NCBI RefSeq assembly: GCF_026391055.1
Contig: NZ_JAPLET010000029.1
Span: 62,001 to 126,000 of the forward strand
DNA length: 64,000 nt
Direction of reading: 5' to 3'
DNA from: Spirosoma sp.
GTDB taxonomy: Bacteria; Bacteroidota; Bacteroidia; Cytophagales; Spirosomataceae
The position numbers were made by a program, and so were the translations under genes. Of the stretch, positions 1-64,000 are shown piece after piece. The notes beneath the pieces were generated by a model. That model made no database searches. It worked only from the letters and a program-made list of their open reading frames with translations, and had not been told where the DNA came from. Within the stretch, counting starts at the first letter, position 1, and the number at the start of each line of letters is the position of its first letter.

Positions 1-2
1 TT

Positions 3-29
3 GCCGAACTGGAGTACATTGAGGAATAG
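3..29 (+). CDS. 3' end of a plus-strand gene (partial)
   Basis: Reading from base 3 gives eight codons (AELEYIEE) and a TAG at 27-29, immediately followed by a strong bidirectional hairpin terminator. The position suggests the last codons of a gene that converges on the minus-strand phage gene at 88-699. Too little is visible to name it, and a chance open stretch cannot be excluded. Confidence 0.3.
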   Translation, partial: AELEYIEE

Positions 30-40
30 TACAAAAAAAA

Positions 41-73
41 GAAAGGCCGGATTAAAACCCGGCCTTTCTTTTT
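41..73. terminator. Bidirectional intrinsic terminator
   Basis: A 10-bp perfect stem (GAAAGGCCGG at 41-50 with its complement at 59-68) has a T-run on the plus side and eight A at 33-40, which form a T-run on the minus side. It lies between the plus-strand 3' end at 29 and the minus-strand gene ending at 88, so it can end both transcripts. Confidence 0.85.
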
Positions 74-87
74 AAACTACTGGATAA

Positions 88-699
88 TTACAGGATTGCA
101 GGGCGTACACGCTTTGGCAATTCCAAAACCGAACCCCATGTGATCCGACCCGTCCAACCTTCAGTCGGGGTGTCCGTGTTGTTGACAATGCCATGCCAGC
201 TGGAGAATGAGCCAACGACAAATTCTTTAGGACCATACAAGAACGAACCGGCAAGGGGCAAAAATTTAATGATCTTCAGACAGTTCATTTCAATATGCCA
301 CTGGTGGTTGGTAATTGAGTTGTCGTAATCAACAAATTCAATCGACTTGTTGGTTTTCTTGGCGAACTGCAATCCACCGAAGGCTGTCACAAACTCAGGC
401 TCAACACCGGGCTTGGTGGCATCAAATACCTCCCATTTGCGGATGGCGGCATTGCCTGTGTAACCTTCAACTGTTTTTTCGCCGGTCTGCGCTAACCGGG
501 CAACCAGGGCGGTAGTCAGAGCCGCATCTGTTGCCCATTCCGCTGTCGTAAAACCGGGGGCTCCGGATTCCGTAATCAATACCGTGTCAAAGAGGTCCAC
601 GCCAATTTTACGGCAACCGGCTACGGGTATTTCAGGCATTGTCGGATTACAGTCATTGTACTCCGATGGGCAATAAAGCAAAGCACTATTTGTGGCCAT
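88..699 (-). CDS. Phage structural protein, downstream of tape measure (family unknown)
   Basis: This 203-residue protein is the last visible gene of the phage late block, about 50 bases downstream of the tape measure gene. It has no signal peptide, no membrane segment and no motif I recognise. Four cysteines sit near the N-terminus and in the middle. The composition (many Thr, Gly and aromatic residues, short strands) fits a beta-rich virion protein, for example a tail tube, distal tail or baseplate subunit. That is inferred from position only. The ATG at 697-699 is preceded by a degenerate copy of the phage leader motif (TAAAAGTTAAAC at 705-716 on the plus strand), suggesting its own transcription or translation signal. 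A strong terminator follows at 41-73. Confidence 0.7.
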   Translation of the reverse strand: MATNSALLYCPSEYNDCNPTMPEIPVAGCRKIGVDLFDTVLITESGAPGFTTAEWATDAALTTALVARLAQTGEKTVEGYTGNAAIRKWEVFDATKPGVEPEFVTAFGGLQFAKKTNKSIEFVDYDNSITNHQWHIEMNCLKIIKFLPLAGSFLYGPKEFVVGSFSSWHGIVNNTDTPTEGWTGRITWGSVLELPKRVRPAIL

Positions 700-752
700 A
701 CTTGTAAAAGTTAAACTCGTTAAACCATCTATTTAAAAACAACGAACGCTAG

Positions 753-3700
753 TTAAGTGCGACGGTAAACCGTGACGTTTCCATTCTCATCGACCTCACG
801 GATCCGGCCATCAGGGAGTTGAGTGATGGTACTCCCTTTGTTACCCTTTCGGGTTTCATCAATCAGGGTATCGAGCCGGTTGGTTAACCCATCGACCCGT
901 CGGTGCAATTCATAATCCGGACTCGTGGACCGGGATTCATTGTAATTGTGTATCAATAGTAGATCTCGCTCCCGAACACCTTCTGGCAAATCAACCCCGG
1001 TACCATCAAGTAGATAGGCCAAGTCGCTAGTTTCAATTCGCCTACCCAACTTATTGATTTTCGTAAGCGTTTGCTTATTCGGCTGGTAAGACTCCTTCCG
1101 AATAACTCCTTCACCTATCTGCAACCGGGCATCCACTTCATCCGCTTTACGGCCGCCGCTGGTGGTGCGGGCGCGGGCGGTGTCATGCGTAACCTCATCC
1201 CCATCATGGTATTTAGGGAGTGAATGCACTTGGCTTATTGATGAGGCTAATAATGCCAGCATACCCGCAATTTGTACACCTGCTAAAATAAGGCCAAAGG
1301 GGGGCGGGTAGTCTGCAAATGTTCTAATGGTTTTCGCTAAGGCTAATGCCATTTCTGATTCTTGCAGTACGGTATTTAGGGCTATTTGAATGGTTTGATC
1401 ACGGCGTTGAGCCTCAACTGCTTTTTTGCGCTCGGCTTGTAGAGCAGCTTGCTCCTGCTTCTTTAAGGCTAAATTATTGGCCAAACCCTGTTTTGATAAT
1501 TCAAGCTCTACAGCTACTTCGTTTTGTTTAGCTTGTAGTTGAGCGTCGATAGAAGAAATTCGAGCTTGATCGTTGGCAATTTGGGCATCCAATATCTGAT
1601 TAGCGGTGTTTATTGCCATATTGCCAGCCTCAACAAGTTGCTGTTTTACCTCATCGCTAACATCTTTACCTGATGAATCTTTGAAGGTTATATTCAATAG
1701 CTCAAAAATATTTTGGGGGCCGGTTTTCCCTTTCTCCTTAACAGACTTTAATTCTCCCTGTAATTGCTGAATCGTTTCTTTGAATCCCTGAACTGTAGAA
1801 GGATCGGTAAACGGATCCTTCTCCGCTAAAGCGAGTAATTGCCTGTAGTAGTCAAGGCGAATTTTTAACAGGGCTTCGGTGCGACGCTGTTCAAAGTCCT
1901 GCTCGGATTCTCCTGCCTGACGGGTTAACTTTTCCGTTTCCGCTAAGGCATCTTTACGCATCTGCAACTCCAAATCAGCGTACTTCTGTTGGCGGCTTAA
2001 GTTCTCCTTAGCTAGTTTCTCTGAAAAGTCTGCCTTAATTGAACTGGTTAATTTATCCGTATCGTTCTGATAAAGGTCTGGGGATGACTGCGCCCGCATG
2101 CTATCAAAAATAGCTTCGGTCGATTGTGGTAATTTGTAAGCTAAATTATCAACCTTTTCGCGTTTGCCTGTCTTTCGGTTAACGGCATAATAGCCAGTTA
2201 ACTCCTGACCTAGCTTGATTAAGTGAGCGCGGGTTTGCTCAATTTCCTTCAAATCCTGCTGTTGCTTCAATAGCAAATATTCTTTACTGGATTTGTCCAG
2301 ACTATCGAGCCGTTGTTTATCGTAGGTGTCTTGCAGCTTCTGCAATTCATCCTCCAGCTTGGTTTTACTTTTTACCAAATCTTCCCGCTCCTTCTGGGCC
2401 TGCTCCTCCGCCTTAACTTTCGCGCCCGCATCTGACGGTGTGGCGGTGGCGGTTTTTGTTGGCGTAAAGCCCTCGAAAGCCTCCGTAGATAAGCGTGCGC
2501 GCCGGTCCTGTCGGCGTTGGCGCATATTGTCCCGACTAACATATTTATCCATGCTAACGCGCATGTCGTCAAGGGTCTTGCCAAATTCATTTCGATACTC
2601 CTTTAGCCGTTTTCCGGATTCGATCAATTGGCCGTTTAAGGTAGACGCAAGCCCTTTGTTACCTGCTAGCTTGGCGGCTACAAGTTGACCCGCTATAACA
2701 ATGGTGTTGAAGCTCTCAACGAGTTGAGCGGTAATATTGATTGTCAGTACAAATGGATCAATGACGTATTTATTGAAGTAGTAGCCAATCTTTTGCGCCG
2801 TGGTGCCGACATTACCTCCTTCACCATTTAAACTGTTCAGGGAAGTTATCAGGCTACCCACAGAGGTAAACACCTCACCAAACACTTTCGTCAAACCACT
2901 AAAAGCCGGTTGCAACGTTTTCACTAAGTCAATACCCCCTTGAACAATTTTGCTTAGCAAGTCAACAAAGTCATTCAAAACACCGGTATTGCCCTGACCG
3001 ATGGTGCGAAAGAAACCTGCTACTAAATCAGTCAATGTTGAAATCTTACCGCTGAGGCTTTGACCGGCTTCAATCGTTGACCCCTGCACTTTCCCTAATG
3101 CGGAAAAAGCCTGAATCGCTTCGTATGCCCCCTTAACTGAGTTGTCAACCGTTTTCGTGAAGTCACCATAGGCAAGAGTCATCTTATTGCCTTGTGTCTT
3201 TACCGTGAAGCCTAGCTCCTTCCATCGCTCCGAATTATTGGCATCAAGAATAGCTTCGTTTAGCTGCTCAAAATCTTTGTTAATGAAGTTGGCAACGTCA
3301 CCTAATCCAAGTAGCTCTTTTTTGGTCGGAATGATGCCCCGGCTTGCCAGCTTTGCAATGTTGTCAGCCAAGGTGTCAAAAGTGAAGTTAGTTGTATCAG
3401 CCGTGTTTTGAAGAACAGCAAGGTACCCTTCCGCCGCCTCCGCGTTGCCCTCGAAGATTCGCGTAAACTGGTTTTGATAGTGTTGCCCGATGCCGGTTAC
3501 CTCAACAATCGTTTTGCCGATCTCAATAATTTTATCAATAAGAAACAGAATACCCGTTAGCGTGAAAGCGGCCTTGATGGATTGACCAATACGATCAAAC
3601 CCACCCTTTACCCGGTCGGCGGCTTTGGGCGTTTGATCGAGCAGGTAGTTTGTTTCCTTTAGCTTATCTTTTACCCCGGCTATCTCATCAGCGGTTTGTT

Positions 3701-4007
3701 TCCAGTTGCCTCCTTTTGTGGCTTTATCCTGAGTGGAGGCATACTTGATTAGCTCTGACGATAAACGGGAAATCTCCCCTTGCAGTACTTTAGGGTTGGC
3801 GGTGATTTTCTTAAACAGATCACTGCCAGCCCTAAGCTGGGTATTGACTTTATTAAGGTCATCAGCTTGGCCTTTAAATGGATTGTTAGCGGTAGCTTTT
3901 TTTGCTGTTTCCCCTATCTGGTCCCATTCTTGAGCCGCCTTACCCATATTTGACTCAAAGTTCGATAAGTCAAGATTGAGCACTTGGGTAACAACAGTAT
4001 TGTCCAT
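753..4007 (-). CDS. Phage tail tape measure protein
   Basis: This 1084-residue protein sets tail length and is expected to line the tail tube and help DNA entry. It is by far the longest gene of the late block. The N-terminal 120 residues are helical and charged. Hydrophobic stretches lie near residues 145-180 and 920-955, and the region from about 520 to 920 is a long Gln/Glu/Lys/Ala-rich coiled coil, all typical of tape measure proteins. The last 100 residues are polar and may be the processed or baseplate-facing end. Its normal upstream partner, a frameshifted tail assembly chaperone, is found at 10,540-11,300, but about 6.4 kb of foreign-looking DNA separates the two. A copy of the phage leader motif lies 5 bases ahead of the ATG, so the gene can probably be expressed separately. 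Confidence 0.9.
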   Translation of the reverse strand: MDNTVVTQVLNLDLSNFESNMGKAAQEWDQIGETAKKATANNPFKGQADDLNKVNTQLRAGSDLFKKITANPKVLQGEISRLSSELIKYASTQDKATKGGNWKQTADEIAGVKDKLKETNYLLDQTPKAADRVKGGFDRIGQSIKAAFTLTGILFLIDKIIEIGKTIVEVTGIGQHYQNQFTRIFEGNAEAAEGYLAVLQNTADTTNFTFDTLADNIAKLASRGIIPTKKELLGLGDVANFINKDFEQLNEAILDANNSERWKELGFTVKTQGNKMTLAYGDFTKTVDNSVKGAYEAIQAFSALGKVQGSTIEAGQSLSGKISTLTDLVAGFFRTIGQGNTGVLNDFVDLLSKIVQGGIDLVKTLQPAFSGLTKVFGEVFTSVGSLITSLNSLNGEGGNVGTTAQKIGYYFNKYVIDPFVLTINITAQLVESFNTIVIAGQLVAAKLAGNKGLASTLNGQLIESGKRLKEYRNEFGKTLDDMRVSMDKYVSRDNMRQRRQDRRARLSTEAFEGFTPTKTATATPSDAGAKVKAEEQAQKEREDLVKSKTKLEDELQKLQDTYDKQRLDSLDKSSKEYLLLKQQQDLKEIEQTRAHLIKLGQELTGYYAVNRKTGKREKVDNLAYKLPQSTEAIFDSMRAQSSPDLYQNDTDKLTSSIKADFSEKLAKENLSRQQKYADLELQMRKDALAETEKLTRQAGESEQDFEQRRTEALLKIRLDYYRQLLALAEKDPFTDPSTVQGFKETIQQLQGELKSVKEKGKTGPQNIFELLNITFKDSSGKDVSDEVKQQLVEAGNMAINTANQILDAQIANDQARISSIDAQLQAKQNEVAVELELSKQGLANNLALKKQEQAALQAERKKAVEAQRRDQTIQIALNTVLQESEMALALAKTIRTFADYPPPFGLILAGVQIAGMLALLASSISQVHSLPKYHDGDEVTHDTARARTTSGGRKADEVDARLQIGEGVIRKESYQPNKQTLTKINKLGRRIETSDLAYLLDGTGVDLPEGVRERDLLLIHNYNESRSTSPDYELHRRVDGLTNRLDTLIDETRKGNKGSTITQLPDGRIREVDENGNVTVYRRT

Positions 4008-4011
4008 TACT

Positions 4012-4040
4012 TTTTACCGTTTAAAAGTCAAACAATAATA
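4012..4040 (-). promoter_or_regulatory. Repeated phage leader motif, copy A (tape measure)
   Basis: This 29-base stretch, with core ACCGTTTAAAAGTCAAAC on the plus strand, is identical to 16,800-16,828 and nearly the same as 22,944-22,970. On the coding strand it reads ...GTTTGACTTTTAAACGGTAAAA and ends 5 bases before the tape measure ATG. Three copies at the same place relative to start codons imply a phage-specific promoter, regulator site or translation signal. Which of these it is cannot be told from sequence. Confidence 0.7.
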
Positions 4041-4219
4041 CGGACAAAACCATGCATGGGCAAGAAGCTGAATCTTCTCATTTCAACTAATATGTGTACC
4101 TACATAAAATTATACCGCCAAAGAAAAAATAGTTGACTTACGGATAGTGACCGTTATTGTCCTATCTGAGCTTTTGTGTATGATTGTAAGGTATTATTAA
4201 CTGCTATCTACAAAGTAAT

Positions 4220-4600
4220 ATGAGTAAGCATTTACTTATTTTGGTATTATCCCTATTTGGGATTCTAGTTTTAGTCCTTACTAACCCTAGGGAGGAGGAA
4301 CACAAATCGGCTGTAAGGGTTAAAATTAACGCCTTTATGCAACATAAGTTAAAAGAAACAACTTCCAGTTCAGGTGACTCTTTTAGCCAACTAGGACAAG
4401 GCATAGGCTCACTATTTGGCGGTTATGTGGTTGATAAGATTATCGACACAGCCATTACACGGGACAACTATTTAATTTTTTCAATAACAAAGTTCTCGTA
4501 TGAGGGTAATGACAAAGTTATTGGATTGGGGATTTTAGGAAATGTCTTCTTGTCATCAAAGGTAGACGAGGCTTTAGAGGATACACAAAAAGATTCATAA
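4220..4600 (+). CDS. Small membrane-anchored protein, DUF4359-like
   Basis: This 126-residue protein starts with a hydrophobic helix (residues 4-20) followed by an N-P-R segment. A polar linker and a short beta-rich C-terminal half follow, with NYLIFSITKFSYEG near residue 85 and a GLGILGNVF stretch near residue 102. This layout resembles DUF4359 proteins as I remember them, whose role is unknown. It is on the plus strand, opposite to the adjacent endonuclease gene, and ends in a shared terminator. It is very AT-rich compared with the phage structural genes. A cargo or moron role is likely but unproven. Confidence 0.6.
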   Translation: MSKHLLILVLSLFGILVLVLTNPREEEHKSAVRVKINAFMQHKLKETTSSSGDSFSQLGQGIGSLFGGYVVDKIIDTAITRDNYLIFSITKFSYEGNDKVIGLGILGNVFLSSKVDEALEDTQKDS

Positions 4601-4628
4601 AAAAGTGGACTAATATTAGTCCACTTTT
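4601..4628. terminator. Bidirectional intrinsic terminator
   Basis: A perfect 28-base palindrome centred on TAATATTA, with four A on the left and T on the right, sits between two convergent genes (plus-strand stop at 4600, minus-strand stop at 4636). It should terminate both transcripts. Confidence 0.9.
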
Positions 4629-4635
4629 TTATGAA

Positions 4636-5562
4636 TTAAATAAGAATGTGCTTGTAAGTTCTGCCAGTCTTTATTTCACTTACCTTCCTTCTACTTGTCT
4701 GCAACTTTTTACTAATATTGGCGGGCGTTTCCCCTTTTAACAACAATTGCTTTATTGTTTTCACTAAATCATCGGAAAGCTTAGAGGCTTCAAATGCGGT
4801 AATTAAACGCACGGGCAGCACAAAGTCTCTTATTTCAAGATCAGTCAATATAATCGATTGCCAAGCCCTGCCAAGTCTTATTCCATTTACGGTTGCTTTG
4901 CTAACACCTAATGTTTCGACAATTTCCGAGGTCTTCCAATCTTTGACTATAAGGAGCTTGATAGTTCTGGCTACCTGTTCCGTTATTTTGGCATGTCCAC
5001 AACTCTCTCCCTTGGCCTTACCCCTCATTACGTATTTTATACCAGTCAAGTAACTGCGAGATTGTCCCGATTTTACTTGAGATACAAATGACTTAGTAAC
5101 ATTAAGCATATCAGCAACAGCCTTATTCGTTTTGCCCTGAGCAATCAATTGGACGATCTTAAGAACAATATCATCCGAATGCTTAGTATTAGTTGAATAG
5201 CCTTTATTCGTCCCTGCCTGCTCCCTCAAGTTATACCCATATTGCCTGTTGTTTGCTTTATGAGCTTGGATAATATCATTTTCAAATCCTATTAACTTTC
5301 TCTGGAAATTTGACTTGGTATCACTTAAGGGAAATTCTATGACCACTAGAATGTTAAATTGCCAACACTCGGGAGGATATTTATTGTAAGCTGATTGTAA
5401 ATAAATATTAGCATGCTTGTTTCTTTTCAATTTTGACTTGTGAGCTACAAATCTTGAGTATAAATCAATGGTTGATCCAATGTAGCACTTGCCGTTTACA
5501 ATATTTAGAATTTGATAAACACCTGCTACATTGCGATACTCGGAACTGATTTTATTTTTCAT
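4636..5562 (-). CDS. GIY-YIG endonuclease with repeated HTH domains (homing-type)
   Basis: Residues 13-100 form a GIY-YIG nuclease domain: GVYQI at 14, YIGS at 27 and an arginine in LYSRF at about 37. The rest, residues 125-308, contains three copies of a helix-turn-helix segment with shared spacing, for example NKAVADMLNVTKSFVSQVKSG, then TSEIVETLGVSKATVNGIRLG, then PANISKKLQTSRRKVSEIKTG, each ending in a G-R/Q-(S/A/T) tail. Free-standing homing endonucleases of phages have this design, with a nicking or cutting domain followed by sequence-reading repeats. The gene is AT-rich relative to the phage. It lies downstream of the HNH gene, and its target could be the sequence it is inserted in, which is inference. 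Confidence 0.85.
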   Translation of the reverse strand: MKNKISSEYRNVAGVYQILNIVNGKCYIGSTIDLYSRFVAHKSKLKRNKHANIYLQSAYNKYPPECWQFNILVVIEFPLSDTKSNFQRKLIGFENDIIQAHKANNRQYGYNLREQAGTNKGYSTNTKHSDDIVLKIVQLIAQGKTNKAVADMLNVTKSFVSQVKSGQSRSYLTGIKYVMRGKAKGESCGHAKITEQVARTIKLLIVKDWKTSEIVETLGVSKATVNGIRLGRAWQSIILTDLEIRDFVLPVRLITAFEASKLSDDLVKTIKQLLLKGETPANISKKLQTSRRKVSEIKTGRTYKHILI

Positions 5563-5613
5563 GACACATGAGAAAAAGGCGAGATTAACTTTATAGTTAA
5601 CCTCGCTTATTGA

Positions 5614-5967
5614 TTATTGATGTACGGATTTTTTTCGAGACATTTTTGCCTTTTTTCTTAATTGAATGGGATATGAATCAGTCAATTCATGACATGAGCG
5701 ACATAAACAACGACCATTTGCAATGTCCCACAAAACCGGACACATTAAAGCTTGTGCTATCGTTGTGATGTCATTCTCTCGAATGAGAACAGCTAAGCTT
5801 TTAATGTGGTCAGCTTCAATAACCCGTTTTCGACCGTTCCTAGCTCCGCAATGCTGACAGGTAAATCGGTCACGAATAAACACCGCTCTCTTCCAGTCTT
5901 CATACTCGGGTAGCTGACGAATAAGACGAACAAGGGAAGTCTTTTTTAAGAGGGGCTTGCTGTTCAT
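5614..5967 (-). CDS. HNH endonuclease
   Basis: This 117-residue protein has an HNH nuclease core. CQHCG near residue 38 and CRSCH near residue 93 provide the zinc ligands. The catalytic ADHIK lies at about residue 51, and LWDIANGRCLCRSCH completes the beta-beta-alpha-metal fold. The start codon overlaps the antirepressor stop by 4 bases (ATGA), so the two are co-translated. Phage HNH proteins act in packaging, homing or DNA restriction. Here the position in the nested block, not beside the terminase, argues against a packaging role. Confidence 0.85.
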   Translation of the reverse strand: MNSKPLLKKTSLVRLIRQLPEYEDWKRAVFIRDRFTCQHCGARNGRKRVIEADHIKSLAVLIRENDITTIAQALMCPVLWDIANGRCLCRSCHELTDSYPIQLRKKAKMSRKKSVHQ

Positions 5968-6722
5968 AAATCATCTGAGGTATTAAGTTCATTAACAACA
6001 AGCTTGTGCAGGCTATCGAGGTGCCCGTATCGTTCTAGTGTATCAAGCATATTTTCCCCCTCATTTTGCTTAAGGCGATGTACATTGATAGCATAGACTT
6101 CAAATAGCCGCCTGTAGAGGTAATTCCAGGTTTCTCGCCGGTTGTAACCCTGATAATCACAGTAGTCGTCTATTTTACGGTTAATGCGTTGGCGTAATGA
6201 GGGATGAGGTGCGTTCATGCCCGGCAAACCAAGCTGACGACTACCACGCCGAATTTGACGCGGGGCAGTGGCGGAGCGGTCCTCAGACATAATGCGATCC
6301 ACGTCAGCACGTAATTGACTGAGCAACTCCTGTGTTCCGGCCATAAGTTGATTCTGCTGAGCAACTAGCTGAATAAGCACCTGCTCAGTGGTTGGGATAG
6401 GTGATTGGAGTCGTTTTTCGCATTCCAGAAAATATCGCCTCGCCTCCTCGCCCTTTTCCGTTCGGGCTAACATGGAAAGCCGTTTAGCAAAATCCAGCGT
6501 TAGTGCATAATCGACAGAGGGTCTGCCCTTTTCTGTATTTTTCGACATCATGTCGAGAACTTGCCAATCTTCCCCCTCTGTGCTATAAGGATTGTTAATG
6601 ATATTCTTCTTTGACCATCTTGACCACTGTGATTCATCAAGCCCTAAGAAAATATACAATTCGCGGGCTGACACTACGGGCGAACCTTGTCCGCCCGTAG
6701 TGATTTGAATTAGCTCATTCAT
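5964..6722 (-). CDS. Phage antirepressor, AntA/AntB N-terminal and ORF6C-like C-terminal domain
   Basis: Residues 1-110 match the AntA/AntB antirepressor pattern: SARELYIFLGLDESQWSRW near 20, then a GEDWQ segment, DYALTLDFAKRLSMLARTEKGEEARRYF near 72 and an ECEKRL end. A linker with a coiled-coil stretch follows. Residues 180-245 form a helical domain (INRKID...YNRRETWNYLYRRLFEVYAINV) like the ORF6C domain that ends many phage antirepressors. Such proteins bind or displace a phage repressor and trigger induction. Overlaps of 4 bases with the genes on both sides show one tight operon downstream of the integrase. Its target, either the local XRE protein or the host phage repressor, is open. Confidence 0.85.
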   Translation of the reverse strand: MNELIQITTGGQGSPVVSARELYIFLGLDESQWSRWSKKNIINNPYSTEGEDWQVLDMMSKNTEKGRPSVDYALTLDFAKRLSMLARTEKGEEARRYFLECEKRLQSPIPTTEQVLIQLVAQQNQLMAGTQELLSQLRADVDRIMSEDRSATAPRQIRRGSRQLGLPGMNAPHPSLRQRINRKIDDYCDYQGYNRRETWNYLYRRLFEVYAINVHRLKQNEGENMLDTLERYGHLDSLHKLVVNELNTSDDL

Positions 6723-6976
6723 GCTTCAACCGCTTCTGAAAAAATCCATTCTGCTAATACCACAGCATATAGCTCCTCTATGTAGCCGAACCGTTCAGCT
6801 ACACTTATAAGGCTTTCGCCAGCCTGACGCGGGTGTGCATTTAGATTGACACCATACAAAAGCTGCAACCGGCTGTAAACGCGATGCCATACCCGGTAAC
6901 GAGCCTCGCCCGTTGTCTGTGAAATCGTCGTAACGACCGTTACGGCTTTGGCGCGAGTGGTGGTTGGTTTATTCAT
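6719..6976 (-). CDS. Small stand-alone ORF6C-like domain protein
   Basis: With the ATG at 6,976 the protein has 85 residues. Its C-terminal part (RYRVWHRVYSRLQLLYGVN, then GESLISVAERFGYIEELYAVVL) aligns by eye with the end of the neighbouring antirepressor (ETWNYLYRRLFEVYAINV, then GENMLDTLERYGHLDSLHKLVV). It is therefore a free copy of the antirepressor C-terminal domain without the AntA part. It could compete with or regulate the antirepressor, which is inference. It overlaps the genes on both sides by a few bases. A longer start at 7,051 would overlap the upstream gene by 83 bases and was not used. Confidence 0.75.
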   Translation of the reverse strand: MNKPTTTRAKAVTVVTTISQTTGEARYRVWHRVYSRLQLLYGVNLNAHPRQAGESLISVAERFGYIEELYAVVLAEWIFSEAVEA

Positions 6977-7301
6977 GACCTCCACCCCCTTCTTTTGCGC
7001 CTTCCTCTGCCTCGATTTGGAAAGCCTCATACGTATCTCGTAGTCGGGCAAAAAATGAACTCATACTTAAGGCCGTATGCAACTGACTCCTAGTATGCAG
7101 GTCAGCTAAATCAACGTGAGCTTGACTAATCCATGTTGTGAGCATGTCATTAATTGTTGGCACTTGGTTTGGTGCCTCGCATTGAATGGTAATCAATTCG
7201 AGCAAGTGAGTTAAGTGCTCCAATGCTCCCGGATTATCAATAATCTTTTGCCAATAGGCGCGTCGAACGGCAGCCGCCGTTGGGGTTGAGTGATTTTCCA
7301 T
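6969..7301 (-). CDS. Hypothetical protein of the nested block
   Basis: This 110-residue, mainly helical, acidic protein has a Gly-rich end (EEGAKEGGGGHE). It has no membrane segment, no signal peptide and no motif I recognise. It lies 15 bases after the integrase stop and overlaps the next gene by 8 bases, so it belongs to the integrase-antirepressor operon. Size and place would allow a recombination directionality factor or a small regulator, but no HTH pattern supports this. Confidence 0.6.
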   Translation of the reverse strand: MENHSTPTAAAVRRAYWQKIIDNPGALEHLTHLLELITIQCEAPNQVPTINDMLTTWISQAHVDLADLHTRSQLHTALSMSSFFARLRDTYEAFQIEAEEGAKEGGGGHE

Positions 7302-7315
7302 AGCAAGAAAGAGGA

Positions 7316-8623
7316 TTAAGCAACCCGACGAAAGGGCTGATAGGTTACCGTGTTGACATGTCGCTTCTGCATAGCCTTATCGACAGTATGCCCGGTTGTT
7401 TTTACGTAGTATCTTTCTGTAATTGTTACCGAACTATGGCCGAGCATTCGACTAACAGCACCTATATCTTCATACTCTGAATAGAAGATAGCTCCTGCTG
7501 TTTTTCGTCCAATCTTACAGGTCAGGCGACGCTGAAAGCCGATAAGTGTAGCAACGGCATACATTTCACGGTTAATTTCCCAATCCTGCGGAATCTCACT
7601 TGTTGGCCGGGTTGCCAACAGAGACTCTAAAGCGGGCAGCACAGGAATGTGGCACTCAGCAAATGGTGGCTTTGATCGACTAATGACAATCTTCTTATCC
7701 CCCCACTGGTTTGTGCGCTCATACAGAGCTCTGTTCTCCACATACCTTACAGCATCACAATAATCTAATCCAGTCAAAAAAATCACCCCCATCCACCAAC
7801 AAGCAACGCCCGCTTTACCCGGTAGGTCCAATTGCCAAAATCGATTTAAATGCTCATGGTCAAGAAAATAAACGTCTTTTGTTTTATCGCGAGGTAGTTT
7901 TTGATTAGCTAGTGGATTATGCTTTAATCTTCCTGACTCAACTATGTAATTAATCGCTTCAACCAATCGATTTACGTAACGCGTGGCGGCGTCGGCGGAC
8001 ATTGGTCCCGTTTTCATTAACCAACGGTGGTACGACTTAACCCAAAAAACCGTCAACTCGTCAGCAGGTCCAATACTTAACGGCTCATCAACTTGCGTCT
8101 TCGCTATATAAGCCTGCAAATAGGTCAGCCCGTATCCCCACTTATCTAGCGTTGTCTTTTTTAGCTCTTTTTCGGGAAATCCGCCCGACTGTAGCTCATT
8201 CAAATAGGTGGCATAGCAATTAACCGCCGACCACTTTTGTGCTTTAGGGGAATCTTCGAGAGTAAAAGGCTTGCCTGTTTGGTACTCCTCTTTTACGCTT
8301 TTAGGGGTGGGGCTAAATCCCATTGCTACCTGTCGGTCATATACGTCATTGATTTTAGCTCTTGTAGCATCTAAAATACCGTTGAACCTACGAGCTTCAT
8401 TGGAACGATCAACTGCCCTTTGTTGCACCTGATTCCAAGATATGTTAGCTGTCGTTAAGCTAGTGCCATCAGCTAGTGTAGAGAATGCTGACCCCTCATC
8501 TCCATTCACGCTAATACGAATTTGAATGGTTGAGTAGCCTTTCCGCTGACAAAATCGGATGCTGATCGGCAATCTTCTTTTAGTAAGAAGTGTCTTAGGG
8601 GCTGTGGTAGGCAGGTTACGCAT
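7316..8623 (-). CDS. Tyrosine recombinase/integrase of the nested block
   Basis: This 435-residue integrase has an N-terminal arm-binding domain (residues 15-60), a SAM-like core-binding domain (about 130-235) and a catalytic domain (about 250-425). Visible active-site positions are K-I-G-R at 369-372 (arginine II, with Lys at the usual His), LGHSS at 394 and the tyrosine in ERYY at about 405. At the place of arginine I the sequence reads TGLDYCDAV, with Asp for the usual Arg. The same substitution is found in the second integrase at 28,153-29,352, with which this protein shares long identical stretches such as TRYV and KIGRKTAG. Loss of arginine I is known in some Bacteroides integrases (IntDOT). 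It overlaps the upstream gene by 8 bases. Confidence 0.92.
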   Translation of the reverse strand: MRNLPTTAPKTLLTKRRLPISIRFCQRKGYSTIQIRISVNGDEGSAFSTLADGTSLTTANISWNQVQQRAVDRSNEARRFNGILDATRAKINDVYDRQVAMGFSPTPKSVKEEYQTGKPFTLEDSPKAQKWSAVNCYATYLNELQSGGFPEKELKKTTLDKWGYGLTYLQAYIAKTQVDEPLSIGPADELTVFWVKSYHRWLMKTGPMSADAATRYVNRLVEAINYIVESGRLKHNPLANQKLPRDKTKDVYFLDHEHLNRFWQLDLPGKAGVACWWMGVIFLTGLDYCDAVRYVENRALYERTNQWGDKKIVISRSKPPFAECHIPVLPALESLLATRPTSEIPQDWEINREMYAVATLIGFQRRLTCKIGRKTAGAIFYSEYEDIGAVSRMLGHSSVTITERYYVKTTGHTVDKAMQKRHVNTVTYQPFRRVA

Positions 8624-9050
8624 GAGATTGGCCCTCCTTACCTTTTAAAGATGCAATTCGCTCATCATTTAAGGCTGTTACGTTGCAATAGTCCGTGCCG
8701 ATATTAAAATAATCGAACTCGCTATTCAGATTTACCAAGAAACCAATGAGGTTAACGACTGCATCAATGTGAGTTCGTTCGATTTGACGAATGTCCTTCG
8801 CGTTTATTAAATAGAAGTCCAGTAAAGAAACTATTCCCGGTATGGGGTTTTTGCGCTCAAATTGACCTCTCACTAACTCAAGAACCCTGAAAAGGTCATT
8901 CTTTTGTAGGTCATCAGTGGCAACCTTAAGTAAGAAGTCAGAACGCCAATCGTCAGGCAAGGGGTGGTCTTTGGCCGTAGTTTTGGCCGCTTCTGGATTT
9001 GGGATTGCAAAGGAATCCCCTTTCACGTAGTTTTGCTCCGTGTTACACAT
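8616..9050 (-). CDS. Hypothetical protein upstream of integrase
   Basis: This is a soluble 144-residue protein. The first 30 residues are polar and the rest is helical with many Asp, Asn and Leu. No known domain is recognised. Its end overlaps the integrase start by 8 bases, so it is translated with it. About 145 bases upstream is a tandem 19-bp repeat that may be the operator of this operon. Confidence 0.6.
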   Translation of the reverse strand: MCNTEQNYVKGDSFAIPNPEAAKTTAKDHPLPDDWRSDFLLKVATDDLQKNDLFRVLELVRGQFERKNPIPGIVSLLDFYLINAKDIRQIERTHIDAVVNLIGFLVNLNSEFDYFNIGTDYCNVTALNDERIASLKGKEGQSHA

Positions 9051-9193
9051 TTGACTTGGAGGTTAGATTGTTACACATCGCCCATGCAGTAGATTCGCCG
9101 TCTCTGTATGGGCACCTTTTTTTGTTGTCAACTCACTTCATACTTCGCTAGGCAACCCGCTTAGGGTACTGTGTAGCTTTCTTGTGCCTCATT

Positions 9194-9231
9194 GACTTTA
9201 CAAATATCGCAAGACTTTACAAATAATGCAA
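9194..9231. repeat. Tandem 19-bp repeat, operator-like
   Basis: Two adjacent copies of GACTTTACAAATA(TC/AT)GCAA at 9,194-9,212 and 9,213-9,231 differ at two positions. They lie between the XRE gene and the operon beginning at 9,050. They share CAAATA..GCAAG with the repeats at 9,618-9,659 on the other side of the XRE gene, so both may be bound by that regulator. Confidence 0.6.
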
Positions 9232-9248
9232 GTGTAAGGTCAAATTTT

Positions 9249-9461
9249 TTATTTGTCAGTCAGGATTATTTTTAAATCCATACCCATAGCATTAGCAATC
9301 TTGAATAGCACCTCTGTTGACATATTCAATGTGCCACTTTCGTACCGAGCAACTGCCGATTCGGAAACCCCAATTTTTACCCCCAACTCTTTTTGAGTTA
9401 ACCCCTTCCTAATTCTAATCTCCTTAATCTGCTGGCTTATGCTATGCTTAACGCCTTCCAT
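9249..9461 (-). CDS. XRE-family HTH regulator
   Basis: This 70-residue protein consists of one Cro/CI-type helix-turn-helix: IRKGLTQKELGVKIGVSESAVARYESG at residues 18-44, followed by the usual stabilising helices. There is no oligomerisation or peptidase domain, as in small Cro-like or immunity repressors of mobile elements. It is flanked on both sides by direct repeats (9,194-9,231 and 9,618-9,659) that are good operator candidates. It likely controls the integrase-antirepressor operon and itself. Confidence 0.88.
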   Translation of the reverse strand: MEGVKHSISQQIKEIRIRKGLTQKELGVKIGVSESAVARYESGTLNMSTEVLFKIANAMGMDLKIILTDK

Positions 9462-9837
9462 AGTTGCAATTATTTTCTCAAAGGTAGCAGAATGTTGCCA
9501 TATATGTAAAGTAGAAAGATAGCATTTATTTAAAGGTCAGCAATGACTAATGGATTATTTCATGTATATACACGTAATTCGTCAGCTAGCCAGCCAAAAA
9601 TAAAACTGCTCAATACGGATTATCTGCAAATAAATATGCAAGATTATCTGCAAATAAATTTGATTTCATTTGATACCATTTGACCAAATATGTTGTTACT
9701 TTGACAAAGGCAGAACAAAGTTACGCTCAAACATTAGTTCTACAGTAGATCAACAGTTGTTGTGTAGTTGCTAAACAGTTGTCCCTTAGTAGACGAGTAG
9801 TATAAATAACGAAGCTAACCACATCCTCAATTGTATT
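9462..9837. promoter_or_regulatory. Divergent control region of the nested block
   Basis: This 376-base AT-rich stretch without a gene lies between the minus-strand XRE gene and the plus-strand membrane cassette. It holds two 18-bp direct repeats (GATTATCTGCAAATAAAT at 9,618-9,635 and 9,642-9,659, period 24). CATTTGAT/CATTTGAC copies follow at 9,667-9,674 and 9,677-9,684. A pair of AACAGTTGT repeats lies at 9,752-9,760 and 9,774-9,782. The first group resembles repressor operators. The CATTTGA words also occur in the phage control region near 23.84-23.92 kb. Confidence 0.6.
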
Positions 9838-10098
9838 ATGGAAGCGATTGGAAATCTCATAGAACTTGCTGTAAATCATATAGATACGATTGCGACGGCA
9901 ATTGCATTTATTATTGGATTTCAGCTTGCTTATAAGTTGTTTCGCTCATTACTGTCCGATTACAAACGCCGGAATACAGTAGAGTTCAAGCATAAAGACG
10001 CTCCCGAATCAATTACGATTTCTGTTAAGGGTAGTAAAGAGGATGCCAAAAAGCTTGTCGATTATGTAAATCGCTATCATCACTCAACGCCTGCTTAA
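9838..10098 (+). CDS. Small membrane protein with cytoplasmic C-terminal fold
   Basis: This is an 86-residue protein. A hydrophobic helix at residues 16-36 (TIATAIAFIIGFQLAYKLF) is followed by a basic segment (SDYKRRN) and a small alpha/beta part: strands VEFKH and SITISVKG, then a helix, KEDAKKLVDYVNRY. The one-helix-plus-two-strands layout resembles EACC1-like partner proteins of conflict systems, as far as I recall that family. No catalytic motif is present. It is followed 8 bases later by a second membrane gene, and the pair is transcribed away from the XRE gene and ends in a strong terminator. A superinfection-exclusion or signalling role is a guess from position. Confidence 0.65.
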   Translation: MEAIGNLIELAVNHIDTIATAIAFIIGFQLAYKLFRSLLSDYKRRNTVEFKHKDAPESITISVKGSKEDAKKLVDYVNRYHHSTPA

Positions 10099-10106
10099 TA
10101 GTCAGT

Positions 10107-10463
10107 ATGAGTCAAGTTGAATCCGATTCATCAACTGATGGTAATCCCTATAACCAAGCTGGCCTAACCTCTCTGATTATTGGCCTTTGTACTGGACTGA
10201 CCGACGATTCTAAAATACGCAGTACAGTTGCTCTTATTGCCCCCTTTATTAGCTATGCCATCATATATCTAATAAAAGACTGGCGAAAAAAGAACAAGAT
10301 TAAAAAGGCCTGCTTGTCAATTGATAATAATTTAGCCCGTATCAGGACTATCAATCAAAATCAGAATTTACCTGCTAATGAACGAGAAGAGAATGAACGG
10401 GAAATAATTAGGCTCAGTCAGTTGAGAACGAATACGGAGCTTCAACAGTACGATGTAAAATAA
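10107..10463 (+). CDS. Small membrane protein, partner of the preceding gene
   Basis: In this 118-residue protein a polar, Ser/Asp-rich start is followed by a hydrophobic stretch (residues 18-31) and a clear membrane helix at about 42-57 (VALIAPFISYAIIYLI). A very basic segment (KDWRKKNKIKK) and a charged coiled-coil tail (residues 75-115) come next. No family is recognised. Gene order, 8-base spacing and the shared terminator mark it as the second half of a two-gene unit with 9,838-10,098. The cytoplasmic coiled coil suggests oligomerisation. Confidence 0.65.
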   Translation: MSQVESDSSTDGNPYNQAGLTSLIIGLCTGLTDDSKIRSTVALIAPFISYAIIYLIKDWRKKNKIKKACLSIDNNLARIRTINQNQNLPANEREENEREIIRLSQLRTNTELQQYDVK

Positions 10464-10469
10464 CACCTC

Positions 10470-10502
10470 CGCCTCCGCCCAATATAGCGGAGGCGTTTTT
10501 TT
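10470..10502 (+). terminator. Intrinsic terminator of the membrane cassette
   Basis: A perfect 9-bp GC stem (CGCCTCCGC at 10,470-10,478 with GCGGAGGCG at 10,487-10,495) is followed by seven T. It lies 6 bases after the plus-strand stop. It also marks the right end of the block that differs from the phage late genes. Confidence 0.9.
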
Positions 10503-10539
10503 ATAGTAAACTAATAGCCAGTCACTACCCTCGTTTTCC

Positions 10540-11300
10540 TTAAGTTCCTGTGTAACTACCTCGTTCATGTTTCTTGGGTTGTGAAGCCTCTATGCGTTTT
10601 TTCCAGGCCTGGTAATAGAAATAGAAATCAATGGTATCCATAGCTTTTAGTGCTACTACTCCTGATGGGTTACCATCGGACATGGCCGTAAGCAGATCTG
10701 CCCAGTACTGCCGACGTGTGGCAATTTGAGCCTCTATGGTTCCAGGCTCGGTCTGTGGCTTTCGTCGGCCTCGCTGTTTATCGTCTGATCCTGACTCAAA
10801 GACATTTCGGTGATTTCGGAAGAGATTGTCGAGAAATTGGCGACCAAGCCGAGCGCCTGCCTCAAAAAAAAAGCGGAGTCAATCCCTGCGCTTTCCCAGA
10901 TGCCAATTTTCGTGCGCATCACCTGGTCATTAAAATAGCGTCGGTCCTCATCAGGCATGTTTATAAACAGGGCACAGAGCCAAACCGCAAAGGGTCGTTT
11001 GGCGGCAACGTCATTAATAGCTTTCAATGCATTGTAGTTTGTATTGATAAGCGTTGTCATCACCTTTTCCCCCTGGAATGCCCGTTCACACAAATCGATG
11101 TTGTTTCGCAACACCTTAACAAGTTCGGTAAACGATACACCTAGTCCTACCTCAAGCCGAAACCGTTCAAACATGCTAAATCGGTCAATGCTTAATTTAT
11201 CTTCTATCAAAAAAAGTTGGGATTGTGAATTACCAACTTCATCAATCCATCTGCACGTAAATTCAGTGGCAGTGGCGGGTATGTTAACTAGCTCAGTCAT
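10540..11300 (-). CDS. Tail assembly chaperone, made by -1 frameshift (gpG/gpGT type)
   Basis: The zero-frame protein begins at 11,300 (MTELVNIPATA...) and stops at 10,734 after 188 residues. At the run of nine T (minus strand, 10,872-10,864) a -1 slip enters a frame that stays open for about 107 codons to a TAA at 10,540. The extension reads like real protein (FEAGARLGRQFLDNLF, later RRQYWADLLTAMSDG and IDFYFYYQAWKKRIEA). The full product is about 253 residues. Two overlapping chaperones joined by a slip, just ahead of the tape measure gene, are a conserved feature of long-tailed phages. It follows the 133-residue gene with a TAATG overlap. The -1 frame has no good start of its own. A sequencing error in the homopolymer is the main alternative. 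Confidence 0.8.
10864..10872 (-). other. Slippery T9 run, probable programmed -1 frameshift site
   Basis: On the coding strand the site reads GCT TTT TTT TTG AGG in frame 0. After the second TTT a -1 slip gives TTT GAG GCA. A homopolymer of nine T keeps perfect tRNA pairing after slipping. It lies about 145 codons into the chaperone gene, and frame 0 runs about 43 further codons before its stop. Confidence 0.75.
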
Positions 11301-11701
11301 TAGTTGAGGCGGTTTAGCAACCAGGTTGCCAGATAAGACGAAAGGGCAATTAGGTATAGCAGGCCGATGATATTGAACGGTAAAAACAGGAGTCCGACCC
11401 ACAAAGCGAATTGACCTGCAATGCACTTCTCACACGTCAAAATGGGTTTCAGGTAGATTTCAGACCGATCATAAGCCTCCTGCCGTATCGCGCTGAAGGA
11501 TCGGTTGTCATCCGGACTTGGAATGACGCGCATGACGGCTGAATCGGCGTATAATTCACGCAAATGGTACAGGTACCGTGCCCACCAGGCTAATACCTCA
11601 CCGGGCTGGGTAAACCGGAAATAAGCGACTGAAATTTGTGCCAGGATAAACGCCATAGCGGTGTATTCTAAGAACTCAGACAAGGCAAGACTCATCGACA
11701 A
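11300..11701 (-). CDS. Phage membrane-associated protein with CxxC motif
   Basis: This 133-residue protein has a hydrophobic N-terminal stretch (residues 8-28) and a strongly hydrophobic C-terminal third (GLLFLPFNIIGLLYLIALSSYLATWL, about 100-127). Between them lies a polar segment with LTCEKCIAGQ near residue 88. It sits between a tail-completion candidate and the tail chaperone, in the same tight run of overlapping genes. I do not recognise the family. It might be a structural protein with hydrophobic surfaces or a true membrane protein. The start could also be the ATG at 11,695. Confidence 0.7.
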   Translation of the reverse strand: MSMSLALSEFLEYTAMAFILAQISVAYFRFTQPGEVLAWWARYLYHLRELYADSAVMRVIPSPDDNRSFSAIRQEAYDRSEIYLKPILTCEKCIAGQFALWVGLLFLPFNIIGLLYLIALSSYLATWLLNRLN

Positions 11702-12251
11702 AGGCAGTTAAGGCCAACTCTATAGCGACGTAGCCATAGGGGGGCGTTTTGAAATTGAATAAGGGAGCAAATCCGGTGTACTTCAGGAATGGATCCGTTG
11801 TTGCGCTGGAGTAGCCCGAAAGCTGGAGCGATGTGACGGCGGAGGCTTCATCCATTATGGGTATTGTTCGCCCATTGGGGCACATTGTTGCCATCAATAC
11901 CCGTCCAATTCGGTCAGGAATACAGTTGTTAATCAACTTGCCGTTAAACCAGCAAATGAGCGTCAACCGGGTTTGAACGCGCTTGAATCCATTCACCATG
12001 GATGTTCGATAGGTACCGCCCTCGAAGAACACAAAGCCGGGTTTGGCCTGATCCGGTACCAGTCGTTTCCAATCGTCCTGACAATCGCCGGTTGGGCATC
12101 CGATCGGGGCGGGATATGAAAGTTTCTTTTTGTTGCCTGAGAGGGCATCACTTTCGATGGTCTGTACCAGTCCAACAACATCCGCCAATAATCCCTGTAC
12201 TTTCAAGGGCATCAAGCGTTTTACCAGTACGTCAGCAATAAGGTCGTTCAT
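11676..12251 (-). CDS. Phage tail-terminator/completion candidate
   Basis: With the ATG at 12,251, which overlaps the upstream stop, the protein has 191 residues. It has several cysteines (CPTGDC near residue 52) and a beta-rich middle part (FVFFEGGTYRTSM, then RVQTRLTLICWFN). Size, place after the gp10-like gene and place before the chaperone fit the tail terminator or connector class, but no signature is seen. Assignment is by synteny only. An upstream start at 12,266 is possible. Confidence 0.65.
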   Translation of the reverse strand: MNDLIADVLVKRLMPLKVQGLLADVVGLVQTIESDALSGNKKKLSYPAPIGCPTGDCQDDWKRLVPDQAKPGFVFFEGGTYRTSMVNGFKRVQTRLTLICWFNGKLINNCIPDRIGRVLMATMCPNGRTIPIMDEASAVTSLQLSGYSSATTDPFLKYTGFAPLFNFKTPPYGYVAIELALTAFVDESCLV

Positions 12252-12778
12252 AATAGTTTGAGCCAATTGGCGGTGCCTCGTTGGATATCTTGTTGCCGGT
12301 TGGCGAGTTCTTCAGGGGTATTGCGATAAAATGCCCCGTAGCGTTTGATGTTAGCCACAAACACCGCCGCCCGATCGCCCGATATGCCGACGCGGGCGCT
12401 AACCTTTCCGTTGCTGACGGTTACCGATAAAACACCATACTGTTTCCACATTTCGCCGGTATATGTCAGGTTGACGTCTTGACTCTTCAGGCCTTGTGCC
12501 TGCCGAAGTCCATACCAGTTCACCCGCTTGTTTTCGTCGAGGTACTTTTTGCCGGATTGATTTAACTCCTGCCCTTTCAGAAAGTAGGATGGCACCTTTT
12601 TTTCAGAGTATTTGGCTTTGTTACCCGGCCTGCCATCGGCATCAATACCGGTGTCAATGCTACGGGCTTCCATTACCGATACACCTGTTTCCGCAACCTC
12701 CGTCATCAACTCAACACCTAATTCGGGCAGGCGTAAAGCGAGGGCGCGGAATCGTGCCGCCATTTCTGATTCGTTCAT
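12248..12778 (-). CDS. Phage head-tail joining / gp10-like tail completion protein
   Basis: Using the ATG at 12,778, which overlaps the upstream stop in an ATGA, the protein has 176 residues. The helical, basic N-terminal part (MAARFRALALRLPELGVELMTEVAETGVSVME), followed by a lysine-rich middle and a strand-rich part, is typical of HK97 gp10-type proteins. These complete the head-tail joint or tail end. The longer start at 12,871 would overlap the upstream gene by 97 bases and was rejected. Confidence 0.65.
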   Translation of the reverse strand: MNESEMAARFRALALRLPELGVELMTEVAETGVSVMEARSIDTGIDADGRPGNKAKYSEKKVPSYFLKGQELNQSGKKYLDENKRVNWYGLRQAQGLKSQDVNLTYTGEMWKQYGVLSVTVSNGKVSARVGISGDRAAVFVANIKRYGAFYRNTPEELANRQQDIQRGTANWLKLL

Positions 12779-13773
12779 AGGGTTAAGGTGCCACGGTGCA
12801 TTGTAAGGCCTGGTTGACAGAGGTAACAGCGTTGATCCGGAATGTTGCCGCTCCAGTTCTGGGTAAGCCATGTGATGTACTCACTCATCTTAGCGGTCCA
12901 CTCTGCCTTTTTGGCTTCCAACTCCCCTTCACGGATCTGGGTATAAGGAGACAATTGCCCGTTTTCCAACTGGTCGATGACGTTGAGCCCCGTTTTGTAG
13001 TACAGCATGTACCCGATGGCGGCCGTGTATTGGTTGTTGGCCAGCAAATCACAGACAAGGCCTGTGAAGTCGCATTCGGAGTAGATGTGCAGCAACAGTC
13101 CATGGGCTAAATTGCCATTGATGCTCCTGAGCGGAGTTGCCAGAACGAGGTTCAGATTATAATCCTTGTTGCCGCAATTACAGGACAGCTGGTTGTTGCG
13201 CGGGTAGTATCCACCCAGAAGTGGGTAGGTGATACTATAGGTCGATCCGTCCGTTTCCAGCTTAAGGGGTGTCACATCATAACTGGCGCTATCCAGCATG
13301 GCAACATCCAGCGTCCAGACTCGAATAGGAACACCGTTTTTGCGGACGGTTACCGGTAAGGCATCCACGTTGGCGTTCAGTAACAGGCCAAGGCGGTCGA
13401 TCACCAAACTGCCGCCTTTTAGTACGTTCGTGCGAAACTCAATGCCGGCCGTTGATCCACTGACGCTAACAATGGTTGTTGAGTCGATTTCACCAATCAT
13501 CCGGGAAAACGAACTGAACCGATTTTGAACCCGTCCGCCGATAAAGCCAATGATTTCGGCGGGTAGTTGCAGCATAGCCGCTTCATAGGCATCAATCAAT
13601 GGTGCCCAGTACGTTGCAGGATCCACGCCATTGGATGAGTCTGCATCAGCGAGTAAGCAGGATCCAACCAAATTCCAGACGTAAAGGCCTAAACTTGATT
13701 GGATATCTACTCCGATCGGAAACGAAGTAGGCGGGTTTTTGACAATTCCGACTAGGCCTTTAAGACAATCCAT
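12775..13773 (-). CDS. Phage virion protein next to the capsid gene (connector candidate)
   Basis: This 332-residue protein is encoded directly after the major capsid gene. The N-terminal third is helical and hydrophobic, the middle is beta-rich (SASYDVTPLKLETDGSTYS, then ITYPLLGGYYPRNNQLSC) and the end is helical with a lysine-rich stretch. I recognise no family. The position is where head completion or adaptor proteins are usual. It overlaps the next gene by 4 bases. It lacks a signal peptide and coiled coils. Confidence 0.65.
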   Translation of the reverse strand: MDCLKGLVGIVKNPPTSFPIGVDIQSSLGLYVWNLVGSCLLADADSSNGVDPATYWAPLIDAYEAAMLQLPAEIIGFIGGRVQNRFSSFSRMIGEIDSTTIVSVSGSTAGIEFRTNVLKGGSLVIDRLGLLLNANVDALPVTVRKNGVPIRVWTLDVAMLDSASYDVTPLKLETDGSTYSITYPLLGGYYPRNNQLSCNCGNKDYNLNLVLATPLRSINGNLAHGLLLHIYSECDFTGLVCDLLANNQYTAAIGYMLYYKTGLNVIDQLENGQLSPYTQIREGELEAKKAEWTAKMSEYITWLTQNWSGNIPDQRCYLCQPGLTMHRGTLTL

Positions 13774-13831
13774 GTTGACAAAAAATAAGGTAAGCGGGCA
13801 CCGGTCAGGTACCCACTTACCATGGTTTAAC

Positions 13832-14983
13832 TTAGGCTACCACTGGAGGACACGCGTAGGGAGCGGGCGAACAGATTGTTGGCAACGTGTTATCGGCTTG
13901 GAATTCCAGAATGCCCGTACCGGTGTCACCTGTGAGGGTTGGGTTTTTAAAGGCATCCCAAACAATACGGTTTTCGAATACCCGGTACAATTCACAGTCA
14001 CCGGCTTGGCCTGGTACCGCAATTGTTTGGCGTGAAACGTACACATCCTTTTGGACCGCACCCTGACGAGGTAAAACCAATCCATTGACATTTTCCTTGT
14101 AACGGATCATGTCTTTCGGTAGATCCTCCGCCCGATCGGGGTTGACGGCCTTGAACGAGAGGGCAACGGCGCCCCGGTCGAGCATAAACAGTTTGTCGAG
14201 CATACCGGCATCAATGAACGTATCCAAATCGGCCGTGATGTTGGCAAGCCCTAATGCCGTGCGTTTGGCCGGATCTGTCTCCAGCTGCGCTTGGATAAGC
14301 GCTTTAAAGAACATCGTTCCATCCAGCAAGTAAGGAGCCCGCATTTTGTTGCGTTGCTTCAGTAGTTGCAGGTAGGGAATGAAATCCTGCCATACCAGGT
14401 TGCCGCGTGGGATGCGGGTGAGGGTAGGAGTTCCAGCGGCAATGGTACCAAGGTTGGCACCGCCGAACTCGTTGCCTTGGGTAGCGACGGTTGGCACCTT
14501 GTTAACACCTGCATAACCATGGATTTTTGTCAACAACTGTACACCAAGTTGTTTGATCAGGGCGCGGTCAGCTGCCAACGACTGCGTTGCATAGATTGAC
14601 TCAAAGTTGGCCAGGTTTTTACAATAAGCCTCTTTGATCATGAACGTAGCTTTGACCATCCGTTGCAGCTTGTAAGTCTGCGTAATGCTGGAGGCCATAG
14701 GTCCGGTGATTTCGCAAGGTACCACCTGGTGAACCTGATAGTTTGAGCTTGACGAAACACTTACGTTGGGCTCTACCCAGCCAATTTCCACACCTGCGCA
14801 ATTGTCAGCCAATTCCAGTTCATTTTTAAACGCTGTGGTATCGTTCTGAGCGATCGCGTTTAACACCTGAACCGTTGGGTCATACAAGACATCATCACCA
14901 TTTGCCTTTGCATCTGCCCATGCTGACCGTGCGGCCAATTTTAACCGGGGAACGTCTGTTGCAGTGAAATCACCTGCTGCCAT
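13832..14983 (-). CDS. Phage major capsid protein
   Basis: This 383-residue protein forms the icosahedral shell. It follows a scaffold-type gene with a 48-base gap, the standard order. Length, lack of a signal, the alternation of helices and strands, and a long basic segment near residues 120-150 (TYKLQRMVKATFMIKEAYCKN) are in keeping with HK97-fold capsids, but no diagnostic motif can be read by eye. The C-terminus carries several cysteines (residues 371 and 378). The leader holds GTAAAAGTC, a weak form of the phage motif. Confidence 0.8.
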   Translation of the reverse strand: MAAGDFTATDVPRLKLAARSAWADAKANGDDVLYDPTVQVLNAIAQNDTTAFKNELELADNCAGVEIGWVEPNVSVSSSSNYQVHQVVPCEITGPMASSITQTYKLQRMVKATFMIKEAYCKNLANFESIYATQSLAADRALIKQLGVQLLTKIHGYAGVNKVPTVATQGNEFGGANLGTIAAGTPTLTRIPRGNLVWQDFIPYLQLLKQRNKMRAPYLLDGTMFFKALIQAQLETDPAKRTALGLANITADLDTFIDAGMLDKLFMLDRGAVALSFKAVNPDRAEDLPKDMIRYKENVNGLVLPRQGAVQKDVYVSRQTIAVPGQAGDCELYRVFENRIVWDAFKNPTLTGDTGTGILEFQADNTLPTICSPAPYACPPVVA

Positions 14984-15031
14984 CGAAATAAAAAGTAAAA
15001 GTCGTGTTAGTGCCCGAAACCGCCTTTCGGG

Positions 15032-15901
15032 TTAGGCTCGCTGGAGTGAGTCAAAGAAATCGCGGGCTTTCTGCTGATCCGCGAGTTCGATAGAATCATC
15101 TTCCAAAATGGTGTTTAACGCATCCTTCGTGCGTGGTTGCAGGTTGACCACTTTCTTGGGACCGGCTGGAGGGTTACCACCCTCTTTTTTGGCACCTGAC
15201 GAGTCACGGTCTGGAGCTTCGAACTCAAAAAACTGACTGGCACGCTCCTGGCGGATCTGCTCCCATGTGAGGGGAACGCCCATTTGATCTTCAAGCCGCT
15301 TGTCACCCTCAAAGTAGTAGGTCTGTCCATTCTCGGTTTTTTCGGAAATGCCTGTGAACGAGTTCCGGTACTGGTCGACAAGGAGTTTCTTCTGCCCTTC
15401 GTGGGTTGGCAAAATGGCTTTCAGTTCAGTTAGGGCACTTTCTGCCTTTTGTTGCAGGTTCAGTTCGGCAATACGATTGTTTACGCGTGTGTCGAAGTCG
15501 GTTTTTAGCTTTTCAGCCTCCGACTCCGCTTTGGTGGCGCGCTGCTCAATCGTGATGTATCGGCTGTCTGCTTTGAACTTGGCATCTGACAAGGTTTTAT
15601 CCTTATCATCGACGGGTTCTGGCGTGTAGTTGTCCTTCAGCGCGGCAATGGCGGCGGGGATATCGGCGGTTTCATCAACATCAATCCCAAATGTGTCCTT
15701 AAGGGCCTTGTTGAGTTTTTTTTGCGCTTCACCCATACCGGCCGAATGACGGCCTTTGTAAACTTTCGTGCTGTACAGCGTTTCGAGTTCTTTAGCTCCA
15801 TCCTCTGTGGAGGCTTTTTCCTGTACCTGTTCTAAGGTCAATCCAAGCATTTTGGCAAGGAATGGACCCATGAACTTGGCAAATTCTTCAGCGTTAAACA
15901 T
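15032..15901 (-). CDS. Phage scaffolding protein
   Basis: From the ATG at 15,901 the protein has 289 residues. It is acidic and highly charged, with a long coiled coil (about residues 110-175, rich in Glu, Lys and Ala) and a disordered Pro/Gly/Lys segment near 240. It directly precedes the capsid gene. Scaffolding proteins, sometimes with a protease part, have this profile. No protease motif is seen. The ATG at 15,931 is also in frame but lies in a poorer context. Confidence 0.78.
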   Translation of the reverse strand: MFNAEEFAKFMGPFLAKMLGLTLEQVQEKASTEDGAKELETLYSTKVYKGRHSAGMGEAQKKLNKALKDTFGIDVDETADIPAAIAALKDNYTPEPVDDKDKTLSDAKFKADSRYITIEQRATKAESEAEKLKTDFDTRVNNRIAELNLQQKAESALTELKAILPTHEGQKKLLVDQYRNSFTGISEKTENGQTYYFEGDKRLEDQMGVPLTWEQIRQERASQFFEFEAPDRDSSGAKKEGGNPPAGPKKVVNLQPRTKDALNTILEDDSIELADQQKARDFFDSLQRA

Positions 15902-16018
15902 AGTTGATGCACCTAGCCGGTGCGAGCACAATGAGAGTTAACAGACAATAGGCCGTCTGCATGGCCACTTCGTTCGTTGTTGTTGAGCCAGTTCAAGCCA
16001 TGGCGGGCCACAATGTCT

Positions 16019-16204
16019 TTACCGGATTACCTCCACGTTTGTAAGGAGCTTACCATCTTTCAGGCGGTTATAGTCCTCAATAGGTAGGTTGGATTCTGCC
16101 TGGGTGATCGTGTTCCGGAACTTGATCATTTCACCCGATTTTGCCTTTTTGTCAACGCCCTCCACCAATGCTGGCGAGGGCGTTTGCTTGTCTCTGTCTG
16201 GCAT
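16019..16204 (-). CDS. Small phage protein of the head region
   Basis: This 61-residue protein begins 5 bases after the preceding gene stop. It is polar and contains a Pro-Ser-Pro stretch and a C-terminal strand (LLTNVEVIR). Function is unknown. Tight spacing and intact reading support that it is expressed. Confidence 0.55.
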   Translation of the reverse strand: MPDRDKQTPSPALVEGVDKKAKSGEMIKFRNTITQAESNLPIEDYNRLKDGKLLTNVEVIR

Positions 16205-16209
16205 GCTGG

Positions 16210-16788
16210 TTACTGAGGTTTAGCCTTTCGGCTTCGATTAGTTTTTACCTCTTCGGTGATAGTGGGATTGGTATCGGTACCTGTAGTGTCGGTACCCTCC
16301 GTTTGGCTTTCGGCTGTCTGATCCGAAGCGGTTGCAGCATCACCCGTTGGGGCATCTGCTGGTTTGGCATCGGCATTACCATCAACACTGGTGTCGACAG
16401 TCGTGTCAATCTTACCGTCAACCGGGGCATCAACCGATTGAGGTGCGTTCTGGTCACCAACCGGGGTTTCATTGTCCGTTTTGGGCTCCGATGAAACAAC
16501 CTGATCGTTGGACTGATCAACCGGGGTGGTATCGTCAATCCGGTTGGGATCAAAATCGTTGGCACCTGGCTTTTGCGGATCCTCACTGAACGGCGGAATA
16601 CCTACCGGTGTGGGCTGGGCAGCCTTCTCACCAGACAAACCGGGTATGCCTTCGGGCGTCGGTTGGGTGATCGCCCATCCATCATAGGTACCATCGGCAT
16701 TAAGGCCAATTTGGTCCAATTGATGTTGGCTGAACATCTTAGGAATACCATCCTTACTTGCCTGGATGTTTTCTTGAAAAGGATTCAT
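16210..16788 (-). CDS. Low-complexity Thr/Asp/Pro-rich phage protein
   Basis: In this 192-residue protein residues 1-75 hold two near-copies of a short unit (QPTPEGIPGLSGEKAAQPTPVGIPPFSE is split over 40-70). Residues 75-180 are almost only Asp, Thr, Pro, Ala, Val and Gly with repeated TPVDQ/DTTVD words, and the end is basic (NRSRKAKPQ). Such disordered proteins in the head gene block may be decoration, linker or scaffold helpers. The leader holds an exact copy of the phage 29-bp motif, so a transcript probably begins here. Confidence 0.7.
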   Translation of the reverse strand: MNPFQENIQASKDGIPKMFSQHQLDQIGLNADGTYDGWAITQPTPEGIPGLSGEKAAQPTPVGIPPFSEDPQKPGANDFDPNRIDDTTPVDQSNDQVVSSEPKTDNETPVGDQNAPQSVDAPVDGKIDTTVDTSVDGNADAKPADAPTGDAATASDQTAESQTEGTDTTGTDTNPTITEEVKTNRSRKAKPQ

Positions 16789-16799
16789 ATTAAAAGGCG

Positions 16800-16828
16800 T
16801 TTTACCGTTTAAAAGTCAAACAATAATA
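16800..16828 (-). promoter_or_regulatory. Repeated phage leader motif, copy B
   Basis: This stretch is identical over 29 bases to copy A at 4,012-4,040 and ends 12 bases before the ATG of the low-complexity gene (16,788). Exact conservation over 12.8 kb within a phage, outside coding sequence, indicates a functional site. Confidence 0.7.
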
Positions 16829-16851
16829 TAAAAAAATATTGGTTCTTCAAC

Positions 16852-17280
16852 TTAGAACACATCTGTAGGCTGTATACGCAATAACCGTATGAGCCAATAA
16901 CGAGCGTACAGTTTGATGTAATCCCGACGATGGTTATCAAAGAGTTCGGGTACCCGGTGGTACTGGTCAGGCAAAATCTCTTTAATAAAATAATACGAAT
17001 GAAAACGGAATTCACTTCCCCACGTATTATCCTGATAATGCCCCGATGGCAGGCGGTTGATAACATGTAGGCAGGTGCTTTGATCCCGATTATCGAGCGC
17101 ATAGACGAGAAACATTTTGTTTTCAGGCTGCAAAAAGCAATGGTGAACGGCAACCCGATGACATTGATAGTTGTAGCGCATCTCTCCACAAACAAACTCC
17201 TCTTCTGGGATTCGGGCGAAGTTGCGGGTAAAATGCCTCTCCAACCGTTCTTGGACTCTTTTGATATACCACTGTTTCAT
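16852..17280 (-). CDS. Hypothetical phage protein, His/Arg/aromatic-rich
   Basis: This 142-residue basic protein is rich in His, Tyr, Phe and Arg with four cysteines (EFVCGEMRYNYQC near residue 29). It has no transmembrane segment and no recognised domain. It overlaps the upstream gene by 4 bases. The A/T-rich gap after it holds leader motif copy B. It could be a small head-associated or DNA-binding protein. Confidence 0.6.
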   Translation of the reverse strand: MKQWYIKRVQERLERHFTRNFARIPEEEFVCGEMRYNYQCHRVAVHHCFLQPENKMFLVYALDNRDQSTCLHVINRLPSGHYQDNTWGSEFRFHSYYFIKEILPDQYHRVPELFDNHRRDYIKLYARYWLIRLLRIQPTDVF

Positions 17281-17549
17281 TGGTTAGTGATTAGTTTTCC
17301 ACATTGACACGAACTGACGGGCTTTACTTCGGCAAATGCTTCCGCTTCTATTAGTTGTTCTTCGCTAAAGACTTCGAACAATTCCCCCTTGCTGACGCAA
17401 ACCGATGCTACCGAACAGAAATTATCCGGTATGTCTTCCAGTTTTACCGTTGCCCTGTATACCACATTGGCCCACAGTTCACGCTTCAGGGTGAATTTGT
17501 CTAATGGTAGTCGGGTATACTTTGAATAGCGTGCTGCGATTGTAGACAT
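17277..17549 (-). CDS. Hypothetical phage protein with C-terminal CxC
   Basis: This 90-residue protein has a basic N-terminal part (RYSKYTRLPLDKFTLKRELW), an acidic middle and SCQCGK at the end. It is a member of the late operon between the minor head protein and the 142-residue gene. A head-tail adaptor role is possible given its size but not supported by a motif. Confidence 0.55.
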   Translation of the reverse strand: MSTIAARYSKYTRLPLDKFTLKRELWANVVYRATVKLEDIPDNFCSVASVCVSKGELFEVFSEEQLIEAEAFAEVKPVSSCQCGKLITNQ

Positions 17550-17576
17550 ATTGATTGTTAGTTAAGTTTGAATACT

Positions 17577-18455
17577 TCATTGTTTCTTGATACGTAATAC
17601 TCCGTTCTTCTCCTCCAGATCGCTCCGGCGCCGTAACGCTTCGGCGTTGTTGATATAACTCCGATGGTGTCTGCAACGGATCCCTCCGCACATGGTAAAT
17701 GGGTCATACCCGGTTCGTGGCTTGCCGTTGAACAACCCTTTCGACTTATCCGAATAGCCTCCGTACGTGTCTCGGGGCGTTCCAAACTTTTCCGTTTCAC
17801 TGTCGAGGAATGTTTTGCCGTTACGCTCCACACAAAATGGCCGTGATGACTCGATCAAACCACCTAAGTACAAACTTGCTTTCAGGTTGGCCCGGATAGC
17901 AATGGCACGTTGCAACACCCGATCGGCCTCCACATGGGGTTGGGTATCGAGGGAGTTAAATAGATTCGTTAAGATGCCCGGCACTTTGGCTTTGCCCTGC
18001 ACAGCTGGAGAGACAATGGCCGTCAGCTGCCCGGCATCCAGTTTGCGCAATTTGGCATCCGTTACCAGGCTGATCAGTTTGCGGGCTGTGCTGGTGTCGT
18101 TGAGGATCTGCGACAAATAACCCTGTTTAATCAGGTAGCCGGTTGTTGTCAATCCGATCGCTGAGAGAAACACCGTTTTACCCTCCTCCACCACCGCTGG
18201 TTTTACGCTCATGGCGGTAAAATACTCGGTGTTTAATTCGGATACTGCCAACAGACCTTGGGCTAATTCCTGAATGAGTGCGGACCACTGGTTATTCCAT
18301 CCGGATAGGACAATCATCGTTTGGGCCGGATCCGCAATGAGCTTGGCGGCGGCTTCGATGAGTCGATTTGCCAAATCCTGTTCAACACCAATTACCGACT
18401 CTTCAAAATCGGCAATCAGCTTTTCGATGGCGGTTATTCGTTGCTCTGGCGTCAT
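17577..18455 (-). CDS. Phage minor head protein, SPP1 gp7 / Mu F-like C-terminus
   Basis: This 292-residue protein follows the portal gene by 14 bases. The first two thirds are helical. The last third has the pattern typical of head morphogenesis proteins: SSRPFCVERNGKTF near residue 211, then a GGYSDKSKG loop and CGGIRCRHHRSYI near residue 261. In the family this part is thought to bind metal. The protein usually enters the head with the portal and helps DNA delivery or assembly. Confidence 0.75.
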   Translation of the reverse strand: MTPEQRITAIEKLIADFEESVIGVEQDLANRLIEAAAKLIADPAQTMIVLSGWNNQWSALIQELAQGLLAVSELNTEYFTAMSVKPAVVEEGKTVFLSAIGLTTTGYLIKQGYLSQILNDTSTARKLISLVTDAKLRKLDAGQLTAIVSPAVQGKAKVPGILTNLFNSLDTQPHVEADRVLQRAIAIRANLKASLYLGGLIESSRPFCVERNGKTFLDSETEKFGTPRDTYGGYSDKSKGLFNGKPRTGYDPFTMCGGIRCRHHRSYINNAEALRRRSDLEEKNGVLRIKKQ

Positions 18456-18469
18456 TAGGCGGTTTTCTG

Positions 18470-20344
18470 CTACTGAGGATCATTAAGCGGTAAGACCTTA
18501 CCCATGTTGACTTGTAGCGTTTCGGCTGGCAAGTCGGCCATCACCTTGTCGATATACGTGTTGATCAAGGGTGTTCGCTCAGTATCCTTCATCTCGTAAA
18601 ATTTCGCATTCGACCGCTCCAGGTCAGAAAATACGCTATCCTGATAGGCGAGTAACACCATATCCCGTTTGCGGATGTAGCCTTTCGCATCCAGATACTG
18701 AACCATAGCCCAACTGAGCCCCATAAAGGGAATATAGCTCATGCGGATCTGATACTTACGCAATCCCTCAGGGTCACCTTCATAACGCTTTTCCGCCAAA
18801 TCCTTTATTAGCTGCTCAATCTCAAAGGCCGGTGCCTCGGCTTCGATGGCGGCTTTTAGGTCGGCGTAAATTTCACTGGTCGAAACTGGCTTCAGGTCTT
18901 TTGGCAGGTCATAGACAGTACCCAGCTTTTTGTAATCGAATCCTACCGGCGAAACGACCACGGCGGTCGCTCGTATCAAAAACTTACGGGTAGCGGCTTT
19001 ATGCTTACCGAACGGCATCAATGTATTGTTGATATCGTCACGCTTTACGCCAATCTCAGTGGCGGTCGGATCCGACGCAACAACCGATTGCCTTGGTACC
19101 AACTCATTATTGAATATGGCGACATACACCCCATTCGATAGATCGGCCAAATCACCTTTCAGCGCATCAAACGTTCTTAACTCATTCTGAACGTAAACGA
19201 TCAGCTTGGAGAGTTCAGGAATCTTGTCAAGGTCCTTAATCGATACCTCCAACGTATCCATCGGCTGTGTGTGGGCGGTCATCAGGCCGCTGCCTCCGCA
19301 CTTTCCGCACTTGCTGCCGTCTGGTTTGAATCCACCATTGCACGTCAGGTTCATGGATGGGTTTTCACCTGGGCACGGTGGCACCGCTTGAACACGCTGC
19401 GGAAAGGTGTGCAGGTACTTCGTTAAATCGAAATTGGATCCTGTTCGCAAATGGTCGACCAACAATAAACGGGCCGGTTCAATGGGTGAAACGTAGGTTT
19501 CAAACTTAGTGGCCAGGTCGGGCAGGTAGCCTAACGGATAGGCCTGTACGAAAGGCAATTTCGTTTCATACCGTTGGCGGAGGTACTTCGGTCCGTTGGT
19601 TTCTGGCTGGTAGATGGCGTCATATCCGTCTATGGCTTTAGGTAGCGAATCTTCGTAACTAACACCCTCCTCGGTCTGCCGATTTTGCTCACCACTATTC
19701 ATCTGTGAATACCGTAAAACGTACTCTCCAGCGTACAACAGGTAATCCGTTACGTCAAACTCTTTGCCATTCTGATCTACTACCGTCAGGTTTTCTTCAA
19801 CGAGTAGGTAGTTCAGTTGCTTTTGCCGGTTCTTTCCCCATTCGTAGACTTCCGATGACCAATAAATTACACCCCATGGTTTGATGGTGTTAGCTTCCTT
19901 TTCAAACTCCAGTGCCACAAATGCGCCCGGGTCGATCAGGGCAACCCAATCGAATAGTAAGGATAGGTATTCATCAATACCCTCCTCCCCGTAAAACTCG
20001 TCGAGTGCTACTTTGATAGGCTCCAGTTCTTTGGCATCCTCTTTGGTGTCAAAGGTCAGTAGCTTCCGGATGTTTTGCAGGCGGGACAACCGTTGAAACT
20101 GCGCCAATGCCGGCTTAAGGATTGATGGCGTTTTAGGGATGGTAATCAACTCCCGTTGAACAAATCCGGGGTCATCTTCGCGCCGTTTGAACTGAACCAA
20201 GAAACGGGCGTAATCCTGACCGGTGGCCAGAGCGGTGTAATCAGCTGCCAGGTCGATGGTACGCTGATAGTTGATGTGCCTACCGCGTTGCTTTAGTTTG
20301 GCCGCCCGATCCAGCCGGGCAATGGCTTTTTCAATCTCAATCAT
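18470..20344 (-). CDS. Phage portal protein with internal zinc-finger-like insert
   Basis: This 624-residue protein lies between the large terminase and the minor head protein, the normal place of the portal, and the length fits. It forms the dodecameric DNA channel at one vertex. Residues 320-355 contain an unusual insert: PPCPGENP, TCNGGF, KCGKCGGSG, with cysteines at about 324, 335, 346 and 349. It resembles one DnaJ-type CxxCxGxG zinc module. The C-terminal region has the long helical hairpin expected of a portal. Only 2 bases separate it from the terminase gene. Confidence 0.85.
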   Translation of the reverse strand: MIEIEKAIARLDRAAKLKQRGRHINYQRTIDLAADYTALATGQDYARFLVQFKRREDDPGFVQRELITIPKTPSILKPALAQFQRLSRLQNIRKLLTFDTKEDAKELEPIKVALDEFYGEEGIDEYLSLLFDWVALIDPGAFVALEFEKEANTIKPWGVIYWSSEVYEWGKNRQKQLNYLLVEENLTVVDQNGKEFDVTDYLLYAGEYVLRYSQMNSGEQNRQTEEGVSYEDSLPKAIDGYDAIYQPETNGPKYLRQRYETKLPFVQAYPLGYLPDLATKFETYVSPIEPARLLLVDHLRTGSNFDLTKYLHTFPQRVQAVPPCPGENPSMNLTCNGGFKPDGSKCGKCGGSGLMTAHTQPMDTLEVSIKDLDKIPELSKLIVYVQNELRTFDALKGDLADLSNGVYVAIFNNELVPRQSVVASDPTATEIGVKRDDINNTLMPFGKHKAATRKFLIRATAVVVSPVGFDYKKLGTVYDLPKDLKPVSTSEIYADLKAAIEAEAPAFEIEQLIKDLAEKRYEGDPEGLRKYQIRMSYIPFMGLSWAMVQYLDAKGYIRKRDMVLLAYQDSVFSDLERSNAKFYEMKDTERTPLINTYIDKVMADLPAETLQVNMGKVLPLNDPQ

Positions 20345-20346
20345 AA

Positions 20347-21708
20347 TTAACGACGATTCATGTCCTGTTCAAAAAAATTGGAGAATGCACCAATGGCAAA
20401 GTAGCTTTCGGTCGTGTAACAGTGCCCGTACTTCTCATAGGTGGTACCAGCGGCATCCTTTGCCTTTTCAACCAAAAAGCCAACCTCACCCTGTTTGAGC
20501 TTTTGATTGTCGACAATGGTGTTTTTGCAACGTGGGTCAATGATCCATTCAATTGGATACTTACCACCCAATATGTTATTGAAGAAATCCCGCTGTCGGA
20601 TGACGCTCGGGTTATGCTTCATTGTCCTGTCGGAATTGTTGTGCAGTATCGGCCGTAAGCCTGCTTTAACCCAATCGTAACGCCGTTCATTGGATTTGCC
20701 TTCAATCCGGTTGTTGCCCTGGGCATCACCATAGACAAAACCTTGGGAACGTAGATGCATGGGGTAGGAATGCCAGTAACGGGCCAAATACTCTTCACAA
20801 ACCGCCTCCACTGAATTGCGCGGATGCTCCAAACATATTTCATCGAACTGGCGTACCTGCCAACCTCCGGATCCGCTTGGCGCAATCTGATAACAGGTCA
20901 TCGTCATGTAGGGGTTTACGTTGAAATCCCAGCTGAGGTGTACGGGTGTACCTGGTATGAAGGGTGCCGGTTTGACGTGTTTGACAAAGGAGAAATTATG
21001 CACATACTCTTTGCCGGTTCGGATCTGACCCCATTTGCCTAAAACGTAAACCTCGTAATCATATTCACTGATATCCTTAAGTGCCTCCAGGCGGGCAATA
21101 TCTTCGGGAGCGGCATACTCATTATCATGGTATGTACAATGAACGACTAATACTTGGTCAGCGTAAGCCGGATTGTCTATCAATTGCGTTTTAATCCAAT
21201 GATCTTCAGAGACTGGATTTAGAACTAAGACGATTTGAACTTTTGCTGTTGGATGCCGAACGCGTCGATCAAGCTCTAAGAAGTCTTCAAACTCAAATTG
21301 GTCGGCCTCTTCCATAACCGCCCGGCAATATTCAGCCGCTGATTTTAAAGAGGCAATGTCAGCTGCCCCAACAAAAGCAATTTCTCTGCCTGTTTTCTTA
21401 TCACGAGCGGCCCGATTGTCACCCGAATAAGTCATGGCAATCCTATCAGGAATATAGCCCCAACTTTGAAAGTTTTTCCTAACGAGCTTGTAACAAGACT
21501 TACGAAGATCAACAGACTTTTTTCTGAGCATCAACGTGTCGGCTTTGGCTGTTAAGAGTGATAAACATTCCGATTGATGCGCACTATATGATTTGCTACT
21601 GTTAGAGCCGCCAACTATGACGATGTAACGCTTGTTGCTTTCCATTGCGGCTCTATATCTGGCAAACATGCCTGTAAAGAGCTTTCGGTCCAGTCTTTTA
21701 CGACTCAT
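20347..21708 (-). CDS. terL: Terminase large subunit
   Basis: This 453-residue ATPase/nuclease packages DNA into the head. The ATG at 21,708 is used, and earlier starts lie inside the small subunit gene. Near residue 34 a Walker A-like VGGSNSSKSY is seen, near residue 132 a Walker B AVMEEADQF, and a motif III-like VLNP(V) at about 162. The nuclease part has SWDFNVNP near 254 and VYGDAQG near 323, giving the acidic metal ligands. The gene overlaps the small subunit by 11 bases. Confidence 0.93.
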   Translation of the reverse strand: MSRKRLDRKLFTGMFARYRAAMESNKRYIVIVGGSNSSKSYSAHQSECLSLLTAKADTLMLRKKSVDLRKSCYKLVRKNFQSWGYIPDRIAMTYSGDNRAARDKKTGREIAFVGAADIASLKSAAEYCRAVMEEADQFEFEDFLELDRRVRHPTAKVQIVLVLNPVSEDHWIKTQLIDNPAYADQVLVVHCTYHDNEYAAPEDIARLEALKDISEYDYEVYVLGKWGQIRTGKEYVHNFSFVKHVKPAPFIPGTPVHLSWDFNVNPYMTMTCYQIAPSGSGGWQVRQFDEICLEHPRNSVEAVCEEYLARYWHSYPMHLRSQGFVYGDAQGNNRIEGKSNERRYDWVKAGLRPILHNNSDRTMKHNPSVIRQRDFFNNILGGKYPIEWIIDPRCKNTIVDNQKLKQGEVGFLVEKAKDAAGTTYEKYGHCYTTESYFAIGAFSNFFEQDMNRR

Positions 21709-22090
21709 CGTCTCCCTCCTCTTCGTCTTCAATGATAATATTACCATCAGCATCAGGACGAACAACGGTACGGCCCCCTTTCTTTACCACCTGCTCTGTC
21801 CGCTCCACATATCCACGGTTTTTACCTTTCGTTTTCAGAAAGAAAATAATACAGGTAGTGTCATTGTAGCCAATCTGTTGGAATAGCTTGGATTCGGCAA
21901 AATCAATGACTGACTCTGTGGCCAGGTCAGCGGCTTCCTTGTAGGCTTGATCTGTTTTCAGCCAGTTGTAATGGGTCTGCCGGGAAATATTCGCCTTGGC
22001 TGCTGCTGTGGATACGATGCCCATGGAGCGGTGTAAGGCTTTTAACATTGCCCTTTTATCTGTGTCAAAAGTGTCAAATTGATCCTCCAT
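21698..22090 (-). CDS. terS: Terminase small subunit
   Basis: This 130-residue protein has an N-terminal helix-turn-helix (STAAAKANISRQTHYNWLKTD, residues 27-47), a helical middle part and an acidic tail (EDEEEGDDES). It recognises the phage DNA start site and recruits the large subunit, whose gene it overlaps by 11 bases. The acidic tail probably binds the large subunit. Confidence 0.85.
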   Translation of the reverse strand: MEDQFDTFDTDKRAMLKALHRSMGIVSTAAAKANISRQTHYNWLKTDQAYKEAADLATESVIDFAESKLFQQIGYNDTTCIIFFLKTKGKNRGYVERTEQVVKKGGRTVVRPDADGNIIIEDEEEGDDES

Positions 22091-22203
22091 GGGTAAACCT
22101 CTTAAACGTCATTAAAACGGTGTTGCGGACGTATCGCGGGCCAGTTGAAACGCCCGTCTTTGGGCCGCCGCCGATGGTGCGCCCTTCTTTCCTGGATTCG
22201 ATT

Positions 22204-22923
22204 TTAGTCTGTTGCCTTTTCCGTAGGCGGTGCTACCACTTGCCATAATTTTGAATGCCGTAAGGCTCTATTGATGGTTTTGTACTTATTTACAATTCTG
22301 GATTGAAACTCATCGGTTACCTGGTACAACTGTTGATTCTCCTCAATCATAATTTGTTCGATGTTTCCCGATGAGCGGAGGTTTGCCGAACCATGAATGA
22401 CAACATGCTTACCACATTCGGTTTCAAAAGCACATAGTTTGCAATGGGTGCCTGCCACTGCCAACTGAAATCCGGGGAATTGGCCTAACTGCTCATAGAT
22501 ATACGGTGTCAGACCGTTACGCTCATGGGAAAAGAAATAGTCGGAGACAATCAGGTTGAGCGTTTTGACTTTGGCCAGCATGAGGCTTACCAAGCTATCC
22601 ACATTGTTTTCGTTCATGGATAGGGTTGATATCGTCATTTTGTTGACACTGTACCCGTTCCGGATTATCAAGGCCTCTATAAAATCCCCGAAATAGAACG
22701 AACCATTGACGACGGCAAAAAACCGGCTGTCTGTCTCCAGCTGGACCGCTTCCGCCAATTTTTCGGCGTCATCGTACTTTAACAGGTATTCCGCAATCTC
22801 TCTGGTTTTGGGTGGTCGGATAAACCACGCTTGTGAGTCAAAGCCAGTGCCTAAGTCTAAATCGAATCCGAATAGTGATGGATCTATTGGATCAAAGTTG
22901 AAATCATTACTCGGAGTCTCCAT
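22204..22923 (-). CDS. PLD-like phosphodiesterase/nuclease, single HKD-type motif
   Basis: This 239-residue protein has the PLD signature in its C-terminal half: H160-C-K162 followed by a loop, then GSAN at 178-181 and a glutamate at 189 (NIEQIMIEEN). A single motif per chain would act as a dimer, like bacterial Nuc or BfiI-type nucleases. It lies upstream of the terminase genes with its own copy of the phage leader motif. PLD-fold nucleases occur in phage and defence loci. The substrate here, DNA processing at packaging or host DNA attack, is open. Confidence 0.72.
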   Translation of the reverse strand: METPSNDFNFDPIDPSLFGFDLDLGTGFDSQAWFIRPPKTREIAEYLLKYDDAEKLAEAVQLETDSRFFAVVNGSFYFGDFIEALIIRNGYSVNKMTISTLSMNENNVDSLVSLMLAKVKTLNLIVSDYFFSHERNGLTPYIYEQLGQFPGFQLAVAGTHCKLCAFETECGKHVVIHGSANLRSSGNIEQIMIEENQQLYQVTDEFQSRIVNKYKTINRALRHSKLWQVVAPPTEKATD

Positions 22924-22943
22924 GGTAAAGGCGAAAATACGCT

Positions 22944-22970
22944 TTTTACCGTTTAAATGTCAACTTGATA
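22944..22970 (-). promoter_or_regulatory. Repeated phage leader motif, copy C (divergent)
   Basis: It matches copies A and B in 19 of the first 20 bases (TTTTACCGTTTAAATGTCAA) and then diverges. On the coding strand it contains TTGACA. It ends 20 bases before the ATG of the PLD-like gene, the first late gene, so it may drive the whole late operon. Confidence 0.65.
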
Positions 22971-22991
22971 GGCAAAGGGGTAACACGGCTG

Positions 22992-23720
22992 CTAACAGCT
23001 GAATATATCCCCCACCTCCACTTTTAGCGCGTCCGCTATACGTTGCCGGGTTTCATGGCGTATGGTACCACGTTTTTTATATTCTGTGGCTGAAGAAAGG
23101 GACGATAAGCCCATGGCCTCTTGCAAGTCCACCCAAAACAGACCTTTACTGGTCAGGTAATCAAACAGCTGTTGCCCATCGTGGCACGGCTTATCAACAG
23201 GTGTCACGTTGGTTGTCATGGTACCGGCTCCTGATCGGAGCCAGGCAATGGAAATGTCGGGTAACAGGCGGACAATTTTTAACAATAGGCGGTCACTGAT
23301 TTCCCGCTTGCCATTTAGATATCTGGAGAGTAAGGTTTCATTGATAAAAACCGCCTCGGCAAAATCGCGGGCACTCCCATCAAAGCGTTGATCGATGAGT
23401 TGCCGCACTCGAAAAGCTATACGTTTACCCTGAAAGCTAACATCAGGCGTAACCACTTTGGCGGGTCTGCCTCGGGGTATCCTGTGAATGTCCGGCGTAA
23501 CGGGCAACGGATCCGGCAACGCCTGGGCATCGTCGGTCAGGAATGACAAAGGAATGCCGGACCACTGGGCGAACTGCGCCACCTCCGCCGCCGATGCCCG
23601 GCGCTGGCTCCGCTCCAGCTTCTTATAAGTTGGCAAACTCAAATCCAGCAAGTCAGCCAATACGGTTTGTGGTACGCCGGTTTGAGTGCGGTAGTGGGTT
23701 AGTTTCTCGCCAAAAGTCAT
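22992..23720 (-). CDS. Phage repressor with three XRE/HTH-like segments
   Basis: From the ATG at 23,720 the protein has 242 residues. A first Cro/CI-type HTH lies at residues 1-60 (RTQTGVPQTVLADLLDLSLPTYKKLERS). A second segment at about 100-160 (SARDFAEAVFINETLLSRYLNGKREIS) has clear HTH shape. A third at about 180-240 (VDLQEAMGLSSLSSATEYKKRGTI, then RIADALKVEVGDIF) also looks like an XRE fold. No LexA-type protease domain is present, so induction must work another way, for example by an antirepressor. It is divergent from the early operon, with repeated CATTTGAT words between them. An upstream start at 23,804 exists but the HTH begins only after 23,720. Confidence 0.82.
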   Translation of the reverse strand: MTFGEKLTHYRTQTGVPQTVLADLLDLSLPTYKKLERSQRRASAAEVAQFAQWSGIPLSFLTDDAQALPDPLPVTPDIHRIPRGRPAKVVTPDVSFQGKRIAFRVRQLIDQRFDGSARDFAEAVFINETLLSRYLNGKREISDRLLLKIVRLLPDISIAWLRSGAGTMTTNVTPVDKPCHDGQQLFDYLTSKGLFWVDLQEAMGLSSLSSATEYKKRGTIRHETRQRIADALKVEVGDIFSC

Positions 23721-23835
23721 CCGTTTGCATCTCGTTTGCAGGCAAAGGAAATCAGCGTATGCGGATTTACAATAAACTGGTAAAAGCCGCCAACGGTCTG
23801 ACAATAAACCGATTAATCAATAACTTTCAATTTGT

Positions 23836-23919
23836 AATCATTTGATTTAATTATTGATCGAATGAAGGGGCAAAGTCATTGCCATTTGAAATCATTTGAT
23901 TACATTTGTGTATCAAATG
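23836..23919. promoter_or_regulatory. Operator-like repeats between repressor and early operon
   Basis: Two copies of the 12-mer AATCATTTGATT lie at 23,836-23,847 and 23,890-23,901. CATTTGA words recur between them, and a palindrome CATTTG..CAAATG lies at 23,903-23,919. The location between divergent repressor and early genes suits phage operators. The same words appear at 9,667-9,684 in the nested block. Confidence 0.65.
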
Positions 23920-23964
23920 AGTGAATCAACCCAACTTCGACCATTAAGTAAATAATCAAAAATT

Positions 23965-24327
23965 ATGAAAACGGCAATCGGCAACCCAACGATTACCCGC
24001 AATGACCGCCCCTCTGTTCTGCGCCTGACGTGGCAATTGATTCGTAAATCAGGACTCGCTTTTGGTGAGGCATTAAAGAAAGCCTATGCCGCAATACGGG
24101 CTAAACTGATCCTTTCTCAAACCGATGAGCGTGGGGTCTGGATTCAGTTCAAAAAGGTCGATGGTACAATTCGTTCGGTGCTGGCGACTCGTAACACGGC
24201 ACACATTCCCACCGATAAACAGCCTAAACAGGCAGGTACGCCCGAAACGAATACCATTAAGTATTTCGATATCTGGGCGAATCAATGGAAAAGTTTTCAA
24301 GCTGACGCCCTGATTTCAATCGGTTAA
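23965..24327 (+). CDS. WYL_2/DUF2693-like small SH3-fold protein
   Basis: In this 120-residue protein the C-terminal part has the pattern of WYL_2 (DUF2693) proteins: WIQFKKVDGTIRSVLATRN, then a proline-rich turn and NTIKYFDIWANQWKSFQADALISI. This is a small beta-barrel thought to bind nucleic acid or ligand. It is the first early gene, directly after the operator region. Its role in phage replication is not known. Confidence 0.72.
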   Translation: MKTAIGNPTITRNDRPSVLRLTWQLIRKSGLAFGEALKKAYAAIRAKLILSQTDERGVWIQFKKVDGTIRSVLATRNTAHIPTDKQPKQAGTPETNTIKYFDIWANQWKSFQADALISIG

Positions 24328-24378
24328 TTCTCCAATCCGGCCCGGTCTTGTACCGGGCCATAAACTCCTCCAGTACGT

Positions 24379-24876
24379 ATGGAATTAAACGTGATTACCG
24401 CTCCGCTTACCATTCATGAAATTGAGTGGCGGGTGCAAAGCCAGACGAAAGACGGTCAGAAAATTGTCGTTGTACCCTACATCACCAATCGGTGTGTCAT
24501 GCAACGGTTTGATGAACAATTCGGCTGGGCTGGCTGGCAGAACGAAATCAAGGAAATTGACGGTGGTTTCTTATGCACCATTACGGCTGTGATGCCGGGT
24601 GGTGAAATCGTCCGCAAAACCGATGGGGCAAGCCGTACGGCTGTCGAACCGGTAAAGGGGGGCATTAGTGATGCCATGAAACGGGCAGCCGTGCAATTTG
24701 GGTTGGGTCGGGCTTTGTATGAGTTCCCCAAAGTGCTGATCGAGACTACGGATAAATACATTCCGAATTGGGCAACGCCTTTGCTTGATAAGATGGTCGA
24801 AAAGATCAATGCCGGTGGTGCGGTGCGGGATGTGGTGGTATTGAAACCTGAACACGCTAAACCTTCCGCAAGATGA
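24379..24876 (+). CDS. Rad52/Rad22-type single-strand annealing protein
   Basis: This 165-residue protein matches the Rad52 core: VPYITNRCVMQRFDEQFGWAGWQNEIKEI near residues 31-59, then the central strands and GGISDAMKRAAVQFGLGRALYEF near 95. Phage members of this family anneal complementary strands during replication and recombination. A GC hairpin (24,339-24,359) lies in the leader. It overlaps the next gene by 4 bases. No partner exonuclease is visible in the window. Confidence 0.88.
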   Translation: MELNVITAPLTIHEIEWRVQSQTKDGQKIVVVPYITNRCVMQRFDEQFGWAGWQNEIKEIDGGFLCTITAVMPGGEIVRKTDGASRTAVEPVKGGISDAMKRAAVQFGLGRALYEFPKVLIETTDKYIPNWATPLLDKMVEKINAGGAVRDVVVLKPEHAKPSAR

Positions 24877-25223
24877 AAGCCTTCCTGATTGATCCTGATG
24901 CGGAAACCATCACCGTTGTCGAGCAAAACGGCTTGGAGGACATTTATAAGCTACTTGACTGCCGTAGGATTACCACGGCCGCAATTGGCGCGGATGACGT
25001 CATTTATTTGGATGACGAGATTTTAGATGCGGATCCGTTACCGGCCTCTTTCATGTTCGGAAGCAATCCGGCTCCTATGGTTGGCAAGGGGCTCTGTGTT
25101 GGCTCTGACGATGAGGGTAACGATGACGTACCGGCGCATGGCATCATCCAACTAACAGCACGTATTAAATGGCTGGGCATTCAACGCATCGAGCCAGACA
25201 TTGACTTTATCCCTTTCACTTAA
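24873..25223 (+). CDS. DUF3846-like early protein
   Basis: This 116-residue acidic protein starts with AFLIDPDAETITVVEQNG and a short helix, ending in a WLG motif (IKWLGIQRI). This resembles DUF3846-type proteins from phages and mobile elements, whose function is unknown. It is coupled to the Rad52-type gene by a 4-base overlap. The family call is moderate and not confirmed by a search. Confidence 0.6.
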   Translation: MKAFLIDPDAETITVVEQNGLEDIYKLLDCRRITTAAIGADDVIYLDDEILDADPLPASFMFGSNPAPMVGKGLCVGSDDEGNDDVPAHGIIQLTARIKWLGIQRIEPDIDFIPFT

Positions 25224-25273
25224 TTCACCGCCTGCCGATGCTCATGCGTTGGCAGGCATAACCACTTTTATTT

Positions 25274-26161
25274 ATGCTCTTCTCTGACAATTTCATTGCC
25301 TTGTCTGATCACCTCACATCGAATTCACACCCGGATATCGCCCTCATGAAAAAGGTTGAAGGTATGGATAGCAATGTGAATGCAACCGACTTGTATCATT
25401 TGTTGCTCAACAGCTGGTCAGCGGAATACGCCCTGCGGATTACTCCAGTGGTGAACGATGAGCAATATTTACAAAGCTCCCTGCATTGGACATTCCCCCA
25501 GGCTTATTACAGTGTTCTTTTCAGCGCCCGCGCCTTTTTACGCGTTATGGGGTCTAATCTGTCCAATGAAGAAAACATTGTACGCAAGATTTCTTCGTAC
25601 GTTTCGATGGGCGTATATCCCAAATCGTTATCGTTTTACATGTATGGGACGCCTGACGATTATAAGGTAAAAAATCTCACGGATCAGCTGGCACTAACGC
25701 ACTTTTTGGCTACTACTCGGGAGCGACAATTTGAAGCCTGCTTTAAGGCTGTACAGATGAGCCCATCTAGGGCATTACGCGATTATAACGGTCACCTGAT
25801 TGCGAAACTTGACACTGATGTATGCCGGTTGATTGGCTCTCAGGTCAATAGAACGACCTATTTTGATTTAATGCAACGGTTGCGGATATCTACACGCAAT
25901 CGGGAAATTGAGCAATTGGTTTTAGCTGAAATGGGTCTGATCGATTTTCACAGTCGGTTAACAGGCATTGTTTCTCACATCAATTCAGTTCATGAATGCT
26001 ACGTGGCTCAATGCCTTGGTTTAGATGATTACCGCTCCTTAGTTGACCGTGCCCCTAGCTATTTAAGGCAAAGTTTCGTGCTGGATCGCCTTGAAACCCT
26101 TATCGTGCCAAACATGCAGGCCTTGCAACCGGCTATTACTGCGAATGAGCCGGTGGACTGA
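25274..26161 (+). CDS. Hypothetical 295-residue early protein
   Basis: It is a soluble, mostly helical protein without recognised motif. Several short patches (SALRDYNGHLIAKLDTD-like and STRNREIEQLVLAEMGLIDFHSRL) suggest helical bundles. Its leader has a GC hairpin (25,229-25,257). The helix-rich make-up is compatible with a HEPN-like or nucleic-acid binding protein, but I cannot see the Rx4-6H signature. It is the longest gene of the early operon and unknown. Confidence 0.65.
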   Translation: MLFSDNFIALSDHLTSNSHPDIALMKKVEGMDSNVNATDLYHLLLNSWSAEYALRITPVVNDEQYLQSSLHWTFPQAYYSVLFSARAFLRVMGSNLSNEENIVRKISSYVSMGVYPKSLSFYMYGTPDDYKVKNLTDQLALTHFLATTRERQFEACFKAVQMSPSRALRDYNGHLIAKLDTDVCRLIGSQVNRTTYFDLMQRLRISTRNREIEQLVLAEMGLIDFHSRLTGIVSHINSVHECYVAQCLGLDDYRSLVDRAPSYLRQSFVLDRLETLIVPNMQALQPAITANEPVD

Positions 26162-26393
26162 AATCCTGGACCATGGGGATGATCCCGGCCGCTACACCCT
26201 CATTGATGGCAGCGGCCGGGTTGTCACCTGTAACGAAAACGGGTCTGTGGTCTGTACTCGTAAGTGTCATAACCCGTATGGGGTTGTGGCCGAACTATGC
26301 CGGGAGAGGGGCATTAAGGTTGTCAAACCTGCCCAACAGATGGAATTGCTGAAGAAAATAAACCGGTTTTTAAAACCCGATGACGAGGAATAA
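26145..26393 (+). CDS. Small early protein, Cys-containing
   Basis: This 82-residue protein is translated from the ATG at 26,145, overlapping the upstream gene by 17 bases. It has three cysteines (TCNENGSVVCTRKCHN), consistent with a small zinc or strand-turn element. Its coding DNA includes a 10-bp perfect inverted repeat (26,184-26,193 with 26,211-26,220). Function is unknown. Confidence 0.6.
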   Translation: MSRWTEILDHGDDPGRYTLIDGSGRVVTCNENGSVVCTRKCHNPYGVVAELCRERGIKVVKPAQQMELLKKINRFLKPDDEE

Positions 26394-26406
26394 AGCACAT
26401 CCAACA

Positions 26407-26673
26407 ATGACAGAATTGATAAATACAATTCAGATTTACAAACATGAGGAGGGGGCAATAATAACCGCCATTATTGATTCTATCCATCGATGGGATTTCG
26501 ATGAGTTACACACGCTGTTAGCCTTCAATTATCAAGTCAGCGGAATGACGCTGTTTTATCATGGACCTGTATTCTGCGTGAACTACGATATAAACAACCA
26601 TGACTTCGTGCAGGAAATTGAAACGAAGCTAACCGAGGGCAAATATCCTTTCCTATCGCTAATACAGAAATGA
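26407..26673 (+). CDS. Small hypothetical early protein
   Basis: This 88-residue soluble protein has a helical N-terminal half (TELINTIQIYKHEEG), then strands with aromatic residues and an IQK end. It overlaps the following gene by 4 bases. A start at 26,380 is also in frame. I do not recognise the family. Confidence 0.55.
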   Translation: MTELINTIQIYKHEEGAIITAIIDSIHRWDFDELHTLLAFNYQVSGMTLFYHGPVFCVNYDINNHDFVQEIETKLTEGKYPFLSLIQK

Positions 26674-26981
26674 CAACGGAAGAACTTAACGCCCTCCAGC
26701 CCGGTACGCTCATCTATGTGCCATCCGATTGGTTTGTCAAAGATTGGATTTACGCTGGCCAAGTCGACAATACTAATTATTACACCCTCACACATCCACC
26801 CGATCCGGACGGGGAGGTAAAGAACAAACGCCCGGTTTACTTCCACGCCCTTGATTTGCTTGAATCAACATTGGATGAACAAGCGGCCTGGCTTAAAGTG
26901 CTGGAGTGGATTGATGAACGTAAAGTGTGGATTTACAAAACTAAACTGCCTAATCTACATGAGTCAACAACAGCAACTTAA
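26670..26981 (+). CDS. Small hypothetical early protein, SH3-like in composition
   Basis: In this 103-residue protein a PGTLIYVP segment is followed by several short strands and a C-terminal helix with aromatic residues (AWLKVLEWIDERKVWIY). This may be a small beta barrel plus helix. It overlaps the genes on both sides, showing one operon. Function is unknown. Confidence 0.55.
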   Translation: MTTEELNALQPGTLIYVPSDWFVKDWIYAGQVDNTNYYTLTHPPDPDGEVKNKRPVYFHALDLLESTLDEQAAWLKVLEWIDERKVWIYKTKLPNLHESTTAT

Positions 26982-27192
26982 TTTCAGTCCACCAAAGACT
27001 CTGGCTGATTACCCACTGATCACAAAGCATTACGCCAATATGAGTGATCAGTGGCTGCCAAAATGGGGGGACGATATGGCAAAACGGGTTGAAAACCCCA
27101 TCGGGCCGTGGTGTAAAGAATTCGCTCACTTTCATCTGGAAGCGATTAATCTGGAAGTCGAAAAACGCAATCTCGGTTATTCAAAGACTTAA
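26959..27192 (+). CDS. Small hypothetical early protein
   Basis: With the ATG at 26,959 the protein has 77 residues: a polar Gln-rich start and a helical body with many Trp and Lys. The upstream in-frame start at 26,851 would lie inside the preceding gene and was not used. Unknown. Confidence 0.5.
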   Translation: MSQQQQLNFSPPKTLADYPLITKHYANMSDQWLPKWGDDMAKRVENPIGPWCKEFAHFHLEAINLEVEKRNLGYSKT

Positions 27193-27199
27193 ACTAATC

Positions 27200-27337
27200 A
27201 TGATCACTATCCGCACGATCAAACGGGCATTGAGAGCCTTTCTATTATTCGCGCTGTCAGCCTTGGCGGTGCAGTTCATTCAAGCCAAACGGGTGCATCG
27301 GCAACACCCTGTCATCACAGCTGTAAGAGGCTGGTAA
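27200..27337 (+). CDS. 45-residue single-pass membrane peptide
   Basis: A short open frame has a basic start (MITIRTIKRALRA), one hydrophobic helix (FLLFALSALAVQFI) and a basic tail. It starts 7 bases after the previous stop, so it is probably the last gene of the early operon. Small phage membrane peptides can be holin-like or exclusion factors. No evidence favours one. Confidence 0.45.
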   Translation: MITIRTIKRALRAFLLFALSALAVQFIQAKRVHRQHPVITAVRGW

Positions 27338-27444
27338 AATAATGCCAGGGAGGCCGATAGTTTTGCGTACACCTACAATGGTCTTTCTGGTGTTATTTCC
27401 TTTTATTGTTCACTATCACCCTAATGCACAGGCTTATTACTCTG

Positions 27445-28020
27445 CTAATTCAGCTTCTTTAAATAAACACTTATTTTTCGTACGAGCCTCTGCCACCAAC
27501 TTTTACAAATATCTTGTTCAGAGGTCGGAGGTTCATTCCAACTGGTAACATTTATATTATTGATAATTAATAAATGAGACTGGGTTGCCGTTTTGTTAAC
27601 AATCCAATGGTTGTAATTAGTAAGCCCAATCCACTTAGTAAATTCCATACCATCAATTGTAATTGGTCTGCAATCAAGAATAGAAATGTTCTTGGGTACT
27701 TCGTATTCCTCAAAAAGGAATATATTTGGTGGATTTGAAGTATTTATGTTTGTAAGCTCTTGATGGTATTTGTCAGTACCAATTGGATTAACTAAATATT
27801 CATAACCTTCCATTTCACCTCTCCAAATATATTCATTATCCAACTGAGCGATAAGCTGAATACCTCCGTCATCATGAGAGGGTCCAAGTACAAGGCCTCC
27901 CTCGGCTGCATTCACAATAAGCTTATGATGGAAAAGGAAATGCATGAATTCAGAACGAACAATTCTTTTTCCTTCTCGCCAATAAAAGATGTCAGGTGCT
28001 ATGTTGTCAGGTGTTTCCAT
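27445..28020 (-). CDS. Hypothetical 191-residue accessory protein
   Basis: The gene is AT-rich, on the strand opposite to the early operon, and directly beyond it, next to the integrase. The protein is acidic with many aromatic, Asn and Ile residues and short strands. A basic C-terminus (WWQRLVRKISVYLKKLN) could touch membrane or nucleic acid. No domain is recognised. Base composition and place at the prophage edge mark it as cargo; immunity or defence functions are often found there, but that is inference. Confidence 0.65.
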   Translation of the reverse strand: METPDNIAPDIFYWREGKRIVRSEFMHFLFHHKLIVNAAEGGLVLGPSHDDGGIQLIAQLDNEYIWRGEMEGYEYLVNPIGTDKYHQELTNINTSNPPNIFLFEEYEVPKNISILDCRPITIDGMEFTKWIGLTNYNHWIVNKTATQSHLLIINNINVTSWNEPPTSEQDICKSWWQRLVRKISVYLKKLN

Positions 28021-28068
28021 TTATTTTAAATAAGAATAAAATATTTTATTCAAATAACTTTGATGAGC

Positions 28069-28114
28069 AAGGATGAATATATACTAACTTTTTAAGTGTT
28101 ATATATTCATCCTT
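28069..28114. repeat. Perfect 14-bp inverted repeat between integrase and cargo gene
   Basis: AAGGATGAATATAT at 28,069-28,082 is repeated inverted at 28,101-28,114 around an 18-base AT loop. It lies just past the integrase stop (28,153) and before the cargo gene start (28,020). No T-run follows either arm, so a protein-binding site or RNA stem-loop is as likely as a terminator. Confidence 0.65.
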
Positions 28115-28152
28115 ACTATACTACACACAAGTAAAGGTAGCGTTTGGATAAA

Positions 28153-29352
28153 CTATAAATTATCAGTTTCCTGGTCGACCAATTCTGAAGTGACCTTAAC
28201 GTAATACCGTTCTGTTATGGCAATGCTGGAGTGCCCCAGGATCCGGCTAACAGCACGAATGGTGTACCCTCTGAGCAAAAATATATAACCGGCTGTTTTG
28301 CGGCCGATCTTCAGGGTAAATCGTTCATCAAAGCCAATCAACACCTCCACCCCTCGCATATACGCGTTTATCTCGTCGGCGGTTGGCGGCTCTCCAGCCG
28401 GCGTAAATTCAAGTAATGCCGTTAGCTCTGGCCACACTGGTATTTTGCATTCAGCTTTAGGTGGTTTGCTCCTGCGGATGACAATCGACGGACGTTTGTT
28501 ACCTGGCTTATCGTATGCCTGCCGGTTCTGAACGTACCTGACGGCATCCGGATAGTCTAAGCCAGTAAGCAGAACCAATCCCATCCACCAAATGCACTCA
28601 CCGCCCTTGCCTCGGTTATCCAGCTGCCAAAACTTTCTAAGATGTTCTTTCTCCAGAAAAAACACATCCTTCGTTTTTGCCCGTCCAAATTTGTAATGAG
28701 CCAATGGGTTAAACTCTATGGTTCGATAGTCTACCAAACTGTCCAGGGCATCACTGATCCGCTTTACATACCGAGTGGCCGAATCTGCTGACATTGGCCC
28801 AATCTTCATTAAATGCAGGTGATAATCTTTTGCCCATCCGACACTAACATGCTCGGCCTTTAAATGGGATTCACCTCGGCCTATTAAATATTCTTCCAGG
28901 TAGGTAAGCCCATATTCCCATTTCTCAATGGTACTGCCGGACAACTGGTTTTCCGTGCCTTTATAACTCTGCAACTGGTGGATCTTATCCCGGTAGGCTT
29001 TGAGTAAGGTATTCTGAGGAATGACGGGGAGGGGTGCCAGCTGCTCTGGTTTTTCGCCCCGTTGGTATTCAAGTTGGATCGACTTAGGTGTTGCCGGGAA
29101 ATTTACCGAAAGCTGGCGTTTGTGGATAGCTCTGATATCGCGGTCGATCTGGTTGAGCTGGTCATTGAAATCAATTGCTGCCTGCGTTCTATCGGTCCGC
29201 TTCTGTTTCTTCTGATCCCAAAGACCATCAATTTGAATGGTCTTTTTATTCTTAACCGTTGAAAAGGGTGAACCCTCTACACCATCAACGGTAATACGGA
29301 TCTGTAAGGTAGTGTAGTTTTTCCTTTTGCAAAAGCGTACCGTTATTGGCAT
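28153..29352 (-). CDS. Prophage tyrosine recombinase/integrase
   Basis: This 399-residue enzyme integrates and, with a helper, excises the prophage. It has an arm-binding domain at residues 1-45, a core-binding domain at about 110-215 and a catalytic domain at about 230-395. KIGR at 348-351, LGHSS at 372 and ERYY with the nucleophile at about 383 are visible. The arginine I site reads TGLDYPDAV, with Asp for Arg, as in the second integrase at 7,316-8,623. It lies 260 bases from the tRNA-Asn 3' end, and short repeats in that gap may be arm sites. Confidence 0.93.
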   Translation of the reverse strand: MPITVRFCKRKNYTTLQIRITVDGVEGSPFSTVKNKKTIQIDGLWDQKKQKRTDRTQAAIDFNDQLNQIDRDIRAIHKRQLSVNFPATPKSIQLEYQRGEKPEQLAPLPVIPQNTLLKAYRDKIHQLQSYKGTENQLSGSTIEKWEYGLTYLEEYLIGRGESHLKAEHVSVGWAKDYHLHLMKIGPMSADSATRYVKRISDALDSLVDYRTIEFNPLAHYKFGRAKTKDVFFLEKEHLRKFWQLDNRGKGGECIWWMGLVLLTGLDYPDAVRYVQNRQAYDKPGNKRPSIVIRRSKPPKAECKIPVWPELTALLEFTPAGEPPTADEINAYMRGVEVLIGFDERFTLKIGRKTAGYIFLLRGYTIRAVSRILGHSSIAITERYYVKVTSELVDQETDNL

Positions 29353-29374
29353 CTTTTTTGGTAATCATGAATAC

Positions 29375-29487
29375 ATCTAGTTTTGTTAATATTAAAAATG
29401 AAAACTAGATAACGGAGCTTTATAATTGATGGTGCGTAGCAAAAAGATTTCCGCTACATGAAAGCCATGTATCGAGCCCATGTATCG
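29375..29487. promoter_or_regulatory. Putative integrase promoter / arm-site region
   Basis: A perfect 10-bp inverted repeat (ATCTAGTTTT at 29,375-29,384, inverted at 29,401-29,410) is followed by two direct copies of CCATGTATCG (29,465-29,474 and 29,478-29,487, period 13). They lie between the integrase start and the tRNA 3' end, where integrase arm sites and accessory sites usually are. Confidence 0.5.
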
Positions 29488-29561
29488 TTGAATAATTAAC
29501 TGATAGTAAAGGGCGTGTACCTGTGGATAAAAAGCGATTGGGCGCTGGAGGCTCTGAACGC

Positions 29562-29588
29562 AAAAAAGGCCACTATTGCTAGTGGCCT
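29562..29588 (-). terminator. Intrinsic terminator after tRNA-Asn
   Basis: A 9-bp stem (AGGCCACT..AGTGGCCT) is followed, on the minus strand, by six T. It is placed 25 bases beyond the tRNA 3' end and oriented to end the tRNA transcript before it enters the integrase region. Confidence 0.85.
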
Positions 29589-29612
29589 GTGGTAATAAAA
29601 ACCTTAGTGATG

Positions 29613-29686
29613 CTCCCGAAGCTGGGCTCGAACCAGCGACCCTCTGATTAACAGTCAGATGCTCTAACCGACTGAGCTATTCGGGA
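29613..29686 (-). tRNA. tRNA-Asn (anticodon GTT)
   Basis: The minus strand folds into a full cloverleaf of 74 bases. The acceptor stem is TCCCGAA/TTCGGGA, the D arm is GCTC..GAGC, the anticodon arm TCTGA-CTGTTAA-TCAGA has anticodon GTT, and the T arm is GCTGG-TTCGAGC-CCAGC. CCA is not encoded. Its 3' end faces the prophage integrase and is the likely attachment site. Confidence 0.97.
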
Positions 29687-29788
29687 ATCGTGGTGCAAAA
29701 GTAGCCTTCAGGAAGATACCACGCAAGTATACGGCTAAAAAAAATCTGACTTTTCAGGCAAGCAGATGATTATCAGTACGATATTTTT

Positions 29789-30091
29789 TTACCGAAACGC
29801 ATCCGGCCGGTGAGTCGGCACGTTTTCAAGGATCAGTTCCTTGATCCGGCGGGCATCCGCCTTCGAAAAATTCTGGATAACGATCTCAGGACGGGCTCGC
29901 GGAATGACCCGGATGGTCGAGAAGAACAAGCCGTTGTCGATCTCTACGCCCGATATATCGGAATAGAACACGAAATTGTCGGTGCCACCAATCAGCTTAC
30001 GGGCACGGAACGTAACGCCTTTGTCGTTGAACTCAACCACATCGGGGTTGAGGGGATCTTTGAAACTACTGGAGCGGAATTTTTCTGACAT
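29789..30091 (-). CDS. Small PH-like domain protein
   Basis: This 100-residue protein has strands typical of bacterial PH-like domains (VVEFNDKGVTFRARKL, then FVFYSDISGVEIDNGLFFSTIRVIP) and a C-terminal helix (KADARRIKELILENV). No membrane segment is present. It is probably a regulatory or binding module. It lies between tRNA-Asn and rsmG, separated from the latter by a long palindrome. Confidence 0.7.
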   Translation of the reverse strand: MSEKFRSSSFKDPLNPDVVEFNDKGVTFRARKLIGGTDNFVFYSDISGVEIDNGLFFSTIRVIPRARPEIVIQNFSKADARRIKELILENVPTHRPDAFR

Positions 30092-30106
30092 GGTTTATTG
30101 GGAGGA

Positions 30107-30200
30107 GTTAGGAGTGAGGAGTTAGAAGGGCTGACGCGTTAGCGAAAAAAGGATGCCGGTCCGCCGGTGCGGTCAGCCCTTCTAACTCCTCGCTCCTAAC
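30107..30200. repeat. Intergenic long palindrome, G/A-rich family, copy 1
   Basis: Arms of 29 bases (30,107-30,135 and 30,172-30,200) pair with one mismatch; the left arm begins GTTAGGAGTGAGGAGTTAG. The right arm reaches the rsmG stop codon. It lies between two genes on the same strand. Confidence 0.75.
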
Positions 30201-30829
30201 TACTTTTTAGGTACATAAATTACTTTCTTGGTTTCGAAAAAAGGTTCGTCGAAATAATCCGAGAGGTCGTAGACGCGGTACCGGTCTGGTACTTCGGCTA
30301 GCTCTTCGGCCAGGTCGCCCCCTTTGAGGTACAGAACACCGTTAGGTCGGTCGTTGTTGCCCGCTTTGTGGATTTTATAGCGTATCCAGCCTAAAAACGG
30401 CTTTAAACGGGTAACGGCCCGGCTAACCACAAAATCGTAGGTTGTATTCAACTGCTCAACCCGGATTTGTTCGGCTTTCACGTTCGTAAGACCGAGTGCG
30501 CCGGAAACTTCCTGTACAACTTTTATCTTCTTGCCAATGCTGTCGACCAGATGGAAATCGGCCATGGGGAACAGAATGGCAAGGGGGATGCCTGGAAAAC
30601 CACCGCCCGTACCTACATCGAGAATTTCGGTGCCGGGCTTGAACGACACAATTTTAGCAATTCCCAGCGAATGCAGAATGTGTTTTTCGTAAAGCGCATC
30701 GATGTCCTGCCGGGAGATAACGTTGATTTTGGCATTCCAATCCCGATACAGGCCGTCCAGAGCCGCAAACTGCTCCTTCTGCTTAGCCGTCAGATTGGGA
30801 AAATATTTTAAAATAAGATCGATATTCAT
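30200..30829 (-). CDS. rsmG: 16S rRNA (guanine527-N7)-methyltransferase
   Basis: This 209-residue enzyme methylates G527 of 16S rRNA, using SAM. The SAM site LDVGTGGGFPGIPLAI is seen near residue 70, the DSIGKKIKVV adenine pocket near 96 and VSRAVTRL near 135. All are typical of RsmG. The ATG at 30,829 is chosen because family members begin with a short helix (MNIDLILKYF); a start at 30,868 adds 13 unusual residues. The gene is followed by the palindrome that ends at its stop codon. Confidence 0.96.
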   Translation of the reverse strand: MNIDLILKYFPNLTAKQKEQFAALDGLYRDWNAKINVISRQDIDALYEKHILHSLGIAKIVSFKPGTEILDVGTGGGFPGIPLAILFPMADFHLVDSIGKKIKVVQEVSGALGLTNVKAEQIRVEQLNTTYDFVVSRAVTRLKPFLGWIRYKIHKAGNNDRPNGVLYLKGGDLAEELAEVPDRYRVYDLSDYFDEPFFETKKVIYVPKK

Positions 30830-30915
30830 AAAATGGGAGAAAAGTGGAGAATAATGGATAATGACCAACGGTTATTTGTTCTTCACTTTTCAATTCTTAC
30901 TCTTTATTAAAAAGT

Positions 30916-32121
30916 CTATCGCCAGTAGATTTGTTTTTTGCGACGGTTGAACAGCGTTTTCAGGCCAGCCAGTCCATAATAAACCGCTATTAGCAGGTCC
31001 ATGAACGGTATGAACGACCAGTGAACGGTGTGGGCCAATCGGTGGCTGATTCGTCCGACAATTGCCCAGAACGCAAGTTGCCGGAGAATAAAAAAGCCTG
31101 TACCAACCAGCAAAAGTAACCACTCGTCGCTGGAAAACGAATACCAGTGAAGCGCATGAACGAGTACCAGCAACCCCACTACCAGAGCAACAGCCCAACT
31201 TAGCACATGCGAGCCGATGAGTAACCCGAGCCGTACTTTATTGCCCGTTTTGTAGTGCTTGCCCACATTAAGGTGCCGTCGTTTCTGTTGCCGCCAGTCG
31301 GCCCAGGTTGTCTTGGGTTTCGACCATACAAAGGTGTCGGGTGCCAGACAAACGAATGTGTTAGATCGGGTAGCGACTTCGTTGATAAACAGATCATCGT
31401 CGCCACCAACCACATTCATGTGCGTATAGAAGCCTTTGTTGGCAAAAAATAGGTCGGCCCGGTAGGCCATATTCCGGCCAACTCCCATATAGGGCCGTCC
31501 CGACAGGGCCAGTGAAAAATACTGAATAGCCGTAAACAGGGTTTCTGAACGGATCAGCAGGTTGAGCAGCCCCGGGTAATACTCATAAGGCGAGAATCCA
31601 ATTGTAATATCTTTGGAGCCGAAAATCAACGGCTCAGTCATCTCGGAGAGCCAGTTCAGGGAAGCCGGGCGACAGTCTGCATCTGTGAGCAGAACAGTAG
31701 GGTAGCGGGCTTTTTTAATGGCAATGGTGAGGGCGTACTTTTTGGGTGTTACGTGCTGGTGTTCTTTGTCAATACGAATAACACGAACCCGGCTTAATTC
31801 AGGGATGTCGTTTTCCAGATACGCGTAGGTGCCATCGGTCGAGCGGTCGTCCATGACGAGTACCTCGAACGTAGGGTAGTCCTGGTTGTTCAGCAGAGGG
31901 AGCAGCTCCTTAAGATTGGCTAACTCATTACGTGCACAGACAATGACAGTTACGCCCTGCTGATCGTCTGATTCGGAATAATAGTCGGCAGAATTGTAGG
32001 ATAAAACAGCATAGTTTCGGTCTGGATGGCGATAAAAAGCCGTTTTGGTGTAAACGAAGAAGATATAGATAAGCTGAATACCGACTATGGATAGCCAGAA
32101 TAGCAGCAGGGCAGTAATCAC
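30916..32121 (-). CDS. Membrane-bound family 2 glycosyltransferase
   Basis: This 401-residue protein has an N-terminal membrane helix (residues 3-25), a GT-A domain and two or more C-terminal helices (about 290-370). TVIVCARNE at 58 binds the nucleotide sugar, DDRSTD near 95 and DADCR near 145 are the metal motifs, and QKRRH near 280 replaces the usual QxxRW. Such enzymes add sugars to lipids or make polysaccharides at the inner membrane. It is divergent from tgt, with a long palindrome in the gap. The substrate is not predictable. Confidence 0.88.
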   Translation of the reverse strand: MITALLLFWLSIVGIQLIYIFFVYTKTAFYRHPDRNYAVLSYNSADYYSESDDQQGVTVIVCARNELANLKELLPLLNNQDYPTFEVLVMDDRSTDGTYAYLENDIPELSRVRVIRIDKEHQHVTPKKYALTIAIKKARYPTVLLTDADCRPASLNWLSEMTEPLIFGSKDITIGFSPYEYYPGLLNLLIRSETLFTAIQYFSLALSGRPYMGVGRNMAYRADLFFANKGFYTHMNVVGGDDDLFINEVATRSNTFVCLAPDTFVWSKPKTTWADWRQQKRRHLNVGKHYKTGNKVRLGLLIGSHVLSWAVALVVGLLVLVHALHWYSFSSDEWLLLLVGTGFFILRQLAFWAIVGRISHRLAHTVHWSFIPFMDLLIAVYYGLAGLKTLFNRRKKQIYWR

Positions 32122-32190
32122 AAACGGAGATGTTTATTCGCTAAGGCGTTGGTTCTGAATGAAGAGCAAAGATAGGATAAAAGGGGGAAT

Positions 32191-32309
32191 AAAGGAGTGA
32201 TGAGGTAGTGGAGTGGTGGAGTGGTAGAGTAAGTAAAATGAGTGGAGTTGGTGGAGTGAGTGCACCAGTTTCACCAACTCCACTCACTCCACTACCTCAC
32301 CACTCCTTT
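32191..32309. repeat. Intergenic nested palindrome, G/A-rich family, copy 2
   Basis: An outer stem (32,191-32,215 with 32,285-32,309) and an inner 14-bp perfect stem (GAGTGGAGTTGGTG at 32,240-32,253 with its complement at 32,272-32,285) form one large hairpin. It lies between divergent genes (glycosyltransferase start 32,121 and tgt start 32,326), so it is not a simple terminator. Confidence 0.75.
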
Positions 32310-32325
32310 TTCCTATCTTTGTCGT

Positions 32326-33456
32326 ATGACATTTTCGATTTCTGCCCAGGACACTCAGTCGAAGGCGCGAACGGGAACGCTGACAACGGATCACGGCCCT
32401 ATTCAAACACCCATTTTTATGCCCGTTGGTACGGCAGGGACGGTGAAAGCCGTTCACCAGCGCGAACTGGAAACGGATATCAACGCCGAAATTATTCTGG
32501 GGAATACCTATCATCTTTATTTAAGACCCGGTCTGGAGGTACTGAGCCAGGCGGGTGGTTTACACGCGTTTAATGGCTGGCGTCGGCCTATTCTGACCGA
32601 TTCGGGTGGGTATCAGGTGTACTCGCTCTCCCAAACCCGGAAGATCAAGGAAGAGGGCGTTACCTTCAAATCGCACATTGACGGTTCCAAACATACGTTT
32701 ACGCCCGAGGGGGTGATGGACATCCAGCGAATAATTGGCGCCGACATTATCATGGCCTTTGATGAGTGCACGCCCTACCCCTGCGATTACGGGTACGCCC
32801 GGCAGTCGATGGAGATGACCCACCGCTGGCTTGGGCGGTGCATTGACCGGTTCGATGCTTCAGAAGGCCATTACGGATACCGACAAACGTTGTTCCCAAT
32901 TGTGCAGGGGAGTACCTATGCCGATCTGCGCCGTCAGTCGGCCGAGATAATTGCTAGTAAAGAGCGCGAAGGAAACGCCATTGGTGGCTTGGCTGTGGGT
33001 GAGCCCGCCGAAGAGATGTATGCCATGATCGACCTGGTAAATGGTATCCTGCCCGCCGATAAGCCACGCTATTTGATGGGCGTAGGCACACCGGCCAATA
33101 TTCTGGAAGCTATTGCCCTGGGCGTGGACATGTTCGATTGTGTGATGCCCACGCGCAATGCCCGACATGGACTGTTGTTTACGACAGAAGGTATTATCAA
33201 TATCAAAAACGAAAAATGGAGTCGCGACTTTAGCCCCATTGATGCCGGTTTGGGCGGTTATGCCAGCACCTTTTATTCAAAAGCGTATCTCCGGCATCTG
33301 ATCAAATCCGAAGAGTTGCTGGGTGGTCAGATCGCCAGTTTGCACAACCTGACATTCTATTTATGGCTCGTTCGGCAGGCACGTACGCACATAGCCGCCG
33401 GTGACTTTGTGTCCTGGAAAAAGGAAATGGTAGTGCGGCTCATGCAGCGACTGTAA
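32326..33456 (+). CDS. tgt: Queuine tRNA-ribosyltransferase
   Basis: This 376-residue enzyme swaps guanine 34 for the queuine precursor in tRNAs with GUN anticodons, tRNA-Asn among them. DSGGYQVYSL at about 92 holds the first catalytic Asp, and GVDMFDCVMPTRNARHG near 266 holds the nucleophile. The usual zinc site CxCxxC before the conserved KAYLRHL segment (near 325) is missing: the sequence there is DAGLGGYASTFYSKAYLRHL, without cysteine. The His of LHNLTFYL is kept. The ATG at 32,326 is used, and upstream sequence is the palindrome. Confidence 0.95.
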   Translation: MTFSISAQDTQSKARTGTLTTDHGPIQTPIFMPVGTAGTVKAVHQRELETDINAEIILGNTYHLYLRPGLEVLSQAGGLHAFNGWRRPILTDSGGYQVYSLSQTRKIKEEGVTFKSHIDGSKHTFTPEGVMDIQRIIGADIIMAFDECTPYPCDYGYARQSMEMTHRWLGRCIDRFDASEGHYGYRQTLFPIVQGSTYADLRRQSAEIIASKEREGNAIGGLAVGEPAEEMYAMIDLVNGILPADKPRYLMGVGTPANILEAIALGVDMFDCVMPTRNARHGLLFTTEGIINIKNEKWSRDFSPIDAGLGGYASTFYSKAYLRHLIKSEELLGGQIASLHNLTFYLWLVRQARTHIAAGDFVSWKKEMVVRLMQRL

Positions 33457-33572
33457 AGCGTGTTGCACTACCTGGAATCGGGAAATAAGGGGATGGCTTG
33501 CTTGAGGTGGTGGCTTATTCATAAATCGTCTGATTGAGTACCCCTGGCCTTCCGACCAGTTCTGAGTTCTTT

Positions 33573-33616
33573 AAAGAAAAAGTCTCCAAATGATTCGATT
33601 TGGAGACTTTTTCTTT
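33573..33616 (+). terminator. Intrinsic terminator after tgt
   Basis: A 19-bp perfect stem (AAAGAAAAAGTCTCCAAAT with its complement, loop GATTCG) ends in T-rich sequence. It is placed about 115 bases after the tgt stop and 35 bases before the polysaccharide operon, so it separates the two units. The stem is symmetric and could also act on the minus strand. Confidence 0.88.
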
Positions 33617-33652
33617 GCGTTATCGTCTCATACTCAATGCTGGTTTTCGTGA

Positions 33653-34765
33653 TTGCCGGCAAGCTACCAACACCTTCAGCGAATCGTGCTACCCGAACCG
33701 ACTCCAGTTGTGCTGACTTTTTCCACCAGTCTGGTCGTGCGTATGCTTTGGCAGGAAAAGCGTAAAGTGCTGCCGTTTCTGGTTGTTTTTGCGGTATTGG
33801 GCGTTGTTGTATCATTGCTTATGCACCCCGAATTTCGGTCGGAGGCCCGGCTGATGCCCGAAATGAGCAGCAGTTCGGGCGATGTGCTGAAACGGCTGGC
33901 GTCGGTGGCGGGGTTTGCGGGTGTTGATTTGCTGGATGAGGGGGTGGAGGCTGTCCGGCCCGACCTGTACCCGAGTTTATTGCAGAGTACGCCTTTTGTT
34001 CTGTACCTGATTCAGCAGCCAGTCACCGCATCGGATGGCCGCGTGCAAACCATAGGCGAATTTCTGGAGGGACAGGCAAGCCCGTGGTGGGGGAGCCGGT
34101 TGCTGACGCGCGGCCACGAAGATGCCAAACCGTTACGTCTGGCTGCCGGAACGCTGCAACTCACCGTTCGTCAGCACCAGCTGGCCGACGAAATCAGCGA
34201 ACGGGTAAGTGCTAAATTTGATACTCGTTCGGGCATTATCACCATCACGGCTACCATGCCCGATGCCGGCGTGGCGGCCAACGTGGCGCAACTGGCCATG
34301 AATTACCTGACCCGCTATGTGCGGCACTACCGGACCGAAAAAGCACGGCAGGATTTAGGCTTCTATCGGCAGCAACTGGACGAAGCCCGTAAACGATACC
34401 ATTTGGCGCAATTGACCTTGTTTCGATACAATGAACAGCACAGGAATGTAGTTCTGCTTTCTACAACCATGGACCGGCAGCGGATGGAGGCCGAACTGAC
34501 GATCGCGCAAACGGTTTATACAGAACTGGCTGGACAGTTTGAGCAATCGAAGCTAAAAGTGCAGGCCCGAACGCCCGTCTTCAAGGTCCTCGAACCGCCC
34601 AAAGTGCCATTCCGGCGGGTAGCACCCAAACGAACATTGGTTGTGTTGCTGTTTGCCGGGGCAGGGCTGGCGCTGGGTGGCCTGTATGTACTGGCCCGAA
34701 ATGCGGCCATGTTTACCCGAAACCGGGCTCGATTATGGCCCGAAAAAGACAGTGTAGAAAATTAG
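33653..34765 (+). CDS. Wzz/chain-length determinant-like protein
   Basis: This 370-residue membrane protein has a helix at about residues 40-57 and a second one near 330-350, with a long periplasmic part and a coiled coil between (EKARQDLGFYRQQLDEARKRYHLAQ at about 225). This is the Wzz topology, which controls polysaccharide chain length. The cytoplasmic tyrosine kinase part of Wzc types is absent. The only start at the 5' end is TTG at 33,653, and GTG at 33,686 is an alternative. It opens the exopolysaccharide operon. Confidence 0.82.
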   Translation: MPASYQHLQRIVLPEPTPVVLTFSTSLVVRMLWQEKRKVLPFLVVFAVLGVVVSLLMHPEFRSEARLMPEMSSSSGDVLKRLASVAGFAGVDLLDEGVEAVRPDLYPSLLQSTPFVLYLIQQPVTASDGRVQTIGEFLEGQASPWWGSRLLTRGHEDAKPLRLAAGTLQLTVRQHQLADEISERVSAKFDTRSGIITITATMPDAGVAANVAQLAMNYLTRYVRHYRTEKARQDLGFYRQQLDEARKRYHLAQLTLFRYNEQHRNVVLLSTTMDRQRMEAELTIAQTVYTELAGQFEQSKLKVQARTPVFKVLEPPKVPFRRVAPKRTLVVLLFAGAGLALGGLYVLARNAAMFTRNRARLWPEKDSVEN

Positions 34766-34793
34766 GCTCAACGAATTTAACCACTAACAAGGC

Positions 34794-36086
34794 TTGCTAA
34801 ACGACCTTCAACAGAAAGAAAAACAACTGGCCGTTATCGGTTTGGGCTACGTAGGTCTGCCGATCGCTCTGGCCTTTGCCCAACGGTTTCGGGTGGTGGG
34901 CTTCGATACCAACGCCGAACGTGTGGCCATGCTGCAACGGCACGAAGATCCATCGCGTCAGCTACAGTCCGGTGATTTTGCCGGGGCCGATATCCGGTTT
35001 ACCGCTAATCCCGATGACCTCCGGAACGCCCATTTTTTTGTCGTGGCAGTGCCTACGCCGGTTGATGAGTACAAAGTCCCCGATCTGAAGCCCCTGCAAC
35101 GGGCGTCCGAAATCATTGGGCGTGTTCTGAAATCCGGCGATTACGTCGTCTATGAGTCTACCGTTTACCCCGGCTGTACCGAAGACGATTGCCTGCCGCT
35201 GCTGGAACAGTATTCCGGCCTGAAGCTGGGTGATGATTTTAAACTGGGCTACTCGCCGGAACGGATCAACCCCGGCGATAAGGTTCGAACGCTGACCGAT
35301 ATACTAAAAGTAGTGTCGGGTAACGATGCCCAAGTGGTGCAGACAATTGCCGATGTATACGGGAGTATCATTCGGGCCGGTATATATGCTGCGCCATCCA
35401 TTAAGGTTGCCGAAGCGGCCAAGGTCATCGAAAATGTTCAGCGGGACCTCAACATATCGCTGATGAATGAATTGGCGGTCATTTTCGACAAAATGAGTAT
35501 TGACACGCAGGAAGTACTGAAAGCTGCGTCGACAAAATGGAATTTTTTGCCCTTTACGCCGGGGTTGGTCGGCGGGCATTGTATTGGTATTGACCCCTAT
35601 TACCTTCTTTATAAATCGCGGCAACTGGGCTATGAACCGCAGGTGATCAACTCGGGTCGGCGTGTCAACGACAGTATGCCCGCTTTTGTGGCGACCAAGC
35701 TGGTGCAATTGCTGCTCCAACGCGAGAAGAATCCGGCGCAGACTAAAGTGCTGGTCATGGGCCTTACATTCAAGGAGAACATCGCCGACATCCGAAACTC
35801 GAAAGTAGTCGACCTTGTGAGGGAGCTGATGAAATACGCCATCAACGTTCATATCGTTGATCCGTGCGCGTCGCCGAACGAAGTTGCGCTTGACTATAAA
35901 ATGACCCTGCTGGATGCACCAGTCGGTCGATACGACGCTGTCGTTGTTGCCGTTGCTCATGACCAGTATCGCATGCTGGAAGCCGCCCATTTTAAGGCGC
36001 TGATGACAGAGCGGCCGATTTTACTGGATTTGAAGGGATTGTATACCATAGGTCAGGAGGATGATCTAACCCACTGGCGATTATAA
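34794..36086 (+). CDS. UDP-N-acetyl-hexosamine 6-dehydrogenase (TviB/WbpO-like)
   Basis: This 430-residue enzyme oxidises a UDP-N-acetylhexosamine to the uronic acid. An NAD site VIGLGYVGLPIAL lies near residue 14. VPTPVDEYK, YESTVYPGCTE, GYSPERINPGDK and the catalytic cysteine in GGHCIGIDPYY near 262 are visible, as are the C-terminal NAD-domain motifs (GLTFKENIADIRNSK). The start is a TTG. With the 2-epimerase at 41,772 it can make UDP-ManNAc-type uronic acid, or a GalNAc form, for the polymer. Confidence 0.93.
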   Translation: MLNDLQQKEKQLAVIGLGYVGLPIALAFAQRFRVVGFDTNAERVAMLQRHEDPSRQLQSGDFAGADIRFTANPDDLRNAHFFVVAVPTPVDEYKVPDLKPLQRASEIIGRVLKSGDYVVYESTVYPGCTEDDCLPLLEQYSGLKLGDDFKLGYSPERINPGDKVRTLTDILKVVSGNDAQVVQTIADVYGSIIRAGIYAAPSIKVAEAAKVIENVQRDLNISLMNELAVIFDKMSIDTQEVLKAASTKWNFLPFTPGLVGGHCIGIDPYYLLYKSRQLGYEPQVINSGRRVNDSMPAFVATKLVQLLLQREKNPAQTKVLVMGLTFKENIADIRNSKVVDLVRELMKYAINVHIVDPCASPNEVALDYKMTLLDAPVGRYDAVVVAVAHDQYRMLEAAHFKALMTERPILLDLKGLYTIGQEDDLTHWRL

Positions 36087-36102
36087 ACTAACCAGAAGAA
36101 GC

Positions 36103-37125
36103 ATGAAGATTGTCATTGTTGGAAGCCGGACGTTCGACTCATTCGAGTACAATCTGTGCGATTCGTTCAGGATGCTGGGGCATGATGCATCCATCATTGA
36201 TATAGTGGATGTGCTGCCGGTATCGGTCCGGCTAAATTACTGGGTGTCGCGTTTCATCGAGTCCTATGATCGGGTGGTGAGTGTTCGTCTGGCCAACAAG
36301 GTGGCGCTGCTTCGGCCCGATCTGGTGCTTGTTGTGTATAGAAACCTGCATCCGATGATTGTGAGGCAGATTAAAGATCATTGGCCCGCTGCACCCGTGG
36401 TTCAAATCAATCCGGATGCGCTGTCGAACCTCGAAAAGCAGCAGATCATTGCCGCCGATTTCGATCATTATTTCTCGAAAGAACCCTTTGTCGTTGATTT
36501 TCTGACAACCAAAATTGGGGCCAGCGCGCACTACCTGCCCGAAGGGTTTAATCCGCGCATTCACCGCAGGCCAGCCATCGAGAAAACCATCGCCGAATGG
36601 CTTACGGAGATCGATGTCCTGGTGTTCGGGAATTTATACGCCTACCGGGCCCGTATGATCGAGCACCTCATGCGGGCGGGTATAAAAGTGGCGGTGTACG
36701 GAACTGAGGGGCCTTATATGCGCCCGGTTGTCCGGTCGGCGTTTCGGAAGCAATACCTGGTTGGACCCGACAAAAATCGGTTGTTGTACGGGGCTAAAAT
36801 TGTTTTCAACAATTTTCACTACGCGGAGATAACATCGGTCAACCAGAAGTATTTCGAGATCAACGGAATTGGGGCCTTTCAGCTGTCCGATTATAAACCC
36901 ACCATTGAGGAGTACACAGGTGTACCGGCCGATCTGGTGACGTACCGGTCGGTCGATGAAGCCATTGAGAAGATCCGGTATTATCTGACCCACGCCACTG
37001 AACGGTACGAACTGGCCGATCGTCAGTATGGTCATTTCCAGCGGCATCACACCCTTGACCTGCGCGCCGGTCAACTGCTGCATACCGTGGGAATGTCGGA
37101 AGCATCGGCAACCGCAGTGGTTTGA
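36103..37125 (+). CDS. CgeB-like glycosyltransferase
   Basis: This 340-residue protein has a Rossmann-like start (MKIVIVGSRTFDSFEYNL), a middle part with DALSNLEKQ and SKEPFVVDFL, and a C-terminal half with VFGNLYAYRARMIEHL, KIVFNNFH and NQKYFEINGIGAFQLSDYKP. The last pattern (E-x-x-x-x-G-A..L-D) is typical of CgeB/GT1-like transferases with a GT-B fold. It acts in the cytoplasm. It ends with a TGATG overlap to the next gene. Confidence 0.8.
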   Translation: MKIVIVGSRTFDSFEYNLCDSFRMLGHDASIIDIVDVLPVSVRLNYWVSRFIESYDRVVSVRLANKVALLRPDLVLVVYRNLHPMIVRQIKDHWPAAPVVQINPDALSNLEKQQIIAADFDHYFSKEPFVVDFLTTKIGASAHYLPEGFNPRIHRRPAIEKTIAEWLTEIDVLVFGNLYAYRARMIEHLMRAGIKVAVYGTEGPYMRPVVRSAFRKQYLVGPDKNRLLYGAKIVFNNFHYAEITSVNQKYFEINGIGAFQLSDYKPTIEEYTGVPADLVTYRSVDEAIEKIRYYLTHATERYELADRQYGHFQRHHTLDLRAGQLLHTVGMSEASATAVV

Positions 37126-38456
37126 TGAAACGTGTTTTGCCCGCTTTTCTGCTTTTTCTGGGCATTTATCAAGGGGCTGATTTCACTGTTTATGAAGCCC
37201 TGGCAGCCGCATTGTCGGCCTACGCGTTTCAGCAATGTATAAGTCGCCTAGGCAGGACAATCGCCCTAATGGAGTGCATTGGTTTCATTGCATCGGTTGA
37301 ACTGCTGCTTGTTCCAGCCATTACTTACCGGGTGTTCCCGGCATCTATGTCTGTTGAGTCCACTACCTATTTTGCCTTTATGCTGCCCGCCTTCTGCGCA
37401 TTTTATGCCGGTATTCGTGGGTTTGGCAAACGCCCGTCGGCCTGTTCACACGTACCGTATTTTCAGGCTGTTGCAGCTTACCTCCGGCAAAACCAGGCAA
37501 GTGGTACAATGTTGCTTATCATGGGTTTAGCCGGGTTTACGGTTCGGACATTAGTGCCGGATGCGCCGACTATGGTTGGTTTATTGCCCGCTAATTGCCT
37601 ATTCGTCAGTGCCTTTTATGCCTGGCGTTCCCAAAGTACGTATCGCCTGATACACATCGGCGTTGTCGTTGTTGCGCTGCTGGCCTACACGGTTTGGTCG
37701 GGTATGTTTGGCGACCTGTTTCTATGGGGTATACTGGCGGTCGTTTTCGCTTCGCCGGGCATTCCCGGACTGTTGACAACCCGGCTGAAAAGCGTGAGTG
37801 TGGTGGTGGCTTTCCTGCTTTTGTTGCTTATCCAGTCGATTAAGGGCGAGTATCGGTACAATACCTGGGGCCAGCAGCGAACCGAACGCCGTGGAGATGC
37901 CCACCTGATGGTCGAGCTGCTCACTGACCGCCTTGCTAATCCGTCGAAAGTGCTGAACGCTGATCATGCTTTTCTATCGATTGTCCGGTTCAATCAGGGC
38001 ATTATGGTAGGGAGTGCAATGGCTAAAGTACCCTTGCACGAATCCTATGCGCAGGGCGATGTACTACTGTCGCTCTTGTATCCCTTTATTCCCCGATTTA
38101 TCTGGCCGCATAAGCCACAAACAGGTGGGTATGAGAATATTCGCCGGTTTACAACCCTGCCGCAGTCCGAGAATACCAGCATCAATCTGTCGCCGTTGGG
38201 GGAGGGGTATGTCAATTTTGGCTTTGGCGGGGTGCTGTTTGCGTGGTTCTACGGCTTCTTGCTGCGAAGCGGGTTTCAGTATGGTCTGTCCCTGGCCGGG
38301 CGCATACCATCTGTTATTCTTTGGTTACCTATGCTGTATATCGGCTGTCTAACGATGGAAACCGACTTGCTGTCTACTTGGGGTAGTCTGGCTAACAGCG
38401 CTGTTTTCGTGGCACTGCTCTTTTGGGGGACAAAACGTTTTGGTGTCCAACTCTAA
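37125..38456 (+). CDS. Wzy-like polysaccharide polymerase, multi-pass membrane protein
   Basis: The protein of 443 residues starts with ATG at 37,125 and has about ten hydrophobic helices. It has a larger polar loop between residues 245 and 320 (RYNTWGQQRTERRGD...), the place where Wzy polymerases have their catalytic periplasmic loop. It is flanked by transferases and Wzz. Sequence identity in the family is low, so the call rests on topology and context. Confidence 0.75.
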   Translation: MKRVLPAFLLFLGIYQGADFTVYEALAAALSAYAFQQCISRLGRTIALMECIGFIASVELLLVPAITYRVFPASMSVESTTYFAFMLPAFCAFYAGIRGFGKRPSACSHVPYFQAVAAYLRQNQASGTMLLIMGLAGFTVRTLVPDAPTMVGLLPANCLFVSAFYAWRSQSTYRLIHIGVVVVALLAYTVWSGMFGDLFLWGILAVVFASPGIPGLLTTRLKSVSVVVAFLLLLLIQSIKGEYRYNTWGQQRTERRGDAHLMVELLTDRLANPSKVLNADHAFLSIVRFNQGIMVGSAMAKVPLHESYAQGDVLLSLLYPFIPRFIWPHKPQTGGYENIRRFTTLPQSENTSINLSPLGEGYVNFGFGGVLFAWFYGFLLRSGFQYGLSLAGRIPSVILWLPMLYIGCLTMETDLLSTWGSLANSAVFVALLFWGTKRFGVQL

Positions 38457-38463
38457 TCCGCCT

Positions 38464-39483
38464 ATGACCGTTCTGTACTTGTTTAGATGTCCCGGCTCCG
38501 GATATAGCCTTGAGTACTTGTTTGCTGGCATACGCACTGAAATGGCCACGTGCGGCCTGCAAACGATGGCTGTTCATTTGCCCCATATCAGTCGGGGGGT
38601 GCGTAAGGTCTGGCAAAACCTGCGTTTTGTGAAGCAGCTAACCGCCGACGTTTTTCACGTCACCGGCGATGTGCATTATGTCGCCCTCGCTTTACCCGCG
38701 TCCCGAACGATACTCACTATTCACGATTGCTTTCTGTTGGAACACAATCGACATCGTCCGCTCCGTTATGCCGTATTCTGGCTGTTCTGGTACTACTTAC
38801 CCATTTGTCGAGCAGGGGTTGTAACCGCCGTGTCGGAAAAAACCAGGCAGGAACTGATCAACTATGTAGGTCGTGCTGCCCGGCATGTACAGGTCATCCC
38901 TAATGGCTATGATCCGGTGTTCACGCCCGTCGACAAACCCTTTTGCCATGCCCGGCCCACGCTGCTTCAGATTGGTACCGCAGCTCATAAAAATGTACCC
39001 CGTTTAGTAAAGGCAATTGAGGGAATCTGTTGTACGCTTATTCTGGTCGGCCCGTTATCTGCCGAACTACTGAGGGAACTCGGCCAGCGTGGCATTAGGT
39101 ACCGGAATTATGTCGCTCTGAGCCGGGCTGACGTCATTCAACTATATGCGAATTGTGACATTGTCACCTTTGTCTCGACCTACGAAGGGTTTGGCCTCCC
39201 CATTCTCGAAGCCAATGCCGTTGGACGGGTGGTTCTTACGTCCGATAGGTCGCCCATGCGGGAGGTAGCTGCCGACGCGGCCCATCTGGTTAATCCAACG
39301 GATACCGAGGCCATTCGCCAGGGTGTTCTGCGGCTCATTCGGGACGACCGTTACCGCCAGCGTCTATTAGGCAATGGCCTGCAAAACGCCCGGCGATTTA
39401 CTAGCGCCCTGGCCGTTCAGCGCTATCGGAAAGTATATAATGACGTCAGTTTTACACACGGGTCAACGCCTTCGTTCTCATGA
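38464..39483 (+). CDS. GT4-type glycosyltransferase
   Basis: This is a 339-residue GT-B enzyme. The ATG at 38,464 avoids overlap with the polymerase gene, although TTG/GTG at 38,440 is possible. The acceptor domain has TADVFHVTGDVHY, and the donor domain has VIPNGYDPVFTPV, LLQIGTAAHKNVPRL and the family 4 motif EGFGLPILEANAVGRVVLTSD with the two glutamates near 250. It overlaps the next gene in an ATGA. Confidence 0.9.
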   Translation: MTVLYLFRCPGSGYSLEYLFAGIRTEMATCGLQTMAVHLPHISRGVRKVWQNLRFVKQLTADVFHVTGDVHYVALALPASRTILTIHDCFLLEHNRHRPLRYAVFWLFWYYLPICRAGVVTAVSEKTRQELINYVGRAARHVQVIPNGYDPVFTPVDKPFCHARPTLLQIGTAAHKNVPRLVKAIEGICCTLILVGPLSAELLRELGQRGIRYRNYVALSRADVIQLYANCDIVTFVSTYEGFGLPILEANAVGRVVLTSDRSPMREVAADAAHLVNPTDTEAIRQGVLRLIRDDRYRQRLLGNGLQNARRFTSALAVQRYRKVYNDVSFTHGSTPSFS

Positions 39484-40613
39484 AAATAGTTATGTCAGCC
39501 GACTGGTTTTACCCCGCACAGGTAGGCGGTTCGGCCAGTACAATCTACTGGCAGGCAAAGGCCTTAACGACAGAAGGGCATCAGGTATCCATTGTGGCTA
39601 CTTCGCAGAATATCGACAAATCGATACCGAGAAATCGTTGGCTGTCAATGGACTGTGGCCAGGTTATTTATACGGAAAATCCGCATTTCTATTTGCCTTT
39701 CAGACACATTCTGCATGGTTTGAAAGCCATCCGGAAGGCCGATGTCGTGCATGTAAACAGCCTTTTTTATCCCGCTTCGTTTGTTTGGGTTATAACCTGT
39801 CGGTTGCACAGGAAACCGGTTGTGTGGTCACCCCACGGCGAATTGAGCCCGGCGGCATTACGGTTTCGACCTTACCTGAAGCGGTGTCTGCTGCTGCTAT
39901 TTCGGTGCGTAAGCGCAGGGGTGCTGTTTCATGCCACTTCAGTGGATGAGGTGAGGCAGATTCAGCGTCGTTTCGGGGCGCGTGTTCAGGTTGCAAAACT
40001 CAGAACAATGATGGAGTTGCCGCTGCCGGTGGTACGCGTGGCCCGGCCTTACCTGCTGTTTATGGGACGATTGCATCCAATAAAAGGTATTGAGCGGCTG
40101 CTGGAGGCTCTCGCTGGGTCAGATGTGTTTCTGGAAAGTTCTTATTCGTTGCAAATCGCAGGTCCGGATACCGACGAAGCCTATACCCGTAAACTGAAAG
40201 ACCAGGTAGACAGGCTGGGCCTTTCGGCAAAGGTATGTTTTGTCGGCGCCGTACGAGGGAAGGTCAAAGAACATATTTATGCCAATGCCCATGTGTTGAT
40301 CCTGCCATCGCATGCCGAGAACTTTGGTAATGTCGTGATCGAGTCGCTGGCGCAGGGAACCCCTGTTATTGCCTCGACAAATACCCCCTGGCAAGTCCTT
40401 GAAACGAAGCAGACCGGCCGTTGGGTCGCGAACGATGCCGAATCGCTCCGGAAGGCCGTCGAGATGTTCCTGACTATGACGTCTGACCACTATGCCGGGT
40501 ATCGGGACAGAGCTGCGCAACTGGCCCGAATCAATTACACGATACATGCGCATGTATCACTCTGGTCGGACATGTACCAGGCTGCCAACGCACAGCACAA
40601 ATCTGTATGGTGA
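39480..40613 (+). CDS. GT4-type glycosyltransferase
   Basis: In this 377-residue protein the N-terminal part reads MSADWFYPAQVGGSAS with the glycine-rich loop of GT4 enzymes. Further down are SPHGELSPAALRFRP, LLFMGRLHPIKGIERLLEAL near 190 and SHAENFGNVVIESLAQGTPVIAS near 285. It transfers one sugar from an activated donor to the lipid-linked repeat. It is tightly coupled to both neighbours by short overlaps. Confidence 0.9.
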   Translation: MKIVMSADWFYPAQVGGSASTIYWQAKALTTEGHQVSIVATSQNIDKSIPRNRWLSMDCGQVIYTENPHFYLPFRHILHGLKAIRKADVVHVNSLFYPASFVWVITCRLHRKPVVWSPHGELSPAALRFRPYLKRCLLLLFRCVSAGVLFHATSVDEVRQIQRRFGARVQVAKLRTMMELPLPVVRVARPYLLFMGRLHPIKGIERLLEALAGSDVFLESSYSLQIAGPDTDEAYTRKLKDQVDRLGLSAKVCFVGAVRGKVKEHIYANAHVLILPSHAENFGNVVIESLAQGTPVIASTNTPWQVLETKQTGRWVANDAESLRKAVEMFLTMTSDHYAGYRDRAAQLARINYTIHAHVSLWSDMYQAANAQHKSVW

Positions 40614-41752
40614 TGGATTATACGGGGGAGAGTATACTCGTCAGGGTTCGAAAAGTGGCTCGTTATGTAAGGCTGTACGGACTTGCCAGAACGATTGCCA
40701 AAGTACGGGCACACTACCACATGAATAGGGTGTACCCTCAAAGGCCGTCGCTCCCGGTACCTGCGGGGCCAACCGAAAGGCATGTTGGGATACTCGGTTG
40801 CGGGAAATTCGCCTATGCCAATGTTGCGTATTATGTGCATCGGCATGTTGGAGCGGTTATTCGGGGCGTCATGGACACGGACCCGAACAAAGCAATCTCA
40901 CTGGCGCAGCGTTACCGGGCAGATTATTACACAACTAACGCCGATGATGTACTGAATGACCCGCACATCGACCTGATTTACATTGTCTCGAATCATGCGT
41001 CACATGCCGAATACGCCATTGCTGCCATTCGGAAAGGCAAAGCCGTTCATATTGAAAAGCCGCCTGTAGTCAATGCCGATCAGTTGATTCGACTTTGTGT
41101 CGCCATTGACGAGAATAACGGGTGCGTTCGATTGGGTTTCAACCGACCCAAAAGCCCTCTGGGTCTGCTGCTAAAACAGCAAATGGACGCTCAGACAGGT
41201 TCGGCTATGATCAACTGGTTTGTTGCGGGCCACGCCATTACCCCCGGCCATTGGTATTTCGCGGAGGAAGAGGGTGGACGAATTTTGGGAAATCTGTGCC
41301 ACTGGATTGACTTTACATTACGGCTGATACCAGCCGCCAGCCGCTACCCCGTTCAGATTATCCCGACGCGTGCCCAGCGGTCCGATTGCGACATTAGTGT
41401 GTCTTATCTGTTTGGTGATGGCTCCATCGCAACTATCACTTTTTCGGCGAAAGGGCACACGTTTGAGGGGGTTCGGGAAACGGTGAATGTCCATAAAGGG
41501 AACCTGCTGGCCCAATTGACCGACTTTCAGCGTTTACGGCTGGACATTGGCCCTGTTGTGCGTCATAGGCAATTGTGGTTTCGGGATCACGGACACCGGC
41601 AATCTATTCTCGATAGTTACTTAATGCGGGGGGATAAGTCAAAGCAGGAAACGGTGGCAATGATCCGGGAGACGGGCTGGCTCATGCTCAAAACCAGGGA
41701 AGCGCTGGAGACAACGACGGTAATTACCGTGACGGCCAATTTTTCGCGATAA
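40607..41752 (+). CDS. Gfo/Idh/MocA family oxidoreductase
   Basis: This 381-residue protein has an unusual leader of about 55 residues. The NAD-binding core then begins at VGILGCGKFAYANVAYY. IYIVSNHASHAEYAIAAIRKGKAVHIEKPP contains the conserved EKP. The second domain holds the usual GxCHWIDF (NLCHWIDFTLR). It probably oxidises or epimerises a nucleotide sugar or a sugar in the polymer. The overlap with the previous gene is 7 bases. Confidence 0.88.
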   Translation: MVMDYTGESILVRVRKVARYVRLYGLARTIAKVRAHYHMNRVYPQRPSLPVPAGPTERHVGILGCGKFAYANVAYYVHRHVGAVIRGVMDTDPNKAISLAQRYRADYYTTNADDVLNDPHIDLIYIVSNHASHAEYAIAAIRKGKAVHIEKPPVVNADQLIRLCVAIDENNGCVRLGFNRPKSPLGLLLKQQMDAQTGSAMINWFVAGHAITPGHWYFAEEEGGRILGNLCHWIDFTLRLIPAASRYPVQIIPTRAQRSDCDISVSYLFGDGSIATITFSAKGHTFEGVRETVNVHKGNLLAQLTDFQRLRLDIGPVVRHRQLWFRDHGHRQSILDSYLMRGDKSKQETVAMIRETGWLMLKTREALETTTVITVTANFSR

Positions 41753-41771
41753 ACCGCGTGACCCCCACACC

Positions 41772-42878
41772 ATGAAGATTATCAGTGTCATTGGCACCCG
41801 GCCTAATTTTGTGAAAGTGGCTCCGCTGCACCGTGCCCTGCTGACAAAACCGGGCGTTGTTCCGAAACTCGTTCATACGGGTCAACATTACGACGGTCAG
41901 TTAAACGACGTTTTTGTTCGGCAACTCAATCTGCCTCCACCAGACTACTGTCTGGATGTTGCTGCCGGAACCATACCCCAACAGACGGCCGACATAATCC
42001 GGAAATTCGAAGGGGTACTCCGGGCTGAACAGCCCGATTGGGTGCTGGTTGTAGGCGACGTGACGAGTACGCTGGCCTGTGCGCTCACGGCCATTCAACT
42101 GGGAGTTCAGGTGGCTCATGTAGAAGCCGGTCTGCGCTCCGGCGACCGGGAAATGCCCGAAGAAATCAACCGGATACTGGTCGATTCCATGGCCGATTTA
42201 CTTTTCGTGACGGAACAGGCCGGGCTCGATAATCTGCTTCGAGAGGGTATTCCAGCCCATAAAATACATTTGGTTGGTAACGTGATGATCGACTCGCTGG
42301 TGGAGTATCGCCAAAAAGCCAGTTCGTTGAATACCGTTGGCACACTCGGCCTGATGCCCAAACGGTACGCCCTACTGACCATGCACCGCCCGGCCAATGT
42401 CGATACCGAAGCTGGGTTGAACCGGCTCTTTTACCTGATTAAACAAACGGCGCAGCACCTGATAGTAGTGTTTCCTGTTCATCCGAGAACCCACGCCAAT
42501 CTGGAAAAATTTGGCCTGATGACTGAGTTAATGGCTTTTGAAAACGTCTGGCTACTTGCTCCTCAGGGGTATCTGGAATTCCTGAACTTGATGGAGCAGG
42601 CGGCCGTTGTCGTCACCGATTCGGGCGGCATCCAGGAGGAAACGACCTACCTGAACGTACCCTGCCTAACCTTCCGGACCTCAACCGAGCGCCCCGTGAC
42701 CATCGAGTTGGGTACCAATCAGTTGGTGGCCGACTTAAACCCCGTAACTGTCGGCCAAAAAGTGGCGGTTATCCTGAATGGCCGGGTCAAACCGGGTCGG
42801 GTGCCCCCATTATGGGATAGTAAAACCGCTACCCGAATCGTGAACATACTAACTGCCGCCGGTCAGGTAATGCCATGA
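41772..42878 (+). CDS. wecB: UDP-N-acetylglucosamine 2-epimerase (non-hydrolysing)
   Basis: This 368-residue enzyme converts UDP-GlcNAc to UDP-ManNAc. MKIISVIGTRPNFVKVAPLHRAL at the start, HTGQHYDGQLNDVFV, GDVTSTLACALTAIQLGVQVAHVEAGLRSG near 92 and TDSGGIQEE near 276 are all diagnostic. Together with the dehydrogenase at 34,794 it supplies ManNAc-type uronic acid. It overlaps the next gene by 4 bases. Confidence 0.95.
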   Translation: MKIISVIGTRPNFVKVAPLHRALLTKPGVVPKLVHTGQHYDGQLNDVFVRQLNLPPPDYCLDVAAGTIPQQTADIIRKFEGVLRAEQPDWVLVVGDVTSTLACALTAIQLGVQVAHVEAGLRSGDREMPEEINRILVDSMADLLFVTEQAGLDNLLREGIPAHKIHLVGNVMIDSLVEYRQKASSLNTVGTLGLMPKRYALLTMHRPANVDTEAGLNRLFYLIKQTAQHLIVVFPVHPRTHANLEKFGLMTELMAFENVWLLAPQGYLEFLNLMEQAAVVVTDSGGIQEETTYLNVPCLTFRTSTERPVTIELGTNQLVADLNPVTVGQKVAVILNGRVKPGRVPPLWDSKTATRIVNILTAAGQVMP

Positions 42879-45073
42879 AACAACTCATCCAGAATCTTAA
42901 AACCGGGGCTGTTCAGCTGGAAGAAATACCCACTCCCCAGGTTAGCCGGGGGCAGGTACTGATTCAGACGCGCCGGTCGCTGGTGTCACTCGGCACGGAG
43001 CGGATGCTGGTTGAGTTTGGCCGGGCCAGTCTGATCAACAAAGCGCGTCAGCAACCCGACCGGGTGAAGCAGGTGATCGAGAAGATACAGTCGGATGGCC
43101 TTCTGCCCACGCTGGAGGCCGTATGTCGTAAACTCAATGAGCCGCTGCCGCTTGGTTACTGCAACGTAGGAACGGTACTGGCCGTGGGCGATGGGGTTAC
43201 TGACCTGAAAATTGGCGACCGGGTTGTGTCGAATGGTCACCATGCGGAAGTGGTTTGTGTACCCCGTAATCTGGTCGCCTTAATTCCGGCGGAGGTGAGC
43301 GACGACGAGGCTGCGTTTACCGTTGTCGGGGCCATTGGTCTACAAAGTATCCGGCTGCTGGCCCCAACCTTGGGCGAAACCGTGGTTGTCGTTGGCCTCG
43401 GGCTACTTGGTCAGTTAACGGCCGAACTACTACGTATCAACGGTTGCCGGGTGATCGGGGTAGACATCAATGAAACCAAATGCAGGTTGGCTGCCCGAAG
43501 CTGCGTAGCCGTTATCAACCCTGCACATGGTACCGACCCGGTTAGCGCGGTGCTGGCGTTGACGAATGGAGCCGGGGCCGACGGGGTTATTATTGCCGCT
43601 TCGGCCCCGGCTGATCAGTTGCTTTCGCAGGCGGCACGGATGAGCCGGAAACGGGGGAAAATCATCCTCTCCGGTGTCGTGGACCTGGCGATAAAGCGGG
43701 CTGATTTTTATGAAAAGGAGCTGTCGTTTCAGGTGTCATGCGCCTACGGCCCCGGTCGCTACGAGGCCGATTACGAGCAGCGAGGGCAGGACTATCCCCT
43801 GGCTCATGTACGCTGGACCGCCAACCGAAACTTTCAGGCCATTCTGCAGGTACTGGTTACGGGGCAGTTGCAGGTAAAGCCCTACATCACCCAAACGGTA
43901 CCCCTGATTGAATACGATAAAATCTATGGCTGCCTTGATTCGTCGGAGCAGATTGCGGCTTTGCTGACCTATCCTGACCAACTGGCGTTGCCATCGGTGC
44001 GTATACTGCGGCCTTACCTGCATGAACCGGGTAGGGCAACGGTGGGCATTATCGGGGCCGGAAACTTTACGGGTGCGGTGCTATTACCCGTCCTGAAAGC
44101 CGCCGGTGCCGATCTGAGAGTCATTGCCAGTGCTGGCGGGCTACGGTCGACGTTGCTTGCCCGGAAATTCAACATACCGTTAAGTACCACCGATTGCCGT
44201 CAGGTTCTGAACGATCCGGCCATTGACCTGTGCATCATTACCACTCGCCACGACAGCCATGCTCAGCTGGCTCTGGAAGCCCTGCAGGCCGGTAAGCATG
44301 TATTTGTGGAGAAACCACTGGCTATTTATGCGGATGAACTCACCCGCCTGATTGAGCAGCAGCAAGCATCAGGCCGGATTTTGATGGTTGGATTTAATCG
44401 ACGGTTCTCGCCTTTTGTTCAGAGAATGAAAGCCCTGCTGGGTGGAGAACGTGCTGGTACCATACCCATGAATATCGTCGTGACGGTCAATGCGGGGGCT
44501 GTTCCGGCTACCTCTTGGTTGCATGACCGCAACAGTGGAGGTGGGCGGATTTTGAGCGAAGCCTGTCATTTTGTTGACCTAATCAGCTTTCTGGCAGGTA
44601 GTTCAATCAATAGCGTATGCCTCAACGCCATGGGCTCGCAACCGTCAGAAACGAGCGATTCGGCATCTATGCTGCTACGGCTGTCCAATGGGTCAACGGG
44701 CGTAGTCAATTACTTCAGCAATGGCAGTAAAGCTTATTCCAAAGAGCGCGTGGAGGTGTACGCACAAGGGCAAACGCTGGTGCTTGATAACTTTAGGTCG
44801 CTGACGGGCTACGGCGTTAAAGGCTTTCGCCGGCTGGTGGGTCGGCAAAACAAAGGCCATACTGAACTGATAAAGCACCTGATTGGCGCGCTACGAAGCG
44901 GTCAAAGCGGTGATGCCGCCCCTGAAAGCGCCGGGGTAAGCCTGATCCCGTTTGCGGAGATTATCAATACAACCCAGACTATGTTAGCCGCTTTGGAAAG
45001 CCTGCATGAGAATCGTTTCGTCGATGTTGTTGGTATGGGCGTGTCCCGACCAACCCCTTTATCGACCCATTAG
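42875..45073 (+). CDS. Fused MDR dehydrogenase / Gfo-Idh-MocA oxidoreductase
   Basis: This 732-residue protein has two enzymes in one chain. Residues 1-370 form a zinc-dependent-alcohol-dehydrogenase-like (MDR) domain: GTERMLVEFGRASL, GYCNVGTVLAVGDGV, VVVVGLGLLGQLTAELL and AADGVIIAASAPADQ-like motifs. Residues 390-720 form a Gfo/Idh/MocA domain: VGIIGAGNFTGAVLLPVLKAAG, HVFVEKPLA and GGGRILSEACHFVDLI. Such bi-domain oxidoreductases are found in polysaccharide loci next to heparinase-like genes, as here. The substrate is unknown. It overlaps or nearly touches genes on both sides. Confidence 0.9.
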   Translation: MKQLIQNLKTGAVQLEEIPTPQVSRGQVLIQTRRSLVSLGTERMLVEFGRASLINKARQQPDRVKQVIEKIQSDGLLPTLEAVCRKLNEPLPLGYCNVGTVLAVGDGVTDLKIGDRVVSNGHHAEVVCVPRNLVALIPAEVSDDEAAFTVVGAIGLQSIRLLAPTLGETVVVVGLGLLGQLTAELLRINGCRVIGVDINETKCRLAARSCVAVINPAHGTDPVSAVLALTNGAGADGVIIAASAPADQLLSQAARMSRKRGKIILSGVVDLAIKRADFYEKELSFQVSCAYGPGRYEADYEQRGQDYPLAHVRWTANRNFQAILQVLVTGQLQVKPYITQTVPLIEYDKIYGCLDSSEQIAALLTYPDQLALPSVRILRPYLHEPGRATVGIIGAGNFTGAVLLPVLKAAGADLRVIASAGGLRSTLLARKFNIPLSTTDCRQVLNDPAIDLCIITTRHDSHAQLALEALQAGKHVFVEKPLAIYADELTRLIEQQQASGRILMVGFNRRFSPFVQRMKALLGGERAGTIPMNIVVTVNAGAVPATSWLHDRNSGGGRILSEACHFVDLISFLAGSSINSVCLNAMGSQPSETSDSASMLLRLSNGSTGVVNYFSNGSKAYSKERVEVYAQGQTLVLDNFRSLTGYGVKGFRRLVGRQNKGHTELIKHLIGALRSGQSGDAAPESAGVSLIPFAEIINTTQTMLAALESLHENRFVDVVGMGVSRPTPLSTH

Positions 45074-45075
45074 CT

Positions 45076-46713
45076 ATGAGTAAACTAGGCTTGGTCTGGC
45101 GAACGGTGCGTCACCTGACGATGCGGCAGCTCGTTTTTCAGGTGCTGGTTCGTATCCGTACTCGTCCGCGGCTGCGTTTCCCGAAAATCACTCCAGCAAC
45201 TTATTCCCTGACCGTGCCTGACGCTGCTAAACCGGTAACCTACAGGGCAGGGGTATTCACGCTGTTGAATCGTACGTATGAGCCGGAAACCGGTGCCATT
45301 GACTGGAGCGGGCAGCATTCGGAGGTCGCCGGGTATCGCAAACTCTGGACATACCATCTCAACTATTTCGATTTCCTGAATCAGCCGGGCTTGTTGCCGG
45401 AGACGGGTCTTGCGTTGATCCATGACTTTATCTACCAACCCGGCTCGTTGCGGGACGGACTGGAGCCGTATCCTACCTCACTGCGGATTATGAACTGGAT
45501 TCAGTTCCTGAGCCGTCATCAGCTTCAGAATAAGGTCATCAGTCGGCATTTAGCGGCTCAGATTGAGCTGGTGAGTCGTCGGGTGGAGTATCACATTGGT
45601 GGAAATCATCTGCTCGAAAATGGGTTTTCGTTGCTGATGGGAGCTTTGTATTATCGAAACAAGCAGTGGTTCTCGAAAGGGTCGGCGCTTGTTCAGGCTG
45701 AATTACAGACGCAAATTCTGGCCGATGGCGGGCATTACGAGCGCAGCCCCATGTACCATCAAGTACTACTCGATCAGTTATTGACCGTTCTGCTGGCGTT
45801 ACAGGCTGACGACTGGCATCGAGGCCAAAACGCGACCTTCGCTGACTTTCTGGCCGGGAAAGCTCATCAAATGAGTTGCTGGCTTGATCGTATCACGTTC
45901 TGTAACGGCGACGTTCCGATGGTCAATGATTCGGCGTTTGGGATTGCTCCTGCAACCAACCAGCTACGAAAAAAAGCTGCCAGTCTTTGGCCCGTGACGC
46001 ATAAATGCAGGATGGAGACGGGGCATTCCGGGAAACAAAAATCGACGGATACTGGCTACCGGATGTTTCGGCAGGATCGCTATGAACTTTTCGTGGACGT
46101 TGGTTCCGTTGGTCCATCTGAGCAGCCCGGTCATGCTCATGCCGACACCTTCTCCTTTGTCCTGTATGCCGATGGTGTGCCGCTGATCGTGGATAGTGGC
46201 ACATCGACGTATGAGCCGGGGCCACGTCGGGCATGGGAGCGAAGCACGGCGGCTCATAATACCGTTGAGGTAAATGGAGTTAACTCATCCGAAGTCTGGG
46301 CGAACTTCCGGGTAGGCCGACGGGCGCGGGTAACAATTCTGGACGATACCTCTGACCAACTCACCGCCCGGCATGATGGGTACCGGCACCTTGGACTGAC
46401 TCACGAACGGGCGTGGCTAATAGAGCCGACCGGCATTACCATTACCGATCAACTGGTAAGGGTTCGAAACCGACCTAACGAAGTGCCCACTGGGGTAGCC
46501 CGGTTTCATGTTCATCCGGCGGCTACCGTACAGATTGCGGGTCAAACCGTAAGTGTAGACGGCTGGACGTTTGCGTTTGTATCGGAGGCTGAACGACTCG
46601 TAACGCTGGAAAGCTACGCGATGGCAGAGGGATTTAATCAGTTGCACCCTGGCTACTGCATCCGGGTCGACTTTCGCGGGAATTTGAAAACTACCCTTAC
46701 CCTTCTCCAATGA
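45076..46713 (+). CDS. Heparinase II/III-like protein
   Basis: This 545-residue protein has an N-terminal alpha-helical toroid with WTYHLNYFDFL, GGNHLLENGFSLLMGALYY and GGHYERSPMYHQVLLDQL, then the C-terminal beta-sandwich with GHAHADTFSFVLYADG, VDSGTSTYEPGP and AAHNTVEVNG. These are hallmarks of the heparinase II/III family. No clear signal peptide is present, so it may work on a cytoplasmic or lipid-linked uronic-acid-containing intermediate, or be exported another way. It follows the fused oxidoreductase by 2 bases. Confidence 0.9.
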   Translation: MSKLGLVWRTVRHLTMRQLVFQVLVRIRTRPRLRFPKITPATYSLTVPDAAKPVTYRAGVFTLLNRTYEPETGAIDWSGQHSEVAGYRKLWTYHLNYFDFLNQPGLLPETGLALIHDFIYQPGSLRDGLEPYPTSLRIMNWIQFLSRHQLQNKVISRHLAAQIELVSRRVEYHIGGNHLLENGFSLLMGALYYRNKQWFSKGSALVQAELQTQILADGGHYERSPMYHQVLLDQLLTVLLALQADDWHRGQNATFADFLAGKAHQMSCWLDRITFCNGDVPMVNDSAFGIAPATNQLRKKAASLWPVTHKCRMETGHSGKQKSTDTGYRMFRQDRYELFVDVGSVGPSEQPGHAHADTFSFVLYADGVPLIVDSGTSTYEPGPRRAWERSTAAHNTVEVNGVNSSEVWANFRVGRRARVTILDDTSDQLTARHDGYRHLGLTHERAWLIEPTGITITDQLVRVRNRPNEVPTGVARFHVHPAATVQIAGQTVSVDGWTFAFVSEAERLVTLESYAMAEGFNQLHPGYCIRVDFRGNLKTTLTLLQ

Positions 46714-47912
46714 CTATTCTGTTGCTAACCTTCTATTTCGAACCCGATACTGGTCCGGGAGCCTTCCGGACAACGGCGCTGGTGCGTGAACTGGCTCGTC
46801 AACTCCCTGCCGAAAGTACCGTTCATGTCATGACAACGCACCCTAACCGGTATGCCTCCTACAAGCCACCCGCTGCCGACCGGGAAGAGTGGACGGACGG
46901 CAACTGCCCGGTAACAATCCATCGCGTTCAGACACCCGCGCACAACAGTGGTCAATTGGGACAGATACGCTCGTTTATGGTCTATTACCGGGCTGTCCAC
47001 CGGCACACGCGCCGGAAAAAATACGACCTTATTGTGGCGTCATCGTCCCGTCTCTTCACGGCCTTTCTGGCGGCACGGGTAGCCCGTAAACACCGGTTAC
47101 CTCTGTTTCTGGACATTCGCGACCTATTCCGAGAAGCCATGCTGGATACGATTAGGGGATCGTTGGCAACTGTACTGCTGAACCCGTTGCTGCAAGCGGT
47201 TGAGCAGTACACGTTCAGGACGGCCAGGCATATAAACCTGGTTTCGGAGGGTTTTCGTCCTTATTTCAATCCTTATCCCAATGCAACCTACAGTTATTTT
47301 ACGAATGGAATCGATACCGTTTTCCTGACGGAACTGGCTACTAAGCCGGGGCCGGTACCCCAACCCCGGTTGATACTCTATGTGGGTAATATTGGCGAGG
47401 GACAGGGGCTTCATAAAGTTGTTCCGCAGGCGGCCCGTAAGCTGGGTGCGGATTATCGCTTTCTGATCATTGGCAATGGCGGAGCCCGTCACAAGCTGGA
47501 AGTCGCTATTCGTCGGGAAGGAATCGATACGGTCGAGCTACGCGACACTGTTAATCGGGAGGCTTTACTGGAGCCTTTTCGCCGGGCCGATTACCTGTTC
47601 CTGCACCTCAATGACCTGGAAGCCTACAAACGAGTGCTGCCATCGAAGTTGTTCGAGTATGGTGCCACCAACAAACCTATTATTGCAGGCGTTGCCGGAT
47701 ATGCGGCCTCGTTCATCCGCGAATATCTGACAAATTGTATTGTGTTTGAACCCGGCAATGTGGATGAACTGGTTTGGCAACTACACAAAACACCGTATTA
47801 TATCCAAACCAGAGCGGAGTTCAGAACAAAATTTCAGCGCAGTACCATCAGCCGGGCTATGGCAGCCGAAATTCTGAAAACCGCGGAACAGCCAGATCGA
47901 CATCTGGTTTAA
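46710..47912 (+). CDS. GT4-type glycosyltransferase, WbuB-like
   Basis: This 400-residue protein has ILLLTFYFEPDTGPGAFRTTALVREL at the start, then KYDLIVASSSRLFTAFLAARVARKH and FLDIRDLFREA, as in WbuB-type enzymes that add an amino sugar. The donor part has LYVGNIGEGQGLHKV near 225 and LPSKLFEYGATNKPIIAGV near 310. It overlaps the heparinase-like gene by 4 bases and precedes the WecA-type gene. Confidence 0.9.
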   Translation: MTILLLTFYFEPDTGPGAFRTTALVRELARQLPAESTVHVMTTHPNRYASYKPPAADREEWTDGNCPVTIHRVQTPAHNSGQLGQIRSFMVYYRAVHRHTRRKKYDLIVASSSRLFTAFLAARVARKHRLPLFLDIRDLFREAMLDTIRGSLATVLLNPLLQAVEQYTFRTARHINLVSEGFRPYFNPYPNATYSYFTNGIDTVFLTELATKPGPVPQPRLILYVGNIGEGQGLHKVVPQAARKLGADYRFLIIGNGGARHKLEVAIRREGIDTVELRDTVNREALLEPFRRADYLFLHLNDLEAYKRVLPSKLFEYGATNKPIIAGVAGYAASFIREYLTNCIVFEPGNVDELVWQLHKTPYYIQTRAEFRTKFQRSTISRAMAAEILKTAEQPDRHLV

Positions 47913-47921
47913 CGTACGCCT

Positions 47922-48917
47922 ATGAGTCTTACCGGTTCTTTTTTGCTGACGATAGCACTGGTTCTAATCGAGTGGCTTTATGTGCGGCTGGCTCGTCGGT
48001 ATGCGTTTTTCGAGAAGCTCAATGAGCGCAGTATGCACCAGCACCCAACGACAGTCCGCGCCGGTGGATTTATCTTTTACCTGGCTGCGCTGGCTGCTGT
48101 CTGGCAACACGATTCTCTTGTTTGTTTCTGCCTTGGGTTGACAAGTTTGGCACTTGTAAGCTTTTGGGACGATTGGGCCGACCTGCCCAAACGTTATCGA
48201 CTCGCTGTGCAACTACTGGCAGTGGGGTTGCTGCTTGGTCAACAGGGCCTACTGGTTAGTCACTGGTATATCGCCGTTGCGTTACTGGTTGCGGGCGTTG
48301 GGCTGCTGAATGCGTACAATTTTATGGATGGCATCAATGGCATGACCGCCTTTTGCAGCCTTGTTGCCATTGGTACGCTCTGGTTTGTAGAAGGGGAGCT
48401 CCTAGGTACAACGAATGCCCTATTCCCTTGCGTGCTGATCGCCCTGCTTGTGTTTTGTTATGTAAATGCCCGACCGCAGGCCATTTGCTTCGCGGGCGAT
48501 GTTGGGAGTGTTTCAATGGGGTTTATTGTGCTGTACGGTATCGTGGACTGCGTTAGCCGCAGTCATTCCTGGCTGCCTGTGCTGTTCATCGCTGTATACG
48601 GCCTGGATAGTGGGCTGACAATTCTTTACCGACTTTATCTTGGGCAGAACATTATTCAACCCCACCAGATGCATCTGTATCAGGTACTGGTCAGTGCCCG
48701 GCGGTGGTCGCATCTGCGCGTCTCGGCTTTGTACGCGTGCGTTCAGCTTTGTGTTAACGGGCTTGCCATTGTCACGCTGACAAAGCCGCTGATGGATCAG
48801 TGGCTGGTGGTCGGCTTGGTTGTGGGATGCTTGGGTGCCGGCTATGTTATGGCCCGAATTCAGCTCGACAAAGACACAAAAAAGCGGGTTGGCTTCGAAA
48901 AGCCAACCCGCTTGTAG
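47922..48917 (+). CDS. WecA/TagO-type polyprenyl-phosphate sugar-1-phosphate transferase
   Basis: This 331-residue protein has about ten membrane helices. ERSMHQHPTTVRAGG near the start is the first conserved loop, DDWADLPKRYRL the DD motif, NAYNFMDGINGMTAF the Asp motif, FAGDVGSVSMGF the third, and HQMHLYQ a HRxHxYQ-like motif. It starts the repeat unit on undecaprenyl phosphate. The 3' end of the gene also forms a terminator stem for the opposite-strand thioredoxin gene. Confidence 0.92.
   Translation: MSLTGSFLLTIALVLIEWLYVRLARRYAFFEKLNERSMHQHPTTVRAGGFIFYLAALAAVWQHDSLVCFCLGLTSLALVSFWDDWADLPKRYRLAVQLLAVGLLLGQQGLLVSHWYIAVALLVAGVGLLNAYNFMDGINGMTAFCSLVAIGTLWFVEGELLGTTNALFPCVLIALLVFCYVNARPQAICFAGDVGSVSMGFIVLYGIVDCVSRSHSWLPVLFIAVYGLDSGLTILYRLYLGQNIIQPHQMHLYQVLVSARRWSHLRVSALYACVQLCVNGLAIVTLTKPLMDQWLVVGLVVGCLGAGYVMARIQLDKDTKKRVGFEKPTRL
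48882..48913 (-). terminator. Terminator for the thioredoxin-like gene, inside the end of the WecA-type gene
   Basis: A perfect 13-bp stem (AAGCGGGTTGGCT, loop TCGAAA) is followed on the minus strand by a T-run. On the plus strand no T-run follows. It is thus a minus-strand terminator placed inside the last codons of the convergent gene, which ends at 48,917. Confidence 0.8.
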
Positions 48918-48938
48918 TACCGCTCCAGCGATATTACA

Positions 48939-49412
48939 TCACTTTACGCTCTTGCCGATGGCGATGAGGTTTTCGGGTGTTTGAAGTCCCAGTACTTTTT
49001 TCAGGACTTTACCATTGCCGTCAATGAACAGCAGGGTTGGATACGCTTCCAGCGGATATACCTGCGAGAGGGCCGGTCCTTCGCCTTTTTCCATATCCAT
49101 TTTCACGTTAATGAATTTGCCGTTGTAGAACTCGCCAACGGCCTTTTTTGTAAATACGTTTTTCTGCAACAGTTTACAGGGACCGCACCAGCTGGCGTAA
49201 GCATCCAGAAAAATCACTTTTTTCTCTGCTTTTGCCTTCTTCAGAATGTCTTTCCAGGAAGCCTCCGTAAACTGAATTCCTTCGGTGTCGTCAGCCGGGG
49301 CACGTTTGCCGACTTTGGCAGGACGGGGTTCGGATGAGTTTAGAGCAGCGCTGGTTGGTACAGAATGGATTCCCACCAGCAGGATTGCCAGTAGCCAAAT
49401 TACTTTTTTCAT
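48939..49412 (-). CDS. Secreted thioredoxin-like protein
   Basis: This 157-residue protein has a signal peptide at residues 1-22 (hydrophobic LLAILLVGI, cleavage near SAA). The thioredoxin fold follows with WCGPCKLL near residue 75, a cis-proline in EAYPTLLFID near 125 and a GxGKVLKK end. The segment resembles DUF255/thioredoxin_7-like proteins such as DsbD partners. It likely reduces or protects cell-envelope proteins. Confidence 0.9.
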   Translation of the reverse strand: MKKVIWLLAILLVGIHSVPTSAALNSSEPRPAKVGKRAPADDTEGIQFTEASWKDILKKAKAEKKVIFLDAYASWCGPCKLLQKNVFTKKAVGEFYNGKFINVKMDMEKGEGPALSQVYPLEAYPTLLFIDGNGKVLKKVLGLQTPENLIAIGKSVK

Positions 49413-49596
49413 AGTCGAACCGGTGTACCGGTAGTCTTTTTGGTTTTCGGGATGATAACGAACGAACGGACGAATTTCGTTTCCGTCGGTGGGTCGTTTT
49501 ATAGAACATAGTTAGCTTATAGCAGAGCAAATTACAAATCATGTGCCATTCTCCTTAATCTTTCCGAACTTTGCGGCCGTTTTAGTCAATAACATC

Positions 49597-50199
49597 ATGC
49601 CAGTTAAGCAAGCCGAATTCTTTGTCAGCAACTCCGACCCAGCCAAGTGCCCCAAGCCCGACCGGCCCGAGTATGCGTTTATTGGTCGCTCAAACGTCGG
49701 TAAATCATCGCTGATCAACATGCTGACCAGCCGCTCATCGTTGGCCAAAATATCGGGCAAGCCCGGTAAGACTCAGTTGATCAACCATTTCATTATTGAC
49801 AACGAGTGGTATCTGGTCGACTTGCCCGGTTACGGGTATGCGCAGGTCAGCAAAACCGAGCGTGAGAAGTTTGCGGCTCTTATTGATGGGTACCTCACGA
49901 GTCGGCCCAACCTGCTGTGCATATTTGTACTGGTCGATTCGCGCATTGCTCCTCAGAAACTAGACCTTGATTTTATGGCCAATTTGGGCGAAAGGGGCTT
50001 GCCGTTCGTCATCGTCTTTACAAAAACGGAAAAACTGGGCCCGACTAAACTCCAGACTACTCTCGAAACGTATCGAGATCGATTACTTGAAGACTGGGAA
50101 GAAGCTCCTCAGTTTTTTGTAACCTCGGCGGTCACAGCGGCTGGTCGCGAAGATATTCTATCCTTCATTCGCCCGCTTAATGAACGTTATAAGAAATAA
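49597..50199 (+). CDS. engB: Ribosome-biogenesis GTP-binding protein EngB/YsxC/YihA
   Basis: This 200-residue GTPase is needed for large-subunit assembly. GRSNVGKSSL near 32 (G1), GKTQLINHF near 58 (G2), DLPGYGYA near 77 (G3), TKTEKLG near 147 (G4) and the SAV-type G5 are visible. The ATG at 49,597 is chosen because the family starts close to QAEFFVSN. Nineteen bases of upstream open frame at 49,543 are probably leader. Confidence 0.96.
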   Translation: MPVKQAEFFVSNSDPAKCPKPDRPEYAFIGRSNVGKSSLINMLTSRSSLAKISGKPGKTQLINHFIIDNEWYLVDLPGYGYAQVSKTEREKFAALIDGYLTSRPNLLCIFVLVDSRIAPQKLDLDFMANLGERGLPFVIVFTKTEKLGPTKLQTTLETYRDRLLEDWEEAPQFFVTSAVTAAGREDILSFIRPLNERYKK

Positions 50200-50332
50200 G
50201 TGAAAGATAAAATAGCGGGAATTTTCAGAGCGGGAAGCCTGATGGGCTTTATAGGCGCTCTTTCATTCTTTCGCTCTTTAGTAAGGCAATACTCGCAGCA
50301 AAACACACGTTACCAATTTACAAAGTCTCTCT

Positions 50333-50875
50333 ATGGAACCATTAAAACAGATTGCCAATGTGGCTGGCTACAGCGGCCTTTACCGAATTCTGAAACCCGG
50401 ACGGGCCGGTGTAATTGTTGAGTCATTAGACGAAAAGAAAGCGAAAACCATGATGGGGCCAACGGCTCGGGTATCAGTGTTGAGCGATATTTCGATTTAT
50501 GTTGATGACGATAGTGAAGAACAATCCATCGCGCTGGGTCAGGTTTTACTGGCAATCAATGAAAAATACGGCGATACGCTAACGGTCGATCCGAAGGGCT
50601 CGAACAACGAATTAGCGGATTTTATGGCGTCTGTTGTGCCTGCGTACGACCGTGAGCGCGTTCGGACTACCGACATTAAGAAACTGATTACCTGGTACAG
50701 TATCCTGCGTCAGTATGCCCCGGAGGTTTTTGAGGTGGTTGCTGATGCGCCTGCTGACGAAACGACCGTCGAAGAGGCACCAGTAGCCGAAGAAACTCCG
50801 GTAATAAATGAAGCGCCTGCCGAAGAAGCGTCGGTTGCCCAGGAAAAGAAAGCGTCTAAATCGCAAAAAGCCTAA
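50333..50875 (+). CDS. DUF5606-family protein
   Basis: In this 180-residue protein residues 1-130 match the Bacteroidota DUF5606 family as I know it (PLKQIANVAGYSGLYRILKPGRAGVIVESLDEKKAKT). The last 50 residues are a Glu/Ala/Pro/Val-rich low-complexity tail ending in lysines. Function is unknown. It is cytoplasmic with no membrane segment. A good terminator follows. Confidence 0.85.
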   Translation: MEPLKQIANVAGYSGLYRILKPGRAGVIVESLDEKKAKTMMGPTARVSVLSDISIYVDDDSEEQSIALGQVLLAINEKYGDTLTVDPKGSNNELADFMASVVPAYDRERVRTTDIKKLITWYSILRQYAPEVFEVVADAPADETTVEEAPVAEETPVINEAPAEEASVAQEKKASKSQKA

Positions 50876-50945
50876 ACATACGTTTACCAGATGGGTTAGT
50901 AACCCAGGTAAGACGAATAAAATTCTTCATTTTCAGTGAGAACAG

Positions 50946-50980
50946 AAAAGCCGCGATGACCATTGGTTTCGCGGCTTTTT
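50946..50980 (+). terminator. Intrinsic terminator after DUF5606 gene
   Basis: An 11-bp stem (AAAAGCCGCGA with its complement) with a T-run at the right lies 70 bases after the stop codon. The left A-run also makes it usable on the minus strand for pyk. Confidence 0.85.
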
Positions 50981-51001
50981 AGTTGCTGATTGGTGAAGTA
51001 A

Positions 51002-51064
51002 GTGAAGTAGTGGCGTGAGTGAAATGGTTGGTCTGACTCTATTTCACTCACGCCACTACTCCAC
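51002..51064. repeat. Intergenic palindrome, G/A-rich family, copy 3
   Basis: Arms of 24 bases (51,002-51,025 and 51,041-51,064, starting GTGAAGTAGTGGCGTGAGTG) pair with one mismatch. It lies between convergent genes, 7 bases from the end of pyk. It follows a conventional terminator, so it is probably not the terminator itself. Confidence 0.75.
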
Positions 51065-51071
51065 GAATTTA

Positions 51072-52508
51072 CTAATCTACCGTACTCAGTTTCACCGTAT
51101 TTGTCCGGCGGGCCTGAGTAAGGGGCATACTGAGCGTATTGATGAAAATATCGCCCGATTCCAGCTGGCCCTGACCAACGAGTGTTTGTTTGATACCTTC
51201 TACCGTCTGGTCGATGGTTAAGTTTAGATCTGGCTCGTAAGGTATTACCTGAACGCCCCAATAAAGTCCCAGTGTATTTCGCAGTTGGGCGTCATTGGAG
51301 AATACGAACAGATCGGCTTTGGGGCGGTGGTGCGACAGCCGTACCGCTGTGTAGCCGGAGTTGGTAATGCCAATAATGGCTTTTGCTTTCGTATCACGCG
51401 CCAGTCGGCAGGCACTCATCACCACGTTGTCGTTGATGACGTTCTCGCTTGGCTGCTCATTTACCTGGGCATGGTAGCGATAGTAAATTTTATCGGTCGA
51501 TTGCTCAACCTGCCGAATGGTGTTGGCCATGCTCTCAACCGCCAGAACCGGGTATTTACCCGACGCAGTTTCTGCACTCAGCATAACAGCATCTGCGCCA
51601 TCCATTACTGAGTTGGCAATGTCATTGACTTCCGCGCGCGTAGGACGTGGGGCATCGATCATGCTTTCCAGCATCTGCGTAGCCACAATAACCGGCTTGG
51701 CGGCCCGATTGCACTTCTCAACGAGCATCTTCTGAATCATCGGTACCTCTTCGGCCGGCAACTCAACGCCGAGGTCACCGCGGGCTACCATCAGGCCGTC
51801 TGTAGCGGCAATGATTTCGTCGATATTCTGAATAGCTTCGGGCTTTTCAATTTTCGCAATAACGCGACTTTTCTTGCCTTTTGACTTAATGTATTCCTTG
51901 ATTTCGAGGATTTCGGACGCTTCCCGAACAAACGAAAGGGCAATCCATTCGGCATCGTGCTCCAGGCCAAACTCCAGATCAGCCCAGTCTTTTTCGGTAA
52001 CGGCGGGCATCGATACTTTTGTGTTAGGCAGGTTTACGCCTTTTTTTGACTTCATAGAGCCACCGTAAACGACTTCCGTAACGACATCGGTACCTTCTTT
52101 GCGGAGAACGCGCACTTCTAATTTGCCGTCGTCCATCAGAATCCGTTCGCCGGGGTGTACATCGCGGTACATGTTTTTGTACGGGGTACTAACACGCTCG
52201 GCGGTACCAATAATGTCGTCGTTAGTGAAGATAAGTTCCTGACCGGCAACGATCGTGACCCCATCTTTATTTTCAACATTACCAATGCGGATCTTTGGCC
52301 CCTGCAAATCCTGTAATATGCACAGGTGGAGGTTATGTTCTGCATTTAGCTCGCGGATGCGGGTAAGCCGCATCAGGTGATCTTCGTGGGTGCCGTGGGA
52401 GAAATTGAGCCGGAAAACGTTTACACCAGCTTTGGCGAGTGCCAGCAACTGCTCTTTCGTTTCGGAAGCCGGACCAATAGTGGCCACAATCTTGGTTTTC
52501 TTTGACAT
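51072..52508 (-). CDS. pyk: Pyruvate kinase
   Basis: This 478-residue enzyme makes pyruvate and ATP from phosphoenolpyruvate. MSKKTKIVATIGPAS at the start (ATG at 52,508), RLNFSHGTHEDH near 33, the catalytic IAKIEKPEAIQNIDEI near 215, MVARGDLGVELP near 240 and MLSAETASGKYPV near 310 are all present. The C-terminal regulatory domain is complete but short. It is transcribed toward the DUF5606 gene. Confidence 0.98.
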   Translation of the reverse strand: MSKKTKIVATIGPASETKEQLLALAKAGVNVFRLNFSHGTHEDHLMRLTRIRELNAEHNLHLCILQDLQGPKIRIGNVENKDGVTIVAGQELIFTNDDIIGTAERVSTPYKNMYRDVHPGERILMDDGKLEVRVLRKEGTDVVTEVVYGGSMKSKKGVNLPNTKVSMPAVTEKDWADLEFGLEHDAEWIALSFVREASEILEIKEYIKSKGKKSRVIAKIEKPEAIQNIDEIIAATDGLMVARGDLGVELPAEEVPMIQKMLVEKCNRAAKPVIVATQMLESMIDAPRPTRAEVNDIANSVMDGADAVMLSAETASGKYPVLAVESMANTIRQVEQSTDKIYYRYHAQVNEQPSENVINDNVVMSACRLARDTKAKAIIGITNSGYTAVRLSHHRPKADLFVFSNDAQLRNTLGLYWGVQVIPYEPDLNLTIDQTVEGIKQTLVGQGQLESGDIFINTLSMPLTQARRTNTVKLSTVD

Positions 52509-52614
52509 GGGACGGGAAAATTGGGCAAAATCGGCCAGAAGCCGGTGCAAAAATAACCGTATGGGCTGATAAACGGTGGTATTTACTGAAATTTTACAGT
52601 AAGAGTAGACGAAC

Positions 52615-55149
52615 TCATAAACAATCCACGTCGGCTACGATACTTACCTGCCGCAATCCTTTATCGGTGAGGATGTCGTTGATGCGATCCTGAATGTACG
52701 TTTTCACCGCTTTTATGTTTACTTTATCACGTTCGATCTTGATCAGGATGTCAAACAGGAACTGGTTTCGGATACGCTCGACCAGCGGTTCTTCGGGGCC
52801 CAGTACCCGGCTGCTTCCCAGCGCGTCGATTAGTTCGGCGGCCAGTCGTTCGGCGGCCTGGTGACTAATGGCCCGGTCGGTGTGGCGAACGGTTAGCTTG
52901 ATGAGCCGCGAAAAAGGCGGGTAATTAAAATCCTGCCGTTCCTGAAGTTCTTCGGTATATAACCCTTTGTAGTCGTTGTCGATAACTTTTTGCAGAATCG
53001 GCTGCTGTGGATTGCTGGTCTGAATCAACACCGTTCCCTGACGACCCGCCCGCCGACCCGCCCGGCCACTTACTTGGGTAATCATCTGAAACGCCCGTTC
53101 GGTAGCGCGGAAATCAGGAAAATGGATAAGCCGGTCGGCGTCGAAAATGCCAACCAGACTAACATTGTCGAAGTCCAGCCCTTTGGTAATCATCTGGGTA
53201 CCTACCAGAATATCGACCTGCCCGCCCTCAAATTCCTGAATGATCTGCTGATAGGCGTTTTTAGCGCGGGTGGTGTCCAAATCCATGCGCAGCACCCGCG
53301 ACTGCGGAAAGAAAATCTGGAGTTGGTCTTCCAGCTTCTCTGTACCAAAGCCGATGGTCTTCACCTTGGTAGACCCGCAGGTGGGGCACATACGCGGTAC
53401 CCCTTCTTTATGGCCGCAATAGTGACACCGCAACTCGGCATCGCGCTGGTGATACGTTAAGCTGACGGCACAGTTGGGACACTCGGCGGTCCAGTCGCAG
53501 TCTTCGCATTGCATGTAGGGCGAATACCCCCGGCGGTTCTGGAACAGAATGCTTTGTTCTTTGCGCTCCATGTTGGCTTCCAGTGCGCCCAGCAATACCG
53601 ATGAGAACTCATTTCTCAGCGTCTTCTGCTTTTTCTCCTGCTGCATGTTCACCAGCATGATGTTGGGCAGGGTAGCCTCACCAAAGCGTTGAAATAATTC
53701 TACCAGCCCGTAACGGCCCTGCTTGGCCTGGTAGTACGTTTCGAGTGAGGGCGTGGCCGAACCCAGCAGCACCTTAGCCTGCTGCCAGTGCGCCAGCATA
53801 ATGGCTACATCGCGGGCGTGGTAGCGCGGAGCCGGGTCATGTTGTTTATAACTGGTTTCGTGTTCTTCATCTACAATAATGAGCCCAAGATTATCGAATG
53901 GTAAAAACACCGCCGAGCGCACACCCACTACAAACTGATACTGACCGGAAACAACGCCTTTCCAAACCTCCACGCGTTCGTTATCCGAAAATTTGGAGTG
54001 ATAAATTCCCATTTTATCCCCGAATACTCGTTGCAGGCGTACAACGATCTGGGTGGTAAGGGCAATTTCGGGGAGGAGATAGAGTACCTGAGAGCCGCTG
54101 CCGAGTGCCTGCTGAATCAGGTCGATGTAAACTTCAGTCTTACCGCTGCCGGTGATGCCGTGCAGAAGAACAACGTTATGCTGGTCGAACTGCGCCATGA
54201 TCTGATTCGAAGCCGTCCGCTGGGCATCGGTTAGCTTAATTTCAGTTTGTAAACCATCGGGTGAACCATTGTCCGAAAAGCGAGGCTGGATAACATCGAA
54301 CGTTTCGAAAACCTGATTTTTGAGCAGCGTGGCCAGCGACGATTGCGATAGCTCATCGTCCTGGTTTAGAATGGTTTTATCAAGCCCTTTTTCATTCAAG
54401 GCTGGTGTGCGCTGCAAGGGAACATGGCTCAGGTACCGCATAACAACCTCCTGCTGTTTGGGCAGTTTTTCGAGCCGTTGCAGTAAAACAAGAAGTTGTT
54501 CGCGCTCTTCGTAGGTCCGGTGAAGACGGATCTTTCGAACCATTTTAGGCGTGTATTTTTCCCGGACTTCTTCAAATACGATAATCGCCTTTTTCTCGAC
54601 CAGCGATTTAATCAGGGCCGCTACATTAACCCCGTCGCCGGCTAAACGCCCTACTTCATCGTACGATAGAGCCGGATGTTTTTTGAGTTCGGTAAGCAGG
54701 GTTTCTTCAAATTCAGTGAGCAGTTCAGGGTAGCTGAAATCGGGATTGAACTGCACTTTGGACTGACTGGAAATCTTTAATCCTGATGGAAGGGCTACAT
54801 TCATGACCTCGCCGATACAGCACATGTAATAGTCTGCAATCCACCTAAAAAGTTCTAACTGGTAGCTTGTAGTTAAAGGGTACTCGTCCAGGGTTTCATT
54901 GATGTAACGTGCCTGATAGCCGGTTGGGGGAGTGTTATGCAGCCTTGCCACGATAGCAGTAAAGACTCTGCCGTTTTTTTTGCCGAATGGCACTATAACT
55001 CTGGCACCGATTTTTAGCACTTCCGCCATGCCTCTTGGTACCCGGTAGGTGAATAATTTAGGTACGGGAATGGGTAAGATCAAATCGGCGAAGAATGTTA
55101 CTTCATCACTATCAAATGATGAAAATAACGTAGTAGCTTGGTTTTCCAC
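52615..55149 (-). CDS. priA: Primosomal protein N' (replication restart helicase)
   Basis: This 844-residue helicase restarts collapsed forks. An N-terminal DNA-binding part (residues 20-110) is followed by GITGSGKT (331-338), VDEEHETSYKQ (426), GSATPSLETY (about 463) and four CxxC pairs between 548 and 592 (CEDC, CPNC, CHYC, CPTC), which bind zinc. The C-terminal helicase motifs (GTEKLEDQL, GTQMITKGLDF, QVSGRAGR) are intact. It is divergent from ypdA. Confidence 0.97.
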   Translation of the reverse strand: MENQATTLFSSFDSDEVTFFADLILPIPVPKLFTYRVPRGMAEVLKIGARVIVPFGKKNGRVFTAIVARLHNTPPTGYQARYINETLDEYPLTTSYQLELFRWIADYYMCCIGEVMNVALPSGLKISSQSKVQFNPDFSYPELLTEFEETLLTELKKHPALSYDEVGRLAGDGVNVAALIKSLVEKKAIIVFEEVREKYTPKMVRKIRLHRTYEEREQLLVLLQRLEKLPKQQEVVMRYLSHVPLQRTPALNEKGLDKTILNQDDELSQSSLATLLKNQVFETFDVIQPRFSDNGSPDGLQTEIKLTDAQRTASNQIMAQFDQHNVVLLHGITGSGKTEVYIDLIQQALGSGSQVLYLLPEIALTTQIVVRLQRVFGDKMGIYHSKFSDNERVEVWKGVVSGQYQFVVGVRSAVFLPFDNLGLIIVDEEHETSYKQHDPAPRYHARDVAIMLAHWQQAKVLLGSATPSLETYYQAKQGRYGLVELFQRFGEATLPNIMLVNMQQEKKQKTLRNEFSSVLLGALEANMERKEQSILFQNRRGYSPYMQCEDCDWTAECPNCAVSLTYHQRDAELRCHYCGHKEGVPRMCPTCGSTKVKTIGFGTEKLEDQLQIFFPQSRVLRMDLDTTRAKNAYQQIIQEFEGGQVDILVGTQMITKGLDFDNVSLVGIFDADRLIHFPDFRATERAFQMITQVSGRAGRRAGRQGTVLIQTSNPQQPILQKVIDNDYKGLYTEELQERQDFNYPPFSRLIKLTVRHTDRAISHQAAERLAAELIDALGSSRVLGPEEPLVERIRNQFLFDILIKIERDKVNIKAVKTYIQDRINDILTDKGLRQVSIVADVDCL

Positions 55150-55189
55150 AATCTAGTCAGGTCGTTCAGTAAAGATACACAGAAAACCT

Positions 55190-55284
55190 CCAGCCAGTGC
55201 CCCTGGAAATAAAACGAACCAGGGGCGATCTCCGCAAAAATTGCTGGTAAAAAGTCCTCGAAGCGCAACCTTTGAGGACTTTTT
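55190..55284 (+). ncRNA. Structured RNA candidate with terminator between priA and ypdA
   Basis: Reading on the plus strand, an outer stem CCAGC/GCTGG (55,190-55,194 with 55,243-55,247) encloses a perfect 8-bp stem GCCCCTGG/CCAGGGGC (55,199-55,206 with 55,219-55,226). A perfect 11-bp hairpin with a T-run (55,249-55,284) follows directly. A terminator in the gap of two divergent genes has no coding gene to terminate. A small RNA or a leader that attenuates ypdA fits. The family is unknown. The strand call rests on the T-run; the terminator's left A-run would also serve the minus strand. Confidence 0.5.
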
Positions 55285-55346
55285 ACTTGTTAGGTCTGTA
55301 GCTCAGATATATAGTCCAGTAGACAATCGGGCAGACTTATTACGCT

Positions 55347-56351
55347 ATGCAGACATACGACGTCATTATTGTTGGTGGAGGTCCCTGTGGATTAGCGGCT
55401 GGCATCGAAGCGGCTAAAGCGGGACTCAGCCACTTGATTCTGGAAATGGGTAGTTTGACGGAGTCGATCCGTCAGTATCCGCGCCGAATGCGATTTTTCT
55501 CGACGGCGGAAAACATTGAAATAGGTGGGTTGCCGTTTGCCATATCGGACGTGAAAGCCGGTCGTGACGAAGCACTCCAATACTACCGCAAAGCAGCAGC
55601 CTACTATCACCTCAATTTTGAGTTGTTTCAGGAGGTCTGGCAGGTGCAAAAAGAAGGTGAACTTTTTACGGTGACAACCAAAGCCGGTGCTGCCTATCAG
55701 GCCCATAAAGTGATTATGGCAACGGGATACTTTACCCGGCCGCGCTGGCTCAACATACCAGGCGAGAACTTACCCCATGTGTCGCACTATTACGACGAAC
55801 CGTTCAAGTATTCGTTTACCAATGTTGTTCTCATCGGAGGCTCTAATTCGGCGGTTGAAGCGGCTTTGGAGCTATACCGCCACGATGTAAACATCACCAT
55901 TGTTCATCGGGGCGACGATTTCCGGAGTACGGTGAAATACTGGCTTGTGCCCGATGTGAAAAATCGGGTGAAGGAAGGGCGGATAAAGACTGCTTTCAAT
56001 TCGTGCGTGACGCAGGTTGACGAGAAATCGGTAACGATCAATAATCTGAAAACTGGCGAAGAAACGCAATTGCCCGCCGATTTTGTTTTTGTGCTGACGG
56101 GCTATATCCCTGATGCTGAACTATTGCGCCGGTGCGGTATTGAGCTGGATGCAGCCACGCAGGTGCCTGTTTATAATAAAGAAACGTTTGAAACCACTGT
56201 TCCCGGCCTGTATGTCTGCGGCACAGTTATGGCGGGTATTTTTACAGAGAAGGTCTTTATAGAAAATGGCCGGGAACATGCCCAGGCCATCATCGACCAC
56301 ATTGTGGGTCGTGAGGTACACAAGGTAGCCGAGCTTATTCAACGAATTTAG
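55347..56351 (+). CDS. ypdA: YpdA-family flavin disulfide reductase (bacillithiol-disulfide-type)
   Basis: This 334-residue protein has the FAD site VIIVGGGPCGLAAGIEA at residue 6 and the NADPH site VVLIGGSNSAVEAALEL near 160. ATGYFTRP and LTGYIPDAELL belong to the thioredoxin-reductase fold, but the CxxC pair of true thioredoxin reductases is absent. This is the YpdA pattern, known to reduce bacillithiol disulfide in Firmicutes and common in Bacteroidota. The leader holds a structured RNA candidate that ends 62 bases before the ATG. Confidence 0.92.
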   Translation: MQTYDVIIVGGGPCGLAAGIEAAKAGLSHLILEMGSLTESIRQYPRRMRFFSTAENIEIGGLPFAISDVKAGRDEALQYYRKAAAYYHLNFELFQEVWQVQKEGELFTVTTKAGAAYQAHKVIMATGYFTRPRWLNIPGENLPHVSHYYDEPFKYSFTNVVLIGGSNSAVEAALELYRHDVNITIVHRGDDFRSTVKYWLVPDVKNRVKEGRIKTAFNSCVTQVDEKSVTINNLKTGEETQLPADFVFVLTGYIPDAELLRRCGIELDAATQVPVYNKETFETTVPGLYVCGTVMAGIFTEKVFIENGREHAQAIIDHIVGREVHKVAELIQRI

Positions 56352-56363
56352 TAGGTGGCTAGG

Positions 56364-56434
56364 AAGTGGGTGGAGTATGTGAAAGTAAGTAGAGGAAGAA
56401 CTGTCTACCCATTTCACATATTCCACCCACTTCA
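56364..56434. repeat. Intergenic palindrome, G/A-rich family, copy 4
   Basis: Arms of 22 bases (56,364-56,385 and 56,413-56,434, GAAGTGGGTGGAGTATGTG) pair with one mismatch, with weaker pairing further out. It lies between convergent ypdA and LytTR genes, filling nearly the whole gap. Composition and strand bias match copies 1-3. Confidence 0.72.
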
Positions 56435-56450
56435 CTAATCACCTATTCCA

Positions 56451-56840
56451 CTAATTCGTGAGTTTATTCATCTGGAAAAGCCGTTTAGCGGCAAACCAGC
56501 GCCGACGCGATACCGGCAAAACAACGCCCGAACGCAGGTAAACCAGACCACCTTTGTCTGGGTCGTCCCGCTCCATTCGTTCGATGTAGTTTAAGTTGAC
56601 AATACAGTTGCGGTGTAGCCGAACGAACCACTTAGCTGGTAGCTGAGGTACGTAGTACTTCAATGTGCGCGGCATCAGCATACGCTGGCCATCTTTCCAG
56701 TAGAGCCAGCTATAATTGCCGGTGGCTTGTAAATAGATTAAATCCGATACTGGAAAAATGAGTTGCCCCGCTTCCCGGACGTACATTCTGATACCGTCGG
56801 TGGGGATTGGCGTTCTTGCATGGGGAGGATAGGGTACCAT
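56451..56840 (-). CDS. Stand-alone LytTR-type DNA-binding protein
   Basis: This 129-residue protein is only a LytTR domain. DLIYLQATGNYSWLYWKDGQ (residues 36-55), TLKYYVPQLPAKWFVRLHRNCIVNLNYIERM (about 59-90) and VLPVSRRRWFAAK are typical. There is no receiver domain or membrane part, so its signal input must be a partner protein or autoregulation. A 23-bp perfect inverted repeat lies 22 bases upstream of the start. It lies near the metal efflux operon; a functional link is unproven. Confidence 0.9.
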   Translation of the reverse strand: MVPYPPHARTPIPTDGIRMYVREAGQLIFPVSDLIYLQATGNYSWLYWKDGQRMLMPRTLKYYVPQLPAKWFVRLHRNCIVNLNYIERMERDDPDKGGLVYLRSGVVLPVSRRRWFAAKRLFQMNKLTN

Positions 56841-56861
56841 AATTCGCTATTTTTAAAGTTG

Positions 56862-56923
56862 GATTAGATTTGGTCTGTCACAGAAAACAAGGACTTCTTC
56901 TCTGTGACAGACCAAATCTAATC
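56862..56923. repeat. Perfect 23-bp inverted repeat upstream of the LytTR gene
   Basis: The arm starts GATTAGATTTGGTCTGTCAC at 56,862-56,884 and is repeated inverted at 56,901-56,923, with a 16-base loop. It lies between the LytTR gene start (56,840) and the efflux pump stop (57,063). No clear T-run follows on the minus strand. It can be an RNA hairpin at the end of the pump transcript or an operator. Confidence 0.8.
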
Positions 56924-57062
56924 AGTCAGGTAGCTGAAATATGATTTTTGTTGTCAACAACCGTGAATGGTAGCTGAACGGCGATAAAAAGTAAGTGAAT
57001 GAATGAAGCAAAACGGTCTTAGCGCCTACTGTTCAAAAGCAGCTCATAATGCTGATCAGTTT

Positions 57063-60000
57063 TTATTCAACTGTAAACGCATGTGTACCTTGTTTTCGGT
57101 TGAATAGCCGGTAGATGATCGGAAAGATCAGCAGCGTCAGGATCGTTGCGGTAATTAAGCCGCCAATCACTACAATGGCTAGTGGCTTCTGCGTTTCCGA
57201 GCCAATACCCGTTGAGACAGCCGCCGGCAGCAAACCGATAGCTGCCATAAGGGCTGTCATTACTACCGGCCGAACCCGCGATTTAACGCCTTCCCGGATA
57301 GCTTCATCCAGTGGTATTCGGGCCTTACGGTTATTGTTAAAGACCGAAATCAGTATAACGCCGTTCTGCACACAGATGCCAAACAGGGCGATAAAACCTA
57401 CTCCCGCCGAGATTCCGAAATTCATACCGGTAGCATGCAGGGCCAGAATACCGCCAATAAGCGCAAACGGTACGTTAAGCAACACCAGCCCCGCATCTTT
57501 GGCACTTCCGAACAGAATAAACAGAATCACGAAGATGGTCGCCAGGCTGATGGGCACTACCTGGCTGAGTCGGGCGGTGGCCCGAACCTGGTTCTCAAAC
57601 TCACCCGTCCAGTTAATGCCATACCCTTTGGGGAGGTCTTTTATGGCTTCGTTGACCCGTTGCTGTGCTTCGGCAATGGTACTGCCCAGATCACGCTCCC
57701 GCACCGAGAATTTTACTCCAATAAATCGCTTGTTGTTGTCGCGGTATACAAAAGCAGGGCCTGTTATAGCACGCAGGGTAGCAATCTCCCGCAGAGGAAT
57801 TTTATTGCCCCGCAACGTGGGAACCATCAGTCGCATGATGTCATCTTCCGTACGCCGGTAATCTTCGCCATACCGGACCCGAATGTCGAATTTTCGCTCG
57901 CCTTCGTACAGCACAGAAGCCGTTTTACCCCCAATCGCCATCTCGATAACCGATTGCGCATCGGCCGTAGAGACGCCGTATAAAGCCATTTTCCGGTCGT
58001 CGAACAGAACGCTGATTTCGGGCTGGCCGATGTTGCGCAGGATACCAACGTCTTTTACGCCCGGCACATCCCGAATGGCACCAATGACTTTATTCGCCAT
58101 TTTGTCGAGCGTTTCGAGGTCGTCGCCAAAGATCTTGACGGCATTACTGGCGTTCATACCGGCCACAGCTTCGGCCACGTTGTCGATGATGGGCTGCGAG
58201 TAATTGTAGTTGATGCCCTGAAACTGCTTGAGCCGACCGTCCATTTCCTCGATGAGTTCGTCGGTGGTGAGCTTGTGGCCGGGTCGACGTTCGGGCCACT
58301 CGTCTTTTGGCTTCAGGTTAACCTGCATCTGAACGTAATAAAAACCGGATGGGTCCGTACCATCATTGGACCGGCCTGTTTGAGACAGTACCCCATTTAC
58401 TTCCGGAAAGTCCATCAGCTTTTGCCGTAACGTACGGACCATGCCCACCGTTTGGTTGAGTGAACTGCTCATCGGAAGTTTAGCCTCTACCCAGAGTGCG
58501 CCTTCGTTGAGGGTCGGTAAAAACTCCGATCCCAGCAGGGAAGCTGAAAAAAATGTTACTGCCATGAAGCCAATAGCCGCAATAAGGCTGACTTTCCGGT
58601 GAGCAAAGCACCAGGTGAAGCCCGCCATAACAGTCCGGTCGAAGAAGTTGACCAGGGGGTTGTTCTTTTCCCGAACATTCTTTTTCAATAAGATGGAGCA
58701 AAGTACCGGCACCAGCGTCAGGGTGAAGAGCAGCGCACCTAACAAGGCAAACCCGAGCGTCCAGGCTAGGGGTGAAAACATTTTACCCTCTACTTTCTGA
58801 AACGAGAAGATGGGCAGTAGGGCCGTAATGATAATCAGCTTGGAGAAGAAAACGGCTTTGCCCAACTCGCCCCCCGTCTTTTTGATCAGGCCCAGCTTCG
58901 CCATGCGGTTGAACTTGGTCATGCCAACGCGGTGCGCCTGATGATCGAGGGTGACAAATATTCCCTCTACCATCACCACGGCACCATCAACGATAATGCC
59001 GAAATCCACCGCACCCATCGACAGCAGGTTAGCCGACATGCCGCGCAGCTTGAGGCACATAAATGCAAACAGCAACGCCAGCGGAATGATGATGGATACG
59101 ATAACGGTAGTCCGCCAGTCGGCCATGAACAGAAACACGATGACCGTTACCAGAATGATTCCTTCCGTCAGGTTGTGCAGTACGGTACGGGTGCAGAACG
59201 AAATGAGGTTATCGCGGTCGTAAAACGTAACCATCTTCACATCCGACGGTAAAATGCGGGTGTTCAGATCCTCGATTTTGGCTTTTACCCGCTCCAGTAC
59301 CTCGCTTGGGTTCTCGTTTTTTCGCATCACCACGATACCTTCTACCACATCGTCATCTTTATCCAGCCCAACCTGGCCAACGCGCGGCAAGTTCGACTCG
59401 GCGACTTCGGCTACATTCTTGATCAGTACCGGGTTTCCCGACAAATCCTCTACAATCAGGTTTTCTATGTCGGCAATGGAGGTAAGCAGACCAATACCCC
59501 GAACCACATACGCTTGTCCGTTTCGCTCGATCACATCGCCCCCAACGTTGATGTTGCTGCGGGTAACGGCCTGGTAAACCTCCAGTGGGGTAATGTCGTA
59601 TTTGGCCAGTTGCGTAGGGTTTACCCGGATTTCGTAGCTTTTTTCCCGTCCGCCAAAGGCGACCACATCGGCTACACCCGCTACGCTTCGGAGTTGGCGG
59701 TCAATGACCCAGTTGTGGAGGGTAAGCAGTTCGCGGCTGTCGCGGTTGGGCGACTGGAGGGTAAACCGGAAGATTTCGCCGGTGGGGCCATAAGGAGGCT
59801 GCACATCGGGCGATACGCCTTCTGGTAACGAGATCGAACGAAGCTGGTTATTGACCTGCTGCCGGGCAAAGAAGTCCTCTACATCATCCTCGAATATGAT
59901 CTTGATGATACTTAGTCCGAACATAGTAATGGAACGGACGCTGGTTTTGCGCTGTACGGAGTTCATGCCCACTTCGATAGGTACGGTCACAAATCGCTCA

Positions 60001-60191
60001 ATCTCCTCGGCGGAGCGGCCATTCCACTCCGTCACCACAATGATCTGGGTATTGGTTACGTCCGGGAATGCTTCGAGCGGGGTGGTCATGTAGCTGGCAA
60101 TACCGGCTATGATCAACGCGATCGTCATGAAGAAGATGAAAAAGCGGTTTTTCAGCGAAAAACCCACTACGTTACGTATAAAAGCGTTCAT
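57063..60191 (-). CDS. CzcA-type heavy-metal efflux RND transporter
   Basis: This 1042-residue inner-membrane pump has twelve helices and two large periplasmic loops. The metal-class motif in helix 4, DFGIIVDGAVVMVE at residues 396-409, has the two Asp and one Glu of the zinc/cobalt/cadmium class (HME1) and differs from the copper/silver pattern. Periplasmic PPYGPTGEIFRF and the C-terminal ALMAAIGLLPAAVSTG are also typical. With the adaptor and TolC-like genes upstream it forms a tripartite system. Confidence 0.93.
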   Translation of the reverse strand: MNAFIRNVVGFSLKNRFFIFFMTIALIIAGIASYMTTPLEAFPDVTNTQIIVVTEWNGRSAEEIERFVTVPIEVGMNSVQRKTSVRSITMFGLSIIKIIFEDDVEDFFARQQVNNQLRSISLPEGVSPDVQPPYGPTGEIFRFTLQSPNRDSRELLTLHNWVIDRQLRSVAGVADVVAFGGREKSYEIRVNPTQLAKYDITPLEVYQAVTRSNINVGGDVIERNGQAYVVRGIGLLTSIADIENLIVEDLSGNPVLIKNVAEVAESNLPRVGQVGLDKDDDVVEGIVVMRKNENPSEVLERVKAKIEDLNTRILPSDVKMVTFYDRDNLISFCTRTVLHNLTEGIILVTVIVFLFMADWRTTVIVSIIIPLALLFAFMCLKLRGMSANLLSMGAVDFGIIVDGAVVMVEGIFVTLDHQAHRVGMTKFNRMAKLGLIKKTGGELGKAVFFSKLIIITALLPIFSFQKVEGKMFSPLAWTLGFALLGALLFTLTLVPVLCSILLKKNVREKNNPLVNFFDRTVMAGFTWCFAHRKVSLIAAIGFMAVTFFSASLLGSEFLPTLNEGALWVEAKLPMSSSLNQTVGMVRTLRQKLMDFPEVNGVLSQTGRSNDGTDPSGFYYVQMQVNLKPKDEWPERRPGHKLTTDELIEEMDGRLKQFQGINYNYSQPIIDNVAEAVAGMNASNAVKIFGDDLETLDKMANKVIGAIRDVPGVKDVGILRNIGQPEISVLFDDRKMALYGVSTADAQSVIEMAIGGKTASVLYEGERKFDIRVRYGEDYRRTEDDIMRLMVPTLRGNKIPLREIATLRAITGPAFVYRDNNKRFIGVKFSVRERDLGSTIAEAQQRVNEAIKDLPKGYGINWTGEFENQVRATARLSQVVPISLATIFVILFILFGSAKDAGLVLLNVPFALIGGILALHATGMNFGISAGVGFIALFGICVQNGVILISVFNNNRKARIPLDEAIREGVKSRVRPVVMTALMAAIGLLPAAVSTGIGSETQKPLAIVVIGGLITATILTLLIFPIIYRLFNRKQGTHAFTVE

Positions 60192-60233
60192 TGACTAAAT
60201 GGGGGAGTTAGTGGGAGAGATAGAAAAGCGCCG

Positions 60234-61358
60234 TTAATCATTCAGCGCATCGTACACTAACAGTTGATTCTGAGAGATGACCCGTTCACCAGCCTTTACG
60301 CCCGTGCGTATGTACGCGACATCGCCCAGCGATTTCAGCAACGTTACCTCACGCGTTTCTATATCGGAGCGGCCCCGGAAAACCATCACAAAATGCTTTG
60401 ACTTATCGAAAATGACCGATCCGGCCGGTACCGTTACCAACTGTCCCCCATCGTCGTACCGCAGAGTAACGGTGGTATGCATTTCGGGACGCAGCTTCAG
60501 GCCCGGATTTGGCAGCCGGATGCGCACGGTCATGGCTTTGGTGCCAGGATCAAGAACGGTGTAGAGCTTATCCACCCGTCCGTGAAATAATTCGTCGGGG
60601 TAGGCGAGAGTCTGGATGTCGGCCGTCATGCCGGGTTTTACCCGACCAATATCACTTTCGTTTACGTTGGCCAGCACCCACACTTCACTGATTTGTCCTA
60701 CCGTAAAGAGACTGTTGGCATTATCAGAGCGAAGCTGTGTGCCCTGGTTTACATTTTTCTGGATTATATAGCCGTCGATGGGTGCCTTGACGATATAAGT
60801 CGACGATTTGCCAACGCCATAAATCCGGTATACTTCTTTAATCCGACTCACTTCGGCCTGTGCCCGCTCCACTTCTTTCTGAGCCGCAATGACTTCTCGC
60901 TGCGAATTGAGCTTGCTTTCAAACAAGTCCTGAGCTACTCGAAGGTTTTTTTCGGCTAGTAGCAGATCGGCCTCTGCCTGGGTGTTCTGGCGTTCGAAAT
61001 CGGCAACCTCGCCCGAACGTATAGTGGCCAGCGTTTGCCCCTTCCGGACATAATCGCCCAGTTCCACTTTTACGTTCTCTACGTTACCTCCCACCAGTGG
61101 GAATACCTCGATAACCCGATTCTCATCGGCCATAATGCGGCCTACCAGGGTGAGTTCGCTGCGCACCGACTGGATGCGGGCGGTATCGATCCGAATCCGG
61201 CTCAGCATCGTGTCCGACAGCATAAAGGCGGTAGCTTCCTGAGTGGCTGGTTTGGGGTGGCAACCCGGCAGCAGGGCCGTAAGGGCAATGGCTAAACAAA
61301 AAATAGTAAGACGCAAAAAGGGCGAAATTTTCATTTTCAGTAGGATAAAGGAATGCAT
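60234..61358 (-). CDS. RND efflux adaptor (CzcB/HlyD-like) lipoprotein
   Basis: In this 374-residue protein a lipobox LLPGC sits near residue 32, so it is probably anchored to the membrane by a lipid. The following domains are the lipoyl half-motifs (GNVENVKVELGDYVRKGQTLATI and VKAPIDGYIIQKNVNQGTQL), a helical hairpin of heptads (EADLLLAEKNLRVAQDLFESKL), and the beta-barrel. This is the membrane-fusion protein that links the pump to the outer-membrane channel. The ATG at 61,358 overlaps the stop of the previous gene (TAATG), and an ATG at 61,334 is also possible. Confidence 0.9.
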   Translation of the reverse strand: MHSFILLKMKISPFLRLTIFCLAIALTALLPGCHPKPATQEATAFMLSDTMLSRIRIDTARIQSVRSELTLVGRIMADENRVIEVFPLVGGNVENVKVELGDYVRKGQTLATIRSGEVADFERQNTQAEADLLLAEKNLRVAQDLFESKLNSQREVIAAQKEVERAQAEVSRIKEVYRIYGVGKSSTYIVKAPIDGYIIQKNVNQGTQLRSDNANSLFTVGQISEVWVLANVNESDIGRVKPGMTADIQTLAYPDELFHGRVDKLYTVLDPGTKAMTVRIRLPNPGLKLRPEMHTTVTLRYDDGGQLVTVPAGSVIFDKSKHFVMVFRGRSDIETREVTLLKSLGDVAYIRTGVKAGERVISQNQLLVYDALND

Positions 61359-62608
61359 TAGTTGAACAGGTCGTCGCCGATGAGGTAGTTTAATTCTTCG
61401 TAGGCGTTGACACGGTCGGCTTTGAGTCGATTGAGCTGCCGAACACTTTCATTATAGGTTTCAATCAGGTCGACAAACTCCAGCAGAGATATGTTGCCTT
61501 TCTGGAAGCTGGTGACAACCCCCTGGTTCAGCTGTTCGAACTGATCCGTAAACCGACCTTCTACGGATTGGACCATCTGCTCCACATCACGTACTTTTTG
61601 CAGGGCAGTGGCCACCTCGTTGGTTACCTGCATGATGCGTTGTCGGGCCAGTTGACTTTGGTAGCTGATCTGACTTTTGGCCGCCCGGATCGCGCCCTGA
61701 TTACGGTTGAACACCGGCAGGTCCATACCAACTGACAGCCCTACATAATTGGGGATATAGCTGCCATTCTGATCGTAGGTGCCCCCCACGCGCAGGTCGG
61801 GCCGGGCCAGCGCCTGCTGTAAATTATAATTTAACTCCGCCTGTTTAATGAGCGATTGAGCCGCCTGCAAATCCGGACGATTGCGCAGGGCTAACTGCCG
61901 AAGGGAGTCGTCGGACTGTGCCGGAATACGATACCGGGTCAGGGCTTCATTGCGTACAATGGGCTGAACAGGCTGGGTAACAGAAAGCAACGTTCTGATA
62001 GTACGTTGATCTTCAGCAAGCTGGAACTGGATTTCGGTGCGGTCATTGCTGAGCTGAAACAGCAGTGCTTTGAGCCGAAGTAACTCTCGCAGGGAGACGT
62101 TGTTGCGGTTGTATTCGCGTTCGTAGGCCGTTACGGTTGTCTGAATGGTGGCAATCTGACGATCGTACCTGGCAAGGGTCTGCTGCTGAAAATAGATTGC
62201 GTAAAACCGGCTACGCAGGTCGAACCGAAGGCCACGCAGCAAGTCGAGTAGTTCGAGTTCGGTTAGGCGGGCGGCTTCGGTAGCCAGCGCAATTCGCTTG
62301 TTGCGCTTCCCGGCGGTGTACAGCAGTTGTTGAATGGAAATGATTTTTTCGCCCCCACGGCCTACATCCGCAACCCGGTTCGTTTGGTTGTTGAACGCAC
62401 TAAACTCAAAACTGGCAGTAGGGTTGTCGCGCAGGCTAGCCTGTAAAATCTGCGCCTGGCTAACGTCGATCCGAAATCGTTCGGCCAGTAACAGGAGATT
62501 ATTTTTGAGAAATACACTATCAGCCTGCTGGCGCGTGAGCCGCAGAGAATCCTGTGCTTCGCCCCGGTAGGTTAAAAGCAGAAGGATTAAAAATATCCAG
62601 AAACGCAT
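61358..62608 (-). CDS. TolC/CzcC-type outer-membrane efflux protein
   Basis: This 416-residue protein has a signal peptide (MRFWIFLILLLLTYRGEA) and long helices with repeated patterns, such as LRLTRQQADSVFLKNN and ARPDLRVGGTYDQNGSYIPNYVGLSVGMDLPVFNRNQGAI, the conserved strand segment of OEP proteins. It forms the outer-membrane channel for the pump. The gene is first in the operon. It is followed with a 1-base overlap by the adaptor gene. Confidence 0.92.
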   Translation of the reverse strand: MRFWIFLILLLLTYRGEAQDSLRLTRQQADSVFLKNNLLLLAERFRIDVSQAQILQASLRDNPTASFEFSAFNNQTNRVADVGRGGEKIISIQQLLYTAGKRNKRIALATEAARLTELELLDLLRGLRFDLRSRFYAIYFQQQTLARYDRQIATIQTTVTAYEREYNRNNVSLRELLRLKALLFQLSNDRTEIQFQLAEDQRTIRTLLSVTQPVQPIVRNEALTRYRIPAQSDDSLRQLALRNRPDLQAAQSLIKQAELNYNLQQALARPDLRVGGTYDQNGSYIPNYVGLSVGMDLPVFNRNQGAIRAAKSQISYQSQLARQRIMQVTNEVATALQKVRDVEQMVQSVEGRFTDQFEQLNQGVVTSFQKGNISLLEFVDLIETYNESVRQLNRLKADRVNAYEELNYLIGDDLFN

Positions 62609-62716
62609 TACGGTGGTTTTGTTAATACACCCTGCAAAGTTGCTGAATACTAGTCAGGAAGACCTGATGACGAAGATTAGAAAAATATTAAAATTTAATC
62701 TTTGATTAATAATTTT

Positions 62717-64000
62717 CTAAGCTTTTTTTAATATTACTTTAAACGTACTGCCCTTTCCTGGATCACTGTCTACCTGAATTTGACCCGCGTGGAGTTCCAT
62801 GATCCGGGCACAAATTGCCAGCCCAACGCCAAAGCCTGCGAATTCTGTGGCGCCCGGTGCCCGATAGAAGGGCTCAAAAATGTGAAGTTTCTCGTCGGCA
62901 CTAAGGCCAATGCCCGCATCGGTTACACTCAGCCAGACATAGTCGCCCTGCGTGCCTATTCGTACTTGCGCGCGGTGGTCCGGGGCGTATTTACAGGCAT
63001 TGTCGAGCAGGTTCAGGACAACCCTTACCAATAAAGCTTCGTTGCCTACTACCGATGTGCCGGTATCCGAATCCGGAATCTGGTCGTATTGAACGTGAAC
63101 AATGTAGTCGGGGTGCGTGGCGAGTAGTTCATCCTGCGCGGTAAAAAGCACATCGTCGAGCCGCACAACACGCATTGTGACGGCCTCCAGGTTTTCCAGC
63201 GTACGTGCTAATACCAGCAAACTATTGGAGAGGGCAATGAGCCTGTCGGTGTCGGTAAGCAGGTTCTGAAGAATTTCGGTATGGCGTTCAGCGGAAAGAG
63301 GTCGCCGGAGACCCAGTTGAATTTCGGATTTGAGTGCGGCCAATGGGGTCCGTAGCTCATGCGATGCGTGCGACACAAAACTCCGCTGCTGCTCGAAGGC
63401 CTGCTCAAGTCGTTGAAGAACCGCATTGAAATTGACGGCTAGTTGATCAATTTCATCCTGTCGTCGGCCCTCATCGAGTCGTTGACGCAGGTTACGTGCC
63501 GTGATGGTTTGTACCTGCTGATTAATATGGCCAATTGGTTGGAGCGACTGCCCGGCAAAGAAAAAACCCAGCCCTACGGTAAGCGCAATACCGCCCAGGA
63601 GCCCCCAGAAAAGGGTCAGCCGCAGATTGGCCAGTTTACTTTGCCCAAACTGGTCGTAGGCCGATGCCAGAACAACGAGCCGTTGCCCATTGGCTTCGTA
63701 CAAAATACCAACCAGTTCATTTTCGCCGTTTGTCGTCTCCACTTCATGGGTTTTACGAACTGTATCAAGCAAGCCGGGTTGGTATCGAACGGGATGGTCG
63801 TCTACGCTGCTGTACACCAGCTCATTCTTCTCGTTGAGGATAAGTACTTTTTCGTCGATTAAGGCCGTCAGGGTATTCCGGTCAATAATTCGAAGCAGGT
63901 CGTTATCCACTTCTTTCACTTCGACCAGAAATCGAACCGTAGTACGGGCTTTGTTTTTGAGCCGCTCGTAAAATTCTTCCCGTCGATACGTAGCTGATAC
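62717..64000 (-). CDS. Sensor histidine kinase (5' end beyond the window)
   Basis: The reading frame is open to base 64,000, so the start lies outside; the GTG at 63,919 is not a start, because YRREEFYERLKNKART continues upstream. In the part seen there are a periplasmic segment, a membrane helix (LFWGLLGGIALTVGLGFFFAG), a HAMP domain, the H-box SFVSHASHELRTPLAALKSE, the N-box VVLNLLDNACKYAP, and DAGIGLS and GFGVGLAI of the ATPase domain. It resembles CusS/CzcS-type kinases and is expected to control the efflux operon next to it. No response regulator is in the window. Confidence 0.93.
   Translation of the reverse strand, partial: VSATYRREEFYERLKNKARTTVRFLVEVKEVDNDLLRIIDRNTLTALIDEKVLILNEKNELVYSSVDDHPVRYQPGLLDTVRKTHEVETTNGENELVGILYEANGQRLVVLASAYDQFGQSKLANLRLTLFWGLLGGIALTVGLGFFFAGQSLQPIGHINQQVQTITARNLRQRLDEGRRQDEIDQLAVNFNAVLQRLEQAFEQQRSFVSHASHELRTPLAALKSEIQLGLRRPLSAERHTEILQNLLTDTDRLIALSNSLLVLARTLENLEAVTMRVVRLDDVLFTAQDELLATHPDYIVHVQYDQIPDSDTGTSVVGNEALLVRVVLNLLDNACKYAPDHRAQVRIGTQGDYVWLSVTDAGIGLSADEKLHIFEPFYRAPGATEFAGFGVGLAICARIMELHAGQIQVDSDPGKGSTFKVILKKA

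Follow-up and report, generated by a model that had tools for sequence, protein, structure and literature searches.

A gene block at the chaperone-tape measure joint of a Spirosoma prophage, and its possible origin as a composite mobile regulatory and homing cassette

Results

A 6.5-kb block between two tail genes

The window, which is the whole 64,000-nucleotide stretch of Spirosoma DNA analysed here, contains a block of about 6.5 kb (about 4,008-10,540) lying between a two-frame tail assembly chaperone and the gene for the tape-measure protein (TMP). Surrounding it is a Spirosoma-type prophage of about 60.5 kb that is integrated at tRNA-Asn. The block carries an integrase, an XRE-type regulator, an AntA-type antirepressor, an HNH and a GIY-YIG endonuclease, and three genes on the plus strand (Table 1); the gene calls and the Pfam and PHROG matches bear out the content and order given in the preliminary description of this DNA. 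Both endonuclease genes stand outside any intron or intein. The plus-strand cargo runs opposite to the late operon and has a terminator of its own. Family searches placed the 86-aa and 118-aa cargo proteins in no family, and a comparison of the block cargo with defence families gave no match. The name MxTEQxY, used below for a gene type recognised by its start, is a label coined in this analysis.

Table 1. Features of the block and of the surrounding prophage, in window coordinates
Feature	Position	Strand	Basis or remark
Tape-measure protein gene (TMP)	753..4007	-	phrog_5062 tail length tape measure, 1.5e-18; adjoins insertion
TMP leader motif, promoter-like, TTG-N20-TATTATTG then conserved 5' stretch	4012..4041	-	copies elsewhere in prophage
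DUF4359 protein, cargo	4220..4600	+	PF14271, 3.7e-8
Perfect 44-bp palindrome, terminator-like, between DUF4359 and GIY-YIG genes	4593..4636		z about -10
GIY-YIG endonuclease with HTH repeats	4636..5562	-	PF01541 4.6e-9; phrog_7168 homing endonuclease 3.6e-23
HNH endonuclease	5614..5967	-	phrog_5956 6.4e-9; Pfam 1.1e-3 and 2e-3, under cut-off
AntA-type antirepressor	5964..6722	-	PF08346 2.1e-17
110-aa gene, weak likeness to AntA C-terminal part	6719..7051	-	25% over AntA residues 158-245, E 1.4e-5
110-aa gene, resembles C-terminal part of MxTEQxY protein	6969..7301	-	37% to L144 5706-5981
Tyrosine recombinase, Asp at Arg I position	7316..8623	-	Phage_int_SAM_5 2.8e-6; phrog_1 9.5e-13
144-aa MxTEQxY gene, start MCNTEQNYVKG	8616..9050	-	MxTEQxY-type start
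Conserved hairpin leader (covarying stem), separates XRE and MxTEQxY genes	9050..9199	-	model R1, 77.6 bits, itself a training sequence of R1
Promoter/operator region, tandem 19-bp repeat	9194..9249	-	repeat scan and alignment
XRE-type regulator, 70 aa	9249..9461	-	PF01381 (HTH_3) 2.5e-15
Two 21-bp direct repeats, operator-like, between divergent XRE and 86-aa genes	9618..9662		repeat scan
86-aa cargo protein	9838..10098	+	hydrophobic stretch by eye
118-aa cargo protein	10107..10463	+	hydrophobic stretch by eye
Intrinsic terminator downstream of plus-strand cargo	10470..10495	+	terminator prediction
Probable stub of older TMP start, MNEVVTQELK	10539..10568	-	peptide match to TMP start
Tail assembly chaperone, two frames	10540..11300, 5' limit approximate; gene called 10734-11426	-	frames meet at T9 run 10864-10872
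Prophage's own integrase	28153..29352	-	adjoins tRNA-Asn
tRNA-Asn 3' end, 16-bp	29611..29626		second copy C24:31063; marks prophage ends

A PHROG search with the called chaperone gene (10734-11426) found no match, and its name rests on its position before TMP, on the two frames and on an exact T9 run where the frames change. Four relatives have this run at the corresponding position, and the window has no other A/T run of nine or more. Among phage records the TMP search returned 11 matches, all of them distant; among genome contigs it returned Spirosoma validum only, and beside that TMP no other head-tail gene of this prophage was recognised. No relatives turned up when viral contigs were scanned with the capsid and the integrase.

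The recombinase of the block

The block recombinase sits in the middle of the block, not near an end of the element. It is 48% identical to the prophage's own integrase and is its sister in a tree of 22 sequences (support 0.999). An integrase search of phage records gave a single match at 20%. In the alignment of 11 family members, from which L088 was omitted (its translation has a stop), R316-x-K318, K370, R373, H396 and Y406 are invariant, K370 occupies the usual place of the His, and D287 stands at the place of Arg I in all 11. The subgroup of IntCTnDOT, which comes from Bacteroidota, is described as having a weakly conserved first catalytic Arg (PMC8138268). Like that subgroup, the block recombinase is of Bacteroidota type, with Arg I replaced and the other catalytic residues kept; unlike it, the Box I position is Asp throughout the aligned members of its family.

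A structured leader

Between the XRE gene and the MxTEQxY gene lies a conserved leader with a covarying hairpin, which we aligned from 32 of 33 places with an XRE gene (L096 was omitted). In this alignment 17 cells are changed on both sides of the hairpin, against 6.0 +/- 1.7 after shuffling, and none of 500 shuffles reached the observed value; two of the five covariation measures were not clearly above the shuffles (169/500 and 58/500). With RNAalifold alone the stem was recovered incompletely, and the covariation term was small. An optional segment is present in 21 of the 32 aligned leaders, and an MxTEQxY-type start follows the XRE gene at 27 of the 33 places. The comparison with Rfam gave no credible match, and neither C4 nor isrK was matched.

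An occupied joint and its empty counterparts

That the block was inserted at the chaperone-TMP joint, as first proposed, is supported by two lines of evidence. The joint is empty, with a gap of at most about 315 bp, in all four related prophages in which it could be recognised, so that block-free versions of this gene order do exist; and the GC content of the block is 0.414, against 0.461 for TMP and 0.491 for the head-tail genes. The TMPs of these four relatives are only about 24-30% identical to that of this prophage, which makes the relatives distant, and a near twin of this phage lacking the block was therefore not among them. Homology searches found no other phage carrying the whole block. 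Relatives of its genes were found beside other TMP and capsid lineages, so these genes are not tied to this capsid lineage alone.

The block ends have no long direct repeat. The 8-mer AACTAATA, put forward earlier as a weak core candidate, is at the level of chance, since two 8-mers are common to both end regions where 0.8 would be expected. That either end might carry a repeat of the att sequence at tRNA-Asn was also considered, and rejected.

The two starts of the tape measure gene

The preliminary description held that no phage gene is broken, and TMP is indeed complete, but the C-terminus of the chaperone is altered downstream of ..WKKR, and a possible older TMP start lies at ATG 10,568 on the minus strand. 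The ten-residue peptide at this ATG is the best match to the TMP start among 2016 ATG-initiated peptides of the window (score 25, runner-up 24) and among 1899 such peptides of the prophage (25, next 22). The nucleotide differences between the two TMP starts are mostly at third positions in VVTQ and L, with about five identical bases in a row at most. Remnants of the starts of tail58, of the 16,788 gene and of the 88-699 gene were searched for, and none was accepted.

Stubs of TMP are found past the insertion at three of the five places where a cassette precedes TMP: in the window (the probable ten-codon stub), in L140 (19 codons) and in L142 (at least 60 codons, 57%, E 6e-19). Of the other two places, L138 gave a weak match (E 0.31) and L145 no stub. 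Among 39 control loci five matched, two of them at the TMP's own start and three apparently inside TMP. The stub lengths vary, from about 10 to 19 to about 80 codons, and this speaks against one fixed site.

TMP had also been said to keep its own leader motif. The motif is there, at 4,012-4,041, and is promoter-like, TTG/TAnnTTTG being the layout of Bacteroidota promoters, but it is not unique to TMP, since copies precede two further genes of the prophage. They lie at C24:59758 and C24:78800 (window 16800), with a partial copy at C24:60603, all on one strand and within this prophage. Elsewhere it was matched in two of 148 other genomes, with three mismatches each. Among the four empty relatives, three leave too little space before TMP for such a motif, and in G052, the fourth, that place is taken by a frame of 101 aa; for lack of space in those three we rejected the idea that it is the ancestral TMP leader. 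The motif probably came with the insertion.

Recurrence of the cassette family

Across 198 genomes, with no more than 15 candidates scored in each, model R1 found the leader at 108 or more places. These places are spread over 37 genomes, 26 from the same genus and 11 from the family, and 15 or more of them are in a single genome; the 32 training sequences of R1 match by construction. Relatives of AntA occur in 33 of the 198 genomes, with the genome studied here included. At the 26 AntA loci fetched, XRE was also present in 21, HNH in 12 and GIY-YIG in 8 (E 1e-4), and these modules lie beside differing phage backbones. L084 has homologues of both the block's HNH protein (65%) and its AntA (58-60%, a range that covers G006 as well). 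Judged by the sequences compared, XRE, hairpin leader, MxTEQxY, AntA, HNH and GIY-YIG together form a core module that recurs in this bacterial family, and many of its copies are incomplete. AntA modules are also present without the block integrase, and the integrase therefore does not define the module. A second arrangement, XRE - leader - MxTEQxY - one or more atypical tyrosine recombinases, was found standing alone. The block appears to fuse the core and recombinase modules, with MxTEQxY-type genes on both sides of the recombinase.

A TMP lies within 8 kb of 18 of the 45 places examined (10 of 23 selected by AntA and 8 of 22 selected by the leader), a raw count that becomes 17 of 43 when only unique places are counted (L155 is the same as L196, and L157 the same as L192). 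The TMP queries include TMPs from some of the same loci, and for L149, L151 and L156, which have no aligned leader, the distance was taken from base 10,000. At the AntA loci, long direct repeats flank the core in 6 of 26 cases; among control loci the figure is 1 of 47 (p 0.007). Duplicated gene ends were seen at 5 of 29 loci against 3 of 47 controls, an excess that is not clear and that we do not count as support.

Discussion

We read the block as a composite regulatory and homing cassette that is mobile but not autonomous, and that entered the 5' end of TMP and supplied it with a new start and promoter; we put the probability of this reading at about 58%. On this view the cassette inserted at the 5' end of a previous TMP, whose first ten codons would have stayed behind; the full TMP start and the promoter that it carried would let the phage still make its tail. 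XRE would repress the minus-strand operon at the promoter before the leader, and upon release from XRE, AntA and the two endonucleases would be made, with AntA lifting a repressor. The endonucleases may cut TMP regions that lack the cassette, in phages infecting or residing in the same cell, and repair there would copy the cassette together with the adjoining TMP end. The recombinase may give a second route of movement. The plus-strand cargo, with its own terminator, would be active in the lysogen and might serve superinfection exclusion.

The same observations allow other histories. The block might be the remnant lysogeny region of a second, related prophage, joined here by ordinary phage mosaicism and immobile. 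Its integrase is sister to the prophage's own, regulators together with an integrase are typical of lysogeny genes, and the stubs are compatible with an exchange of segments between phages; against such a remnant stand the many places of the leader, several of them within one genome, and the AntA modules beside different phage backbones, and we consider this origin unlikely. Elements that target the 5' end of a gene and replace it are known, as with SXT in prfC, and the recombinase might likewise have inserted a circle site-specifically at the 5' end of TMP, with a replacement 5' end and promoter supplied. An intact recombinase with residues invariant across its family, the short stretch of TMP start that flanks the block on either side and differs mostly at third positions, and a candidate replacement promoter before TMP would all fit. 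The cassettes of L140 and L142, however, have stubs, and no relative of the block integrase was found in them; the block ends lack a long direct repeat; and the two TMP starts have only about five identical bases in a row. We regard such an integration as quite improbable.

Lower still stands the proposal that the block is a phage satellite, a PICI-like island embedded in its helper. An integrase and the Bro-network gene AntA in the late region of a prophage, with the core oriented as the late genes, could suggest it, but AlpA, a primase and a captured late gene are absent among the scanned block proteins, no late gene is interrupted in the manner of the HE-PICIs, and no att identity block was found. 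With no replication, packaging or att feature in the scanned block, the earlier label of a satellite-like or parasitic element could not be upheld, and we regard a satellite as very unlikely. We give the least weight of all to an ancestral regulatory region that four relatives have lost. There are just four relatives with a joint to compare, which leaves some room for it, yet four losses, each restoring the tight coupling of chaperone and TMP, are the less likely course, and the block has both a lower GC content and a stub of the TMP start.

Extending the cassette reading to the whole Spirosoma family is more tentative, and we offer it as a suggestion that may well prove wrong. There might be a class of mobile elements, marked by XRE, the structured leader RNA and MxTEQxY, that specialise on TMP, cut into its end, replace that end and take over its promoter, thereby tying tail formation to the cassette, and that carry defence cargo; recombinase, antirepressor and nucleases would be interchangeable parts following one common leader. 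In a literature search that covered mostly non-subscription journals, cassettes like these from Spirosoma prophages did not come up. A single module, often beside the same essential phage gene, unites parts that tend to be considered separately: homing nucleases, the lysogeny regulators XRE and AntA, and cargo genes. Its leader provides a sequence handle for mapping such cassettes. If the promoter replacement is true, it would explain how a late operon can accommodate 6 to 19 kb of inserted DNA with the phage remaining viable and the insert being hard to lose.

Parts of the block resemble known systems. Free-standing homing endonuclease genes, such as seg and mob of T4, and HEG islands occupy places between genes, and an essential gene further downstream may have its promoter within such an insert or just after it (PMC2988022). 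Homing endonuclease genes are often found near or in essential genes, with TMP among those often interrupted (PMC10448857). Here too, GIY-YIG and HNH genes are found at an intergenic place, but the block adds XRE, AntA, a leader, sometimes a tyrosine recombinase and divergent cargo, and it resides in a Bacteroidota prophage. With the HE-PICIs it shares an integrase and a Bro-network protein within the late region of a prophage, and the HE-PICI 11capE supplies a copy of its target gene (PMC10111431). The block differs from them in that no primase, AlpA or att block was found, and in its complete TMP and its recombinase of Bacteroidota type without Arg I.

In P1 the genes are laid out as c4-icd-ant. 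The order seen in the block, in which a structured leader is followed by a small gene and by the gene of an antirepressor, resembles the RNA control of P1/P4-type c4 or CI, but the leader of the block has no Rfam C4 match and is preceded by an XRE gene. Control of ant/Bro genes by CI/seqA RNA has been described (PMC10111431).

The orientation of the block cargo opposite to the late operon, with its own terminator, is shared with the morons. Phage morons are cargo genes of opposite orientation within a late operon, each with its own terminator; the block cargo differs in being tied to a mobile-looking regulatory cassette. A homologue of its DUF4359 protein, 45% identical, adjoins an XRE-INT-INT cassette in L087.

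The insertion and its site

The 8-Mb host genome carries a prophage of about 60.5 kb that ends at a tRNA-Asn, the last 16 bases of which are repeated at its other end (see the table). Its head and tail genes lie on the minus strand, and by its tape-measure protein (TMP) the nearest named relative found is Spirosoma validum. PHROGs names the terminase (6.3e-38), TMP and, weakly, the portal (7.5e-4); the capsid and chaperone genes had no naming match in this search of the prophage proteins, and their labels were assigned from gene order. The chaperone gene spans two reading frames. A T9 run marks the change of frame here and in four relatives, and no other A/T run in the window reaches nine. Eight minus-strand and three plus-strand genes separate chaperone and TMP, the latter three ending at a terminator and at a 44-bp palindrome, and gene content and order confirm the integrase, XRE, AntA, HNH, GIY-YIG and plus-strand cassette placed there in the preliminary description.

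Features of the prophage and the block (window positions unless prefixed C24, contig NZ_JAPLET010000029.1)
Feature	Position	Strand	Remark
TMP gene	753-4007	minus
Leader motif before TMP	4,012-4,041	minus	30-mer
Block	~4,008-10,540		insert of ~6.5 kb
Conserved hairpin leader	9050-9199	minus	between XRE and MxTEQxY genes
Terminator	10,470-10,495		end of plus-strand genes
ATG opening MNEVVTQELK	10,568
Leader motif before 16,788 gene	16,800-16,829	minus	one mismatch
Prophage's own integrase	28,153-29,352		beside tRNA-Asn
tRNA-Asn	29,612-29,686		prophage end
Other prophage end	C24:31063		16-base repeat
Second insert	C24:59,748-62,088		L007 17,748-20,000 plus window 1-88
Leader motif before tail58	C24:59,758	minus	exact
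Partial leader-motif copy	C24:60603	minus
Second AntA gene	C24:61253-62014		between two tail genes

The preliminary description had called for related phages that lack the block, and four were found. Among 198 related genomes (G-numbers), TMP matches occur in 35 and portal matches in 4, own genome included; 60 loci (L-numbers) were fetched and the prophage proteins compared against them. Counting only TMP loci with a recognised chaperone, the chaperone-TMP joint is recognisable in four prophages (G007, G027, G063 and G052) and empty in all four: chaperone stop and TMP start are two bases apart in G007 and G027, overlap in G063, and in G052 are about 315 bp apart, with one 101-aa frame. GC content is 0.414 in the block, against 0.461 in TMP, 0.491 in the head-tail genes and 0.518 in the host part. 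With four of four joints empty, insertion of the block at this joint is well supported, and at the level of sequence comparison we count it as established.

The edges of the block

It had been stated that TMP keeps its own leader motif. The motif does stand before TMP, but copies precede two other genes of this prophage, and three of the four empty phages have no room for it there. A 24-base pattern of the motif, allowing up to three mismatches, has four sites in the own genome and, across 148 others, one site in each of two, both with three mismatches. The motif consists of TTG-N19/20-TATTATTG, which we take to be the Bacteroidota promoter layout, and a conserved stretch, and is taken as a putative promoter with its 5' UTR.

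The earlier statement that no phage gene is broken is right only in part: at the far edge the usual end of the chaperone is altered and an ATG opens MNEVVTQELK, against MDNTVVTQVL at the TMP start. Among 2016 window ATG peptides scored against the TMP start (TMP's own left out), this one ranks top with 25, the runner-up having 24 and the next best within the prophage 22; the codons of VVTQ and L differ between the two starts mostly at third positions. This ATG is likely the start of an older TMP gene, left behind.

Parallels exist in relatives. In L140 (G100), the 19 first TMP codons and the 176 bp before them are repeated (87%) beyond a 10-kb insertion that carries the same module, and L142 (G014) has a TMP stub 19 kb upstream, immediately after a co-oriented gene of 210 aa; the stub is about 80 codons long by eye, shows 57% identity over the 60 tested residues (E 6e-19) and is separated from TMP by module and cargo. 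The stub search gave nothing clear in L138 (E 0.31) or L145; in 39 control TMP loci without AntA it gave matches in five, two of them at the start of TMP itself and three seemingly within TMP. The AntA core lies between long direct repeats in 6 of 26 loci versus 1 of 47 controls (Fisher p 0.007), two of the six (L137, L150) containing two cassettes, and duplicated gene ends, tested at protein level, are less clear (5/29 versus 3/47).

Recurrence of the module and its leader

AntA relatives occur in 33 of the 198 genomes, and the 26 AntA loci fetched include XRE in 21, HNH in 12 and GIY-YIG in 8. All four genes surround one AntA in five loci, in the window order XRE-AntA-HNH-GIY-YIG in four (L138, L142, L144, L158); L141 has HNH and GIY-YIG swapped. 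The TMPs adjoining these modules differ in their best PHROG families, and further copies adjoin capsid or other virion genes. A TMP lies within 8 kb at 10 of 23 AntA-selected and 8 of 22 leader-selected places, the latter chosen by us from the 108 leader places (17 of 43 without repeats); in an unmatched contrast of 16 integrase-selected loci (L083-L098), only L097 matches the window TMP. On these sequence counts the recurrence, too, is taken as established.

A conserved leader lies between XRE and the next gene, which at 27 of 33 XRE places starts with MxTEQxY (hence our label). It comprises a promoter-like part, whose palindrome by eye varies from copy to copy, an optional segment, present in 21 of 32 sequences, and a hairpin, CCCCxxCGCT..AGCGxxGGGG. 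In the hairpin 17 cells changed on both sides, against 6.0 +/- 1.7 in shuffles (0 of 500 as high) and at most 6 in slid versions, a measure in which kinship of the sequences alone can beat shuffles without structure; two other covariation measures fell within the shuffles (169 and 58 of 500), and RNAalifold alone gives six of ten pairs with a small covariation term. Rfam gave weak matches below gathering scores and none at its thresholds. The leader model, scoring up to 15 candidates per genome (reached in one), finds at least 108 places, spread over 37 of the 198 genomes (26 belong to the own genus, 11 to the family), with none outside the family; its 32 training sequences match by construction. 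The leader is thus multi-copy in Spirosoma and its family, and its conservation we regard as established. In 21 of 32 copies there is an upstream segment around GGTTGCCCGCT, which, judged by eye, could offer the hairpin's right arm an alternative partner in an attenuator-like manner.

Integrase and cargo

The block integrase shares 48% identity with the integrase of the prophage itself, and the two are sisters (support 0.999) in a tree of 22 sequences; the next best match across the 198 genomes is 42%. Because Asp takes the Arg I place in 11 of 11 aligned members while R316-x-K318, K370, R373, H396 and Y406 are invariant, the substitution marks a coherent subfamily and not decay of the enzyme. 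IntCTnDOT integrases show weak conservation of Arg I, and the CTnDOT integrase has an arginine further along the chain in its place (PMC8138268). XRE-leader-MxTEQxY-integrase(-integrase) cassettes without AntA stand in several genomes (e.g. L085, L087, L097), and since MxTEQxY-type genes stand on either side of the block integrase, the block would fit a fusion of the AntA and integrase kinds of cassette.

DUF4359 is the sole block cargo with a name. Cargo of relatives was examined by PADLOC among other means, with proteins picked by hand rather than sampled at random: four of seven match putAbiC, Mrr, RES or GHKL ATPase, which suggests anti-phage roles for some cargo, one is an acetyltransferase and two had no match. 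A further cargo protein from the relatives is DUF4062.

Nature of the block

The block had been read as a satellite-like element. The nearest nested elements are HE-PICIs (PMC10111431), but some of their defining parts were not found in what was scanned of the block, and the satellite reading gains no support. The block fits best into a widespread family of regulatory and homing cassettes, as a variant of an already known kind. XRE would repress itself through the variable palindrome and be released on induction, with AntA acting on a repressor; the nucleases would cut cassette-free joints, repair would copy the cassette with the adjoining TMP end, and promoter replacement would keep the late operon alive. 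The principle is that of T4 homing genes, which insert beside essential genes, with promoters for the gene that follows lying within the insert or behind it (PMC2988022), and homing endonuclease genes in or near TMP genes are already known (PMC10448857).

Other arrangements were observed. Upstream of the window, a second insert among the tail genes of the same prophage carries an AntA gene with 49% identity to that of the block, together with a gene of 89 aa and one of 244 aa whose product looks secreted. In parts, the insert's DNA resembles a region close to a TMP in G007 (L135) at 73-83% identity, and the leader model search found no hairpin leader of the XRE/MxTEQxY kind near this AntA. In L144 (G034:C7), a direct repeat of a gene end (1-319 and 13259-13577, 96% identical, no PHROG match) brackets a 13-kb insert with module and Mrr/RES-type cargo, a tRNA lying just beyond. 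L155/L156 (G050:C12) are two inverted cassettes about 26 kb apart, one either side of a TMP, 88% identical over the 2.66 kb compared; in L150 (G010:C1) an XRE-MxTEQxY-AntA cassette comes after each of two tandem TMP genes, with 94% identity between the two cassettes over 650 bp; and G006:C1 (L083, L084, L148, L149) carries four dispersed AntA-type cassettes with a common second integrase, their DNA about 85-95% identical.
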